From the NCBI RefSeq assembly GCF_004210375.1, contig NW_027467782.1, positions 28,623,276-28,687,275 of the forward strand: a stretch of 64,000 nt of DNA, read 5' to 3'. The translations under genes and the position numbers were made by a program. The notes beneath the pieces were generated by a model, which saw only the letters and a program-made list of their open reading frames with translations, was not told the DNA's origin and ran no database searches. Position 1 is the first letter of the stretch. Every line of letters starts with the position of its first letter. The stretch is from Tachypleus tridentatus (Eukaryota; Arthropoda; Merostomata; Xiphosura; Limulidae). Of the stretch, positions 1 to 64,000 are shown one piece after another.

Positions 1-350
1 GCAGTTTATGCTGAGATGCCACAGGGGTAAAATTACTAAATGAAGGAAGCAAAGATGATTCATTGTCTTTTTTGCAGTATAACTTCTGTTTCCCACTTTG
101 CTGCTGGATGTGACACAAGAAAATCATCCCCATGAGGTACTGGTTTCATCACAGATGCAATCTTTGGATATTTAGTGTATTGTTTAGTTTTGTCTGAATA
201 TCCAGAAATATGAATGCAAAAATAACAGTAAGTTAGATGATCTTTGGGCTCGCACTGTATCATTGAAATTGTCAATGACACAATTGCTCTTCTTTTATTT
301 AGCCACTGTGTGAAGCCAGATTTGGAAACTGTACAACACAAATGTAGCAT
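1..350 (-). pseudogene. Fragment of an arthropod repeat-encoded protein (copy 1)
   Basis: Reading leftward from 350, one frame is open to about 60 and then continues in a shifted frame to the window edge. It contains the cysteine pattern CYFC, followed by a YPKIAS...KPVPHGDDF segment. The same order (a P/S-M-x-x-x-EP-x-DH-x-T-x-CYF core, then YPSIPSAIRPILHSDEL) occurs in the copy at 3148-4897, so the two are members of one family. I recognise the family from memory as a widespread uncharacterised protein of arthropod genomes that behaves like a repeat; its class and biochemistry are unknown to me. The Cys pairs suggest a zinc-binding module (inference). The fragment has no proper start and runs off the window. 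Confidence 0.6.
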
Positions 351-1389
351 AAACTGTTTAGGTGGTTTTTGGACTTTACTTGAAGTGAAAGCAGCCAGTA
401 CATCAAATAGTTATCTGAAAAGTATAAAATAATTATGTTTACAGAACCAGTTTAAAATAGTTTAAAAACAAAATTTTGATTTTCTTTGATTATATCACAG
501 GTGGGATGTGAGTAACCAACTGTGTGAGTGAGTGAAAAGCAGTTGAGAGAGAGGTGTATCACTCTTCCAATTTTAAGCTCAGTTGAGGGACTCCTCAAAT
601 GTTTCTGGGCAGAAAAGGTGAACATGGGAATGAAGCAAAATTGGTGCAAGTCATTATAATTTTATCAAGAACAAGTAAACAATATATATGGAGTTTTACA
701 CCAATACAATACAGTTACTGTTTGAAGTTATCAAAACTTTATTCCTTTTGTTCATTAAACTTTCTATGTAAACTTAATTTCACAGTATAAACCTATTGAA
801 CTGAGCTGATTGTATGGTATTACACATATTGTTGATAAAGTAGTGAGATACTACAGTGTCTTAAAATCTAGAGGTGTTGGACAAATTCTGAGTACATATC
901 TGAAACCAAAACTATTTAATTACCAAGAATCACTTGAGTTTTCTCTAGTAGCAAATGATTTGTTATGCAGTGTTACTTAAAACATTGTTTAGGGCAAATT
1001 TGTGTGTGTGCAGACTTGTAAAAGAGTTGATTGATTGATGAATTTGTGTTATAAAGATAAAAGTTTTTTTTTGTTTTTTTTACTTTACAATGGTGTGTTT
1101 ACACTTTATATTTTATAATGCATGCTTTTGAACCAATGTTTATTTATTTATGAAAAGTGTAAAAACTACCTTTCAAGTTGTTTTAGAAATAAAATTATTG
1201 CTAAAAATTCAAGTTTCAAATAATGCAACATTTTTCCAAAGGGTCTTATTTTTTTTAGGTAGGTCTTGTTCAGTCTTGTGAATGAGAAGGATTTGTACAA
1301 TTTTAATAATATAATTAACTAATTTTTTAAAATATTAATTTGACCTATCCATACTTTTAGTGTGAATTAATGTTCTTTACTCCCTTAAG
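351..1389. other. AT-rich non-coding stretch
   Basis: No convincing exon on either strand. A poly-T run near 1065-1080 is the only simple-sequence feature. If the exon at 1390 is real, this would be intron of a plus-strand gene. Confidence 0.4.
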
Positions 1390-1468
1390 GGTGAGAGAAG
1401 CAGACAAGAAGATGTTGGTAGAAACTGCCCTAAAACATATCAGACAGTTAACATCAAACAGTGATTAG
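1390..1468 (+). CDS. Candidate terminal coding exon of an incoming plus-strand gene
   Basis: A pyrimidine-rich tract ending in TTAAG (AG at 1388-1389) is followed by one base and then a 25-codon frame, VREADKKMLVETALKHIR and so on, ending at TAG 1466-1468. The composition is strikingly protein-like: charged and amphipathic, with helix-forming heptad spacing, against an AT-rich background. No long open frame precedes it, so it would be the last exon of a gene whose other exons lie left of the window. I do not recognise the protein. Chance cannot be excluded for so short a frame. Confidence 0.35.
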
Positions 1469-2833
1469 TATAATTGTACTTAATTCTTCCCTTTGTTACA
1501 TATTTTGGTTTCCTATAATTACTGGCTTGATGGAAAGTATCCATTCAGTTTTTTGTGTGTTTAATGAATTAGTAAAATGTGACTGTTCAATGTCAAGAAC
1601 ATTGATATCAATTATTCTGAGAAGTGACTGAACCAGGCTTTCAGTTAACATTAATGAAATATAAAGATTCTTATCATTCTTTACCATAGTTTTGTTAAAA
1701 ATGGATAGTTCTAGCAGCAGAGCTTACTATATTAATGTCTGCCTTAAAAGGAAATTAGGCCAAGAAGTGCACTTTCTACTTATTTCTAACAAAATGTATT
1801 GACCAGTTTTTAATTGTTTGGCCATATAGTTTTAAAATTTTGTGAGAGACAAAAACGTTTATAACACTAAATTATTAAAATTATTTGACCCATGTGTTGC
1901 TTTATTTCTCAGTTTTAAATCACTTTTTGTTTAGCCCATTTATTGTGTTATAGAATAGGGAAAGAGTGTGATTCTGAGGGAACTTTGATATTATAATTAA
2001 ATTGTAATCATAACACAAATAATAAAGAAAGATATTAAACACGGGTCAGTGTTGTCTGGCAGATTTTAGTGTATTAGTCTATTAATAATTATACCTTGAT
2101 TGAAATTATAAGTAAAATATTACAATATAAGAAAAATACTGAAATATTTTCTTATATAAAAAAAATAAAATTCATTAGGTTTCTAACTGATTTAAAAATT
2201 TAGGGAAAAAAAAACTTCATTATAGTATGAATATAGACATTTAAAGAAATCACTAGGTAAATTAACATGTTGCTATTGTGGTACATGTAATAGTTCTGTT
2301 CTAATTTTCCATTTGATTTAATAGCTAGCTCATAACTGTTTGGTCTCAAGGTAATATATAGATAGTAGAAAATGAACTTGAATCATCTTATAAACAGTTG
2401 TTGTGACACAACTGAATTCCTTGTGTTTTTTGAGTATAACTTAACAACTAATTGTAAAATTACATACAGATATTAGAATATAAACAAACCTTGTAGTCTA
2501 ATAAATAGCAGCTATGATAGATCTATTGTTAAGAGATTCATCTGTATAAACAATATCTGTTAAGATGTGTTTTCAAAACAAACACCAAGGGTCTTTATGA
2601 GATTTTTAGAATGGTACTTAATACAGTTTTTCATGTGTTGTCCCAGTTATTACTGGAAGAAACATCATCATGTGGATGCAAAGTAAAATTGCCAACCTGG
2701 TATGTGGTGAAGTAAAATGGTAAGCAGACAATACAGGAGAGAACAGTTAGTATAATGTACAATAATTTAGGTATAATTGACTGGTATGCTGTAACATAAT
2801 GAAGGGTACTTATAATACATTGTTATAATAATA
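1469..2833. other. Possible 3' UTR and intergenic DNA
   Basis: AT-rich with no coding signal. An AATAAA hexamer lies at about 2020-2026, which could be a polyadenylation signal for the exon ending at 1468. Nothing else is recognisable. Confidence 0.35.
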
Positions 2834-5312
2834 ACACTGGTCAACAAAATTTTTGTTGCATTTATATCAAACAATTGGTATTACTTCCTCAGTGCTCTAC
2901 TTTTTTTGCAATCAAGGTATTTGAAAATCTCAAAATTTCGTCATCATCACATTGACGTCGTAGTCTATCATGAAAATATGTGATAAAATATGTTATAAAA
3001 CTCTTTAATATAGCTGGGCAATTAAAAAAGAAAATGCAAGATAGTATAAATGTATTCAAGTTATTTATATTAATTCAATTTATTTATATAAAACTGATTA
3101 GTAGATAAGACATTTGCTACTATGAGGAGGGAAAGCTCAATTGCAGTCTACTCAGGCATGAATTTCCGCTTGTAGCTCTTGCGTTTGTGGACTGTCTCAG
3201 GGCATTCTCGTTTAATGCTCCAGCAGTAATCTGCCATCATATGTTTGTCCCATCTCCCTTGGTAACGCTCTTCCATGGTCTTGAGGTCCTGATGGAACGC
3301 TTCGCCTTGCTCGTCACTTATAGCTCCTGGGTTCTCAGGGAATCTATCAAGATGACTGTACAGGTAATGGAGTTTGACACTCATGTTACATCCAAGGTGC
3401 TGAAAGCTGACAACATATTCGTTACAAGGGTTTCATAGTTGTCAGCTTTTTTATTACCGAGAAAGTTTGCCATCACCGCCACAAATGAGAAAGCCATGCA
3501 GTCCTTTCCTTGTCGTTCATCTTTCTGGCAAATTCTTGATCACGCACAAGTGCACGAATCTGTGGTCCATCAAAACACCTGTCTTGATCTTCTCGAAGGA
3601 CAAACCAGGGAGCACAGAAAATATGTGTTGGAAGCATTCACCGTCAGTATTCAACGCCTTCATAAACTTTATATGCAAAACGGCTGTTTGGGTTGAAAAA
3701 TATTTTACACAAACTGTTTCATCAAGCCCAGCATGATATGGAGAGGAGGAAATATGATCTTTTCCTCAAATGACAGACAATTGGATTGTTGACAATATTT
3801 GGCATACCTGCCTTCAGAGTCTCACGTATGGGCACCTTCTGGTTCCAGTGCTTTTCTCGAGCTCGGCTGTCCCACATGCAAAGATAGCAGGTACTTTGTA
3901 AATCCTCTTTGTTGACCTAGGAGGAAAGTAACCATTTTGAGGTCCACACAAATTGTCCAGTTGTGCTCGTGGTATTTTAGTAGGTCAGTCACAGTCTTAA
4001 TGACATTATATTCCTCTCGTAAATACACAGAGTGTCCAATTGGAACAGCTGCATAGACATTGTCATTATGAAGTAGAGCGCACTTCAAACTTTGCTTAGA
4101 ACAATCTAGAAATAATCGCCAGTCATTTGGATGGTATACTGGCATCCCTAATTCCTGGAGAAGACCTGAGATATTATGACAATAAACAAACATATTCTCC
4201 TCTGTAAAATATGGCACAAAAGCCTGCTCCGATTTGGGAAGTATGACACTTTAGTTGTATGGCTCAGCTGATTCTTTTCTTGCATCCTGAAGCTAACACT
4301 TCAGCTGCATTTTTGGAGAGACCCAAATCACGCACAAGGTCATTCAACTCTGGCTGGCTAAACTGTTGAGGAGTTAATAACTGTGGGTCTCATAAGAAGG
4401 ATCGCCAGATTCTGAAAGTATTTCTTGAGTTTCATCAGCAGTCTCTTGCTCTTGGTCACTACCCACATCTTCAGATGGAAGAAATCCTTTAAAACTGGGA
4501 TTGGGAGCTCATCAGAGTGCAGAATAGGTCGGATTGCTGAGGGGATACTAGGATATGAGATTTTGTGTCTGTTTTTCTTGCCAATGCCCTTTGTATTGAC
4601 CAGACAAAAAATAGCAGTCAGTTGTGTGGTCCATCGGTTCTCGCCAGGTCATGGAATTCGAAGGTAAACCCATACGTTTCCCTTTTGTCCAGTCACGCAG
4701 CATTTCCTCGCAGTTATGACACACAATATGTGGGGCCCATTTTTGTCTTGGTCACCAAGAGCAAGTCCAAATACGCTTTATAAGCCGCCTCAGAAATGAT
4801 GTTATATTGCGCCTTTGATCGAATAAGCGTGAAGCATCCACAAATATAACAGAAAGCGTCCGGCTTGTTCTCACATTGACGTCTCCTTTGTAGCCATGAT
4901 CAGATCTGAAACAAAATCTAAACAATTTTAATATCTCTGTTGATAACATAAACGTGTAAGTAATTAACGTTTCCTGCGATGGACCCACGATTGTCCACTA
5001 TTGTCTTACCTTTAACTAAGTTGCAGGCAAGAGACAAGTGTAACGACAACCTCACGTTATCATAGCTCATGCAGCACTGAAGCTGACAGATGTACAAGAG
5101 CATCGCAGCAGTTGCCGGTTTGCCAATATAGGCATCGCAGGAAACGTGTTAATTTGACCACAAACGGCTAGAATGAAAAACTTAAAATTGCATTAAAACT
5201 AGAGCATGTAGAGCTGAACCGTTTTCATATTTGAATTTAGCAGGTCTGTAAAGGGTAAGAATAAGTAAAAATCTTATGCAACTGAGATTTCGAAAAATTT
5301 GTTGACCTGTGT
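2834..5312. mobile_element. Unclassified ~2.48 kb element with inverted ends
   Basis: The two ends form an imperfect inverted repeat: 2834-2853 reads ACACTGGTCAACAAAATTTT, and the complement of 5293-5312 reads ACACAGGTCAACAAATTTTT. The repeat-protein pseudogene on the minus strand sits wholly between them. This suggests a terminal-inverted-repeat DNA transposon. I could not see a clear target-site duplication: the flanks are both AT-rich, with AATAATAA on the left and TATAATCC on the right. The class is therefore unassigned, and the termini need a multi-copy alignment. Confidence 0.5.
3148..4897 (-). pseudogene. Repeat-encoded conserved arthropod protein, decayed (copy 2)
   Basis: The frame starts with MATKETSM at 4897 and can be followed through several frameshifts to a stop near 3148, about 580 codons in all. 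Visible blocks in order are: a CENKPDAFCYICG cysteine motif; WAPHIVCHNCEEMLRDWTKG; DHTTDCYF; a YPSIPSAIRPILHSDEL block; an acidic linker; a LNDLVRDLGLSKNAAEVL helix; DWRLFLDCSKQSLKCALLHN; ICVDLKMVTFLLGQQRG; and the C-terminal block FHQDLKTMEERYQGRWDKHM with MADYCWSIKRECP. The N-terminal Cys pairs look like zinc fingers. The middle block with alternating hydrophobic strands and Asp residues might be an RNase H-like fold (guess). The frame is broken at about 4890, 4745, 4220, 3820 and in between, so this copy is dead. Confidence 0.7.
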
Positions 5313-8300
5313 ATAATCCATAAATGGCTAAATGATTGTTACTATACCACAACTGCTGCAACCTAATGGCAGACACTAGAAAACCACAGTACTATGATAA
5401 TGAAAAAAAAGGGTAATGTGATTGTTACCCTGCTAATATGGTATACTCTAATATAGCGGGAGATGCTAAAAACAAACAAACAGTACTACAACCATGAAAA
5501 AGTGGCTAAATGATTGTCACTGTGCTGTACCTTGATGTTGCTATAAGGTGACTGTTTTGTGGTGCTAAATAATTTGACAAAGTTGTTTACCAAACTAATG
5601 GAGAAGAGCATATGATGTTACTACTATAGAATAATTCAGTTTGTTTGTTACATATACAAAACAAATATGTCTGTAGTAATATTACAAAGTAGTATAATTT
5701 TTTATCATTGTATAAACAGACTTTTCATCCTCTACTTACATCAGACAGTTATAGCTGGCAGCTGATTTTTACTCAATATTAAACCCATTTACGTGCTGCG
5801 TATCTGAAAGCCAGTGTTCAGTTTATTTTGAAATAAATCTCACATCTCATGCTTGTAAGAAATGTTTGATAGGATAGTCTACAAATGGGAAAAGAACTTT
5901 TTAAAGAATCTTAAAAATGGGAATTATGTTTGACATGTTTCTCTAATAATTTGATACTGAAAGAAGTTAGTTGTGCATAACTTTTATGAAACATTTAAAA
6001 TTGTGCCTTTTACTTGTCATATAAGTATGCTACTGGTTGAATTGTAATTGACTAATTAGATAAAATAATTATTAGCTATGTTGTACTGTACATTTTAGGC
6101 TCATAATGAATGATACATCATCAGGTTATTATGGGGTATAATTTTCAACAGCTTTTGTACTTTACATTAAATAAACCCCACTATCTGGTGGATGGTGTAG
6201 TTAAATACTTTTCCTTTGCAAAGAGGTTTAAGTGGAATAGTCCATTGCAGTTAATAATAAGGTAATATAATTTACTTTGTTTGTTTGAATAATACATACT
6301 TCATGAAAAATATGTTAAGATCCATTTTTTTCATAATTACAGTCATTAAGTGTTGCTTTTTTAATATCATTCATGCTTTTTTCATTTATAAATTTGACTG
6401 CTCATGGGAGAGATGTAATACTATATCATGTTGTTGTTTATTTAATTCATGGAATACCTATTGTGAATCATATTGGATACTCAAGAGATTCAGACAAATG
6501 AAAAAGGTACAGAGCAATATGAAATTCTAACAAAAGATAGCCATGTTTAGATAGTGAGTAAAAAACTTTCATGTTTTGTTTTTGTTATTTGTTGTGAAAA
6601 AACGTCAGAGTGGCCTTTTAACTAATATAAAACAATTTGTTAATGATAGTGCAAGTTCCCTTGCACAGGCCTTCAACAGTTACAGAGATTAGTGATAAGG
6701 GTTAACATTTTCTGTGACCATCAGTTGTCTTAAGGGTTCAAAATATTTGTAAGCTAATAACCATCATGAAGGGTGGAAACTTCTGTAAGGTATCAGCCTC
6801 TGTGTTTCTTAAATGTTTTCACAAAAACTCTTAGTTGTTTACAATCCATTTTGTCAGGTTGGACTTCAATGGTCACATCATGATTCAAACTGCTTGATCT
6901 TGAATGTTCAACATTTAGTTGTTTCTTGTCCCAGCCTTTTGTATTACTTTGTTTAGACCATAGGCAATTTTTTTTTCAGAATAGTGTGTTACTGTGGACA
7001 TGAATAATTAGTGTAAATATGTGTATATTGCTTTCATGTTTTGAACTATGAAGTGCTTCTTTATGTTTAGTTTTACACTTCTGGAAACAGCTAAAACCAT
7101 TTAACTGAATTGGGATTTTAACACTCGTTAAAAGGTTATAAAATTTGATAATATTGTCATGCTTTTGTGTAAATAATAAAAAATTATCAGAGAAACTAAC
7201 TTTAAAACAAAATATTTACAAGTAGATTTCAAATGAAACAAGTCAGAACTGTTTTTGTGTGTGTGTTTGGAAAATATTTTATTAATCATTATAAACTTAT
7301 AACTGCTGCAAAGAAACTGTATAAAATACTTATTTTTCTGGTTGTGTTAGATGTTGATGTTTTTCAGTTTGAAGAAATCAAGTGTTGTGGAATGTTTTTT
7401 TGTTTAGTAACTAAGAAAGATATTTATCTGCATTGTATGTTGTATGTTTTTTTTGTTTGTGGGTTACTTTTTTTTTCCACAAAATAGTTTATTGTAACTA
7501 TCTGTTCATACCTTTGTTGCTGAGTTTTTGGGAGATAGTTTTCAAGTGACTTTTGTTTACAAACCGAACAATTTCCATAAAATCAGTTTATAAATTGATC
7601 CTATTTAATAATACCATTTTTTTGCTTGTTGTATATAGAGCAATATTTATATGTTTATGTACACAGTATATTTATTTGTTTTGATTTCTGAAAATATTGG
7701 ATGGATGAATGGATAGAATACATTAAAAGTTAATTGTACACTTAGTGTTGTTTTGTTAGCTGATGTTTATTTTTAATGTTTTAAAAGTAATTTGTTTGTA
7801 TTTACCAGTACTATATTATATGAAACTATATTGTTTTATCCAATAACAAAGAAGCATACTTCAATAAGATGTTGGTTGTTTTTTTTTTGAAGTTAAGAAA
7901 TAATAATACAGTTGTTAACAGAATGACTAGTACATAGTTTCCAAAAAAATGTTTTGTAGATTGTTTTTATTATAGGCTGTGTGTGACTTACAGATATTGC
8001 CGTATAGTCACAGTTCTTTGTAGTAACATTTACTATGCAACTCTAGATACATATACTTCTCCCTCAAGTACTTTTGTCAGACATCATTTCATTTGTAGGT
8101 CATAAAAACGTGATGAATATAACCTACAGCCTTTGTTACTGTTTGTTTTTAACAACTAAAATAAGAAGACAATTTTTATGATATACTATCAAGATGTTCC
8201 TCTCATTTGAGACTTCTGCTTATAATGACGTAAAATTATTTTTATGGAAGTAAACATTACAACTTTATTCAACATACATTATTATTGTGGCATTATATTT

Positions 8301-10429
8301 TATTTCATAACATTCAGTTTGAGATGGTTTAAGGATAGTTTGGTACAGCTGTAGCAATGTATCCTTGTCTGATACATTTTTTAGTGTTTCTCTTTCTTTT
8401 GTTCATGCAATCATGTGTCCAAATGTGTTATTAAATACAGTTATTGTGAAGGAAAAAGAAAATTAACTTTATTTTTAACATTTTCCAAGAGACAATAATG
8501 TATGTTTTTCAACTAATGTTTAGTAAAGTTTCCATCCAAAGAAATGAAAATGAAATATCAACTTCATAATGGGAATTAACATTCACTCAGAACAAACTTT
8601 CATCTATTAAACATCTTATTGTTTAAATTTTTATTGTTTTGCTATATTAAGATTCTACTGAATTGTTTTGGACAATCCGAATTATTTTAGAAAATGCCTG
8701 CAATAAAGTTTTTAAGGTTGTTACTGAAATACTTGTTTTATCTTCAAATTATGACTTCTTGTATGTTAAAATATTATAAATGTTTTTATATATGAAAAAT
8801 GCGTATCAGTTATAAAGAAATAACTTTATATACAAATGTATTAGAATAAACTGCATTAAAAACCTTTACTGTAAGTGGTGTTTGTTCATGTCTTTACCTT
8901 GGGAAACAAAACTTGTACTTCAGTCTTTCAGAGTTCAACTTGATATGTATTTTAAGTGTTATATTTTTTTTAAAGATTTTTTAATCTTTAACTATTATGT
9001 TCAGAATTTTCCTTTCTATAGACTTTCTTCATTCTTATTTTGTCCTGCTATACTGAACAGCACTTGCATGATGGTGGCACTCTTTTTATTAGGATAACAG
9101 TTGTTAGTTAGGTATTTTTATAGTATTAGGTTGTTGTTTATTTGTAACATTTCTGTATGTATCAAGAGAGTGTCATAAACCTGACATCTATATTTATATG
9201 TATGTTCCTTCTTGCTTGAAAGGTTATCTTTTTTCATGCTAATAAAACCCTTCCCAGAAATGTTTTTCTGTAAGAGTTTTTCCAAATATTACTTACTTAC
9301 TTGTCATTTAAATGTTAAAGTAAAAATTAAATTTTGAAGAAGTTGGAACATTCACATAAGCTAAAATGATACAGGATATTTTAATATTTAAGAGTTATTT
9401 GCTTGAATCATTTCATAATATTATTCATTATGATGAAGAGGTTTTAACAATCTGGATTAAACAGAAGTTTATTTATACATTGCTATTTATCTTTAGTTAA
9501 GACATTTTTACATTTTTCTGTTAGAGATCCCATCTTTTGATTTCCCATCCTATGTTACAATCCTGGTCATTCCCTTCCTTGGTGATCACGTTTGTATGTA
9601 TATCTTCCTCCTTAAATAGCTGATTGGCAAATAGCAGGATTTTACACCAGCTGTTATTATCTTTGAAGGAAGTTCACTGAATAAAGTAAATTAACATTTT
9701 TCCAGGGATATTTTTAGCATGATACAGCCATGTTCTCAAAGCTCTCTTTGCCTTCAATTGTAAATTCAAGAAGGTTTATTGTTAGTAATAGGGATAACAC
9801 AAGATGAGTCTGTAAAAATATTTTATTTATTTATTTACTTCCAATAAAAAAACTTTCTTACAAGAAAACGAGGACAGTTTCACACTATTAACTCATCACC
9901 TCTTTTGTATGCCTTTTTTCAAGGAGCTTCCATTAATAAAAAATTAACTCCTCATCCTGAACCTGTAGTGCTGTCATCTAGTGTCATTCTATTTACATTT
10001 CTAATATTTTCATTGAGTTTTCTCTTTATTAGAAATTGCTAATTTACTATATTTAACATACATATTGTTTGCAAATTTTTTGTTAACTTTATTTGCATTG
10101 TCATGTTTTCCTGTTGTCAAATATATCAATCCCAACAGTTATGACAAGTTGAGCAGAATGTGTATTTACTGGGAATCATTGAGTGTTTTCATTCTGCTTT
10201 GACTCCTTTTCATTTTGTGTGCAAAAATGGAAGAATCTTTAAATGTTATGTTCATATTTCAACAGCAATGTTTGTTACTTTAAAATTCTTATTGTAAGTC
10301 CACAAGAAATGGCTGAAGCTCACAACTAAAATTCAAAGTATTCAAAATTATCATTCCTATTTTAAAATTTAATAATTAACTACTTAAGGAAATACAATCA
10401 TGTAGTTTTCTTTCTTGCAGCACAACTCA
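5313..10429. other. Long AT-rich non-coding stretch
   Basis: I read both strands and found no exon with credible splice sites or a recognisable domain. Short open frames, for example near 6285-6530, 7233-7487 and 8882-9097, are rich in Phe/Leu/Lys/Asn codons as expected for random AT-rich DNA. A short GT run lies near 7257-7268. This is probably intron or intergenic DNA. Confidence 0.5.
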
Positions 10430-10608
10430 TCAGATTTTATTGACATGTTGATAGACTTCTACATGTGCACCATTAGTGGCTCTCAGCAGGTTTAACTGAT
10501 GTTTAATTTCAGTCAATGTTTGCTGCAACATCTCAATATCAGCAGCTCTGACATTTGTTATACTGGTCTTTAGCTCTGAGATGTTTGCTGTAGATGATAC
10601 ATGATGTC
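10430..10608 (-). CDS. Candidate terminal exon, coiled-coil C-terminus
   Basis: On the minus strand a frame runs from an acceptor-like CTAAG (AG complement at 10609-10610) through SELKTSITNVRAADIEML and QQTLTEIKHQLNLLRAT to VYQHVNKI and a stop at 10430-10432. Leu/Ile/Val at heptad spacing predicts a coiled coil of about 35 residues. The composition is far from the AT-rich background and the frame is clean. A second possible acceptor (CTACAG, ending at 10588) would shorten it. I do not recognise the protein. Together with the coding-like piece at 10854-10985 it may be the 3' end of a minus-strand gene or a decayed copy of one. Confidence 0.4.
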
Positions 10609-10853
10609 CTTAGTAAACCACCTTACATTTTGTGTTATGTTGCACCACAGTTACTGACTTGGTCTATACAAGCTAACCAATGTATTTGTATATTACAAAA
10701 AAAACAACCTTTTCTCTGATAGAGGATTGTAATCCAATGTTGAAGAACCTTGATTTTTTTGGTTGTTGTTGAATATGCAGTTTTGAAAGAAAGTTGTAGT
10801 TATAATAATTTTAATTTTTTTAACAAGATAACGGTGATGACTCAAGGTTGCTT

Positions 10854-10985
10854 TTAATCCCAGGACTCCATAGATTGAGCTGGTTTTAGCAACTCTTTAT
10901 ACTTTCAGTCTCTCATTATAAAATCTGCATGTCTACCTAAGTACCCCAACTTTGCAATGCCTTCGTATATCAATGGATTGAAATG
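10854..10985 (-). pseudogene. Coding-like fragment with one internal stop
   Basis: Reading leftward from 10985 the frame gives NPLIYEGIAKLGYLGRHAD, FIMRD, a TGA at 10905-10907, then KYKELLKPAQSMESWD and a stop at 10854-10856. The protein-like composition on both sides of the single stop suggests a real but damaged coding segment. No good acceptor or donor flanks it. Its order relative to the exon at 10430-10608 fits one gene read on the minus strand, but the link is inferred only. Confidence 0.3.
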
Positions 10986-11606
10986 TTATTTTATTTAATA
11001 GAGAAATCTATATTCTAATTAAATGTCATTTTTGTGTTAGGATGAAAATGATGATAAAATCAAAGGATTTCGTTTTCAATGTTTACATATGTATTATAAC
11101 TTCATGTTTGTTTCAGTTCATTAATGTCATAGGAAAATCATGTTTTTTTAACTATATTATAACAGTAATGCTATATTATTCAAAAGATTTGGAAGCTGAT
11201 TTGAATAGAATAAAGGGAGAATTGATTAATTGTTAAATCATGATTTTTCCAAGTCTTTAATTTATGAAGTTACGTTTAAATGAACAGTTGTATATTTCTG
11301 CACAATAATCTTGTTTTGTGTGTACTACATATGTAAAAATAGCCCCTTGTTAAATAAATTTGGTATGAATTCACAGAGCATATGCTTTTCTTGTTAATAT
11401 TAAGTAGTTATAAACAATGCACCACAAATCCAGTGGAAGCAACTGTGATAATCTGAAATTTAATTATAACATACAGACTGTGATCTGTGCAAAACTATTG
11501 GTGCTGGATTTTGTTTTCTGAAAGACGTGTAGCTATTTTTCAAAATTAATTTACAGCGGGAAAAACATACGCACAAGAAATGATGAAAAGAAAATATTTG
11601 TAACTA
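10986..11606. other. AT-rich non-coding stretch
   Basis: An open frame at 11042-11236 on the plus strand has only low-complexity AT-driven composition and no splice context. I see nothing else here. Confidence 0.4.
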
Positions 11607-12014
11607 TTGGGTTGAGGAATAATTCGTGAGCATTTTTTTCAAGTTAAAAAATATGTTCATAAATGAAATGCTTTCACAAAATATTTCATGTAATTTGGTA
11701 GATAATTTTTTGCTCTAATAGATGGTGTGTTTGATTTTCATATGTCTTTAATTTTTGCTTTCATTTTCAGCTCATTAAATGGAATGTCAAGTGGACAAAA
11801 TAGAGCATTTTCAACACCATCTGCTATTCGCATTTAATTTCTTGCAATTTCGTTTAACACAATGCATACTATATACCTAGGTATTACATGAAATAAAGTA
11901 TCATAATAAATGTTTTGGGTGTAATGTGTTCATGCATTGAAGTATTGTATAGTCTTGCATGTAATGCTTTAATGAAATTATTTAAAAATGCTCACGAATT
12001 ATTCCTCAACCTAA
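11607..12014. mobile_element. 408-bp TA-flanked MITE of the Tc1/mariner type
   Basis: The left end reads TTGGGTTGAGGAATAATTCG and continues to GTGAGCATTTTT. The complement of the right end is the same apart from one base, TTAGGTTGAGG onward, giving at least 28 consecutive identical bases. Both ends are bordered by TA (11605-11606 and 12015-12016), the duplicated target of Tc1/mariner elements. Weaker inverted similarity continues inward, for example ATTTCATGTAAT on both arms. No transposase frame is present, so it is non-autonomous. The near-perfect termini suggest relatively recent mobility compared with its neighbours. Confidence 0.85.
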
Positions 12015-12027
12015 TATTATTACTTTG

Positions 12028-12140
12028 TAAAGTGGCATAGTGGTATGTCTGCAGATTTACAAAGCTCAAAATTGAGCTGTAATACCTATGGTGGCAAAAG
12101 CACAAAGATTGTGTGGTTTTGTGCTTAACTACAAACTATT
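12028..12140 (+). mobile_element. SINE family B copy, degenerate
   Basis: The block has the same order as the better copies at 34072-34200 and 54649-54776: CATAGTGGTATGTCTGCAGA near the 5' end, a decayed B-box region, then GTGTGGTTTTGTGCTTAACTA at the tail. It abuts the MITE on its left. It is tRNA-derived by its A/B-box layout and strongly mutated. Confidence 0.6.
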
Positions 12141-12332
12141 GCATTATAAAGCAAAATTAAAAAGCATTGGCCATCTGTGATTAATGGAAGTGGTGCTTAA
12201 ATAAAATGTGTAAATAAAAGAAAAACATAATTGACAGAATCAACAACTTTGAGAACGTTACAAAGCTACAGGAAACTTTCACAACACGTTTTGACTATTA
12301 CAAAACAATGTGTGTAGCCTACCAAGCATAAA

Positions 12333-12400
12333 ATGGAAACGAGAATGCAGAGATGTCTGTGCTTCGTGTTATGTTTGCTTGGTGGTTCTCTGTGCACAAG
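12333..12400 (+). CDS. Candidate signal-peptide first exon
   Basis: An ATG at 12333 opens METRMQRCLCFVLCLLGG, then SLCTR, followed at once by a good donor (ACAAG|GTAAAA, GT at 12401). A short basic n-region, a Leu/Cys/Val/Phe core and a small-residue c-region make a typical secretory signal peptide. The exon holds 22 codons plus two bases (phase 2). No matching next exon (phase 2, one leading base) was found downstream. It cannot splice directly in frame to the immunoglobulin exon's internal acceptor near 32651, which needs phase 1. Candidate first exon of an unidentified secreted or membrane protein; low to moderate certainty. Confidence 0.35.
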
Positions 12401-13629
12401 GTAAAATAAAATGCAATGCAGGTATTCCACGAAACAGTAAATGAGTTCCTTAAACAGAAACTCTACAAGAAGTGATGCTTTAAGCTTAGTTTGTCATGTG
12501 ACTCAATGTGCTACAGTTTTGAATGTTTTTTAAATATAATGAAGTGAAATGTAAATTACAGGAAAGTTAGGTATATAATATTTGCATACTTCAACACTCT
12601 TGTCCCCTTATTTTAGGCTTGTTTTCAAGACAACTTTAATTTACATTTATCCCCAATTAACATGTTACAATGCAGCCCATGAAACGACTCGCATATGATG
12701 TTCTCATGAAACTAAAAATAATTCTAATAGAAAATAAAAACCCTTGTTCAACTTAAATACAATAAAAGACGTTAAAACTTGCATTAAGTAACATATATGA
12801 AAAAAACAAATATTTACAATGCTATAAAAGTGGAACTTCCTTCTAATACAAGAAGTTTAGATTAAATGTAACATGTTGAAATCACAATAGAAACAACAAA
12901 TTTGAAAAGAAATGTGAAAATGACTGTGAACATCAATATATGAAATAACACCGCCCTGTTGATTGTGCGTTTACCAAGAGTGAAATAGAAGCAATCAACA
13001 AATTAAAACTTAAAGCTAAACAGTTAATAATACAGCAATATATATTGTATAACAGAATTAAACTCAATGATTGAACTTCAACAACAATACTAATATTGTA
13101 AATACATAAAACGTTTAACAAACAAGGAACTTGTTTTAAAATACAAGAATTTAACTGTGTATTATGTACATATGCATAGATATTGAAGAAAAAAAGGCAG
13201 TGAAAAATAATAATTTTAAAAGTAGAATAGCTTATTTATATTATTTACACGTGAAAAACAACATTAACTCATAAACGATTAAAGACTTATAAACTTGTAA
13301 GGCACGTTAAAAAAGCTGAACAACAGTGTGTGTGTGTACATATAAGTATATCCATGGAAAAATAAAGGAAATCAAACATAAAAAGCATATATATATACAT
13401 AAAGTGCTTAAATTAAGTGTTGGTGGGAAGGAAGCAGGATGTGAGTGAAGCACTTGAATTTGAAAAAAAAAAAAAACGTAAACCATTCGTGTATAATTTT
13501 AGATTACATGTGACTGAAATAGTCATTCTGAATTTTTATAGTTTAATAACTAAATGTGTAATAAACACACAATCTCACATTTTCTTATTGTAGTAGCAGA
13601 ACAAAAAGTGTATTATACATATAGCTGTG
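12401..13629. other. AT-rich non-coding stretch with short simple repeats
   Basis: It contains a (TG)n tract near 13326-13337, an AT tract near 13386-13400 and a poly-A run near 13462-13475. No exon is supported. Confidence 0.4.
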
Positions 13630-14486
13630 ATTGTTTCACAATTTTGGTTTGTAATGTTTAATTAGGAGGTTTTGCAAAGGAAATTTGACTATTTTTAGAT
13701 TATAAAATGTATTTTTAACTTTAATACTATGGTCTACTTTCATCATTTTTATAGTCGTGATCAAGTTCACACAGTAGATCGTTTTTTTCGTCAATATTTT
13801 AAAAAGTAATTTAGAGAACTATGCAAGAGTCTGTTGGCTGTGGTTTGTATATTTGTACATGAATTTTCACAATGTACCACAAGAGACTTTGTATGCTGCA
13901 GTAATTATTAAGTTTTGTATTGATTGTATTTTATTTATGTGTTTCAGTCCTATGCTTAACCATACTGGAAATGCATATTCGATAGTAGGTCGTGAATATG
14001 TTTTGTAGATTTTTATTATGTTGTCTGGTGAGGTTCCTTGGTTTTTGCCAGTTAGATTATTTGCATAACTTGTGCATTTCCAGTTTTTTTAAATATGTTA
14101 TTTGCATGTTTCATCCATGTTAGTTTTGTATTGAAGGTTAAATCTAACAGGTTTGTTGTGGTCTGGAGAAGTGTTTTGCTCGTGTATAATTTGGAAGGAT
14201 CTCTTTTATGTTTTGTTTGTGAATGTAACTAATTGATTTTTGGTAAGTTTGGTTTAACACAATATTTCTGACAATATTCTTCTATATTATCTGACAACAG
14301 TTGTTGATTTGTCGCTGTTACGGATGGGGTGGGAGCACTTTTTCAGACCACAACATCGTCCGCAAATTGTGATGCATACTCCAAGTTTGGGTGTTTTAAG
14401 GGCATATTGATGAACAGAATAGGGCTAATTACCCCTCCTTGGAGAACACCAACCTCTGGAATAAAGGAGAAGGTTCCCCTGATGAA
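13630..14486 (-). pseudogene. LINE reverse transcriptase, 3' portion, decayed
   Basis: From about 14486 leftward the minus strand encodes reverse transcriptase landmarks in order: GVLQGGVISPILF, then FADDVVV (the YADD-type catalytic box, about 14345-14365), LLSDNIEEYCQKYCVKPN, FNTKLTWMKHANNIFKK, and RPTIEYAFPVW with LKHINKIQSIQN near 13900-14030. This is the palm-to-thumb part of a jockey/CR1-like non-LTR retrotransposon. Stops and frameshifts follow FADDVVV and recur later. The 5' part is replaced by an unrelated repeat at 14487. Confidence 0.8.
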
Positions 14487-14690
14487 ATAATAATCAATGA
14501 TGTCGAGAAAACCCACTTGTAGAGAAATATATGTTAAAATGGCATCGTCAGGTTCACAAAGGATGACTGAAGAAGGTCGAAACGTTGTTCGCTCCTCTAC
14601 GTAAAATATTTTCTCAACCCAAACGAGCCATTTTTTACATATATAAGGTTCCCCTGACATTTATTTTCCAACTTCTATTTTCCAGGACCC
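14487..14690. repeat. Dispersed repeat joined to the LINE fragment
   Basis: Coding identity to reverse transcriptase ends abruptly here. The sequence holds GAAGAAGGTCGAAACGTTGT, a motif I associate with dispersed repeats in many invertebrates, and an inverted pair CCCCTGATGAAAT... / ...GGTTCCCCTGACAT at the two sides. The open frame continues across it only by chance, giving a chimeric 105-residue frame. Confidence 0.4.
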
Positions 14691-15111
14691 CTCAGTGTGG
14701 ATTCATGTACGTGGTGAGGGGACCTCCCAGGGAAGGTTCTGTTCTGTCTGGATACCTTCTCTGGGATCTAAGCATCCACCCATGTGTTTGCCTGCATGGC
14801 AGCCCTTGAAGGGGAGGAGGTGGTTGAGGAGTCCAACCCTAACACACCACTTTGGCCTGTACATGGGCGGCCTTTGGGTGGCCCCCCCTTGGGTCAATTG
14901 GCTGGTCCACTTGGGCTAGAGTCAACCAAGTACCAGTGTTGGAAGTTCTCAACGGGTGTTGTGAACATTGTGCCTGATGCTGGTGTTTGGATATAGTGCT
15001 CACGAAACCCTGGTGTTGCTGCATTTTCCTTGCATGACATTGTAGTGCGTCCCCTCGTAGGGCTCCATAGTGTGTGGGGTCAGTGGGTACCGAAATTTTT
15101 TCTTTTTTCCT
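14691..15111 (+). mobile_element. LINE 5' untranslated region, GC-rich
   Basis: A block markedly richer in G+C than its surroundings leads directly into the ORF1 start at 15112. I recognise this combination from arthropod LINE copies, where a G-rich leader precedes an ORF1 starting MDSPSKN. Open frames on both strands in this block are by-products of its base composition. Confidence 0.55.
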
Positions 15112-15480
15112 ATGGATTCTCCTTCAAAAAATTTATATAAAATAGTGAAAAAACAGTCAATAGGTAAGCGGCCACGTCATGAAGACTCTGAGCAGCACTC
15201 TTCAACATCTGTAACACACGTATATCATTTTCTGATATTACATTCTCTTTCAGAAAAACCTTTAGGGCAATTGTCCCCCTTTTTTATTCAGAAGGGACTA
15301 GAGGGTCTTGCTGGCTCTCCAAAGTCAGTAAAGAAATTTCGATCTGGAGATATACTTGTTGAAACATCCACAACCCACCACAGTGAACTCCTCTTCAATT
15401 CAATAGCAATTGGGGATATACCTATTGAGGTTACCCCTCTTGCTACCTTGAATTCATCACAAGGAGTTATTGTAGCACAG
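15112..15480 (+). pseudogene. LINE ORF1 N-terminal fragment
   Basis: The frame starts MDSPSKNLYKIVKKQSIGKR, continues through a Ser/Thr-rich segment to SPFFIQKGLEGLAGSPKSVK, and ends in homologous sequence at GVIVAQ (about 15478). It then runs into unrelated sequence until a stop near 15588. ORF1 products of such LINEs are nucleic-acid-binding proteins. Only about the first 123 residues remain; the RNA-binding and zinc-knuckle parts are missing. The reading frame itself is uninterrupted, so this insertion is younger than the reverse transcriptase fragment on its left, which lies in the opposite orientation and is a separate insertion. Confidence 0.7.
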
Positions 15481-16037
15481 TATTTAAGTTATTTTAAAGT
15501 CATATATATATGTAGTGATATAGATGTGGGACGTTGCGGGCTTGAGCACCCACATCTCACTCTCCTGATTTCTAAATTTCTCATGTAAGACTAGCAAATT
15601 GGAGGTTAAAGATTGAAAAACAGTGTCTTCCCATTGCAATATGGGTCCTATTCACAGTCACCTCCAAAACCTAGGATACATTTTTTGATCCCACATTGTA
15701 GCTTGTACCCTTGGATCTATTTTAAAAAATATGCAGTGTACTTAGCTCAATTTGAATGTGTTTTGTTTATGGCTTGAAAACGTATGGTTACATATAAAAT
15801 GAAATGAAAATCAGTGTATCAAAAGCAATTGTGGCTACAAACACAGGCTCTCACATTAAAATTATCATGTATTATGTATAACCAAAATTTTAAAAAAGCA
15901 AACCTGTAAGAGTGATACGTGAAACTATTCTTAAACCCATAGTGTTATTCAAGATTGTCCTACTACATATAATAGGTATTACCTTAACGTACACTCTACG
16001 GAATGTAAAATTAAAATTACAGGAGAATTAACTAATA
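15481..16037. other. Unassigned repeat-like and AT-rich DNA
   Basis: 15510-15720 is more balanced in base composition and looks like a piece of another dispersed repeat, but I cannot name it. The rest is AT-rich without signals. Confidence 0.3.
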
Positions 16038-17583
16038 CACTGCTGGCCAAAATCTTAAGGTCAATGAACATAAAGAAAAAAATATACATTTTGTGTTATT
16101 AGAATCAACCACTAATTTGATTAAAAGTTCAAAAGATGAAAAATAAGAAAATGGAAAATAAAATTTTAGCATTTAATAGGGAAAATGTGAACACTATGAA
16201 ATTAGCCTAAATACCAACTGGCCAAAAGTTTAAGACCATACCAAAAAAAGAACTAAGCAGGGTAGAAAATGCCTAACAAGAGATCTTAGTAGTGAGTTGC
16301 ATTGAGAACAATTGCAAACATTCGCTTTGGCATGGTCGATATAAGCATTTGCAGAAGGCTGGCTGGAATGTCATTCCAAGTGGTGAAGATGGCTTCACAA
16401 AGACCATGTACTGTTTGGAATTGACGTCCATTTTTATAGACTTTCCTTACCATCCACCCCCAAACATTTTCAATGGGGTTCAGTTTGGGCGAATACGCTG
16501 GATAGTCCAAAAGAATCATGTTATTTGCCATAAAAAAGTCCTTTGTCCTGTGAGCATTGTGGATTGCAGATCCAGTCATTTCCACACAAGTGAGGGCCTT
16601 CAGTCAATAAAGATGCTCTCTTCACCATGCCAATGTAGCCAGCTGCTATTTGATGCCCCTGTATAACCTGAAGCTCCATTGTTCCATGGAAGGAGAAAGC
16701 ACCCCAGATCATGATGGAACCTCCTCCACTGTGTCGTGTAGAAAATGTCTCATGTGGGATATCCTCATCGTGCCAGCAACGTTAGAAGCCATCTGTACCA
16801 TCCAGGATAAATTTTTCTCAGCAGAGAACAAAATCTTTGTCCACTTTCTACATCCCATGTTTGGTGCTTCTCAGAAAAATTTAACCGAGCTGTTTTCTGA
16901 TGTGGACGGAGGTGTGGCCTTTGAAGACGTTTACAGTTTTTAAAGCTTTTCTCTCATAGATTCTGTCTTATTGTTCTTGAGCTGCATTCTGCATCCGTAA
17001 GGGCCTTAATCTGGTTCAACAATCAGCTGGTGTTTTGCCGGACAACCGGTCGAATACTCCCTACTCAACGCCGACGAAATTTTCTGGGGTGACCACTTGA
17101 AATTCTCATTCTGTATCCCTCAGGGTCTTTTGAGAAATTTGCAACAGCAGTTTTACTACATCCAATCTCACCAGTGATGGCGCGTTGAGAAAGACCTTGC
17201 TTTTGCAACTCGACAATTCTGCCAAGTTCAAACTTTGTCAACTATTTAGCCTTTGCCATGTTTTTTACCCAATGTAACACAGGAGATGACAGTGGGAGAT
17301 GTTGACAACACTAATGCTTGAACACAAATGACTAAATTTCGTTACGTGTTTACTGATTATCACTTCGTTTCAGTGTGGGCTTAATCTTTTGACCAGCTTG
17401 TATTTGGACTAATTTCATAGTGTTTTCAATTTCCTATTAAATGCTAAAAAGGTTTTTAGTTTTATTTTCCCTCTTTCTTATTTTCATCTTTTGAAGCTCT
17501 TCTCAAATAAGTGGTTGAGTCTAACAATGCAAAATGCATATTTTTCTTTATGTTCATTAGCCTTAAGATTTTAGCCAGCAGTG
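16038..17583. mobile_element. Tc1-family transposon with ~210-bp inverted repeats
   Basis: The element starts CACTGCTGGCCAAAATCTTA and its complement end reads CACTGCTGGCTAAAATCTTA; both are bordered by TA (16036-16037 and 17584-17585). The inverted similarity runs on for about 205-210 bases per arm, through AAAAGATGAAAA and TTTAGCATTTAATAGG to ACTATGAAATTAG and a second CTGGYCAAAAG block (about 16218-16228 and 17391-17401). Long arms with an inner repeat of the terminal motif fit the IR/DR organisation of Tc1-like elements. Length is 1546 bp, normal for an autonomous Tc1. The single transposase gene inside is dead. Confidence 0.9.
16286..17259 (-). pseudogene. Tc1-like transposase, inactivated
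   Basis: The minus-strand frame starts MAKAK at 17259, where TAG interrupts after five codons. It continues LTKFELGRIVELQKQGLSQR and AITGEIGCS (paired-like HTH), then through many stops and shifts to [19 protein letters not shown] (about 16655-16712) and SPKLNPIENVWGWMVRKVYK (about 16430-16510), ending near 16286. The last block keeps the third acidic residue of the DDE triad (E of PIENVW). At the second site the expected Gln-Asp-Asn is replaced by Met-Thr-Gly before SAIHNAH, so the catalytic Asp is gone. The first acidic site lies in a damaged stretch. Confidence 0.85.
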
Positions 17584-17585
17584 TA

Positions 17586-19363
17586 TGTAACACTAAGAAC
17601 ACTTGCCAAGAGTTCATCTCTTACAAGGTAACTATCCACATAGTTCACAATGTTCGGATGTTTCACATCACACAATATTAACAGTTCAGTAACTAAACAT
17701 TCTTTATTAGGTTGCTCAGTTAGATAAAGCATCTTAACAGCAACTTACAACTAAGTTCCTCTATCTATTGCTTTATATACACCTGCTGAACCACTAAAAC
17801 AATTAAAGAAATATCATCAGAATCTGTAATGTACTGAATGCAAAGACATTACCAGATTCTAGTGATAAAATTATTACGCTTTAAAAAACAAATGAACAAT
17901 GGAAAATCACCTGTTTAAAATATTTGTACAATAATAAAACTGTATGCATATCTTATTATACAGGAAACACAATATCATACATAACTAAATGTATTTCATT
18001 ATATGAAGACTACCATAAAGCATCAATAAAAAATAAACAATAAGTGAAATTGACACATGTAAGCACCACTTGTTAAAATAACATTAATAACTTTTTGGAA
18101 ATGATTCTGGTGTTACAATCAAGATGTACTAGTAACGTGACAATTTTAGAATATTTTCAGCTAATCATTCATGAGTGAATTAATCCATTGAAGTAAATGT
18201 ATGTTTTTAAGTATAAGAATATCAATGACACTATTGATTATTCTGCTCTATAAATCTTGTAAATTTGTGTATGATCAAATATGCTTTACAATTTCACAAG
18301 GTACTGATGTCTTTATACAGTTATTTTATTTTACAGAAGTTACTAAATGCTCTCTTTCAATCAAAATGTGCAGTTATTCAGTTTCAAAGTTTTAACTTTA
18401 TGAACTATGTAAGTATTTTTTGCTGGGACTTAAATGGTTATTTTTTGAACACAAACTTATGTTGAAGTAAAATGAAACAGCTGTATTTGTGTGATATATA
18501 TCAAACTGTCCACTTGTTATTCTGCACTTTTTTAATTCCTTGGTAGGTCAGAAAATGGCAAGGTGTTACTTATATTGAACATTTCTATATTTTATGATTT
18601 AAATCACATTTTCAATACATCAGGAATATGTTAAGCAGCACATACATTTCCCCTCTTCATCACATATAGTGTAATAATGTTATAAATGTCATTACTTTCT
18701 CTACTGAAAATGCATTTCCATGCACTACTTACCTTTTCTTATATAAATAGCTATTCACATGCATTGCTGCCCTCTATATGCAAAACAACATTCTTACACA
18801 CATGCCACAAGCCTTCTTCCTCCCCTCCATCAGAAATGACTTATTCTAATGTGTGTCTCATGCAAATTATCAGGACAACCCTCAACCAGTAAAACTGTCA
18901 CATATTCAGGGTTACCCATGTTATTTCTTCTACTGAATTTTACCAGAATATCACAACGAGTTTTGCCACAAATTGGAAGATTCTGCTTTAAACAAGAAAG
19001 TGAGATGTGTGAAAGGAGTTAAATACCTATCGAAAATACAATTTTAGTGTCAATAAATTATAATATTATACATATGTTCACATAAGTACCTAGAATTCAT
19101 ATTCCATAGGCAAAAGAACCAGAGCAACGAAATAAAGGAAGAATCCTTTGAAACCATAGAAGAAAAACGTCTGGAAACAAAAGAATAAGATGCAAAGAAC
19201 TGATGTGAGAGACTGTACTACAGTTGAACTCATTGTCCATTGACTAAAATTGTGGTACATGTGGATGGGAAACAGTGTCCAAGTGGTGTGTGAAAAAACA
19301 ATGGAACTGCTTCCAGAAGTACAGTGAATAACGCACAACAGACCACACTCAGCAAGCCAACTA
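17586..19363. other. AT-rich non-coding stretch
   Basis: No supported exon. A hydrophobic minus-strand frame at 19090-19338 (FFCFQTFFFYGFKGFFLYF) could be a chance product of an A/G-rich plus-strand segment; it ends in a stop and has no splice context. The short plus-strand frames at 18201-18465 and 18686-18892 are low-complexity. Confidence 0.4.
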
Positions 19364-19953
19364 CAGTAAACTCATTGTTTCGAAGTCGCTAGAAACGAAT
19401 ATATCACTTGTATCGAAGTTGTTGACTGGTCCGGCCAACTGTCCATATAAATACATAGTAACAAAAGCCCCTTGAACCGAACTGCATGTATCGAAGTGTC
19501 GGCTTGTAACGATGTATAATTATAGTCCCTAGGGTGTGAAAAGCATCAATATTACATCCTTTGTATCGAACCAGGTACAAAGATATTTATTTTTCTCTTC
19601 TTCCCTAAATTAATTGTCACCGCTGCCGGCTGCCGACCACCCGCTACGCCGCTAGCAAGTGCAATTAGTCAGTCTCCGCGCAACAATGTGTGGTGCCACC
19701 ATCAAAATCTTACACTTGAGAAATAGCGGACTGCAGATGGAGTAGTAGATTAGCCTACCAATGTTTTTACAATTATGGTCAATAACACTTTAAACCCTTG
19801 CCCGCCCCAACTCACCCGCCCTCCCAGCAAAAATTAGCTTAGATATAAAATTTTCAGATTATGGCTTGAGTAGATTATGCCTGGGCAGCCTGCATGCTGT
19901 GGCCTATAAAAGGCTAATCACAGTCAAATTAAACAGATCATTAATCATTGATC

Positions 19954-21615
19954 ATGGCGAAGCTCGAGCTTGTATCGATAGAAACTAAAATTGCAGCAAT
20001 AGAAGAAGTTGAAAAAAAAGTTAAAACAGAAGTAGCAAAAGCATTTGATGTGCCTCTGAACACTTTGTCAGCATGGTTGAAAAATAAAGAGGCCATATTA
20101 TCTTCTCGAGACAACTTTTGTCCCAATAGAAAACGCATGCGAACTGCAAAACATTCTGACCTAGAAGCGGCATTGCTTCTGTGGTTCAAAAAATGCTAGA
20201 TCAGAGAATGTTCCTATCTCTGGGCCTGTTATGCAAGCAAAGGCAAAAAAACTTACTGATCAAATGGGAATCACTGACATTTGCATGAGTGATGGTTGGT
20301 TAACCTGATTAAAAAAAAGACACGACATTCAATTTCGTACGATCTGTGGTGAGTCTGGTAGTGTAGAACCAGAGCAAACAAACCAGTGGACATCAACGGA
20401 ACTGCCACGCCTGCTAGAAAACTACAGCCCACGGGATGTCTTCAACGCAGATGAGTCTGGCTTATTGTTTAAACTTCTGCCAGACAAGTCTCTTGTTATC
20501 AAGGGAGACTCCTGTCACGGCGGGAAGCGAGCGAAGGAGCGGCTGTCTGTTTTGGTATGCGCCAATATGGACGGCACCGAGAAGCTTCCTTTACTTGTCA
20601 TAGGTGAGTGTCAAAAGCAGTTAAAAATATTTTCCTGTGTTTTCTATAGAAGTTGTTATTTTATGATTTTCTTCAGATTATTGACTTGTAAATGTTTCAT
20701 TTTTAATTTCAAGACATTAACCATGTACATTTTCTTTCTTTTTTTTTTTTTTTAGGAAAGGCAGCAAAACCGCGTTGCTTCAAAGATGTCAAAACCCTGC
20801 CAACACCATACAAAGCCAACAAGCGAGCTTGGATGACATCAGATCCATTCACCGAGTGGCTGAGAGAACTTGACCGAAAGTTTGTGCTGCAGAAAAGAAA
20901 GGTCCTTATGATAATTGACAACTGCCCCGCCCACTCCAACCCCACTGGACTTAAGGCCATCAAGCTGGTGTTCCTGCCTCCCAATACCACAAGCAAGACA
21001 CAGCCCATGGACCAAGGCATCATCGCCAATCTAAAACATCATTACCGCACCCTACTGCTACAGCGTCTTATTGATTCAATAGACAATAAAAGTGTTTTCA
21101 CTGTGACTGTGCTTGAAGCCATGCGACTGCTACGCTCTGCCTGGTCATTGGTAAAGCAATCAACCATAGCCAATTGCTTCAGAACTTGTGGCTTCTCCTC
21201 TCCAGAGCCAGCAGAAAACAGTGAGGACCCCCAAGGATGACATACCATTGGACCAGCTCTTGACACGGCTGAATGACACTGGGTTTACGGTGGATGGCAC
21301 AGCAGAGGACTACGAGACTGCTGATAATGATCTGATCACTAGAGCGCCCTGACAGACAGTGATATTGTGGCCATGGTGCAAAATAAACAGACACCAGAAA
21401 ATGACAGTGAAGATGACGACAATGAGGAACCCCCAATCCCAACACATTCTGCAGCTCGTGAGATGTGCCTGCAACTTCAGAGATATCTTGAACACCAGGC
21501 TAACGCAGGACAGTTTATCTCTCAATTAAACATGATGGAGCGTTTTGTAACCAAGTGCCAGAGGGACAGCAGTTCGCAAAAAGCATTGTGCAATATTTCA
21601 AGTGACTCCAGTTAG
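19954..21615 (+). pseudogene. Tigger-like transposase with an intron, inactivated
   Basis: The start is ATG 19954 (MAKLELVSIETK). An N-terminal helix-turn-helix follows (FDVPLNTLSAWLKN), then a CENP-B-type DNA-binding region (MGITDICMSDGWLT) and the DDE domain. All three catalytic positions are visible: FNADESGL (about 20445), LMIIDNCPAHS (about 20905) and TQPMDQGIIANLK (about 21000). Damage: a frameshift at about 20195 (FKKC then TAG), an in-frame TGA at 20306-20308 where CGA is expected, and frameshifts at about 21235 and 21350 before a C-terminal acidic region ending SSDSS. The coding frame is split by a clear intron at 20604-20755. The element moves as DNA, so it kept this intron. Confidence 0.85.
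20604..20755 (+). other. Intron inside the Tigger transposase
   Basis: The donor is ATAG|GTGAGT and the acceptor a 20-odd-base pyrimidine run ending TTTAG|GAAAGG. Removing these 152 bases joins LLVIG to KAAKPRC in frame, matching the expected Tigger order. The T-run and AT bias are typical of a spliceosomal intron. Confidence 0.75.
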
Positions 21616-21919
21616 ACGTTCTTGCTGGTGTTTGTATCCTGTACATTATAATTACATATGTCTATATTATGAATGTTATTTTTTTTACAAGTGCTGTTAA
21701 TTGTCCTTTTGAAATTCATTAAATGTGTTTTAAGTGTTTACACGTGTGACTTCTGAGTCTTTAATCCAATTACCGGTACTGCACCAGCCGTCAGTTATAG
21801 GGTCTACCATTACCAGACTTGGCTAGTGAATGAAAAAAAAATCCTTTTTAACGAACTTCTTTTGTAACGAACAATTCTCTTTGGTCCCTACGACTTTGTT
21901 ACAACGAGAGTTTACTGTA

Positions 21920-23477
21920 CATCAAAACCCATGTTACTGGGAACTAACATCCATACAGTGATAGGGTGAGGAGCAAAATGTCTACACTTCAAGTTCAAAA
22001 GATGCAATAACATTAATAACAACAAGTAATTACCATCAAAAGGAAAATAAGGCCCCTGAAAAATTTAATAATAATAAAAAATAACTTACCTAGCCAAAGT
22101 CACATGGAAATTCGAAGAGTGGCTACACATCAAAGACAGCCCAATGAGGATGAAATGGTGATACTATACAAACAGCGAGAGACGAATGTATTAGAAGTAG
22201 TCAACTAGTGCAGTTGAAGAAGTTCTTCCAGAGGATGATAAAGATGAAATACAAGAGAAAAGGTAAGATATCAAATATGATGAGAATAAATATGAAACAA
22301 AAAGTACAGGACAACAACAAAAAGAGACAAATAAACCAACTGAATCAAAAGCCCTGTCCCCATTGGTGAAGCTGAAATGAGAAATATCACAAACAGAATA
22401 GTTGCCAAGGTATAAAGAGAGGGGAACAAGCACTACAGATGACAGTTGTGTGAGCAATGAAACATTGAAGATCACATGTAGGACACAGTCTTTACGGATC
22501 TGACATGTGATAAAGGTTACTAATGGAAGGAAGGTAGATCAATGAGTTATCCTCACTAGCTACTATTGTTTTGAGGAGGAAAGAATGATTCAGATAAAGG
22601 AGAAATATGTAGGATGAGGAAGAGATAATAGCACATTGAATACAAATGTTGCAGGAAAATTAACTTGTGTTAAGATCATAGAATAAAAGAACTGATGTCC
22701 CAATGTAATGACTGAGAATGACTGTAGTACATGCCAGAAGCATGAAAACAGTATCGATGTGGCTATATTGGTATGTACAATACTCTGACAAAGTTAGCCC
22801 TGTAATGTATGAACTACACAGATCCAATGCAATGTACATAGAACACATTTATCAGCTGTGTCCACACATCTCAGACAAACCCTTAGTTCACTGGCTTGAT
22901 CAGGAGACTGCAGATGAAAACAATGAGTCAGAGGAGGATGAGAACATTGTTTCTAATTGTTACATCCTGTATGAGAATAGAGAAAGGAAACTGTACTTAT
23001 ATAGAACATCCAAAGAAAGGACAGCACAAATCTAACGTAGCTTATCTAAATATTAAATGGAATATCATTGAAGGCCACTTTATGAGAGAGGAACAATTGC
23101 AGCCACAACAACACACACAACCAGTACCTGGCACAAATCATAAGGTGTGTTATCATGTAATTTACCTTGGTGTTCAGAGGTACTGAGGGAAGTAAGATAA
23201 AAATAACATTGGAGGGTACAGCATCTAACTAGTTTTACCTCCATATTGTTAGCCTCACATGATTAAGACAGAAATTGAGCAAATGTGGAAAGCTGGATGT
23301 CCACAAAAACTAAAATAAAATGAAACCAGCATAAACTCCACGTGGTGATATGGTAGTTTGATAATATCCAAATAATGTGTAGCATATGCTTAGTAATAAC
23401 ATAACTTCATAACATTTACGCATTACACAGTTAACACCTTTTATGCAGTCAGAATGTACTCTTATGACATGTAGTAC
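21920..23477 (+). other. Unrecognised coding-like remnant and non-coding DNA
   Basis: Several short plus-strand pieces look protein-like: QRQPNEDEMVILYKQRE near 22120, VEEVLPEDDKDEIQEK near 22212-22262 (followed by a donor-like AAAAG|GTAAGA), and DKVSPVMYELHRSNAMYIEH (about 22788-22850) leading to an acidic HWLDQETADENNESEEDEN stretch with a stop near 23033. The KVSPVMYELHR piece resembles the tail of an integrase region in Ty3/gypsy-type elements, so a decayed retroelement is possible. I cannot name the family. Confidence 0.25.
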
Positions 23478-23560
23478 TAAATCTGCTCTGCCCACCACTG
23501 TATCAAAACTAGGTTTCTCGTGGTATAAGTCTGCAGACATACCATTGGGGAGCCACATAG
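23478..23560 (-). mobile_element. SINE family B copy, minus strand
   Basis: The complement reads GGTATGTCTGCAGACTTATA, then the B-box-like GTTTTGATACAGTGGTGGGC and a CAGATTTAGT tail remnant, in the same order as the plus-strand copies at 34072 and 54649. The tail is truncated. Confidence 0.6.
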
Positions 23561-24087
23561 AGCTACTAAGTAGCAATAGCATGAGTATATTAATTTCATT
23601 TGAAAAGCAAAAGGTAAATCAGTTAGCAGTGTAACTTATAGGCTATTATGTATTCCACACAGTATTTGTTTTTGGTGTTTAAACATTACTTTTGTATACT
23701 TAATATTGCATCCAAATAAAAATGTTATAAATTATGTAAAATATTATTTTCAATATAAAAAGGATAATTAGTCATAATACTTACTTATTTGATGTATTTG
23801 TTATAATGTGGATAAGTCCTAAACTTCAGGAATGATGTTATAGCTTAATTATACCTAATTTGAATAAGATCATCTCAAATGTCCAGCATTCTTGAATTAG
23901 CAACTTTAAATCCCAAAATACTAATGTACATAATGATAAAATATACTTTCTACATCCACAGAAAGTTTGTAGAATGTTTAAAATCACAAACTAAAAAGAA
24001 GTTGACAGCAACAGTATCAGATAGAATAAGTAAATAAGTCCTAGACTTCAGGAATGAAAAACAGGGTTTAACAGTATATATTAAGTT
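23561..24087. other. AT-rich DNA with a short direct repeat
   Basis: AAGTCCTAAACTTCAGGAATGA near 23815 recurs as AAGTCCTAGACTTCAGGAATGA near 24036. Nothing else is recognisable. Confidence 0.35.
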
Positions 24088-25110
24088 TTGTTGTCATACC
24101 ACAGTCACAAAAGCACAGATCAGAGAATTTGCATAAGACCTTTATTTGATTCTCTCTGGACTCTCCAAATTCTGCAGACTTCAATTGTTCCCAAAACACT
24201 GTCAAACACACCCTTGAGAAATAAGACAGGAAAATTTGAACATAGAGGCAGAACACTTAAACTCAATGATACTGATGTCAGGTATCTTTGTTCATTCTGC
24301 CTTCAGTACAAAGGAAAGACTGCCACTGATGTCAAAGTGATATAAATGAACATATATAAAATGACAGGTGTTCAGATCTAAAGAATCAAGAAGACACACT
24401 GATAATGTAATATCTGGTTGTGTTTCAGTTAAAAGCTTTTACTTTGATATTCAAATATTGGCAAGAGACTTAAATTTTCTGAAAAATACAAAAAATGGAC
24501 TGCTTATAATTGGAAAGAGCTGTTATGGATGGATGAGTCCAAGTTTGAAGTATTTGGGTCAAAGTGTAGGTAATATGTCTGGCTGAAGATAGTAGAAAGA
24601 TACTTATCTCAATGCATAGCACCAGCCATAAAGCATGATAGAAGCAGTGTGATGATCTGGGGTGATAGAAAATATCTACAAAATAAATGGAATAATAGAC
24701 CAGCACAAGTCCAATGCAGTATTGATCAAGTAGGGTATACATGGTAGTTTGCATATTATTGGTAAAGGACTCTACTGCCAAGATTATAATAACCTCAAAT
24801 ACTCATACAACCAATGTAGAAAAATTTACTTAGCGATGAAAGCTGTTGGTGAAATCATTCAAATGATGTAACTGCCCCCCAAAGAGTTGCAGTCTCAACC
24901 TAATTGAGCAGATCTGGGATTTGATAGATTGAAAACTTGACAAATCAAAAGTTACTTCCAAAAAAGCTTCATGTGAGTGTATCAGAGACACTTGGAGTAA
25001 AATCTCAAAGGACACTCTTATTAAATATCTTGCAGCAATACCTAAAAAAAAATCTATAGTAATTAAAGCAAAAGAGAGACAACAAAATGTTAACTGTTTC
25101 CTTAATCAAT
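24088..25110 (+). pseudogene. Tc1-like transposase remnant, heavily decayed
   Basis: Ordered landmarks on the plus strand, across many stops and shifts, are: ALCNTPLRNKTGKF-like HTH sequence with RGRTLKLNDTDVRYL near 24240; LKFSEKYKKWTAYNWKELLW with MDESKFEVFGS near 24470-24560 (the first catalytic Asp of DDE, in the WxxVLFSDESKF block); SVMIWG at about 24650; and a C-terminal PPKELQSQPN-LIEQIWDLID-like segment near 24875-24930, ending LLNILQQYLKKNL. No clean inverted repeats were found. Older than the Tc1 at 16038. Confidence 0.7.
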
Positions 25111-26338
25111 CACTCTAACTATATTTCAGTTGTGCTAAGTTAGAATAACAATAAAATATTGATGTTTAATGTGGGATTCACCTTTTATTGTTCTTTTGAG
25201 ACAACCTTAAATCTATTTTGACTTTGTCCTAACACATTTCCACACTTCTGTATTACAAGTTTAACATATGTTACAGGGAAGAGCATTATAAAGACAGGCT
25301 GATAAATAAAGAGTATATAACATTAAACTACAACTTTTTACCAACACAATTTGTATAAACAATGACAAAGTTAGTGTACTGTAAATTTGACTTGCATTGT
25401 GAAAGAATCTACAGGGATTCATATTTAACCATTCCTATGTAAGAAAATGTTTTCAAGCTTGAAATTTCTACCGACAAAAATGTTACATATACTTTATCAT
25501 AAAAAGCATCAAAAAATAACATTACAAAAATTAACTCTCGACTCATTAACAGTCTTACAAGAGTCTTACTGTAATTTCTTGAATAATTCCCAATTTTATA
25601 AGTGATACAAGATATTACAGAATGTTCTTTACTTTGGAACTTAACTTGAAGAACAAAAATAAGATTTTCTACTTGTTTCTCAAACAATTAGTGAAATTCT
25701 CCATTAATTATTATAAACAATTTAAACTTTATCATCACCATTTTTAAAATGTTTTATATTACAAGTTACCAGTACTGATAATGGTATCACTTACATTTAG
25801 AATGTACATGTTTTTAGTTGATTTGTTCATTTTTCTTTCACTCATCTCAGCAAATATTATAAAAGGTGGAATGATATCTTTAAATTTCTATAAATATCCA
25901 TAAATGGTCTTTATGAAAATTTACTTAACACCCAACTTTCATCATTATTTTCATAATGCATGACATTGTAGGTGTGTCATTTTCCTGAACTTTCAAAACT
26001 GTATCATATGACATGAAGTATTAATTAGAAAGGTTCTTGTGTATCTTCCTCCTCAAGACATTATGTAGTAAATTTCATTCATAGCAACACAAATTGGTAA
26101 GTTTGATATGAAAGATGTGCAACTCACAGTAATTTACTTATTTTATATATCTCAGATATTTGAGAATAAAATGCATGATAGAAATATTTGCTACTGAAAA
26201 AATGCATAAAAAAGGAGCTAGTAGATAGTGATTCCAACTACCATAAACAAACAGTAACATGTGTATATATACACGTGTGTGTGTGTGTAAAAGTTATTAA
26301 TATTCTTTTTGCATGTAATAGTTTTTTTTTTATACACA
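25111..26338. other. AT-rich non-coding DNA
   Basis: No exon supported. A (GT)n microsatellite occupies about 26272-26289. Confidence 0.45.
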
Positions 26339-26340
26339 TA

Positions 26341-27596
26341 TTAGGTCATCCCATAAGTAATGTCATTTTTTGGGATAGGATAAATTTAAATGCATATTTC
26401 TTGGCTAAATGAAGTTATTCTCAAAGTCACACAAGTTATATGGGATGAAATAATAACATTCAGAGTAAACCAATTTGTTTTTTTACTAATTTTTGTTTTA
26501 TTTATTTTAGAAGCCCCAATTATCATGGAGGTGTCAGAAGAGCACATAAGGAATATAATGTTTTACAACTTCAGAAAATGAAAGAGTGCTACTGAAGAAC
26601 CATTCAAGATGTGTACAACAATGACATTCTGAATGTAAGGAAGTGTCAAAGATGGTTCCATAAGTTTAAAACTGGTGACTACAGTTTGACGGATGCAGCT
26701 CGCATTGAGAGCCCTGTTGAGTTCAATAATGACCTGCTTCTAGCAACACTTGAGAAAGATTGTGCTGTAACTGTTGAAAAATTAGCCCAGAAACTTAATT
26801 CATCTCCTTCCATTGTCCATCAACATTTGCAACTTGTTAGAGTTTTAAAGTTTGGAAAATGGGTAACACATGAGTTGTCAGCTTATAATCAGAAAGAATG
26901 AGTAGACATCTGCACATCTCTTCACTTTCATGAACTTCAAGCTTCATTTTTGAACCACCTATTTAGTGACTGGAGATAAGAAATGGATACTCTATCAAAA
27001 TGTCACACACTGCCAACAGTGGGTTAATACACTAGAACCAGCTACACTACAGTCAAAAGTGAACCTGTACTTCAGGTGGTGTAATACTCTTTGAGTTGTT
27101 ACAAACAGATCACACAATAACTGCTGAGAGACACTGGCAGTAACTGGATTAACTGAATGCTGCACTAAAAAATAAATCAAAAGAGACCTGCTTTGGTAAA
27201 TCAGAAAGGAGTTGTTTTCCACCATAACAATGCACATCCTAACATCGCTAGGGTCACTGTTAAAAAAATTGAACAGCTTAGCTGGAAGAAACTTCTCCGT
27301 TCTCCTTATTCTCCTGATCTTGCTCCTTCAGATTATGATATTTTCAAAAACTTGACACGTCATCTGAATGAAAAACAGTTTACTTCTATGATTTGTTAAA
27401 AAGTAACTCTTGTACCTTTTATATCTCAAAACAACTTGAGTTTTATAAGTGTGATATTGAAAATATTTTGATACATTTCCAGACTGTTATTGAGAAGAGA
27501 TGAAAAATATGTAATTGATTAAAGTTGTTATTTGAGTTATTTTTCTTCCTTTTAAATCTTAGTGTTAAAAATGATATTACTTATTGAATGACCTCA
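26341..27596 (+). mobile_element. mariner-family transposon
   Basis: The left end TTAGGTCATCCCATAAGTAA, and the complement of the right end TGAGGTCATTCAATAAGTAA, form an inverted repeat of about 30 bases (continuing TRTCATTTTT). TA precedes the left end at 26339-26340; the right flank is CA, probably a mutated TA. The 1256-bp length is right for mariner, and the transposase lies in the expected orientation. Confidence 0.88.
26525..27510 (+). pseudogene. mariner transposase, inactivated
   Basis: The start is ATG 26525 (MEVSEEHIRNIMFYNFRK, then a stop). The HTH and linker region follows in the frame 26611-26901 (RKCQRWFHKFKTGDYSLTD, VEKLAQKLNSSPSIVHQHL). The catalytic region shows TGDKKWILY at about 26960 (first Asp present). 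The next block is FHHNNAHPN at about 27220, where the usual second Asp is Asn. The third block, SPYSPDLAPSDYDIFKNL, keeps the Asp that makes mariner DD34D. Several stops and shifts separate these blocks. The second-Asp change alone would abolish catalysis. Confidence 0.85.
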
Positions 27597-30269
27597 CAGT
27601 TTTCATATATGTAGTGTAATCTACACAGGAAACCTAAACAGTAAAAAAAAGAAAATAATTGCATCACTGACAGTGTTTCTGTTTAAAGCTTTATGTGATT
27701 TTGTTGTCAACAAATTCAGGATGCAAAAATAGCTTAAAAAATTGTATTTATAAAACAAAGAGTAATCTATTAATGATTTTAGGATTTACTTAATAAGTTC
27801 ATTTATTCCACAACCTTCAACAGAAAAACATGTCTTTGAAATAGCATCTCAATATTACTTGCTAGAAAACAAACTACCAGAGCAGTTCCTAAAATTAAAG
27901 ATATAAGTATCTATCAATTAATATACATACAAACATGTACACACTTGTTTAGGCACACTTTCCCAGTTTGAATGATTTAACATTTCTTAACTCTTTTCTG
28001 TCTTCAATCTAATAAAACCTTATTTCTTCATCTTCTAACCACACTACAACATTGAAAACTCATTCTCATCTGTGAAATATGTATTTGAAAATATCAATAC
28101 ATTAGTTAATTCCATCCAGAACACAAACAAAATAAATTTAACTTGAGAAATACCAACTAAAATATTATTCAAAACATTGCCAAAAGCAATTTCCTACTGT
28201 CTTACTAATATTAAAGTGTATAACTTTACAACTACATGAAAGTGTAATTCTGAGAATAAAACAAATTATCAATCACTTTCAACTATAAAAACCTGAGTTT
28301 GAATACAATATAAAAATTCTTATAATATATTTAAACTGCTATAAGTTGCACTAACATTACAGTTAAAAAAAAACTTTATTACTAATATAAATTTCTAAAT
28401 GTTAAAATGAGACACATCTTAATACAACAAATAGAAATACAATTAGCCACATTGCACAGATGTTTAACTTGCATTTATTTTCACATAAAACAAATATTCT
28501 AACAAAATGTATTAAGTAACATTAAATTATCTCTTATAATAATACTGTTCTGAAACTTTATGTGCACTTCATTTTAAAAGATATAAACAAAAGGCAGGTG
28601 TAAATATACTTCAGTCAACATTTTGAAGTAATACATATTAAAAGCTAATCAAAGTTTTAAAAAGGTCTAACATTAATAAGTAATACAACATGGTAAGTTT
28701 ATTTATTGTTTTGAGTATGGTAAAGTTCAGCCCTAACTCAATTAAACCAAAAAATATACATAAATTACAGTGATAATTTATTTCTTTATAGCAGAAAGGA
28801 TGTATGCAAAATAAATGATTAACAAATGTCAGGCCTAAGACAAATGGACTTAAAATTTTGGTGTATGTGATGAGTTCTTTTGTATTACTCTAGTATTTAA
28901 AGAAGTACTGTTACAATAATTATATTAATTTTACTGCAAATGTTTTGTGGGTCTCTTTAAGCTAAAATTAATGAACACCAATTAACCAGTCATATTTCCT
29001 AAGTAACACTCTCTTATATTTTTGTTCTCAGAAGAATAACAAACCTGATTATTCTTTCTGATTCTAAACATGTTTCAATATGTTTCTTGTTGAAAGTTGT
29101 AAAGCTGTTTGATATATTTCTGCTCATAAAGGACAATGTAACTCAATATGGGTTTTAGATAAATTTACTAAGTAATGGTACTGTTGCTTCATTATGGGTC
29201 TGTATTATATATGTATCTTAAACATTTCTTGGGAAAGAAAGTAGTTTTTCTAACCTGATCTGGTACAGATTTAATAAAACTTCATTACTCTAACTCAAGT
29301 AGGATATAGTAATAACACTGAGGTACAATACAAAGTATACAAAAGGCCAACACTAAAATAAGTATTTAACTTTGAATGAAATACCTGTATTCTTTGAACT
29401 TTCTGGGTGAATTATTTTAACATATTTAATTCATTTTATTATCATACTGTACCATTAAAAAATCTATCACAATACTCATTTTGAAACTGGTTGATATTTA
29501 AAAATGAATTTAACAGTTTGATAGAAATATAGAGAATAACTTGTAACATGGTATTCTAAGTTAGTTCAGCTTGTGAAATAGATTCTAAAATAATTTAATC
29601 AGCCTAAGTGGACTTTTAACATGAAGAGAACTGTCACATTTAATATACCACTGTAGTCATCATAGTCTAGAGAATTCTTGTAGGTACATTTAACTTGTTT
29701 TAAATATATAATTTTAAAATAACTGGTGTGCTTGCTGCATGTTATTTTCAAATTTATCACTAACAAATCACAGACATCTACTGTAGAAGAATCCTAAAAC
29801 TTTGACGTATGTAGTTTCTGACTATGAGTTGAATGTTAAAATCTTCACAAGTATGCAGTGAAGTTAAAATGTTGATAGAAGCCACATGTTTATTTGCTCT
29901 TTGGTTACTCTGTTTCAAAATCTGGAAAGTCTCACCTAAATACTAAAATTCATTAAATACATATTTATTGTTACTCGTGACATACACAACATGACTAGAT
30001 AGTGGTGAGGCCCACGATAAACTAATGAAAAAATAAATAAGAGGCAGAGAAAAGTTTAGTTGAGGAAATTAGTATAGAAGTAATTAGAAGGGTAGACTTA
30101 TTTCTTACAATCATAATAACAGAAAAAAAAAAGATATAAAATAAATAACTTTAGAGCATTAGTAGGAATGAAAGATTTTGATATTATGGTAATTATAGCC
30201 TTTATTGCTTGAGAAAAGTTCGCTTCAAATAATAAGCTTTAAACGTCGCAATGACACCTTAATTCATTA
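27597..30269. other. AT-rich non-coding DNA
   Basis: I found no frame, splice pair or known repeat on either strand over this stretch. Probably intergenic or intronic. Confidence 0.5.
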
Positions 30270-31090
30270 ATTGCAGTAGAGATGTATTGGGTGGAAGAAA
30301 ATGAATTTTGAGATTTTCATTAAAGTCACAAAGTCCCGTTGGTTGGCTTTAAAGTTCAAGTTGTTTTCTTGTGCAGTAATGTTCAACTGCAGGACAAAAA
30401 TAACTTTTTAACCAGTCTTCAAACAAAGGTTTTGTGACCCATGCTTTTTTATTTCATCGCCAAACAACTGAGAGTCTTCTTTGCACAGCTGATTAGTGTT
30501 CGGGGGATTTCCGCACGATACACAAGCACACAGGTTTTAATTTAAAATCGCCAGATCCATTTCCGCCTAACAAGTGTTAAACGATCTTTTAACGCTTGTA
30601 ACATGGCCAAGTTTTTTCATTTTCTGATAGGAAAGTTCTAGAAGGCATATTTTCCCCAAAATAAACCCGTTTCATATTTGGTTATCTTTGTACCGAACTT
30701 TTTAATAATTTCTATAAATTCATTTGGAAATTTTTCAGCAGCATCTTTGTCTACACTTGAACTTTCGCCTGCAATACGAACATTATGGAAACCAGTGTTT
30801 GCTTAAAACAAAAGAACCAATCACGGCTTGCCGAAAATATTTCATTAGTTCCCCATTCTCCATCGTTCTCTTTTAAGGTGTTTAAAAGGCTCGTAGCTTT
30901 CGTTTGAATTTCCATTTGACTTAAAGGAATTCGTTTCTGATTACAATCTTCTAATCATATTGATAGCAGACGTTCCATATTCACCATTAGAGAGCTCCTT
31001 TTCTTTACGATTGTTTTCGAGGCAAAACAGTTGGTAGCCATTCAATACTGTTTTACTGGTTCTTTCATTGAAGTCTTACAGATGGTTCAT
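30270..31090 (-). pseudogene. Second pogo/Tigger-like transposase remnant
   Basis: On the minus strand, landmarks from right to left are: a HTH start region (NKGINEPSVRLQ near 31080); a CENP-B-like domain (RKRIPLSQMEIQTKATSL near 30900); FHNVRIAGESSSVDKDAAEK; and the first catalytic block read as KYETGLFWGK (about 30670), where the usual Ala-Asp-Glu is Lys-Tyr-Glu, so the Asp is lost. Then come MPSRTFLSENEKTW, ALKDRLTLVLGGNGSGDFKL and CVYRAEIPRTL near 30500. The downstream catalytic blocks are missing. It differs from the element at 19364 and is closer to Tigger1-type proteins. No inverted repeats seen. Confidence 0.7.
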
Positions 31091-31700
31091 TTATTCCTTT
31101 GTTTCGTGCTAGTTAGGTTTCTTTGGCTCGGTATCATCACACATTCTTTTCTCACGCATAATAAAAGGATCTCTGTAAAAAGTGTACACACGTTCTTAAC
31201 ATGAAAAAACTGAACTGCCGCTGACAGCAAGTGATGCTCAGATTTATACTGTGCAGTATATAATGTGCATGCGCATTGTATAGGCTTGCAGAAAGACCTA
31301 GAATAAGCGAATGACACAAATTCGTAGACATCTTTTCAGAAATATTAATTAAAATGTCAGCCATAATAAAAAGGGCCCAAAGACTTATACGTATATAAAT
31401 AAAGCCCCATTATAGTGAACCCCATACAGTTAAGCTGCACTGTGGACCTCCTTTAATATCCAAGAACACACTTCAAAGACGAAGAGAAATACGTAACAAG
31501 ATATTTATGAAATTGAAGATTTATAGAAATATAAATCTACGTTTCAAAAACCGAAGTGTCACAGTAACAAAAATTACATTTAACAAAGGATTTCATTCAT
31601 GTACTATCTTGTAATTGAGTTATACGTTAGTTTTGCATGCTATTCTTCTCAGTGTTTGGTTGTTTAACTGAGAAATGAACAACTTAAAATCTAGAAGCAT
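31091..31700. other. Non-coding stretch
   Basis: No supported feature. The open frames at 31087-31364 on the minus strand are overlapping, lack splice sites and have no recognisable motif. Confidence 0.4.
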
Positions 31701-31995
31701 GGTTTGGTTTGGGTTTTGGAATTTCGCACAAAGCTACTCGAGGGCTATCTGGCGTTCGACTCGTAATCCGAGGGTCGCGCGTTGAATCCCGGTCGCACCA
31801 AACATGCTCGCCTTTCAGCCGTGGTGGCGTTATAATGTGATGATCAATCCCACTATTCGTTGGTAAAAGAGTAGCCCAAGAGTTGGCTGTGGGAGGTGAT
31901 GACCAGCTGCCTTCCATCTTGTCTTACACTGCTAAATTAGGGACGACTACCACAAATAGCCTTCGAGTAGCTTTGTGCGAAATTCAAAAAACAAA
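31701..31995 (+). mobile_element. SINE family A copy with an inverted tail at its head
   Basis: 31752-31995 is a plus-strand copy: tRNA-like head (CGTTCGACTCGTAATCCGAG, then GGTCGCGCGTTGAATCCC as B box), the ATGCTCGCC...CAATCCCACT body, and a tail ending TTTGTGCGAAATTCAAAAAA. It is preceded at 31701-31751 by the complement of the same tail (GAATTTCGCACAAAGCTACT), where the first part of the tRNA-like head (A box) should be. The result is a 295-bp unit with inverted ends. Confidence 0.8.
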
Positions 31996-32595
31996 CTATT
32001 GAAATCTTATTAGTTTTGAAGAACAAAATATTAATACAGCTAATTGTAGTCATTAATCCTATATAACACCATGGAATGCAGTATTTGTCACATAAGTTAT
32101 ATATGTGAATATTCTTTAACTGATTTTTTAATTTAAATATTGTTACAGTGTTTGTAGGTTTATAACTACTCAATTATAATTTATATGTATCATAAGACAT
32201 CTGTTAGCAGTCTTATTATGGTTTATATCATAAATGCCGACTAAGATTTGTATTGTCAGAAGAAATTGCATAGAAAAATTTCGTATAAATTTTATTTGCT
32301 TTTACCTAAATTTCAAGTTGAACTCTTAGGCAAGTGTTGTTATTGTTTATTAAATCTAAATTATGCATAACATAAACATGAATATAATTTCTCTGTTCAA
32401 GCGTCTTTCACACCACAGAAAACAATAAACTTTGTAATCATTATTGTTAGTAAAACGTTTTTCTACCTCACAATGTTACTTCAGTTCATGACGTCATTCA
32501 AACAAGAATACTATTATGCGCATAGTAACACTGATATTTCACTTAGAAACAATACAGAAAGTGACTTACAAAGAGTACAGTGCAGAGAGATTTCA
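31996..32595. other. Upstream region of the immunoglobulin-domain gene
   Basis: AT-rich. A frame in line with exon 1 is open from 32473, so transcription may start upstream, but no TATA box or initiator can be singled out. Confidence 0.3.
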
Positions 32596-32884
32596 ATGGC
32601 TAATTACACTCAATTATTTTATATTTTCGGTAGTTTCCTGCTTGTTTCAGGTTTTACATTCGTCTACGAAATTGAACGTGGTTCTACTCTTACATTAATA
32701 TGTTCAAACCAAGCGAGAGAAGAACCAGTTATTTGGTACTCAAATCTCAAAGAAAAAGTTATTAATAGTGAGAGAACGCAAATAAAATACGGTGGCAAAT
32801 TAGTGCTAACCCACATCCAATTTGAAGACGCGGGAATTTACACATGCAAAAATCGTGAAGGTGATTACAAACATGATGTCAGAG
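32596..32884 (+). CDS. Exon 1: signal peptide plus immunoglobulin domain
   Basis: The ATG at 32596 is preferred over the in-frame ATG at 32473 because it opens a signal peptide (MANYTQLFYIFGSFLLVSG). One immunoglobulin fold of about 80 residues follows: beta-strand Cys in LTLICSN, core Trp in PVIWYSN, and the DxGxYxC signature as EDAGIYTCKN (V/I-set type). The exon ends AGAG|GTAAAT in phase 1. All later junctions up to exon 4 are phase 1 as well, so the domain modules can be exchanged as units. An acceptor-like CTTGTTTCAG ending at 32650 lies between the signal peptide and the Ig domain, also in phase 1. The exon might therefore also be used as an internal exon behind another first exon (inference). 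Membrane or secreted role; ligand unknown. Confidence 0.8.
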
Positions 32885-33357
32885 GTAAATTCATGGTGTT
32901 TTTTTTTTAGACCATATTTTCATTTATTAACCTGTACTAATTTAACAGAAATAGCATCTAAATTGATATCGTCCATCTTGCTTTTAAATTTCTTTCAGCC
33001 ATAACCTTTTCGTTTGATATTTCACTCACCATGTGTATTGATTTAAAAATTAATTGCCTGCGTATACGTAAGATTACACTATGTAAAATTTTTTTTTACC
33101 TTTTCTTGTTCCTGAGCAAAAAATGTTATTTCCTGATTGCTTATGCCTAAAGTAAATGGAAAAGGCCTATTGTCTTCAAACTTTGCTTTTGTGACTTGGG
33201 AGCGTGTATAACGAAAACATGATGGTAGAATATATTTGAGGGCTGATACGTGAAAGGGATTTATATTACAGTCGCAAATCTCGAAAAAGTATTTCTAAAT
33301 ATTTTTGTATAAATTTAGTATAAATACATGTAAATATTGATTCAGATGCTGTCAGGA

Positions 33358-33639
33358 TCCGGCATGGCCAAGCGTGTTAAGGCGTGCGACTCGTAATTTC
33401 AGCGTCGCGGGTTCGCATCTCCGTCGCGCCAAACATGCTCACACTTTCAGCCTGGGGGTGTTGTAATGTGACGGTCAATCCCACTTTTCGTTGGTAAAAG
33501 AGTAGCCCAAGAGTTTGCGGTAGGTGGTGATGACTAGCTGCCTTCCCTCTAGTCTTACACTGCTAAATTAGGGACGGCTAGCGCAGATAGCCCTCGTGTA
33601 GCTTTGAGCGTAATTCAAAAAACAAACAAACAAACAAAC
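33358..33639 (+). mobile_element. SINE family A, near full length
   Basis: Head CCGGCATGGCCAAGCGTGTT matches a Pol III A box; GGGTTCGCATCTCC is the B-box region. The conserved body (CAATCCCACTTTTCGTTGG, AGTCTTACACTGCTAAATTA) follows. The tail is GAGCGTAATTC and then (CAAA)n. The tRNA-like loop CTCGTAA suggests a Thr-type tRNA ancestor, tentatively. Confidence 0.9.
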
Positions 33640-34071
33640 CATCGTAATTTAAAAAATATAACAAATCTTTGGTTAAAAGGAATTTTAATTAAAACTTCAT
33701 TTATTAAAACTGGTGTTTTCTTTTAAATTGATTCTATTATTCTTGTGGTTCAGTATTTTCAAATGACTCGCAAATACGTTGTTTTTTTCACATTCTTTAT
33801 GAATAAATTTAAATCCAAGTCGTATAAGTATGTCTTTAGTTTAAGTAGAGTGCATATTTACAGAGAAAAATAGAAACAAAAACTCGCAGCTTAAAAACGT
33901 GTAATATAATCTATTGTACCATTTAATCATTAATTAAAAAAACGTTACGATTATAGTCTTATAATCGAACTGATAAGCAACCAGTTTTGGACTGACAACA
34001 GATAAAATCAGTTAACACTTAACATTAAATAACTATGTTCATGGAGTTATTGTTTTAATGAAATAGTCTCC

Positions 34072-34200
34072 CGATGGGACAGCGGTAAGTCTATGGATTT
34101 ACAACGCTAAGATCAGGAGTTCGATTGCCCTCGGTGGACACAGTAAATAGCCCGATGTGGTTTTGTTATAAGAAAAACTATGTGTGCTTGATCATTCGAA
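34072..34200 (+). mobile_element. SINE family B, best-preserved copy
   Basis: GATGGGACAGCGGTAAGTCT (A-box region), GGAGTTCGATTGCCCTC (B box), and the tail TAGCCCGATGTGGTTTTGTT with ATAAG. A tRNA-derived head with a short unique tail. Other copies in the window are at 12028, 23478, 52255 and 54649. Confidence 0.8.
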
Positions 34201-34225
34201 AAGCTTTTCATTCTCTACAGTTAAT

Positions 34226-34577
34226 TAGAAAGTTAAGTTCTTGCTTTCTACTCCAAGTAAGCTATCAAATATATTAGACAAAAGTGAAAGAAGATTACCT
34301 CATACTTACAGTTTGTGGTCCCTACATATAGTTGTCAGATTTTCATGTATTACACGTGGACTGATATTATTACAGCTATAATAAGTGCATCTCTTTTCAA
34401 TTTATTCAAACATTTTCAAGGTACCTCTAAGTGTAGCTGTAGTAATGTCAGTCCACGTGTAATAAATGAAAATCTGATAACTATGTGTAGGGGCCACAAA
34501 CTATAAGTGTGAGGTAATCTTTTGCTTAATAGATTTGATAGCTTACTTAGAGTAGAAAGCAAGAACTTAACTTTCTA
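34226..34577. repeat. 352-bp fold-back inverted repeat
   Basis: The left arm starts TAGAAAGTTAAGTTCTTGCT and the complement of the right arm starts with the same bases. Pairing continues through CTTACAGTTTGTGGTCCCTA / CTTATAGTTTGTGGCCCCTA and ATTACACGTGGACTGA to the centre, with a loop of roughly 40 bases around 34390-34425. Arms are about 155 bases with few mismatches. No coding capacity; consistent with a fold-back MITE inserted beside a SINE-B. Confidence 0.85.
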
Positions 34578-34835
34578 TTTGCGGTCACATACAGCGCTTG
34601 TACTAACATAGCTAACTCCGATCTACTGTTTTCCACTGTAAAAGCTAACTACTGTCAATTATTCTGAATTTTGTCTTTGAAAACTAACATCTCAGCTCTT
34701 GTTTTGTATATTTTATTTTGTTTTTCTGTGAATTGATATATTAGTGATACTTACCAATGATCTGAAGACTTTTCTAATCATGGTTTTCAGTTGGTTGATT
34801 CAAATAATTCATATTATTCGTTTGTTCACCTTCAA

Positions 34836-35111
34836 TTTGTTTGTTTGTTTTGGAATTTCGCACAAAGCTACTCGAGGGCTATCTGTGCTAGCCGTCCGTA
34901 ATTTAGCAGTGTAAGACTAGAGGGAAGGCAGCTAGTCATCACCACCCACCGCCAACTCTTGGGTTACTCTTTTACCAACGAAAAGTGGGATTGACCGTTA
35001 CATTATAACACCCCCAGGCTGAAAGTGTGAGCATGTTTGGCGCGACGCGGGCGCGAACTCGGACCCTCGGATTACGATTCGCGCGCCTTACGCGCTTGGC
35101 CATGCCGGGCC
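34836..35111 (-). mobile_element. SINE family A, near full length, minus strand
   Basis: The tail (TTTGTTTG)n GGAATTTCGCACAAAGCTAC comes first, then the body (AAAAGTGGGATTGACCG), and the head complement ending CGCTTGGCCATGCCGGGCC. Same family as 33358 in the opposite direction; the pair could pair into a hairpin in the intron transcript. Confidence 0.9.
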
Positions 35112-37704
35112 CTTTTTCACCTACAAAGTAAATAATTTCTTTATAGAATTGTCTCTGTTGATCAAACTGTTGTTACTGCACCAGATAGGAATTTTAAAAT
35201 ACTCCCATCTACGTTAATTAAATTGTGTTTATATCGATTTCGTTCATAAAACGATACGTTATCTTTTATATCATTTCATTGTAATGAAAATTGAACTGTC
35301 TTATTTTCATATTATAGTTTTTAACAACCTTCGTGTAATTTCCTATTAATACTATCTGCATTACTCTTAGTATTCTCAGAATATTTTGTAAATTATAAAA
35401 TCTTGAAAATTAAAAGTATCATCTTCAAACTATAATACATCGAACAAGATTTATTAAATTTTATTAATATAGATATAAAAGTGTTTCTTTATATTGGTTT
35501 AATGTGTGTTTGCTCTTGTATTACAAGGAATTATTTGGTTTATCGTCTAATGATGTTGGATTCTCTGTTTGAATTTAAATGTTACCTGTAGTATATTTAT
35601 TTGAGTTGCAGTGTTAAATTTAAAACGTGAAATTCTTTTTTTGTGTTACATGAATGTTGTTTTGAGTTTCGGGCTTGTTTCTCTGACGTAAAATACGTGG
35701 AAGTTGCCATAAAGTATTTTATAAATGACATTAGTATTGTATTTGCTTTATTTTTTTTACAAGAATTTAAGTATTTTGTTTATTGTATTTGGGGTTATTG
35801 ACAGGGTGGGTATCGTGTTGTTGACTGAGGTTTCTCTATATCACCGTTATCTCAAATCTCCTTCCTAGTCGCTTTATAACCTAGAAACATCGAACTATAT
35901 ATGAATTCTGTAATAAAAAGTTTTAAATTACCCATTGTAGAACGTCTGCAAAATTTATTAGCTTCAAGTGGGTTCCTCAGAAATATAAATGCATGAAATA
36001 GATTATTACAATAATGTTAAAAGTACTTACAAGGAATTATTACTTTAGAGATAACATGAAATCAGTTTTTCTTAATTTTAATGATAGGAAATGTCGATGT
36101 TGGAGTGTGGTATGAATAAGTATTGGTAAACATATCCACATATAATTACTTTAAATGTTACCATCAATACTACACTCTTTGTTCGTCCATATACTGATCC
36201 ATCTAATCAGGACTCCAGTAATGGGTGATATTGTCCAACCCAAGGTGCAGATGTTGATATTGACAGCCATAATATACTCTTGGAAGATGTATCACATTCC
36301 ATTAGTTGATGCTAAAGATGCCCTGAAAAGAGTTATTTCAGGGCAGTGATGAAGACGAACGCGTAATCTTATCGGTACTCCTGTAATAAACATACAGTAT
36401 TAGTCAGAGGCTGTCACTGATGTTCATAGCAATAATACTTTATAGTTTATAGGGATTAGTAAGCCATATCAAAACAGTTTTGAATATGCAACCTGTCATA
36501 TAATGTGACTCGATCTGATATAACATTTCTTAAATGGTGTGATGTAACCGAAAATTGGTAGCTTTTGGGAAAGGTATGTAACAGACCTTTCCAATGTAAA
36601 TTTTTATATGCCCATATCATGAAAATATATTCAAATGAGAATTTAAATTTTTCGAAACAAAGATATTTATTGTACGTAAGAGCATCGAAGAAATAATTTT
36701 GGTTAGCCAGAATAATTCGGAAAAAGACCTACAACAAGTCGTACGAACACAAATGTCAGAGATAAAAACCGCTGAAGTGTCCCAGGCGATGGTACGTAAA
36801 AAAATATCTCAGTCTTCTAACCGCTGAGTAATTAGATAGATATGCATGTTATTGTACACACAGACACACCAGTCACGTCACTGATGTAAGAATTATAGAT
36901 TTCTATGTGATCAGAGACTAGATGGATTATGGTAAACCTGTAGAGAGAAGTGATGAGGCTCCAAAGTTATTTTGATATAATGAACTCAACTTGTGAATGT
37001 TGAAGCAAAATCTTTTGTACTCTAAAGATACAAATTATATCTACGAAGTTTTGAGAACGTATTTTGAATAAACAATATTATAAATTTACAGTGAAAGGTG
37101 TTAGATCGCTATATTATTTATCTTGATAAATCCGCAAAAAATTAAGTATTTACTTTTATATTAACTTTAAATGAAAAATTTTCTCGGAATGCATTTCATC
37201 CAACTTCTGAATTATAAGGATATTATTTGATATTTTGTTGTTTGCAAGACACAATCATACACTGATACATTTTACCAACGTAATATTCCCAAAAGAACCT
37301 GTATTTTCATAACTGATATTAACATAAACAGGGACAACAGTTTAACGTTTAACTGTGACAAATAAGAATTTTGCAAGGGAAACACCAACGGAAATCAATT
37401 GTACCTATAGATATAACATAAAAAAAAGATCGTGTGTAATTTCATAAATTTCCAAGTTTGTGTGATTAGTTTCATTAGTTAACTTAATCAGGAAGTACAT
37501 GAAGAAACAAAAGTCTACTGTTAAGAAACTGTTTTGACACGTTTTATTTTTCTCACAAAAGTAACATTTATGTTGTTATTTTACAACATTATTTATTTTT
37601 AATATTATAACTAGTGCGTCGTGCTCATTGTGAAAAACCTTAAAATTCAAACGGTGACACAAAACGTGCTAATAAAAATATTAACTCTCTGTTGTTTTCT
37701 CCAG

Positions 37705-37767
37705 TGTATATTCCAGCCGAGAATCTCAACTGTACTCGTGGATACCAAAGAGATGTTAACAGGTGTT
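37705..37767 (+). CDS. Exon 2: short linker exon
   Basis: Acceptor TTTTCTCCAG ending at 37704; donor TGTT|GTAAGT. 63 bases, 21 codons, phase 1 at both ends. It encodes VYIPAENLNCTRGYQRDVNR followed by Cys. Two Cys residues and an N-C-T glycosylation site lead from the Ig domain into the Cys-rich module. The junctions with exons 1 and 3 preserve the frame exactly, which is the main evidence for this small exon. Confidence 0.75.
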
Positions 37768-37950
37768 GTAAGTACATATGATACTCAATTACTTTAAACT
37801 GTTCACATTAAACACAAATAGATGAAATACTTTTAAAAATATGGAATTTTAGTTCAACATATACGTTTTTTGATACTAAAGACGTTGTTAGAACAATAAA
37901 ATTAACACTGGGTAAATAAATGTTTAGCTTTGTACTTTTAACGCTTTTAG

Positions 37951-38112
37951 ATCCATGTCCTCCTGGTCACTATGACAATGGATTCCAAACTCACTGCCTG
38001 CCGTGTCCAGGAGGGACTTACATGGCATCTTTTGCTGCTGACGCCTGTGTAGCTTGTCCTGATGACGAAATTACTGATGAAGAAGGAGCTGATAATAAAG
38101 ATCTTTGTAGAA
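37951..38112 (+). CDS. Exon 3: GCC2/GCC3 (ephrin-receptor-like) Cys-rich module
   Basis: Acceptor ACGCTTTTAG ending at 37950; donor AGAA|GTAATG. 162 bases, phase 1 at both ends. It encodes PCPPGHYDNGFQTHCLPCPG, GTYMASFAADACVACPDD and then an acidic stretch ending DNKDLCR. The C-x-PC-x2-G-x-Y ... C-x2-CP-x-G-x-Y ... C-x2-CP spacing is that of the GCC2/GCC3, or ephrin-receptor-like, repeat found in SVEP1, SCUBE proteins and Eph receptors. One such module is complete. It is extracellular, and the Cys pairs are expected to form disulphides. Confidence 0.85.
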
Positions 38113-39621
38113 GTAATGGAACAAAAGGGTTTTAAAGTTTTCTTTTATTGTTTCCTTAACATTTTAAAAAATGTTTATTTTTGTTCATGCAGATTGTTAT
38201 AATACGATACTTCTTCATAACTTTCATGGTTTTTAATGCATTAAAAAACTTTGCTTTTACTGAGAAATCCTACTACTCGTTTTTAAAGATGAGCTCAAAC
38301 ATTTACGACAAATAGTATTGAATAGCTGTCTTACCTCCAGCATATCATTTCAAAATTATGAACGGCTAACGCTGAAAGTCCTCGTTCAGGTATCCGCGAA
38401 ATTGAAAAACAAACATATATAACGGTGTATCAATATCACATCTGTGTGCGTCACATTATTACTAAAAAGACGTAAAGATATTTAACTAAAACAGTGTATG
38501 TCCCAAAACATAACTTAAATCTATGTTTAACATGTTTATTTTGTGTACATAATGTCGTTTTTGTAATAAAATAAAGTAATTTGTCCAAATACAAAACAAA
38601 TGTTTTAAAATACGATTATAACAACATTGGATTATCAAAACGTTAGCAGTGTCTCATGAGTACTCAATAAAACTATTAGAAAGAATTGTTACCAAGTAAA
38701 CAAAAAACTTCGTCAGTAGTGACGTACGACGTTCAGTGTTTGTGGTCAAAATGGTATCGTTATTTATCTGGGAAATTTAGAGTAAAGAGAAATTTGTAAA
38801 AATTACTGTTTTTTAATAGTGTTGTAAAGACGCAGAAACTACCATTCAGTGGATACGATTCTATAGTAAAATATAATTATGCACCATAATAAGTGAAGCT
38901 GTTAATTATAAAACTTAACACAGTAAGTGAATACCCATTAAACAAACTGACTTTATTAAGTAGTCAATGGAAAGACAGTTTGTTTAATTTGTGTTATACA
39001 TCTTTACAGTTTTAATGAATCTAAGTTGATTTAACTCACTGTGTTATACTGAGTTGTATAATATGTCAATTATCGTAAAGAAAATGTCTAGATTTTTCTT
39101 ATATAGTCTGATCACGTGTGTTTGGAATGGAAAGTCAGTCGGTTTCTTGTTGTATTGTCTATTAATGTAAATATGTTGGAAAACCTAGCTGATTTTATGT
39201 TATATAACTATATAGTTGGAGTTATTACATAACTGTACTACTTGTCTACTAGTAAGGAGCTCAAATAATATAACAGGCGTCATTTTTCTTTGCTAATTAT
39301 CGTTTAAAGTGTAAAGAAAAAATGTATTTTTACAGTTGTCAAATTGTAAAGGTTATTATCAATGTTTAATATGAAAATATATTATAAGTGTAAGAAGTTT
39401 CATATTTATTCAATTGAAATTTTAATATGTTAATGAAGATTATTGTTGAACTTAAAGAATTATACACATTACTATTATTGTTAACTTACATTTGAAGTTT
39501 CATTTTTCTGTTTTACGTGACCGGTGGAGTACGTAAACTGATTTTAAATACGACTCTCTGTCTTAAGATCGAATTGAAGTGGTTTCGAAGGCTACGCTTC
39601 ACTTGACTTCAAAATCTACAG
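38113..39621 (+). other. Intron 3 of the immunoglobulin-domain gene
   Basis: About 1.5 kb, AT-rich, with a decayed SINE-A tail at 38361-38416 (GGCTAACGCTGAAAGTCCTC, then GCGAAATTGAAAAACAAAC). No further exon seen. Confidence 0.5.
38361..38416 (+). mobile_element. SINE family A tail fragment
   Basis: Matches the last 55 or so bases of the full copy at 33358, with several substitutions. Confidence 0.55.
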
Positions 39622-39676
39622 TTCCAAGATGCGCTTGGCGAACAGCACTCATTTTGATGTGTCTTACTGCTTTGTG
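39622..39676 (+). CDS. Exon 4: first part of the transmembrane helix
   Basis: Acceptor AAAATCTACAG ending at 39621; donor TTTGTG|GTAAGT. 55 bases. With the single base carried over from exon 3 it reads IPRCAWRTALILMCLTAL and then the split Cys codon completed by exon 5 (phase 2). The joined segment WRTALILMCLTALCVLCFF is a hydrophobic stretch of about 19 residues followed by YTWKYKPREER, the positive-inside stop-transfer signal of a type I membrane protein. The frame fits only one of three possibilities, and that one matches both neighbours. Confidence 0.75.
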
Positions 39677-39784
39677 GTAAGTTACTGTGACGCATTATCC
39701 ATAGCTTATTTAATTACAATATGTATTTTAATGGACTTCAAACACGTGATTCTTATTTATTTATTTTCTGTAATGATCATGCAG

Positions 39785-40095
39785 CGTACTTTGTTTTTTC
39801 TACACCTGGAAATATAAACCTCGGGAAGAACGGAATGTTTTGAAAAACCGTGTCGAACACAAACAGCTTGGTGATGAAAAGATAACCACTGATGAATTGG
39901 ATATTTTGGAGGCTATGCCACTGATCCCTGAATGTGAGAAGAAGGTCTCTGCAAAAAATGTTAAGAAGACAAAAACTAATATTCCAAGAAAGCAAAAAGT
40001 GACCAAACGAACAACCCTGGAGACAATATATGAAAACGACCTAGGAGAAAGGAATACTTTGGTTCGAAATTCAATTAAGTTTTTATTCATCTTAC
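39785..40095 (+). CDS. Exon 5: end of the helix and cytoplasmic tail
   Basis: Acceptor ATGATCATGCAG ending at 39784, one leading base. It encodes VLCFFYTWKYKPREERNVLK, then a charged Lys/Glu-rich tail including ELDILEAMPLIPECEKK and TTLETIYENDLGERN. The Y-E-N tripeptide matches the minimal Grb2-SH2 binding pattern pY-x-N; this is suggestive only. The frame stays open to 40104. The donor chosen here is TTAC|GTAATA (phase 1). Phase-0 alternatives such as AAG|GTCTCT near 39945 cannot be excluded, so the 3' end of this exon is uncertain. Confidence 0.6.
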
Positions 40096-41015
40096 GTAAT
40101 AATTAATATTTGATGCAAGTAAATTCACATTTTTACAGTTAAAAAAAAAAGATGCGTTCAGAGAATCTTTAATGTTCAGAGTCGTTTGAATACGTGCAAT
40201 TTTTTTTCTCCAAAATAGACTTATACATGTTCGATACCATTGAGGTCTAATAAGTCTATATGCTAGTTAAATTGATGAATCACCTCTTCTTCAATCTTAG
40301 TACATGTTGGAAGACAATTACCATCCATTAAACTGAACACAGAGCCAATCATAACAATATATGATTGTGTAAGAAGTTCGCATTACCTTTACTGTTGTCC
40401 ATAGCATTAATAACATCTGGAAAACATAAAGATCAGAATGCCCTTTCGTAATTTTTCATTCACATACATACTACCACTACTGATAATAAAAGCGAATTAT
40501 TTTGTACATTAGTGGCACCATAATATATCACTTCCGCTCATATTGCTCACTTTATTTCGTTTTTTAACTGTATGTACAATGAAATGACGTCATGTTGGAG
40601 CTTTGAACATCTGATTCAGATATTATCAGGTTAAACATAATCGGTATATAACGGCAATTTGCTTTAAAGGTGGATTGGGACCTTCTTAGCCAAGTACCAG
40701 TGTATTTGTGCCATTTTGTTGCAAGTGGTTCAACTATATCTTGTTGATGACGCTTTCAGACATTTTACAACAGTTTTTTTTCTTCTTTTGACTGTCAGCC
40801 AACTTTCATTGGTTTGAAAGACATTTAGTGAAATATCCAGTTCTCTTCTTTTGGACTTTACTAAGATTATTGATTGTTTTAAAACGCTATAAGGTGCGTG
40901 ATTTATTCCAAAGTTGCAAAAAAATAAGACAGTTTTAAAACTGTTTCTCTCTGTAACATAAGGTAAATAACCAGTCGTTTGAAGTTCAGATCACATAACT
41001 TTTCATGTTTAATTT

Positions 41016-41343
41016 ATATAACAACAAATTGAGTAGAACACTTAACATTTAATTATAAACGTACTTTCATCTTGTCTAGTTATATAACAATAAATTGAGT
41101 AGAACACTTGACATTTAATTATAACCGCACTTTCATCTTGTCTAGTTATATAACAATAAATTGAGTAGAACACTTGACGTTTAATTATAACCGCACTTTC
41201 ATTTTGTCTAGTTATATAACAATAAATTGAGTGGAACACTTGACATTTAATTGTTACCGTACTTTTATCTTGTCTAGTTATATAACAATAAATTGAGTAG
41301 AACACTTAACATTTAATTATAACCGTACTTTCATCTTGTCTAG
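41016..41343 (+). repeat. 66-bp minisatellite, five copies
   Basis: GAGTAGAACACTTRACRTTT starts at 41031, 41097, 41163, 41229 and 41295. Copies differ by a few bases. Because 66 is a multiple of three, the minus strand holds an 87-codon frame of 22-residue repeats, an artefact of period length. It lies within an intron of the immunoglobulin-domain gene. Confidence 0.95.
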
Positions 41344-41629
41344 ACAATAATATAAACAATCTAGTTATCCTTTGTGAACGTGTAAAATATAAATGGAAAA
41401 CAGTATTTAAGCTATTGTCTGCTGTATATCATTCTTTATTCACTGCGTGAAACAATGTTTGAAATAGTTTTTCTAGTTTCCAGAAAACATTTATGAGATA
41501 ACTGAAACCAATTTCATAATTTATAATTTTTATAGAAACATTTATTTGGTTTTATGCATGTTATAGTAAAATTATTGCTCAAATTTTGAGTGTTGCACCA
41601 CTAAACATAACTATATTCTACATCTTCAG

Positions 41630-41842
41630 AGAGAAACACCAGCGTCAAAACAAGGAAAAGCTATTAAAGAATATATCCAGCGACCTCTGTTTCCTAGAAA
41701 TGTGAACAATTACGATGAACTTATTATCGTTAAACCAAATAGTAAACAAGGACATCGAAAAAAAAAAAAGGTTGTTATTCTCATTGAAAATTCTGACAGC
41801 CAAGATACGTTTATCATTGGAAAAGTTCGGAAAGAAACCTGA
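41630..41842 (+). CDS. Exon 6: probable last exon of the tail
   Basis: Acceptor CATCTTCAG ending at 41629, followed by two more AG in tandem (to 41631 and 41633), so the exact start is ambiguous. The frame reads RETPASKQGKAIKEYIQRPL, FPRNVNNYDELIIVKPNSKQ, a Lys run, and ends VRKET with TGA at 41840-41842. NYDEL is a YxxL-type sorting or ITAM-half motif. A run of 12 A crosses the frame at 41758-41769; one base gained or lost there would switch to another open frame that ends near 42003. Joining to exon 5 needs either phase 0 (first AG) or phase 1 (third AG), so this is the least certain exon of the gene. Confidence 0.5.
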   Translation, partial: RETPASKQGKAIKEYIQRPLFPRNVNNYDELIIVKPNSKQGHRKKKKVVILIENSDSQDTFIIGKVRKET

Positions 41843-43779
41843 TTTTTCTTCAAAACTGAGAAATAGAATTAATAAACGAATTTATAAAACAGCCATTGTT
41901 AATATGCTCACTCTAGAGTTAAGAGAAATCAAGATGGCTTTTATCTCCGCACTATACAGTTACACTAATGGGATTGATACTCACAAAATTGCACAAAATT
42001 TTTAAATTCACCATCATTGATATTATTGGTTTAGCAGAAACTTACATAGTAATTTAGCTATTTACATTTATCTACAAGCAAATTAAATATAAACTCTGAA
42101 AACTTAACGTTTTAACATATCGGGACATTCATAACTATTATTTAAATTTAAGAGACTGTGGCTTTAGTTCAACAATTCACAAGCGTTTGTTTCATGTTTT
42201 TTATGATTTCCTTTCATGCAGTATTTATTTATTACGACATATAAAGTTAAAACTTGAATAAAATATTAAACCAAAAGTAATGAAATGTTTGTTTACATAT
42301 TTTTCGCCCATTTAAATGTAACAGCTATTATACATTAAATGCTCATTTCGGTAATAATTGTGTGTTTGTTTATATTGTTTGTAATATAGCTCTAAGTAAA
42401 TTTACTGTCATAATATAGTCCTGCAATTCACAGTTGTTACACTGAGATTTACATGCAACATTTTTTACTGAAATGTATCATCTACATGAACTTCTTCAAT
42501 TTCTACGTTTAATGTGTTTGACATAGTTGATTACTTCGCTTAAAATGTATTGGTTCTTCAATTATTACACATTGATAATTTTCTTGTGCTTTGTCTACAT
42601 GTTGATTACGTATTAATTATACAACATTTTCAGTAGAATTGTTGTGATATGCCTATGACATATTCTGTTGTTATCTTACAGTTTATATTTATCGTTTTCA
42701 AATGGTACTCAGTGATTAACGTGTAACACTGTTAAGATATAATTTACATGCAACCATTTTCGGTTATTAAAGTATTATTGACATGTGTCATCTTTCAGAG
42801 TGACGTAGCTAGCTGTTAGAGGTTGCGTCACACTGATTGTTACAGTTTATGCCTGAAATCAATAAACTAAAAGCTTGAAATACATTTTTACTTTAGTGTC
42901 TACTGTGGATGTGCTGGAACTCTAAATAAAGATAGTTTTAACTGACTCTCGACCATAGTTAACTAGTTCACGTGTTTCACGTGCATGTATAGCGTGTCCT
43001 CTGCATTAAGGAACAAGACTCTTTCCATCATCTGATAATGAATGAATGAATGTCGTCGGTGTTTGGGTACATACCCTGGAGGGTCAGTGTTCTCTAAGAC
43101 TTCTTCCTCCAACATCTGATAACATGGAGACATGTTTTGTTTTTGAAAAGGACGCCAGTCTTCCAATAGGAAGGTCGTGTAAGTTAATAATCAACTAGAA
43201 TTTTCTTATCATCAAATTCAATACACGTGCTCTGCCTGTAACTTTGTTGTTGCTCTAGTGGCTGGAGTCGAAGATATTTTAATTTCGTGGTTGTTTGATC
43301 TTAATTAATTCTGTCCTGACAGAAAATGTCGGACAAAAACTTAATACAATTCATCACACGATAAAACGAATATTTTATTAGTTTAAGAAAGAAATGTTAA
43401 AACTAAACCGTCCTTTTAAATCCGATGCAGAATATCCACAATCACGAAAACTTCAGATTTCTATTCTCTCATGAACTATATTTTTCTGGAAAACAATTTT
43501 CAACTAATAGCAGTACTGATACATAGTGCAGAATAATTCTAATATTTTAACTACCAAAGACTGCCATCATGCTATTAAACATAGGAGGATAGATTCAGAA
43601 AATCAGATGCTTCATTATAAAGTGGTTATTTCTAATAATTTTCATATTTGATTAAATATTAATTTCATTATTTTAAGAGAATTGTCAGGAATAGTGGACA
43701 AATCCATAACTGCAAAAGAGGGAGCTTTATATTGATCAACTGCCTGATCAGAAAATGTCAGTTGATAAATAATTTTGTT
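41843..43779. other. 3' UTR and downstream DNA
   Basis: GAATAAAATATT near 42255 is a possible polyadenylation signal for the gene above. A minus-strand frame at 42963-43166 (MEDWRPFQKQNMSPCYQMLE, then EEVLENTDPPGYVPKHRRHS) has a protein-like composition but no identified homologue. An acceptor-like TATTGGAAG lies before it. I list it as a possible orphan exon, not a gene. Confidence 0.35.
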
Positions 43780-43828
43780 TGAATTTCGCGCTAAGCTATA
43801 CGAGGGCTATTTCCGCTAGTCGTCCTTA
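43780..43828 (-). mobile_element. SINE family A tail, cut by the gap
   Basis: TTTGAATTTCGCGCTAAGCT and GAGGGCTATTTCCGCTAGTC match the tail of the family in minus orientation. The rest is lost in the N run. Confidence 0.7.
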
Positions 43829-44328
43829 NNNNNNNNNNNNNNNNNNNNNNNNNNNNNNNNNNNNNNNNNNNNNNNNNNNNNNNNNNNNNNNNNNNNNNNN
43901 NNNNNNNNNNNNNNNNNNNNNNNNNNNNNNNNNNNNNNNNNNNNNNNNNNNNNNNNNNNNNNNNNNNNNNNNNNNNNNNNNNNNNNNNNNNNNNNNNNNN
44001 NNNNNNNNNNNNNNNNNNNNNNNNNNNNNNNNNNNNNNNNNNNNNNNNNNNNNNNNNNNNNNNNNNNNNNNNNNNNNNNNNNNNNNNNNNNNNNNNNNNN
44101 NNNNNNNNNNNNNNNNNNNNNNNNNNNNNNNNNNNNNNNNNNNNNNNNNNNNNNNNNNNNNNNNNNNNNNNNNNNNNNNNNNNNNNNNNNNNNNNNNNNN
44201 NNNNNNNNNNNNNNNNNNNNNNNNNNNNNNNNNNNNNNNNNNNNNNNNNNNNNNNNNNNNNNNNNNNNNNNNNNNNNNNNNNNNNNNNNNNNNNNNNNNN
44301 NNNNNNNNNNNNNNNNNNNNNNNNNNNN
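43829..44328. other. Assembly gap (500 N)
   Basis: Exactly 500 undetermined bases, a conventional placeholder size. It sits between a SINE and the start of the satellite array, so the array length and left border are unknown. Confidence 0.99.
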
Positions 44329-47300
44329 CTATCCTCAATTCATGTTCTTACACATATACTGTTTAACCGTATTACAAGAATTCTTCAAACCGGTTTAACG
44401 GTTCCAACGGATCAAACCGGTAGTAACCTCAATTTGCAAGTTTTTTACATATTTATATTCTGTTTTGACCGTATTACAAAATTTTCTTTTAAACCAGTTT
44501 AACCAGTTCCAACCTAATCAAACGGTTCTAACCTCAATTCGTGTTGTTACACTTTATATGCTGTTTTGATTTTATTAAAATTCTTCTTTTAAACCGGTTT
44601 CAACGGTTCCCACTGGATCAAACCGGTTCTAACCTCAATACGCATGTTTTACACTTTATATGCTGTTTTACCGTATGCAGAATCCTTCTTTTAAACCGGT
44701 TTAATGGTTTTCAAGGAATCAAACAGGTTCTAACCTCAATTCTGCATGTTTTACACTTTATTTGCTGTTTTGACCGTATTACAAGAATTCTTCTTTTAAA
44801 CGGTTCAAACGGTTAATCAGTTCTAACCGGATCAAACCTCAATTTCCATGTTTTTACACTTTATATGCTGTTTTAACTGTATTACAAGAATCCTTCTTTT
44901 AAACCGGTTTTAATCAGTTCAACAGGATCAAACCGGTTCTAACCTCAATTTGCATGTTTTTTTACACTTGATATGCTGTTTTGACTTTATTACAAGAATT
45001 CTTCTTTTAAACCGGTTTTAACCGGTTCCAACCAGAATAAACCGGTAATAACCTCAATTTGCATGTTTTACACTTTATATGCTGTTTTCAATTTATTATA
45101 AAGATTTCTTCTTTTAAACCAGTTTTAAACTGTTCCCACCGGATCAAACATGTTCTAACCTCAATTTGCATGTTTTTGCACTTTATTTGCTGTTTTGACC
45201 GTATTACAAGAATTCTTCTTTTAAACCGCATTAAACTGGTTCTAACCTCAATTTGCATGTTTTTACACTTGATATGCTCTTTTAACCGTATTACAAGAAT
45301 CCTTCTTTTAATGAGGATCAAACCGGTTCTAACCTCAATTCGCATGTTTTTACATTTTATATGCTGTTTTAACCGTATTAAAAGAATCCTCCTTTCAAAC
45401 CACATCAAACCGGTTCTAATCTTAAATCGCATGTTTTTTTACACACTTTATATGCTGTTTTAACCGAATTACAAAATTCTTCTTTTAAACCGGTTTTAAC
45501 CGGTTCAACCAATTAAACCGGTACTAACCTCAATTTGCATGTTTTTACACTTGATATGCTCTTTTGATTTTATTAAAAGAATTCTTCCTTGAAACCGGTT
45601 TTAAGCGGTTCCAACCGGATCAAACCGATTTTAACCTCAATTTGCATGTTTTTACACTTTATATGCTGTTTTGATTTTATTAAAGAAATCTTCTTTTTTA
45701 ACCGGATTAAACTGGTTCCCTCAATTTGCCATATTTATATTCTGTTTTTTTGACCATACTCAGAAAATCTTCTTTAAAACCGGTTTTAACTGGTTCAAAC
45801 CTGGATCAAACCGGTAATAACCTCAATTTCCATGTTTTACACTTTATATGCTGTTTTAATGTATTACAAGAATTCTTCTTCTAAGCGGTTCAAACCGGAT
45901 TATCTAATTCCGTTTTAACCGGATCAAACCAGTTCTAACATCAATTTCCATGTTTTTACACTTTATATGCTGTTTTAACTGTATTTCAAGAATCCTTCTT
46001 TTAAACCGGATCAAACCGGTTCAAACCTGAATTCGCATGTTTTACACTTTATATGCTGTTTTAACCGTATTACAAGAATTCTTCTTTTAAACCGGTTCCA
46101 ACCGAATCAACCGGTACCTTAACTGATTTCAACCGGATCAAACCGGTTCTAACCTCAATTCGCATGTTTTACAGATTATATGCTGTTTTCATTTTATTAT
46201 AAGAATTCTTCTTTTAAACCAGTTTTAAGCGGTTCCCAACGGATCAAACATGTTCTAACCTCAATTTGCATGTTTTGCACTTTATTTGCTGTTTTGACCG
46301 TATTACAAAGAATTTCTTTTAAACCGGTTTTAACCGGTTCCAACTGGATTAAATCGATTTTAATATCAATTTGCATGTTTTTACACTTTATATGCTGTTT
46401 TGATTTTATTAAAAGAATTTTTCTTTTAAACCAGATTAAACTGGTTCCTACCTCAATTTGCATATTTATATTCTGTTTTGACCATTACTACAAGAATCTT
46501 CTTTTAAACCGGTTTTAACCGTAGTTCCAACCTTAAACTCAAACCGGTTCTAACACTCAATTCGCATGTTTTTACACTTTATATGCTGTTTTAACCAGTT
46601 TCAAGAATCCTTCTTTCAAACCAGTTCAAACCAATCAAACCGGTTTTAATCTTAAATGCAGGTTTTAACTCTATTATTCGCATGTTTTCAAAGATTATCA
46701 TGCTGTTTTAATTTTAACGTTATAAAATTCTTCTTTTAAACCAGTTTTAAACGGTTCCCAACCGGATTAAACCGGTTCTAACCTCAATTTGCATGTTTTA
46801 CACTTTATATGCTGTTTTGATTTTATTACAAGAATTCTTCTTTTAAACCGGTTTTAAGCGGTTCCAACCGGATCAAATCGATTTTAATATCAATTTGCAT
46901 GTTTTTACACTTTATATCCTCTTTTGATTTTATTAAAGAAATCTTCTTTTTTAAACCGAATTAAACTGGTTCCTACCACAATTTGCATATTTATATTCTG
47001 TTTTGACCATACTACAAGAAATCTTCTTTAAAACCGGTTTTAACCAGTTCCGACCTAATCAAACCAGTTCTAACCTCTATTCGATGTTTTTACACTTTAT
47101 ATGCTGTTTTCACTTTATTACAAGAATTCTTCTTTTAAACCGGTTTTCAACGGTTCCCACTGGATCAAACCGGTTCTAGCCTTAATTTGCAAGTTTTTAC
47201 ATTTTATATGCTGTTTTTACCGTATTACAAGAATCATCCTTTTAAACCGCATCAAACCGGTTCTAACCTCAATTCGCATGTTTTTACACTTTATATGCTG

Positions 47301-48480
47301 TTTTAACCGAATTACAAGAATTCTTCTTTTAAACCGAATTAAACTGGTTCCTACCTCAATTTGCATATTTATATTCTGTTTTTTGACCGTTACTACAATA
47401 ATCTTTCTTTTAAACCAGTTTTAACCGGTTCCAACGGGATCAAACCGGTTCTAACATCAATTTGCATGTTTTTACACTATATATGCTGTTTTGACCGGAT
47501 TCTTCTTTTAAACCGGTTTTAACCGGTTCCAACCGGATCAAATCGATTTTAATATCAATTTGCATGTTTTTACACTTTATATGCTCTTTTGATTTTATTG
47601 AAAGAATTTTTCTTTTAAACCGGATTAAACTGGTTCCTACCACAATTTGCATGTTTATATTCTGTTTTGACCTTACTACAAGAAATCTTCTTTTAAACCG
47701 GTTTTAACTGGTTCCAATCTAATCAAACTGGTTCTAACCTCAATTCGCATGTTTTTACACTTTATATGCTGTTTTCACTTTATTACAAGAATTCTTCTGT
47801 TAAACCGGTTTTAACCGGTTCCAACCGGTTCATACAGGTTCTCACCTCAATTCACATGTTTTTACTCTTTATTTGCTGTTTTGACAATATTACAAGAATT
47901 CTTCTTTTAAACCGGTTTTAACCGGTTCTAACCGGATCAAACCGGTACTAACCTCAATTTGCAAGTTTTTACATTTTATATGCTGTTATAACCGTATTAC
48001 AAGAATCCTCCTTTTAAACTGCATCAAACCGGTTTTAACCTCAATTCCCGTGTTTTTACACTTTATATGCTGTTTTAACCGAATTACAATAATTCTTCTT
48101 TTAAACCGGTTTTAACCGGTTCCATCAGATCAAACCGGTACTAACCTCAATTTGTATGTTTTACACTTTATATGTTGTTTTGACCGTATTACAAAATTCT
48201 GCTTTTAAACTGGATCAAACCGGTTCTAACATCAATTCGCATGTTTTTACACTGTATATGCTGTTTTAACCGTATTACAAGAATTCTTCTTCTAAAAGCG
48301 GTTCAAACCGGTTAATCTGGTTCCAACCGGATCAAACCTCAATTTCCATGTTTTACACTTTATATGCTGTTTTAACTGTATTACAAGAATCCTTCTTTTA
48401 AACCGAATCAAACCGATTTCATACGGATCAAACCGGTTCTAACCTCAATTTGCATATTTTTTACACTTTATGTGTTGTTT
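44329..48480 (+). repeat. ~107-bp satellite array rich in AACCGGTT
   Basis: About 4.15 kb of roughly 39 diverged tandem monomers. Each runs GCATGTTTTTACACTTTATA, TGCTGTTTTGACCGTATTAC, AAGAATTCTTCTTTTAAACC, then GGTTTTAACCGGTTCCAACC and GGATCAAACCGGTTCTAACC, then TCAATTT. The second half carries several copies of the palindrome AACCGGTT or close variants per monomer, and many monomers carry an EcoRI site. Monomers vary in length by internal loss of the CCGGTT subrepeats. Open frames on both strands (for example 45059-45463 and 46180-46518) are period artefacts. The left end is hidden by the gap. Confidence 0.95.
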
Positions 48481-48715
48481 CACTAAGAAACACATTGACG
48501 TAAACACTGTAACTATACCAAATCCAGGTATTTACTAAGAAACACATTGACCTCTATATTATAATCATACCATATCAGGTATTCTCTAAGAAACACATCG
48601 ACATCAAGACTATAATCATACCAAATCCATCCACATATTTACTATAATCATACCAAATCAGGCATTCACTAAAAACACATCGACATATATACTATAATTA
48701 TACAAAATCAAAGTA
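48481..48715 (+). repeat. Short tandem array next to the satellite
   Basis: Four to five copies of a unit of about 55-60 bp built on CACTAAGAAACACATYGAC and TATAATCATACCAAATC, with deletions in some copies. It is unrelated in sequence to the 107-bp satellite and forms its right border. Confidence 0.8.
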
Positions 48716-48727
48716 TGAAAATCAATA

Positions 48728-48993
48728 TTTGTTTTGTTTCGCTTGAGGGCTATTTGAGGGCTATCTGCGCTTGTCGTCCCTAATTTAGTAATGTAGAGTA
48801 GGTGGAAGACAGCTGATCATCAGTACCTACCGCTAATTTCTTGCGTTACTCTTTTAACAACGAATAGTGGGATTGACCGTTACGTTAAAACACACCCACT
48901 TCTAAAGAGCGAGCATGTTTGGTGCGACGAGGATTTTAACCCGCGACCCTTGGATTACAAGTCGAGTGCTTGAACCACATGGCCATGCCGGGC
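48728..48993 (-). mobile_element. SINE family A copy, minus strand, diverged
   Basis: Tail GAGGGCTATCTGCGCTTGTC, body GAATAGTGGGATTGACCGTT, head complement CCACATGGCCATGCCGGGC. The tail start is disturbed by a duplicated GAGGGCTATTT. Confidence 0.85.
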
Positions 48994-51900
48994 GAAAGTA
49001 ATGAGAAGTACTTGTAGTTACTAAGGGTAATCTGAAACAAGTAACGTTGAGATGCTTGTTTCATATGGAAGATTATCACACAAAATATATTATTCCTGGT
49101 AGGATTTTTCTTTACTAATTAAAATACTTTTTTATTGGTGTTTTAAATAGAAAGTTCTACCGTTCATGATTTTGGCTTAAAAGATTACACGTTCGCCAGT
49201 GGCGTAGCTAGGAAAGGGGAGTCACAGGTGTACATCTGTCCCCGGGCGCAGCGTCGGGTGTGGGGCATAAATTGATGTTACATAATTAGGAATGAATTTC
49301 AGAATGAAATGTTTTCCCCTCTTAACCAAGTAATGTCCAGTGTCCCATATATGAGAGTTGCAACGTCATGTGTTGCCACAATTTGGTTGTGATTTGGTCA
49401 CGTTATACCATAACGCTGTTATGAAATCGTCAAAATGCAGTCACTTCATAGCGAATAATCAACGTTGTTATGTAACATTGTGTGAACGTTGTGAAATGTA
49501 ACAATATATGCTGTAAATCAGTAATCAGAACGCACATTACACGAGTACTTCACCGAACAAAGTCGGTAAATTGTCTATTACTTGATCCAGTTTTGCAATG
49601 CTACCATGACCTCAGCGCCTTGTCCTTCGGGAGTAACCGAACGGCTATAACAGATAATTGACCCCCGCAAGTCTGACCAATATTTCATGACCAATGCTGT
49701 CAGTGAACAAAGGTCATGGGTGACATTATTCACTGGATTAAGAATGTAAGTTGAAATTCTTGATATGAGTATGCTCTCTTTGTACACACTCCCATTAAAT
49801 GATCAAGAAAAAAGATGTTTAACATTACAGATATTAATTTTGAGGTAAAGAGGACTGGAAGGTTAAACACGAACCATCTAGCAGAAGAAGACTATTGTAT
49901 TGTTTGAAATGGTAAGTGAGTTGTACCAGTGATGAATATTAGTAGTCTGTTCTCTTTATTATACTTTTAAAATTAAACAATAAGTTATTCTCTTGTAAAC
50001 ACTCTCAAACTCCTATATTTTGTTTGTTTTAATTGATTTTTTTTTACCTAGTGTTTTCCTAGCATCATTACAATATGTACCTGATTTGCATGATTGTTTG
50101 TTTTTTATCTTTATCATTTAATACTGAAACTTATGTTAGTGAACTTTTTATTTGCCTTTCCTACAAGAAAACATCTCTGAAATAGCAACTTCTATAACTT
50201 TTTAAGAAATAAAAATTCATTCAATGTTTTTAGGTAAAATAAAATATCTACTAATTCTAAACTACTTAGTTCAGAGACGTCTCAAGAAATGTTTCTAGGA
50301 ACAGAGGGTTAAAGTTAAGAGCAATGAATCTGCCATTACAGACAAGTGCTTACAATCAGACTTGATCATTATGATTTGTAAGACTCATTTAAGTCATACT
50401 GTAGATTTGCAGCTATATATACTCCATAATAGTAAATGTTGGTTTGTTCTTTTAGGTTCTTAACCCTGCAGGAGAATTTCGTCCAACATAAAACAGCTGT
50501 TTATATAGGTACAGTAATTTGAAATTACATAAAGTGCATTATTTCAATGGCATTTACTGTGTATGCATGGTAAGAACAATACATCTCTGTGGTAACCTGC
50601 TACTGATATTACCAGCAAGTGGCAACAAGTTAATCCCAATCACATTATGTCAGGGTTTACAGAATGTCATCAAGACTGCATAGATTTCTTTGAAAACCTG
50701 ACTGATAATTGCCATATTTTATATCCAAGAACTTGCTGTGGTAGTGACATTTTCCAATATTAAGCTACAAGGTAGGTATCTAGAGGTTTTAAGTGATGCT
50801 GCTGATAAACCTGGCAATTTTATTGGAACTCATAATCAAGTATTCTTTATAAACATAATAAAGGAGAATCAAGATTAATTTAATGCATCACTTCTTAGCT
50901 TGCAGCCTAAGCAAATATAATTATTGTCAGAAAACAACAAAATTACAAACCCTGTCATTTTGAAACTCCTTAAAAGGTAATGAGCACATTGTTTTTTTGT
51001 TACTTATAAGAGGGTAACAAATTGTAAATAATGGAAAAGTAATTAAAAGTTTTAATGACATTACAAAACCTAAAAATGATCAAATGTTTATACAATAATA
51101 TTTTAGTAGTATTAAAAGGATAAACAAGTTCTTGCTTTCATGACCCTGATGTTATGCACAAGAAACACTTTTACAGGGGCATAAAAACTGTTAATGTTGA
51201 GTTCCTTTAAAGTTTTTCACGAGTAAAAATTGCTGAAGACAAGGATTGTATAAACTTATGAAAAGTTAACAAATGTTTGAAAATATCTAGATATCATTAT
51301 TTTTAACTAGAATTTTCATGATACCAAAACACTGGATAAACATCTCAACAGGACAAAAATCAAATATTATGATTACATAATGCACTAAACTCATACCTCA
51401 CTAAAAACAAAATATACAACATGATCACTTCTGTTATGTTTTACCAGATAGGGATGATAAATAACACCTAAAGGCTATAATTACCTTTCTTCAGGAAATA
51501 AAATTCACAACATAATCACTAAAGCAATGTAGTTAAACCCCACTATTTAATAAAGCATGTATCACAACCACTCAAAAAACATAGCTGATTATGACCAGAA
51601 AAAAACAACAAAACATACCAGTACTGTTTGTACACTAAGTCCTGTCTAATGAGATAAAACATTGTACTGTAGCCAGCTGTGTTTTAATGTACAGAAAACC
51701 CACACAATGGCTCTCTATGGAGAGCATACGTCAGCTTCCACTTGATAAATCCACAACCACTGCTACATAGCCCATGAACACATTAGCAAATTTTTTATAT
51801 GTACAGAATTTTTTCATCGTCCTGTGACTCCTAAAAATAACCCTCAAAGTTGATGATGAAAACATAATGATATGAGCTGTCTCAGATATATAATTTTTCA

Positions 51901-52254
51901 GCTTTAAGAGATTCTAGATTGACCAAATGTTATTATTTTACATGAGTAATAAATGTAAAAAGGTTCAATCATAAAGGAGAGATATTCTAATAAAATATAA
52001 TAACTTTTAAATAGTTGTGTGAAACAAAATAGAGAAAAATTGCAAATAAACTTTAAGAATATAATATAACAAGTTAAAAACTTAAAATCTCCCTCCGAAT
52101 GCATTAATTAATTTAAAAACTACATGTACTGTGGACTTCAAAGGTTTATTACATGCATTAATGATCTAATGATTTCATTCATATATAATTTCAGTCAGAC
52201 AATATGGTGAGTGGATGGTAGATAATATTCTAGACATATCAGACAGAATGTGTT
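48994..52254. other. Non-coding DNA with a possible TIR-element end
   Basis: CAGTGGCGTAGCTAGGAAAG at 49196-49215 resembles a terminal motif seen in several DNA transposons; no matching opposite end was found. A 49570-49790 segment has protein-like frames on both strands without splice context. 49800-52254 is AT-rich with nothing recognisable. Confidence 0.35.
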
Positions 52255-52370
52255 TGTTTTGTTATAGCAAAGCAACAACGGGCTATCTGCTGTGTCCACT
52301 AAGGGGGAATCAAAACCCTGATTTTAGCATTATAAATTCAAAGACTTACCTCTGTTCTACTAGGGACAGA
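52255..52370 (-). mobile_element. SINE family B copy, minus strand
   Basis: The complement has the A-box-side block (GAACAGAGGTAAGTCTTTGA), a B-box region CAGGGTTTTGATTCCCCCTT, and the tail ATAGCCCGTTGTTGCTTTGC, in the order of the 34072 copy. Confidence 0.65.
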
Positions 52371-52760
52371 CAATGAACACTTGTATAACAGTTGTTATGG
52401 AGTGAATACCTTTTCTAAGTTAGCATTCACAAACTTCATATCATAAAAACTGTTGTTATAACAAACTAATTACATTAATAGTATTCCAACCACTACTGTA
52501 GTTGTTGTATGCCAGCGAGCCTTATATGCTATTAAATGCAATGGTAGCCCAAATCAAAATCTTATATCAAGGTTAAAATAGCCTTCTTGTTTTCAAATTA
52601 TAAATTTCTCTAAAAAACGATTCCTAATTCTTTTAGCTTTTTTTACCTCAATCAAATACATTAGACTACTGAAGGTTTTTCAATGTGTGTAAATAATCAT
52701 ACTTAAATAATTTTAAACCTTTACACCACCATTATTTTCCAATGGGATTCAAAACATATA
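52371..52760. other. Non-coding DNA
   Basis: AT-rich; nothing recognisable. Confidence 0.4.
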
Positions 52761-53494
52761 GTCTTCAAAAAAAGAAACGCAAAAGGCAAAATATGAGACA
52801 TATTGTTAACAAGTTTATTCCGGGTAGTTCTGTGTGACATGTGTGAAACTATGCACAGTCACTGCTGAAAATCCAAAGTCTGCAAAGGCGAAGTCCACGC
52901 TCACTAGTTGAAGTTTAACGTCACTCAACGTCAATAACGAGTATGCCCCCCGTGAGCATCAATAACTGTTTGGCATCTCCTGCCCATGGAAGCGATGAGA
53001 TGACGAATCACATCCTGTGGAATGGCTGTCCACTCAGCCTGCATAGCTGCTGCAAGCTGAGGTAGAGTCTGCGGTTGAGGTTGTCGCCGTCGCAGACGTC
53101 GGTCCAACTCGTCCCAAAGATGTTCGATGGGGCTTAAATGTGGTGATCTGGAGGGCCATGGAAGAATGTTGATGTTGTGGTGTCTCAAGAAGACAGTGGT
53201 GAGTCGGGATGTGTGAGGACGGGCGTTGTCGTGTTGAAAACGTCATTGAAGTTCACCATGATGGGTTGCACATGGGGTCTTAGAATCTCGTCGACGTATC
53301 GTTGAGCCGTAAGATTCCCTCGAATGTGCAAAAGGTCTGTTGAAGCAGTAGACGTCGCAGTGGTGGTCCTATCCTGAAGGTCACGTAACCGGATGTAGTG
53401 ATCCTGTGCGGGCGTGGTCACACGAGGTCTGCCAGATCGTGGACGGTCACGAGTTGATCCATGTTGATCCTTTTGCCTTTCTTTTTTTGAAGAG
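52761..53494 (-). mobile_element. Internally deleted Tc1-family transposon
   Basis: The ends GTCTTCAAAAAAAGAAACGC and the complement CTCTTCAAAAAAAGAAAGGC form inverted repeats of about 30 bases, each bordered by TA (52759-52760 and 53495-53496). At 734 bp it is about half the normal length. Its GC-rich interior contrasts sharply with the AT-rich host, which suggests a comparatively young arrival. Confidence 0.88.
52931..53463 (-). pseudogene. Tc1-like transposase with the first catalytic region deleted
   Basis: Starting at MDQLVTVHDLADLV (about 53463), the sequence is broken early and continues with RVTTPAQDHYIRLRDLQDRT (HTH linker). It then jumps directly to TDLLHIRGNLTAQRYVDEIL, so the part that should hold the first catalytic Asp is missing. 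After a one-base shift it gives QHDNARPHTSRLTTVFLRHH (second Asp present). The final frame, 53188-52931, has SPHLSPIEHLWDELDRRLRR (third acidic residue, DD34E spacing) and ends GGHTRY. The C-terminal third is intact. Confidence 0.85.
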
Positions 53495-53496
53495 TA

Positions 53497-54262
53497 TATT
53501 TATATATGGTGCCTTTGTTGTTAATATTTGCAATAATTTTATCAAGATACAAATAATGGTTGATACTATGGAATAAGAACCAGAATTTTATTTGATTAAG
53601 TAAGTGGTTCAAACGTTGTATGAAGTTTAAAGTTAGGCAATTGAAAACAGATGTTTCATTTCAAAGAGAATAACTGATATTTACCAGTAAGACAGGAGCA
53701 TTATGCAGTGAAAACAATATTTTATTGTTAAAAAATGCTCCAATGCCTACAAAGATTCATTAAAATCCATCATCATATCATATTATTTACAATAGGAAAA
53801 TAATTAAATGCTTTAAAAAAATACCTTTCAAAATTATGTGAGTGTGTAGATGTTATCTTGTGTAATCATAGATAACTCAAATGATAAAAATATTACACTT
53901 AAAATATTTTTAAAAGTTATTTTATAAACTGCTATAGTTTATGACTGTATATATACATATATAAAGTATATTCAGTATATACGTATTTTTATCAAATTAA
54001 AACTGAAATGGTGAAAATTTTTTATATTACATTTCTATAAAATGTGCAAATATTTGAAATTTACGTAATAACATTTCATTGTGAAAATTATTTGTATTTT
54101 ATCCAAAAAAATCACAAGCATAAGCAAAATTAGTAACTGAACAATTTAAAAATGTTTTCATCTTCAGTAATATCAGACCCTTTGGCTCCCTGTTAATGGT
54201 CAGTGATCCCACAAGAATATAAATGTGTGCGTGTGAAATTTCCAAGAATGCTTCAAATGAAT
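53497..54262. other. AT-rich non-coding DNA
   Basis: Nothing recognisable apart from AT-alternating tracts near 53945-53985. Confidence 0.45.
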
Positions 54263-54590
54263 GTCCTTAATAGTTGTATTATATGCCACAACAGCAGTTT
54301 CTTTGGTGCTACATTATCAATCAAAGACAAAAGCTTTAAGAATTAATATTTTTTACTTAATCTGCTAAGTGTATTACGTCTATTATTAATACTCTTAGGT
54401 AACATTTGAGGACTGTTATGAGCCCCTAAGGACTCATGTCTTTAATGAGTTGTGTTATATGCCACAACAGCAGTTTCTTTGGTGCTACATTATCAATCAA
54501 AGACAAAAGCTTCAAGAATTAATATTTTTTACTTAATCTGCTAAGTGTGTTACGTCTATTATTAATACTCTTAGGTAACATTTGAGGACT
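54263..54590 (+). repeat. Local direct duplication, period 175
   Basis: 54263-54414 and 54438-54590 are nearly identical (for example CCACAACAGCAGTTTCTTTG and TTAGGTAACATTTGAGGACT in both), with about five differences. A 23-base spacer joins them. A short open frame over copy 2 on the minus strand is incidental. Confidence 0.95.
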
Positions 54591-54648
54591 TAACTGACAC
54601 CTAATAAAATTCAATTTAGATGTTAGAAAATTGCTCATACTGACGTCC

Positions 54649-54776
54649 AAGCCCCTAATGACACAGCGGTATGTCTGCAGACTCACACCACTAAAATCTG
54701 GGTTTCGATGCCCATGGTGTACAGAGCACAGATAGCCCATTGTGCAGCTTTGTGCTTAATTCTAAACAAACAAACT
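54649..54776 (+). mobile_element. SINE family B copy
   Basis: CCTAATGACACAGCGGTATG, GGGTTTCGATGCCCATGGTG (B box), ATAGCCCATTGTGCAGCTTT, and a tail ending AAACAAACAAA. Confidence 0.8.
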
Positions 54777-55413
54777 GATGTCCAACAAATATTTGAAAAG
54801 TTTGTTACTAAACTATGTTATAATCTAAAATTAAAATATACTGCTTTGAGAATGCAAGTCTTTCTATTCGAAATTTTGAGTAACTTACAAGTTATTGTGT
54901 CACAAAATATTGTGAACTCAGACAATAAATGAGCCATTTATCCCAATCTCAAACACACCTTGAAGAACTATAATTTGTATTTGCAATAATTAACTTACAA
55001 CTACCTCTACTACCAGTTTTGAGTTTGATCAGCATCTGACATTGAATTTTAGCTTTAAACATTTCGTGGGTATGAGCGCTAGTTCTAAAACTAATGCAAT
55101 ATCAAAATTACAGATTAAAATCATATTAATTACTTATCTTAGGATCTGGAGACAACTATTATGATATCAATCAAGTCCTCTTTCTCACCTTTTTAACCTA
55201 ATAATACTACTGATATCACAAAATGTTCTGTTCTACTAACAATGATAAGAATATAAACATACGCATGCTTTCTTATTTTCTTAATATGACGAGAACTTTC
55301 TTGCAGATTCGGTTGTACTCTTTGTTCGAAACTGTAGAGGTCGCTTGATAACACATACAAATAGCTAACTACTCAGAAAACTGACAATTTTATAGTTTTA
55401 TTTTAGTGAAGTG
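54777..55413. other. Non-coding DNA upstream of the ZC3H15-like remnant
   Basis: No exon seen. It would hold the promoter of the ancestral gene copy if that copy began at 55414. Confidence 0.3.
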
Positions 55414-55480
55414 ATGTCTCCAAAGAAAACCAAACGAACCAGGAAAGAAAGTTGATCAAAAGAATGAAATATATCAATGT
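55414..55480 (+). pseudogene. ZC3H15: ZC3H15-like exon 1 remnant
   Basis: ATG 55414 reads MSPKKTKRTRKES and stops. With a one-base shift after MSPKK the sequence continues GKKVDQKNEIYQ, like the Lys-rich start of ZC3H15 (MPPKK... followed by a KK-x-x-QKKKE-type segment). On its own this is weak. It gains support from two downstream exons of the same protein in the right order and strand. ZC3H15 (DFRP1) binds and stabilises the GTPase DRG1 in the cytoplasm. Confidence 0.4.
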
Positions 55481-58098
55481 AAAACAATTTTAAATTTTAT
55501 TGTTGTATACATAGGTACTGAAATACTGAATTATGTAAATTGTAACCAGTGCAATATTTGTACGTTGAAGTAATATATTGTACCTTGAATTTACCGTAGC
55601 GGCTAAGCCTAATTCCAGTCTGTGAGTGTTAATACAAAAATGAGTTAGTTACATAATTGTTCATGCTAATTATAAGTAGTATCTGCAATATTATTACAAA
55701 TGTTTGACAACATGTTAAATGTATTAGTATATTTGTAGGGACAACATTTGTAAAATGAAATTATTGAAATAAGTATATTAACTCTATAATCAGAAAAAAG
55801 CTTTTCCTAGGGACAACATAAATTGTAAATTTACGATTTTTAAACTTTAAAAGCAATGGTGAAATAAGTGCATGTCCTATTACTTTGAATTATGGCTCTA
55901 TCGTAATCAGAAAAAAAGCTTTTCCAGCAGCTGGTAAATCATGAAGAGTACTCAATAGGACAAGTACTTTTCCTTTTAACTTAATTGCTTTAGTGACTCT
56001 TTATGTGAAAGTTTTAAACTATGAAAAACTATTTTTATAATACTAAATATTTTTTCATTAAAACAAATTCAGATACAAGACCAGAAACAAGGTGGGTAGA
56101 TAATTGTACTTTGCTGTCAATCTGGAAATTTTGTTTATTGGCTGATGACTTCACCAAAACCTCATTGGCCAAAAAACAGACAACTGTTACACAGTTTGTG
56201 AAAACTGGATCTCCAGCTGGCTACAAAACAGATATCAACATGCTACAACATTCAGTGATTAAGTGTACTGATCCTCTATTGATAAAGTAACATTAATACA
56301 GGAAAAGAAGAAAGTGGCTTGTAAGTTCAAAGTGACAGTGTAGATGCAATGGTTCAGACTTAGAGGTCAAAATGACACAAAAAGCAGGTGTGAAAGAGCT
56401 GCAAGGTAATTTAAAAGTATGAAGAAAGAGAAAATGAAGGACTGATTCATCTATTCCACTGGAGAGTGATGAAGATGAAATGTGTAGCAGTACTTCTGAG
56501 GATCCCATGGAGTTTGTGACACTGAATGAATGATGCAGATAATCCAAGAACTGAAGTGTAAACGCAAGACATTGTTGTGGTATTTCAACGTGGCACAGGA
56601 GCAATGCCGATTCAATTTGGTATTGAATCCACAACAACATTAAACTTTCCAAATCAAGAAGCTCTATGAAAAGCATCAAGTTTCAGTGCTCTTGAAAAGA
56701 GCAGGTGATTGCTTGCATTCTGCATGGCAGGATTAAGGATTCTTTGTACTACGTTACTTCCAAGAGATCCAGATGATCTTATGAACATGACTGGAAATAC
56801 AATTAAATCTGATGATACAAAACTATTCTCATATGCCAACAATATGAAACAAGTTTTGCCAGAGAAAGTTTGTCTCACTTTGACTATCTGATTTAGATTT
56901 ATATTGCTCAGCATAAGGCCAGATCAAAAAATAACTTATTGTTGCAAGATTCATGGTTAAATTTCAAAATTTCTTAATCAGAATGAAATACAATTGTATA
57001 CCTATGAGAATTGATTACATCAGTTTGTTTCATGCAAAGTAATCAATTAATTTTATGAAAATAATCAACTTGTGTGTCCAATTATTACCATCTTCAATAT
57101 TCAGTAATCAAAAATTAATCTTTTAGAGGCAGTTCACGTCTTGCACAGAAAGCTGTCTTTTATGTCTGCCTTAGAAATTTCCATGCTACTTGTGAAGTTC
57201 TGCTGATTGTGTGAGTGACTAATTTCCTCACACAGGTTGTGTAGTAATGATGGATTACAGTCATGTTGACTAATTGTTTTCAAATTACATTGTGATGCTT
57301 CTTGTTTGGTGATATTGTTTTGTCTGGTGCACATGAGATGGTGTGTCAGGTAAAGATGAGACTGTTTCTTGTTTCTGTTTTTTAATAGTGTTCTTTGGCT
57401 AGTGTATCAAATCTGATTTTGAAATAACCAAATACTTTGTTGAGGTCAGAAAATGACTAATTTGGGGTATTTTCAGTGGTGATGCACACCAACACACACA
57501 TCCTAAATAGATCAGATGTATTTAAGTTGGGTCTGGTAAATGCAAATTCTGGGTGTTATTTATCTCATTTTACTACTTTAATATCATGCTGAAAAGGTGT
57601 GGTCAGTTCTTATAAACTTCATGAGAAGACAGTGCATTAGCATTCAAAATATTAGTCCAACCAGGTATCCAATGCTACCTTAACTTTTATCAGTGTTTGA
57701 AACTGCAAAATTTTGTGATGGCCTTTTAACATGTCTTTAACACTTTGTAATTTCATAATTATCATCAACATTGTCTGTAGGAAAGTAGGAAGAAAAACAG
57801 TATGAAAGGCTGTGTAAAATCATACTTCCATATAGTAATCTTATAAGTATTGCATTAAAGTCAATTTCATAAAGTGTAGTTTTCATCTTAACAGCTGTCA
57901 CATTTTCTTTATTTTTTAATGAACGTATATCAGATAATATGTTCTGAATATTTTAAAACTCTAGTTATCTTTGTAATGCATGATTTGTTTACTTAATCAA
58001 TGAAATAGTATGCAATGTTTGTTAAACTTATTGATACAAAGGTTCAAACAAATTGTTGGTAATATAAGAGTAATCACACTCTACTCACATTACCTTAG
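55481..58098. other. Intron of the remnant, with an unrecognised coding-like stretch
   Basis: The expected second exon (the Lys-rich KTFGLKNKK-type segment) was not found. 56020-56290 and 56290-56900 on the plus strand contain broken protein-like pieces (AKKQTTVTQFVKTGSPAGYK, LESDEDEMCSSTSEDPMEF, KLYEKHQVSVLLKRAG) that look like a decayed transposon protein of unknown family inserted here. Confidence 0.3.
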
Positions 58099-58185
58099 GT
58101 AGATCAACAAGTAGGAAGAAAAAGAAGGAAATTGAGGACCTGAACTTGACATTAAAATCTGTAACAACACAGAAAGATGAGAAAG
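58099..58185 (+). pseudogene. ZC3H15: ZC3H15-like internal exon
   Basis: Acceptor TTACCTTAG ending at 58098; donor GAAAG|GTAAAA. It encodes RSTSRKKKKEIEDLNLTLKS and VTTQKDEK, corresponding to the KKKELQELNELFKPV-type segment just before the first zinc finger of ZC3H15. It ends in phase 1. The next exon begins with two bases, so the junction gives ...EK-G-TDPKSV, exactly the expected continuation. This exon is not visibly damaged. Confidence 0.65.
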
Positions 58186-60348
58186 GTAAAATACTACTCT
58201 TTATATTAAGAAATAGGTTTTTTTCTGTCACCTTTCCTTGCTTGTGGAGAATGAAGTTAATGTTAGATAACACTGCACAACAAAGTTTTTGCATCTTGAA
58301 CACTGTTGGGTGTTCCTTATAGATTTTTGGCTGCTGATAATGAAAATCACATCCACATTTGCCCATTATGTACAGTTTCATTGAAATCTTCAGTTTTGCT
58401 ACAATGGGAAAACAATATCAGGGCAACTGGAATTTGTCAATGCTTGCCGACTACTGTTGGACACTGCAACGTGATGCACAGGACATTGAATACAAACAAA
58501 AATCAGGAGCAAAACACTTTTAATTATGTTGAACTTAATAGTGTATTACAAACATAAATGCAATTAAATAAGTTATTGCCAGTAAACAGTAAACTGTCTA
58601 TTTCTCAAAGTTTCTATGTTATGAAACAAAACCAAAACTATATTTGTGCATACCCACCAGATACCTGCCACAATCAGCAAAACCTTTTCAGGAAGCAAAA
58701 AATTAAAAAAAAATTGTTGTGCAGTATAATTTTTGTATGGAGTGTAAAGGTTTATTATTTTATTTTTACCTAATACAAATGCTAGATTAGACAAGCTTTC
58801 CCATAAGTTATTTCTATGTAATTCAATAGAGAGTGTGAGCAGGAAATTCTGAAATTTGTATATTCCTATTGTTGTGTGACTTTCCAGTAACATAACAAGT
58901 ACGTGATATGTATCTCAGGACAACTGGTTATACCAAAATAAAACTGAAAACAATGTTTTGACCTTCTTAGGTCATCTTCAGATTAACAAAGGAGGAGATT
59001 GCAACAGTTGTTCTGAAATACATTTTCACTTCAAGTTGGTTTCTTGTCATCACGAAGTACGTGATATATTGTTAATCACTTACCCTCCTCCTACATGTTG
59101 ATATGGCATGTTTTTGTAAACATATAAATACAAAGATTTTAATTTTTTCTTTTTTTCCATTGTTGCTTTTGCTTGTTTTGAAGTGGTGTAAAATGAGCAG
59201 GAGAATATGTCAATGTGAGGTTTAATAGTACTAAAAAACATAGGATTTTATAGTTAACTGAAGACTTTTAAGAATTACTACATAAAGTGTTATCAATACA
59301 GATTATCTTTGGGTACGTCAATGATCTGGCTGTCTAAGTAGGTCATAAAGGTTTTTAAGATATTATTTCTTAGAGATAGCAAATAACATAAGTTGAATCT
59401 TTCAAACTGAGTTATTCAAGAAAAAGTTAAAATACTTTCCAGAATTATTATGGTTTTTAAACCTTATGTATTATAAAGAAACTGAAATACATCATAATGA
59501 TATGTAGTCTTAAATGTGTTTAAAGATGGAACCTCTTTGCTTTCTACTTTTAGAGATACATTTCCCTGACATTGAAATCCTACCATAAGTTAGAATTTTT
59601 TAGCATTAGTCATATATAAAAGAATTTCTAAAATGTGGAACATCAGGTTTACAATTTCACCCATTTAAGGTTCTAAATATTTATTTTTCAGCTTTTTTTT
59701 TTAAAGTCTGGCACTAAAATTGTGCTAATGTACAACTTGTAATTATAAATATTTATTCTTTATCAGTGAGAGTTAAATATTTTTTTAAGGAGTGGTTGGA
59801 AAGAAATACAGTTTTATTCCATATGAGTTCTGCAGTTATAACACTTAGAGAGACATAAATCAGGTAGATAATTGTGACTAACCAACAATAATTGGCTTTA
59901 TAAGTACAATGAAATTATTTACATAGCTACACCTCATTCAAAACAAAAGCATAAGCTATTATATTACTGTAACTTCATTGAATGTTATTTTTATACATTT
60001 TAAAAATGCATGTTGGTACATTTTATCTGTTTTTATAACTTTAAAAATTAAAACAACTTATGTAACAAGTGTGTGGTACAAGTATTGTGAACATATTAAC
60101 TGAAAGCATGAATTCTTTTACTGTACATAGCTATCTTTAATATTAAATTAGTTTTCATAATTTTTGTGTGTTTTTCAACAGTTAAGTCACTGATATTATT
60201 AGGGTGAATCAAAACAAGTGTTCAAAGTCTGCTTTATGTAAATCACACACTACATCATTGAAGTGTTTTATCTTGTTACTCTCAACAAGGCTACAGTTCA
60301 GTTACATTCATCTCTTGCAGAAAGGTGATATAACTATTTTAATTTCAG
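58186..60348. other. Intron of the ZC3H15-like remnant
   Basis: AT-rich. It contains the 145-bp insertion with target-site duplication at 58897-59067. Open frames at 58306-58893 have no recognisable domain. Confidence 0.45.
58910..59054. mobile_element. 145-bp insertion flanked by a 13-bp direct repeat
   Basis: AAGTACGTGATAT occurs at 58897-58909 and again at 59055-59067. Between them is a sequence with GTTTTGACCTTCTTAGGTCA, a motif of dispersed repeats. A perfect 13-base flanking repeat of this kind is expected of target-primed (LINE-driven) insertion. It has no tRNA-like head that I can see. Confidence 0.6.
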
Positions 60349-60486
60349 GAACTGATCCTAAATCTGTACTGTATGTTTTTTATAAGTAAGAACAGTGTAA
60401 GAAAGGTGACAAATGCAAGTTTTCCCACGATGATGTTGAAAATAAGAGTGAAAAGAAGAGTATTTATGTAGACTTGAGAGATGAAG
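60349..60486 (+). pseudogene. ZC3H15: ZC3H15-like exon with the first CCCH finger, inactivated
   Basis: Acceptor TTTAATTTCAG ending at 60348; donor GATGAAG|GTAATG (phase 1). It encodes GTDPKSVLYVFYK, a TAA stop, then [20 protein letters not shown] and [12 protein letters not shown]. The C-x5-C-x3-H part of the CCCH zinc finger is intact ([12 protein letters not shown]). The first Cys (expected in VCAFFK) is Tyr, and the following Gln codon has become TAA. Both lesions would inactivate the protein. Introns are retained, so this is a duplicated rather than a processed copy, unless the assembly or an RNA-level correction misleads. Confidence 0.75.
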
Positions 60487-63400
60487 GTAATGTAGTTTAT
60501 TTTTTTATCTATGCATCTATTATCTGTTAAAAACGTGAAGTGTAAAGGTCTTTTAAATCAACTGTATGGTTTTATGTGTTTGCATTATTAGTGTTAGACT
60601 ACTGAAGCATTTTAAGAGTTTAAATGTCCATCTTCAGTTTACCTTTTAGAAAATTAATGTAGATAAATCTAATTCTGTTAAGGGTATCTTTCTTTTCAAA
60701 TATAAAAATTTAAATTCTATATTTTTTGGTCAAGATGAATTTTATCTAATAAAAAATTTGGATTTCAATCAGTTAATTATTCCTTACTGCACTTGATAAA
60801 CCAGAATAAACATATGATGTCATAGAAGAATATTCCTGCAGCTTTCAAATAGTCAAAAATATTTTCAGAAGTAAAACCACAACAACAAAAGAAACAAAAT
60901 TCCTGTCTTTGGTATTTTTCCTCTTTTCCCTGAGTCTTACATTGAGATTTGTTCACATTTATGAGAGCTCTGGGTATCTAATATGTTGATAAACCAAATT
61001 ACTGCTGCAGTAATATGTGATCAGTGTATTGACTATAGAAATTCCCATTACAGCTGAACATGCTACTGGTAAGATTTCCCAGGAATTTAGTTCAAAGTTA
61101 TCTACGGACTTTAATTCTCAGGAAATTAGATTCATGGGTTTAGCCAGTGATTTCTTCTTCTTTTCAGTAAAACAATGTTTCTAAGTAAGAATGTAATCAA
61201 TAAGAAGACATTTGGACTCTCTGTTTTTCTTTGTTTTTAACACTTTTTATTTTAGTCTGTCACACTCCACACCATTTCAAGAGTTTTAATTTTCCACTAC
61301 TTTTCATGCTTCCAAGTTGTTTGCTTTGGGAGAGAATTGCTCTTCTCATACTTTTGTTTCTGTTGATACCAGTACTACCAGGGGACCGGTACATGTTGAT
61401 AAACTTTACCATACCTCAAATCTGGTTGATATACCTGTGGTAGTTGTGACTCAGATGTCATTTGTGTGGCTTTACTCTTATTTACACATGGGAGAATTGA
61501 GTATTTCATGTCATTAATGTATGGATTTTGGTAAGTTAGATATTTATATGTTCTTTATCATCTAAGTTATTTTAAACGAATTATAAATGAGATGTTGATT
61601 ATTAATTGTGTTATTACTAGATACATTTAATCACTTTGCAAGTACATTAATCTTACATACTTTGTGGTCTCAACAGATTTCATGGCTTTGTTAGTTCATT
61701 ATTAGTAATTTAACTAGGTATGTTTAGCCTAGATTGTTTGTAAGTTGCAATTATTACTACTAGTAACATATAATTATTTTATTTTTCAAAATTGTTAATC
61801 ATGTGCTAAACCATTTTCCCTTCATAATCCACAATTTAAAATTCTTCCCCACAGTGTCCACTTCATTGCCCTAAATCATGTTTTCCATTTCAGGACTTTC
61901 CTGTTTGTTTGGACAAACCTCAATTCTTTTTTTCACTCTATGATAATTTGTGCTCTTCTCTCTATGAATAACTAGATAATATTTGCTTCTACTCATTCAC
62001 AGTCCATAGACCACACTCCACTGATTCTACAAGATACAATAGAGGGAGGATTCCTCATGACAGTGGGGGAAATCCATTCTTAACTCCTCTCAACAACCCA
62101 TTCATTTGGGTAGTTTTCTTCTTTTCAACCTCATTTGGGCCCAGCCTTCTCCTTTTCAGGTTTGGAGCAAGCAGTTCACATGTTCTTCACCTCACATTTC
62201 TTGCAGTTAAATGTATTCTATCTTTGTGGGGATGTGAACTATGGATCAAACTTGTATGTATTCACTTTAGTGGGAACTGAGAGATCAGTGAAACTTCTTA
62301 CCCATACACACTGCCCGCATCCATATACTAGTAACAACATTTACTAGTTCATGCCTTATGTATTGTATGTTATAAAATGTTTTTCATTTTAAGTTTAATT
62401 GTCTTCATTAGTAAAACTTGATTTCTTTGCTTATGTGATGTTAACATGCATCTGCTTGCAGAAGAACTGAGTCAGTTAACCAATCAAAATAAGAGTTTGT
62501 GATACTTATTTTAGCAATCAATCAAAATTATGATTAAATCAGTTGTCATGAAAGTAATAAACTAATTGAAATTAATGTTTCTAGTTATTCCAAATATCCA
62601 GATGATCAAAATATTTGTTAGGTACAAACTTGCATAAGAGGCAGGTGTGGGGATGCTTTATGACTTCCATTGCCATTAAATTTACTATTCCTGTCATTGT
62701 TATTGCAAAGCTACAGAAGCTATCTATCACTGCACCAATTTTGAACCATTGACTGTCAACTCTGGCTATTTAAATAATTAGGTGTAAATTTATTGTATTT
62801 TGATTTTTTTTTCACACTGTGTGATGTTTTTGCTTTACAATTGTATCACTATTATTTAAAGTTGTATTAGTGTGAGCACATTTAGAGCAGGAGCCCAAGT
62901 GGTCCAGTCATTCATATTTTTAGTATTTAATAACTGTGTTCTTCAGTTATGTATGAGAGAATGCAGGTGAGGTGAAGGGATCCATAGGGGTAAACATTAT
63001 GCACATTTTTCAGAGATTAATAATAATATTGTTTAATATTATATTTGAATAGGCATTAATTTAAGGTAGAGATCAAGGGAGTTGAAACCCCATCCCTTCT
63101 AGCTGTTTTTTTTTTTTAAAGTAATACCTGTATCATTTAATGTTTTTATCTGTGGGGTCTTAACTCCTCCCTCCATTTTCCCCCTTCATTTAATTAGGAA
63201 AACAGTCAATAGTATTGAAAATAAATATGAGGTTTCAGTATCTGTTTGATTGGTCTATTAATTACCTTTATTATTATTTATTTGAATTTAGTTTATTTTG
63301 AATCTATAACAGTCAGGTGTAGCTTCAGCCATTGACTTATGAATACAATAATATGAACATCAACTTAATGTTTCCCTGGTAAATTATCAGGCCTTGGTTT

Positions 63401-64000
63401 TTATCCAGAAATTAACAGTGTGCATGCATTCTAGACTTTATGGAGATTTGTTTTCCTTAAAGAAAGTGCTATTTTTCGGAATTTATAATGCATAATGGAG
63501 GGTTTAGACATTTTCATTGTTGGTTGGTTAGCTTGGCAATTTACGGTGCAAAGCAACTAAGCTATATGCACCAGACATTTTGGTAATGAAGTTAGAAAAA
63601 AATTACCTTTTTTCTCTAAATGATAATAAAAAACTTTATTTCAACCCAAATTTTGAAATAACTATTTGTAGTTATTATTTCTTACATCATTTGTAGCCCT
63701 TATATTTATGACACTTGTAGCTCTTGTAACATATGCCTACTTTAAAATCTGTTTTTCATTGTTTGAAAGTTATAATGTTCCTGACAAATGTTTTAGTACT
63801 GTTGGTATCCAAAATAAGTAAAAATGCAAGTGACAAAAAAGAATTGAAAACAGATGTGATGCTTGCAAACATTAAAATGTGAATATAGTTGTAGACGTGG
63901 TTTTCCTTTCAAAATATAATAATTTATTTCAATTAAAGTTTTTAAATGTTTGTTTTTATTTTCTAATTGATCACATTGGTAGAAATAAAGATATAGATTT
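60487..64000. other. Non-coding DNA with weak coding-like stretches
   Basis: The later ZC3H15 exons (second zinc finger and acidic tail) were not found. 61030-61140 (plus) reads EIPITAEHATGKISQEFSSK and LSTDFNSQEIRFMGLASDF with an internal acceptor-like CATTACAG. 61280-61517 (plus) reads HASKLFALGENCSSHTFVSV, then DTSTTRGPVHVDKLYHTSNL, after an in-frame stop. These look like decayed coding sequence of unknown origin. 61850-62340 is richer in C+T without clear function. The remainder, including a poly-T run near 63104-63117, is AT-rich. Confidence 0.3.

Follow-up and report, generated by a model that had tools for sequence, protein, structure and literature searches.

A probable compact single-pass receptor gene with one immunoglobulin domain and one Ephrin_rec_like module in Tachypleus tridentatus

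Contactin and NCAM proteins harbour several immunoglobulin (Ig) domains and also carry FN3 domains, and type I neuregulins are laid out as an Ig domain, an EGF domain, a transmembrane helix and a tail. The locus described here lies on the + strand of a 64,000 nt stretch of Tachypleus tridentatus DNA (hereafter the window). Contactin-1, NCAM2 and Contactin-2 are the nearest solved sequences to its Ig domain, with whole-sequence E-values of 2.8e-11 (Contactin-1) and 2.1e-10 (NCAM2) that are summed over several Ig domains; the best single stretches reach 0.026 and 0.0039, respectively, and the Contactin-1 alignment continues across the junction of exons 1 and 2. Unlike these multi-Ig proteins, the product has one Ig domain and no FN3 match. 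For its cysteine-rich (Cys) module the nearest solved sequences are those of Mst1, thyroglobulin, ELAPOR1 and the Eph receptors, whose Ephrin_rec_like modules have Cys spacing and CPxGxY motifs in common with it. The product has a single such module, and the locus falls outside the Eph receptor family, as the ligand-binding, FN3 and kinase domains are unmatched in both the joined protein and 28001-42902 of the + strand. The compact order of type I neuregulin is alike (one Ig domain, one Cys-rich module, one helix and a tail), but neuregulin has an EGF domain by the membrane, whereas the module here is Ephrin_rec_like and matches no EGF model, which places it outside that family too. ZPBP1/2 (Sp38) similarly combine an Ig domain with a downstream Cys-rich module in which C-x-x-GY and CxPGxY patterns occur. 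Neither the TNF receptor superfamily (TNFR_c6 at most 23.2 bits against a cut-off of 29.4) nor the ELAPOR family (ELAPOR1 TNFR-like model at most 25.3 bits against 33.2) accommodates the protein. Among the open-access literature matches listed, which were retrieved with poorly aimed search terms, the Ig plus GCC2_GCC3 layout was not recognised. One article describes an Aplysia receptor that combines LRRs, rather than an Ig domain, with a GCC2_GCC3 region (PMC4200351), and the words 'immunoglobulin' and 'ephrin' are absent from the main texts of the horseshoe-crab genome papers PMC7815833 and PMC7210998.

The gene model comprises five main exons and a tentative sixth, as follows.

32596..32884, + strand: exon 1, with the start codon, a signal-like peptide and the Ig domain to strand F; donor GAG/gtaaat, phase 1
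37705..37767, + strand: exon 2, with the last Ig strand (VYIPA) and cysteines 1-2 of the Cys module; phase 1-1
37951..38112, + strand: exon 3, with the Ephrin_rec_like (GCC2_GCC3) module and six further cysteines; phase 1-1
39622..39676, + strand: exon 4, with the first part of the putative transmembrane helix; donor GTG/gtaagt, acceptor uncertain
39785..40106, + strand: exon 5, with the remainder of the helix and a basic tail; frame open, donors weak
41630..41842, + strand: exon 6 (tentative), with the final 70 tail residues and the stop
41871..41876, + strand: AATAAA poly(A)-signal hexamer, shortly 3′ of the exon-6 stop

An earlier note on this DNA had joined exons 1-4 in a single consistent frame, and that reconstruction holds: GT/AG dinucleotides occur at all four proposed junctions (32884/37705, 37767/37951, 38112/39622 and 39676/39785), and exons 1-5, with exon 5 beginning at 39785, join without a stop. 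Exon lengths give phase 1 at each of the extracellular junctions (1/2, 2/3 and 3/4), as had been claimed, and phase 2 at junction 4/5. Splice sites were scored with approximate, untrained position weights, and ranked among 514 AG acceptors or 665 donors. By this measure the donors of exons 1, 2 and 4 rank 10th, 23rd and 2nd, respectively, that of exon 3 only 98th, and the exon-2 acceptor 6th. The start codon has a T at -3.

A Pfam search of the joined protein, which had been proposed as a check, places both Ig and Ephrin_rec_like (formerly GCC2_GCC3) above their cut-offs. The first domain belongs to the immunoglobulin superfamily, scoring 34.6 bits with Ig_3 (cut-off 30), 30.7 with I-set (23.7) and 25.3 with ig (21.8); exon 1 alone gives 37.2 bits with Ig_3 and 32.9 with I-set. 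The second is identified by PF07699 Ephrin_rec_like at 39.1 bits in the joined protein and 40.8 in exon 3 alone, against a cut-off of 23.1. Both were also recovered blind, and as the only two domain loci, when the three + frames of 28001-42902 (14.9 kb) were scanned against Pfam with stops as X and E up to 1: Ig in exon 1, and Ephrin_rec_like in exon 3 at 5.7e-8. The joined translation contains the Cys-Trp-Cys core of the Ig domain and, after it, all eight module cysteines. Exons 5 and 6 are without a Pfam match, no NCBIfam family was returned, and Rfam and ARAGORN gave no hits on the whole window. Single-sequence structure predictions of exon 1 (32653-32883, pLDDT 53) and exon 3 (37953-38111, pLDDT 59) are of low confidence, and too weak to serve as confirmation of either fold.

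The strongest evidence that these domains would belong to a single gene comes from exon 2, which extends the Ig alignment and supplies the first module cysteines. Once it is joined to exon 1, the I-set alignment ends at profile position 85 of 90 instead of 74, the V-set alignment ends at 107 of 109 instead of 92, and a CD3-delta-type Ig match rises from 16.4 to 19.9 bits; this gain is absent when exon 1 is read into intron 1 or joined straight to exon 3. On the side of the Cys module, the ELAPOR1 TNFR-like match lengthens from 16-36 to 2-36 of 41 positions and increases from 21.8 to 25.3 bits. The main Ig scores are nearly unchanged by exon 2 (I-set 32.9 to 33.0, Ig_3 37.2 to 36.5), and TNFR_c6 drops from 23.2 to 19.2 bits when exon 2 precedes exon 3. 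Intron 1 harbours 143 open phase-1/1 candidate exons, of which 5 pass a strict splice context; exon 2 and its 12-base-shorter form account for two of these, and two others likewise carry two cysteines.

The 3′ half of the model is unsure, such that the earlier observation as a whole is confirmed for its junctions, frame and domains, but less so for its 3′ boundaries. The exon-4 acceptor at 39622 ranks 99th of 514 AG sites and is slightly outscored by in-frame acceptors at 39568 and 39646, which would lengthen the protein by 18 residues or shorten it by 8, respectively. Donors of exon 5 that are in phase with exon 6 are weak, the best being 39998 (-0.4), 39944 (-2.1) and 40061 (-2.9); the exon-6 acceptor at 41630 ranks 11th of 514. 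Alternatively, exon 5 may read through to the stop at 40104-40106. The AATAAA at 41871 is weak evidence for polyadenylation, because 40101-42300 contains 11 copies of AWTAAA. Coding composition separates exon 3 alone (3 of 702 overlapping background segments are equally high), and exon 6 does not stand out by this measure (77 of 314 background segments equally high).

With regard to membrane topology, the most hydrophobic 19-mer (KD 2.26) extends across exons 4-5, and the second peak (KD 1.57) is the N-terminal signal-like stretch. The proposed layout of one Ig domain and one Ephrin_rec_like module in a single-pass protein is supported by the Pfam scores and by these hydrophobic peaks. The suggestion that tail motifs couple the protein to SH2 or adaptor proteins fares less well: YEND (exon 5) and YDEL (exon 6) are present, but only at chance level, as shuffling the tail 2000 times produces YxN in ~25 % and YxxPhi in 66 % of cases. 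Use of the donor at 39998 would, moreover, leave YEND absent from the joined tail. No ITAM (YxxL/I pair) or hemITAM (D/ExxYxxL) occurs in the tail with exon 6 counted in (153 residues), nor was a TRAF-type motif found there among the patterns tried. The tail also contains an acidic dileucine-like EAMPLI, a motif of a kind seen in 21 % of shuffled tails. Exchange of modules through phase-1 introns is similarly weakened. The sole symmetric 1-1 units are exons 2 and 3, and the introns cut inside both modules, intron 1 splitting the Ig domain ahead of its last strand and intron 2 dividing the Cys module internally; the signal peptide and Ig domain are not separated by an intron. Of the earlier interpretation, the domains and single-pass form are retained.

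These sequence features would best be read as those of an ordinary IgSF receptor that crosses the membrane once and takes part in adhesion or recognition, and on balance the locus is probably a genuine animal gene encoding such a compact type I membrane protein. In this protein the signal peptide would direct the product to the cell surface, where the Ig domain, of I-set type and distal to the membrane, would probably form the contact face for a protein ligand or partner cell, and the disulphide-rich Ephrin_rec_like module may serve as a rigid spacer or an additional contact. The single helix would span the membrane. The basic tail, whose length of ~100-150 residues varies with the choice of 3′ end and which has neither a Pfam domain nor an ITAM, would presumably work via adaptors or trafficking, and EAMPLI could drive endocytosis. 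A more precise function is not deducible from I-set and Ephrin_rec_like, as both modules are widespread. If transcribed as modelled, the gene would provide another small uncharacterised surface receptor for an arthropod, and a tractable two-module candidate in adhesion or recognition assays.

A role in immune recognition, in which the protein would act as an Ig receptor on haemocytes, bind microbes or damaged self and signal by its tail tyrosines, appears unlikely. A small single-pass Ig ectodomain would suit this role, as would the YEND and YDEL motifs of the putative tail; the chance-level occurrence of these motifs, and the absence of ITAM, hemITAM and TRAF-type patterns, argue against it. 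So does the lack of a paralogue within the window, where tblastn with the Ig, Cys, tail and exon-6 peptides detected the source exons and nothing else better than E 0.17. On the same result, a paralogue cluster in the window is rejected. A comparison with viral contigs gave 7 pattern matches and no relatives.

Also improbable is a fragment of a larger Ig/Cys-repeat gene, or a pseudogene, in place of a complete small receptor. Transposase fragments in the surroundings, exons that for the most part do not exceed background in composition, and several mediocre splice sites are consistent with decay. Against this, exons 1-5 keep an open frame and consistent phases, with GT/AG at their four junctions, the cysteines of the module and the Ig core are retained, and no additional Ig or Cys module was found by Pfam in 13101-42902 of the + strand, a scan in which exons as short as exon 2 fall below detection.

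Unlikely, too, is a lineage-restricted chelicerate receptor family in which Ig and Ephrin_rec_like form a minimal recognition head, the symmetry of exons 2 and 3 permits isoforms with or without the Cys module, and the role is self/non-self or gamete recognition.

Very improbable is a membrane-anchored sperm or gamete protein that belongs to the ZPBP (Sp38) group or is a distant relative of it. Membership was suggested by the ZPBP-like order of an Ig domain followed by a C-terminal Cys-rich part, but is rejected, as both family models failed where a ZPBP1 control passed: the Sp38 Ig model, with a cut-off of 23.1 bits, gives 12.6-15.1 (control segment 132 bits), and EGF_Sp38_C, which scores 96.7 bits in the control, is unmatched at E up to 10, with filters that discard most matches above 0.1. 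The long stretch between the Ig and Cys parts of ZPBP1 is also missing here, and a hydrophobic helix is present. Pairwise comparison with a human ZPBP1 segment is mixed, and would still be compatible with remote kinship. BLASTP against this segment, as a single comparison, aligns two short collinear stretches (E 6e-4 and 0.008), and the raw Ig score of 58 is higher than in any of 1000 shuffles that leave C and W in place; NCAM2 (58) and Contactin-2 (69) nevertheless match the ZPBP Ig equally well or better, with Contactin-1 at 45. The Cys module scores 54 against the ZPBP C-terminus, compared with 43-50 for four yardstick modules, a value reached in 4 of 1000 shuffles when C alone is held fixed but in 89 of 1000 when P, G and Y are held fixed as well. 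The Ig domain is closer to NCAM2, Contactin-1 and Contactin-2 (82-91) than to ZPBP, and the Cys module closer to those of Mst1 and thyroglobulin (82-102), a comparison that favours a non-ZPBP outcome because the yardsticks were chosen for matching this protein.

The locus is probably a real, ordinary IgSF receptor gene, composed of five main exons and a tentative sixth:

32596–32884, + strand, exon 1: start codon, signal-like hydrophobic stretch and Ig domain
37705–37767, + strand, exon 2
37951–38112, + strand, exon 3: Ephrin_rec_like (formerly GCC2_GCC3) module
39622–39676, + strand, exon 4 (acceptor uncertain)
39785–40106, + strand, exon 5 (3′ end uncertain)
41630–41842, + strand, exon 6 (tentative)

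As the earlier note had proposed, all four junctions between the main exons carry GT and AG, and these exons splice into one open frame, the joined protein being 275 residues in length. Lengths of 289, 63, 162 and 55 nt for exons 1–4 yield junction phases of 1, 1, 1 and 2, such that the first three junctions are indeed phase 1. An HMM search of the joined protein, also suggested previously, places both modules above the Pfam cut-offs, with Ephrin_rec_like at 39.1 bits (cut-off 23.1), Ig_3 at 34.6 (cut-off 30) and I-set at 30.7 (cut-off 23.7). When the three forward frames of 28001–42902 were scanned blindly against Pfam (stops read as X, E ≤ 1), one frame matched at exon 1 only (I-set, 25.1 bits and above cut-off; Ig_3, 29.7 bits and slightly below it), another at exon 3 only (Ephrin_rec_like, 5.7e-8), and the remaining frame matched zero families. 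The three forward frames of 13101–28002 contain transposon domains only (E ≤ 0.1), and one forward frame of 48500–63400 has no Pfam matches. For positions 1–13100 and 42903–48499, for the minus strand and for the two remaining forward frames beyond 48500, coverage consisted of single ORFs out of nine tested. Transposon remains in the window are as follows:

16286–16603, − strand, Tc1/mariner-type transposase fragment, one of a DDE_3, HTH_48 group of three (Pfam matches)
19987–21180, + strand, pogo/Tigger-like transposon remains, with CENP-B_N, Tc5-type HTH and DDE_1 across two frames
26596–26901, + strand, Tc1/mariner-type transposase fragment, second of the group (Pfam matches)
52931–53242, − strand, Tc1/mariner-type transposase fragment, third of the group (Pfam matches)

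Judged from sequence, exon 2 is the best evidence that both modules would belong to one gene. The last Ig strand is absent from exon 1, and addition of exon 2 carries the I-set alignment from profile position 74 to 85 of 90, and that of V-set from 92 to 107 of 109, with a CD3-delta-type Ig rising from 16.4 to 19.9 bits. No such extension of the Ig alignments occurs when exon 1 is continued into the intron or spliced to exon 3. The main Ig scores are not raised by exon 2 (I-set 32.9 to 33.0 bits, Ig_3 37.2 to 36.5); the alignment to Contactin-1, the top PDB match, crosses the exon 1/2 junction and reaches residue 101. On the other side, the Cys module totals eight cysteines once exon 2 is included, and the ELAPOR1 TNFR-like match lengthens from positions 16–36 to 2–36 of 41 (21.8 to 25.3 bits, under the cut-off of 33.2). 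Ephrin_rec_like improves only slightly, from 40.8 to 43.3 bits, whilst TNFR_c6 drops from 23.2 to 19.2 bits. Intron 1 holds 143 open phase-1/1 candidate exons, 36 of them with at least two cysteines. A strict splice-context filter leaves five of the 143: exon 2, a form of it 12 bases shorter, and three further candidates, two of these likewise carrying two cysteines.

Splice sites were ranked amongst 665 donors and 514 acceptors using approximate position weights. The description of these sites as good holds for the donors of exons 1, 2 and 4 (ranks 10, 23 and 2) and the acceptor of exon 2 (rank 6), but not for the exon 3 donor (rank 98) or for the exon 3–5 acceptors (ranks 79, 99 and 83); the exon 6 acceptor ranks 11th. 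Exon 4 may begin at 39568 or 39646 rather than 39622. Exon 5 donors in phase with exon 6 are all poor, and the best, 39998, would leave out the YEND motif; alternatively, exon 5 may read through to a stop at 40104–40106. Coding composition singles out exon 3 only, with 3 of 702 background segments equally high, the fractions for exons 1, 2, 4, 5 and 6 being 45/86, 1411/4451, 712/5369, 15/102 and 77/314, respectively, from segments that overlap and hence are not independent. Single-sequence structure models were of poor quality.

The suggestion of module shuffling is sound as to the phase-1 junctions, but module edges are not marked by introns: intron 1 falls within the Ig domain, intron 2 within the Cys module, and no intron separates signal peptide from Ig. 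Since exons 2 and 3 are each symmetric, isoforms lacking either are predicted to keep frame.

The protein would be a type I surface molecule with the Ig outermost, followed by the Cys module as a spacer or second contact, the helix and the tail. This layout, put forward earlier, agrees with the signal-like stretch, both domains, a single hydrophobic helix candidate (KD 2.26) and a basic tail, which numbers 153 residues with 35 K+R vs 23 D+E if donor 40061 is spliced to exon 6. No Pfam domain was matched in exons 5 and 6 and a motif search found no ITAM in the tail; therefore signalling would need adaptors. The tail motifs proposed for SH2 or adaptor coupling, YEND (YxN) and YDEL (YxxPhi), do exist, but such motifs arise in 25 % and 66 % of 2000 shuffled tails; the acidic dileucine form, here EAMPLI, arises in 21 %. 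Our best guess for the role is adhesion or recognition with endocytic cycling.

Amongst solved sequences, the Ig comes closest to I-set domains of contactin and NCAM2, and the Cys module to those of Mst1, thyroglobulin, ELAPOR1 and Eph. The sperm proteins ZPBP/Sp38 likewise possess an Ig then a Cys module, and BLASTP against ZPBP returns two short collinear matches. Membership was rejected, as the joined protein falls below both Pfam ZPBP models whilst a ZPBP1 control segment scores above both. Against the ZPBP Ig, this Ig has a raw score of 58, roughly equalled by generic Ig domains (45, 58 and 69), whereas against the ZPBP Cys part this module, at 54, slightly exceeds four generic modules (43–50); a remote kinship may exist but has a low probability. 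Tests of the protein for the TNFR and ELAPOR families, Eph receptors, neuregulin-type EGF and ITAM receptors were negative. Amongst the matches listed from open-access literature, the Ig plus Ephrin_rec_like layout was not recognised in titles or the starts of abstracts.

With regard to repeats, intron 1 contains two copies of a SINE-like element in opposite orientation (33408–33621 and 34848–35061; 93 % complementary over 214 bases), and ARAGORN finds no tRNA in the window. The mariner-, Tc1- and pogo-type fragments listed above suggest an animal source, and the SINE-like repeat may point to a horseshoe crab. The same intron harbours a palindromic MITE-like element (34223–34580) of nested inverted repeats (62 nt at 92 %, 95 nt at 88 %). 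In what would be the final intron, upstream of exon 6, a tandem repeat at 41014–41343 comprises five 66-base units (93 % matching), with AWTAAA hexamers at 66-base spacing. Further downstream, a 500-base run of N (43829–44328), presumably an assembly gap, adjoins a long tandem array (44329–48480) with units mostly of 86–107 bases plus multiples.
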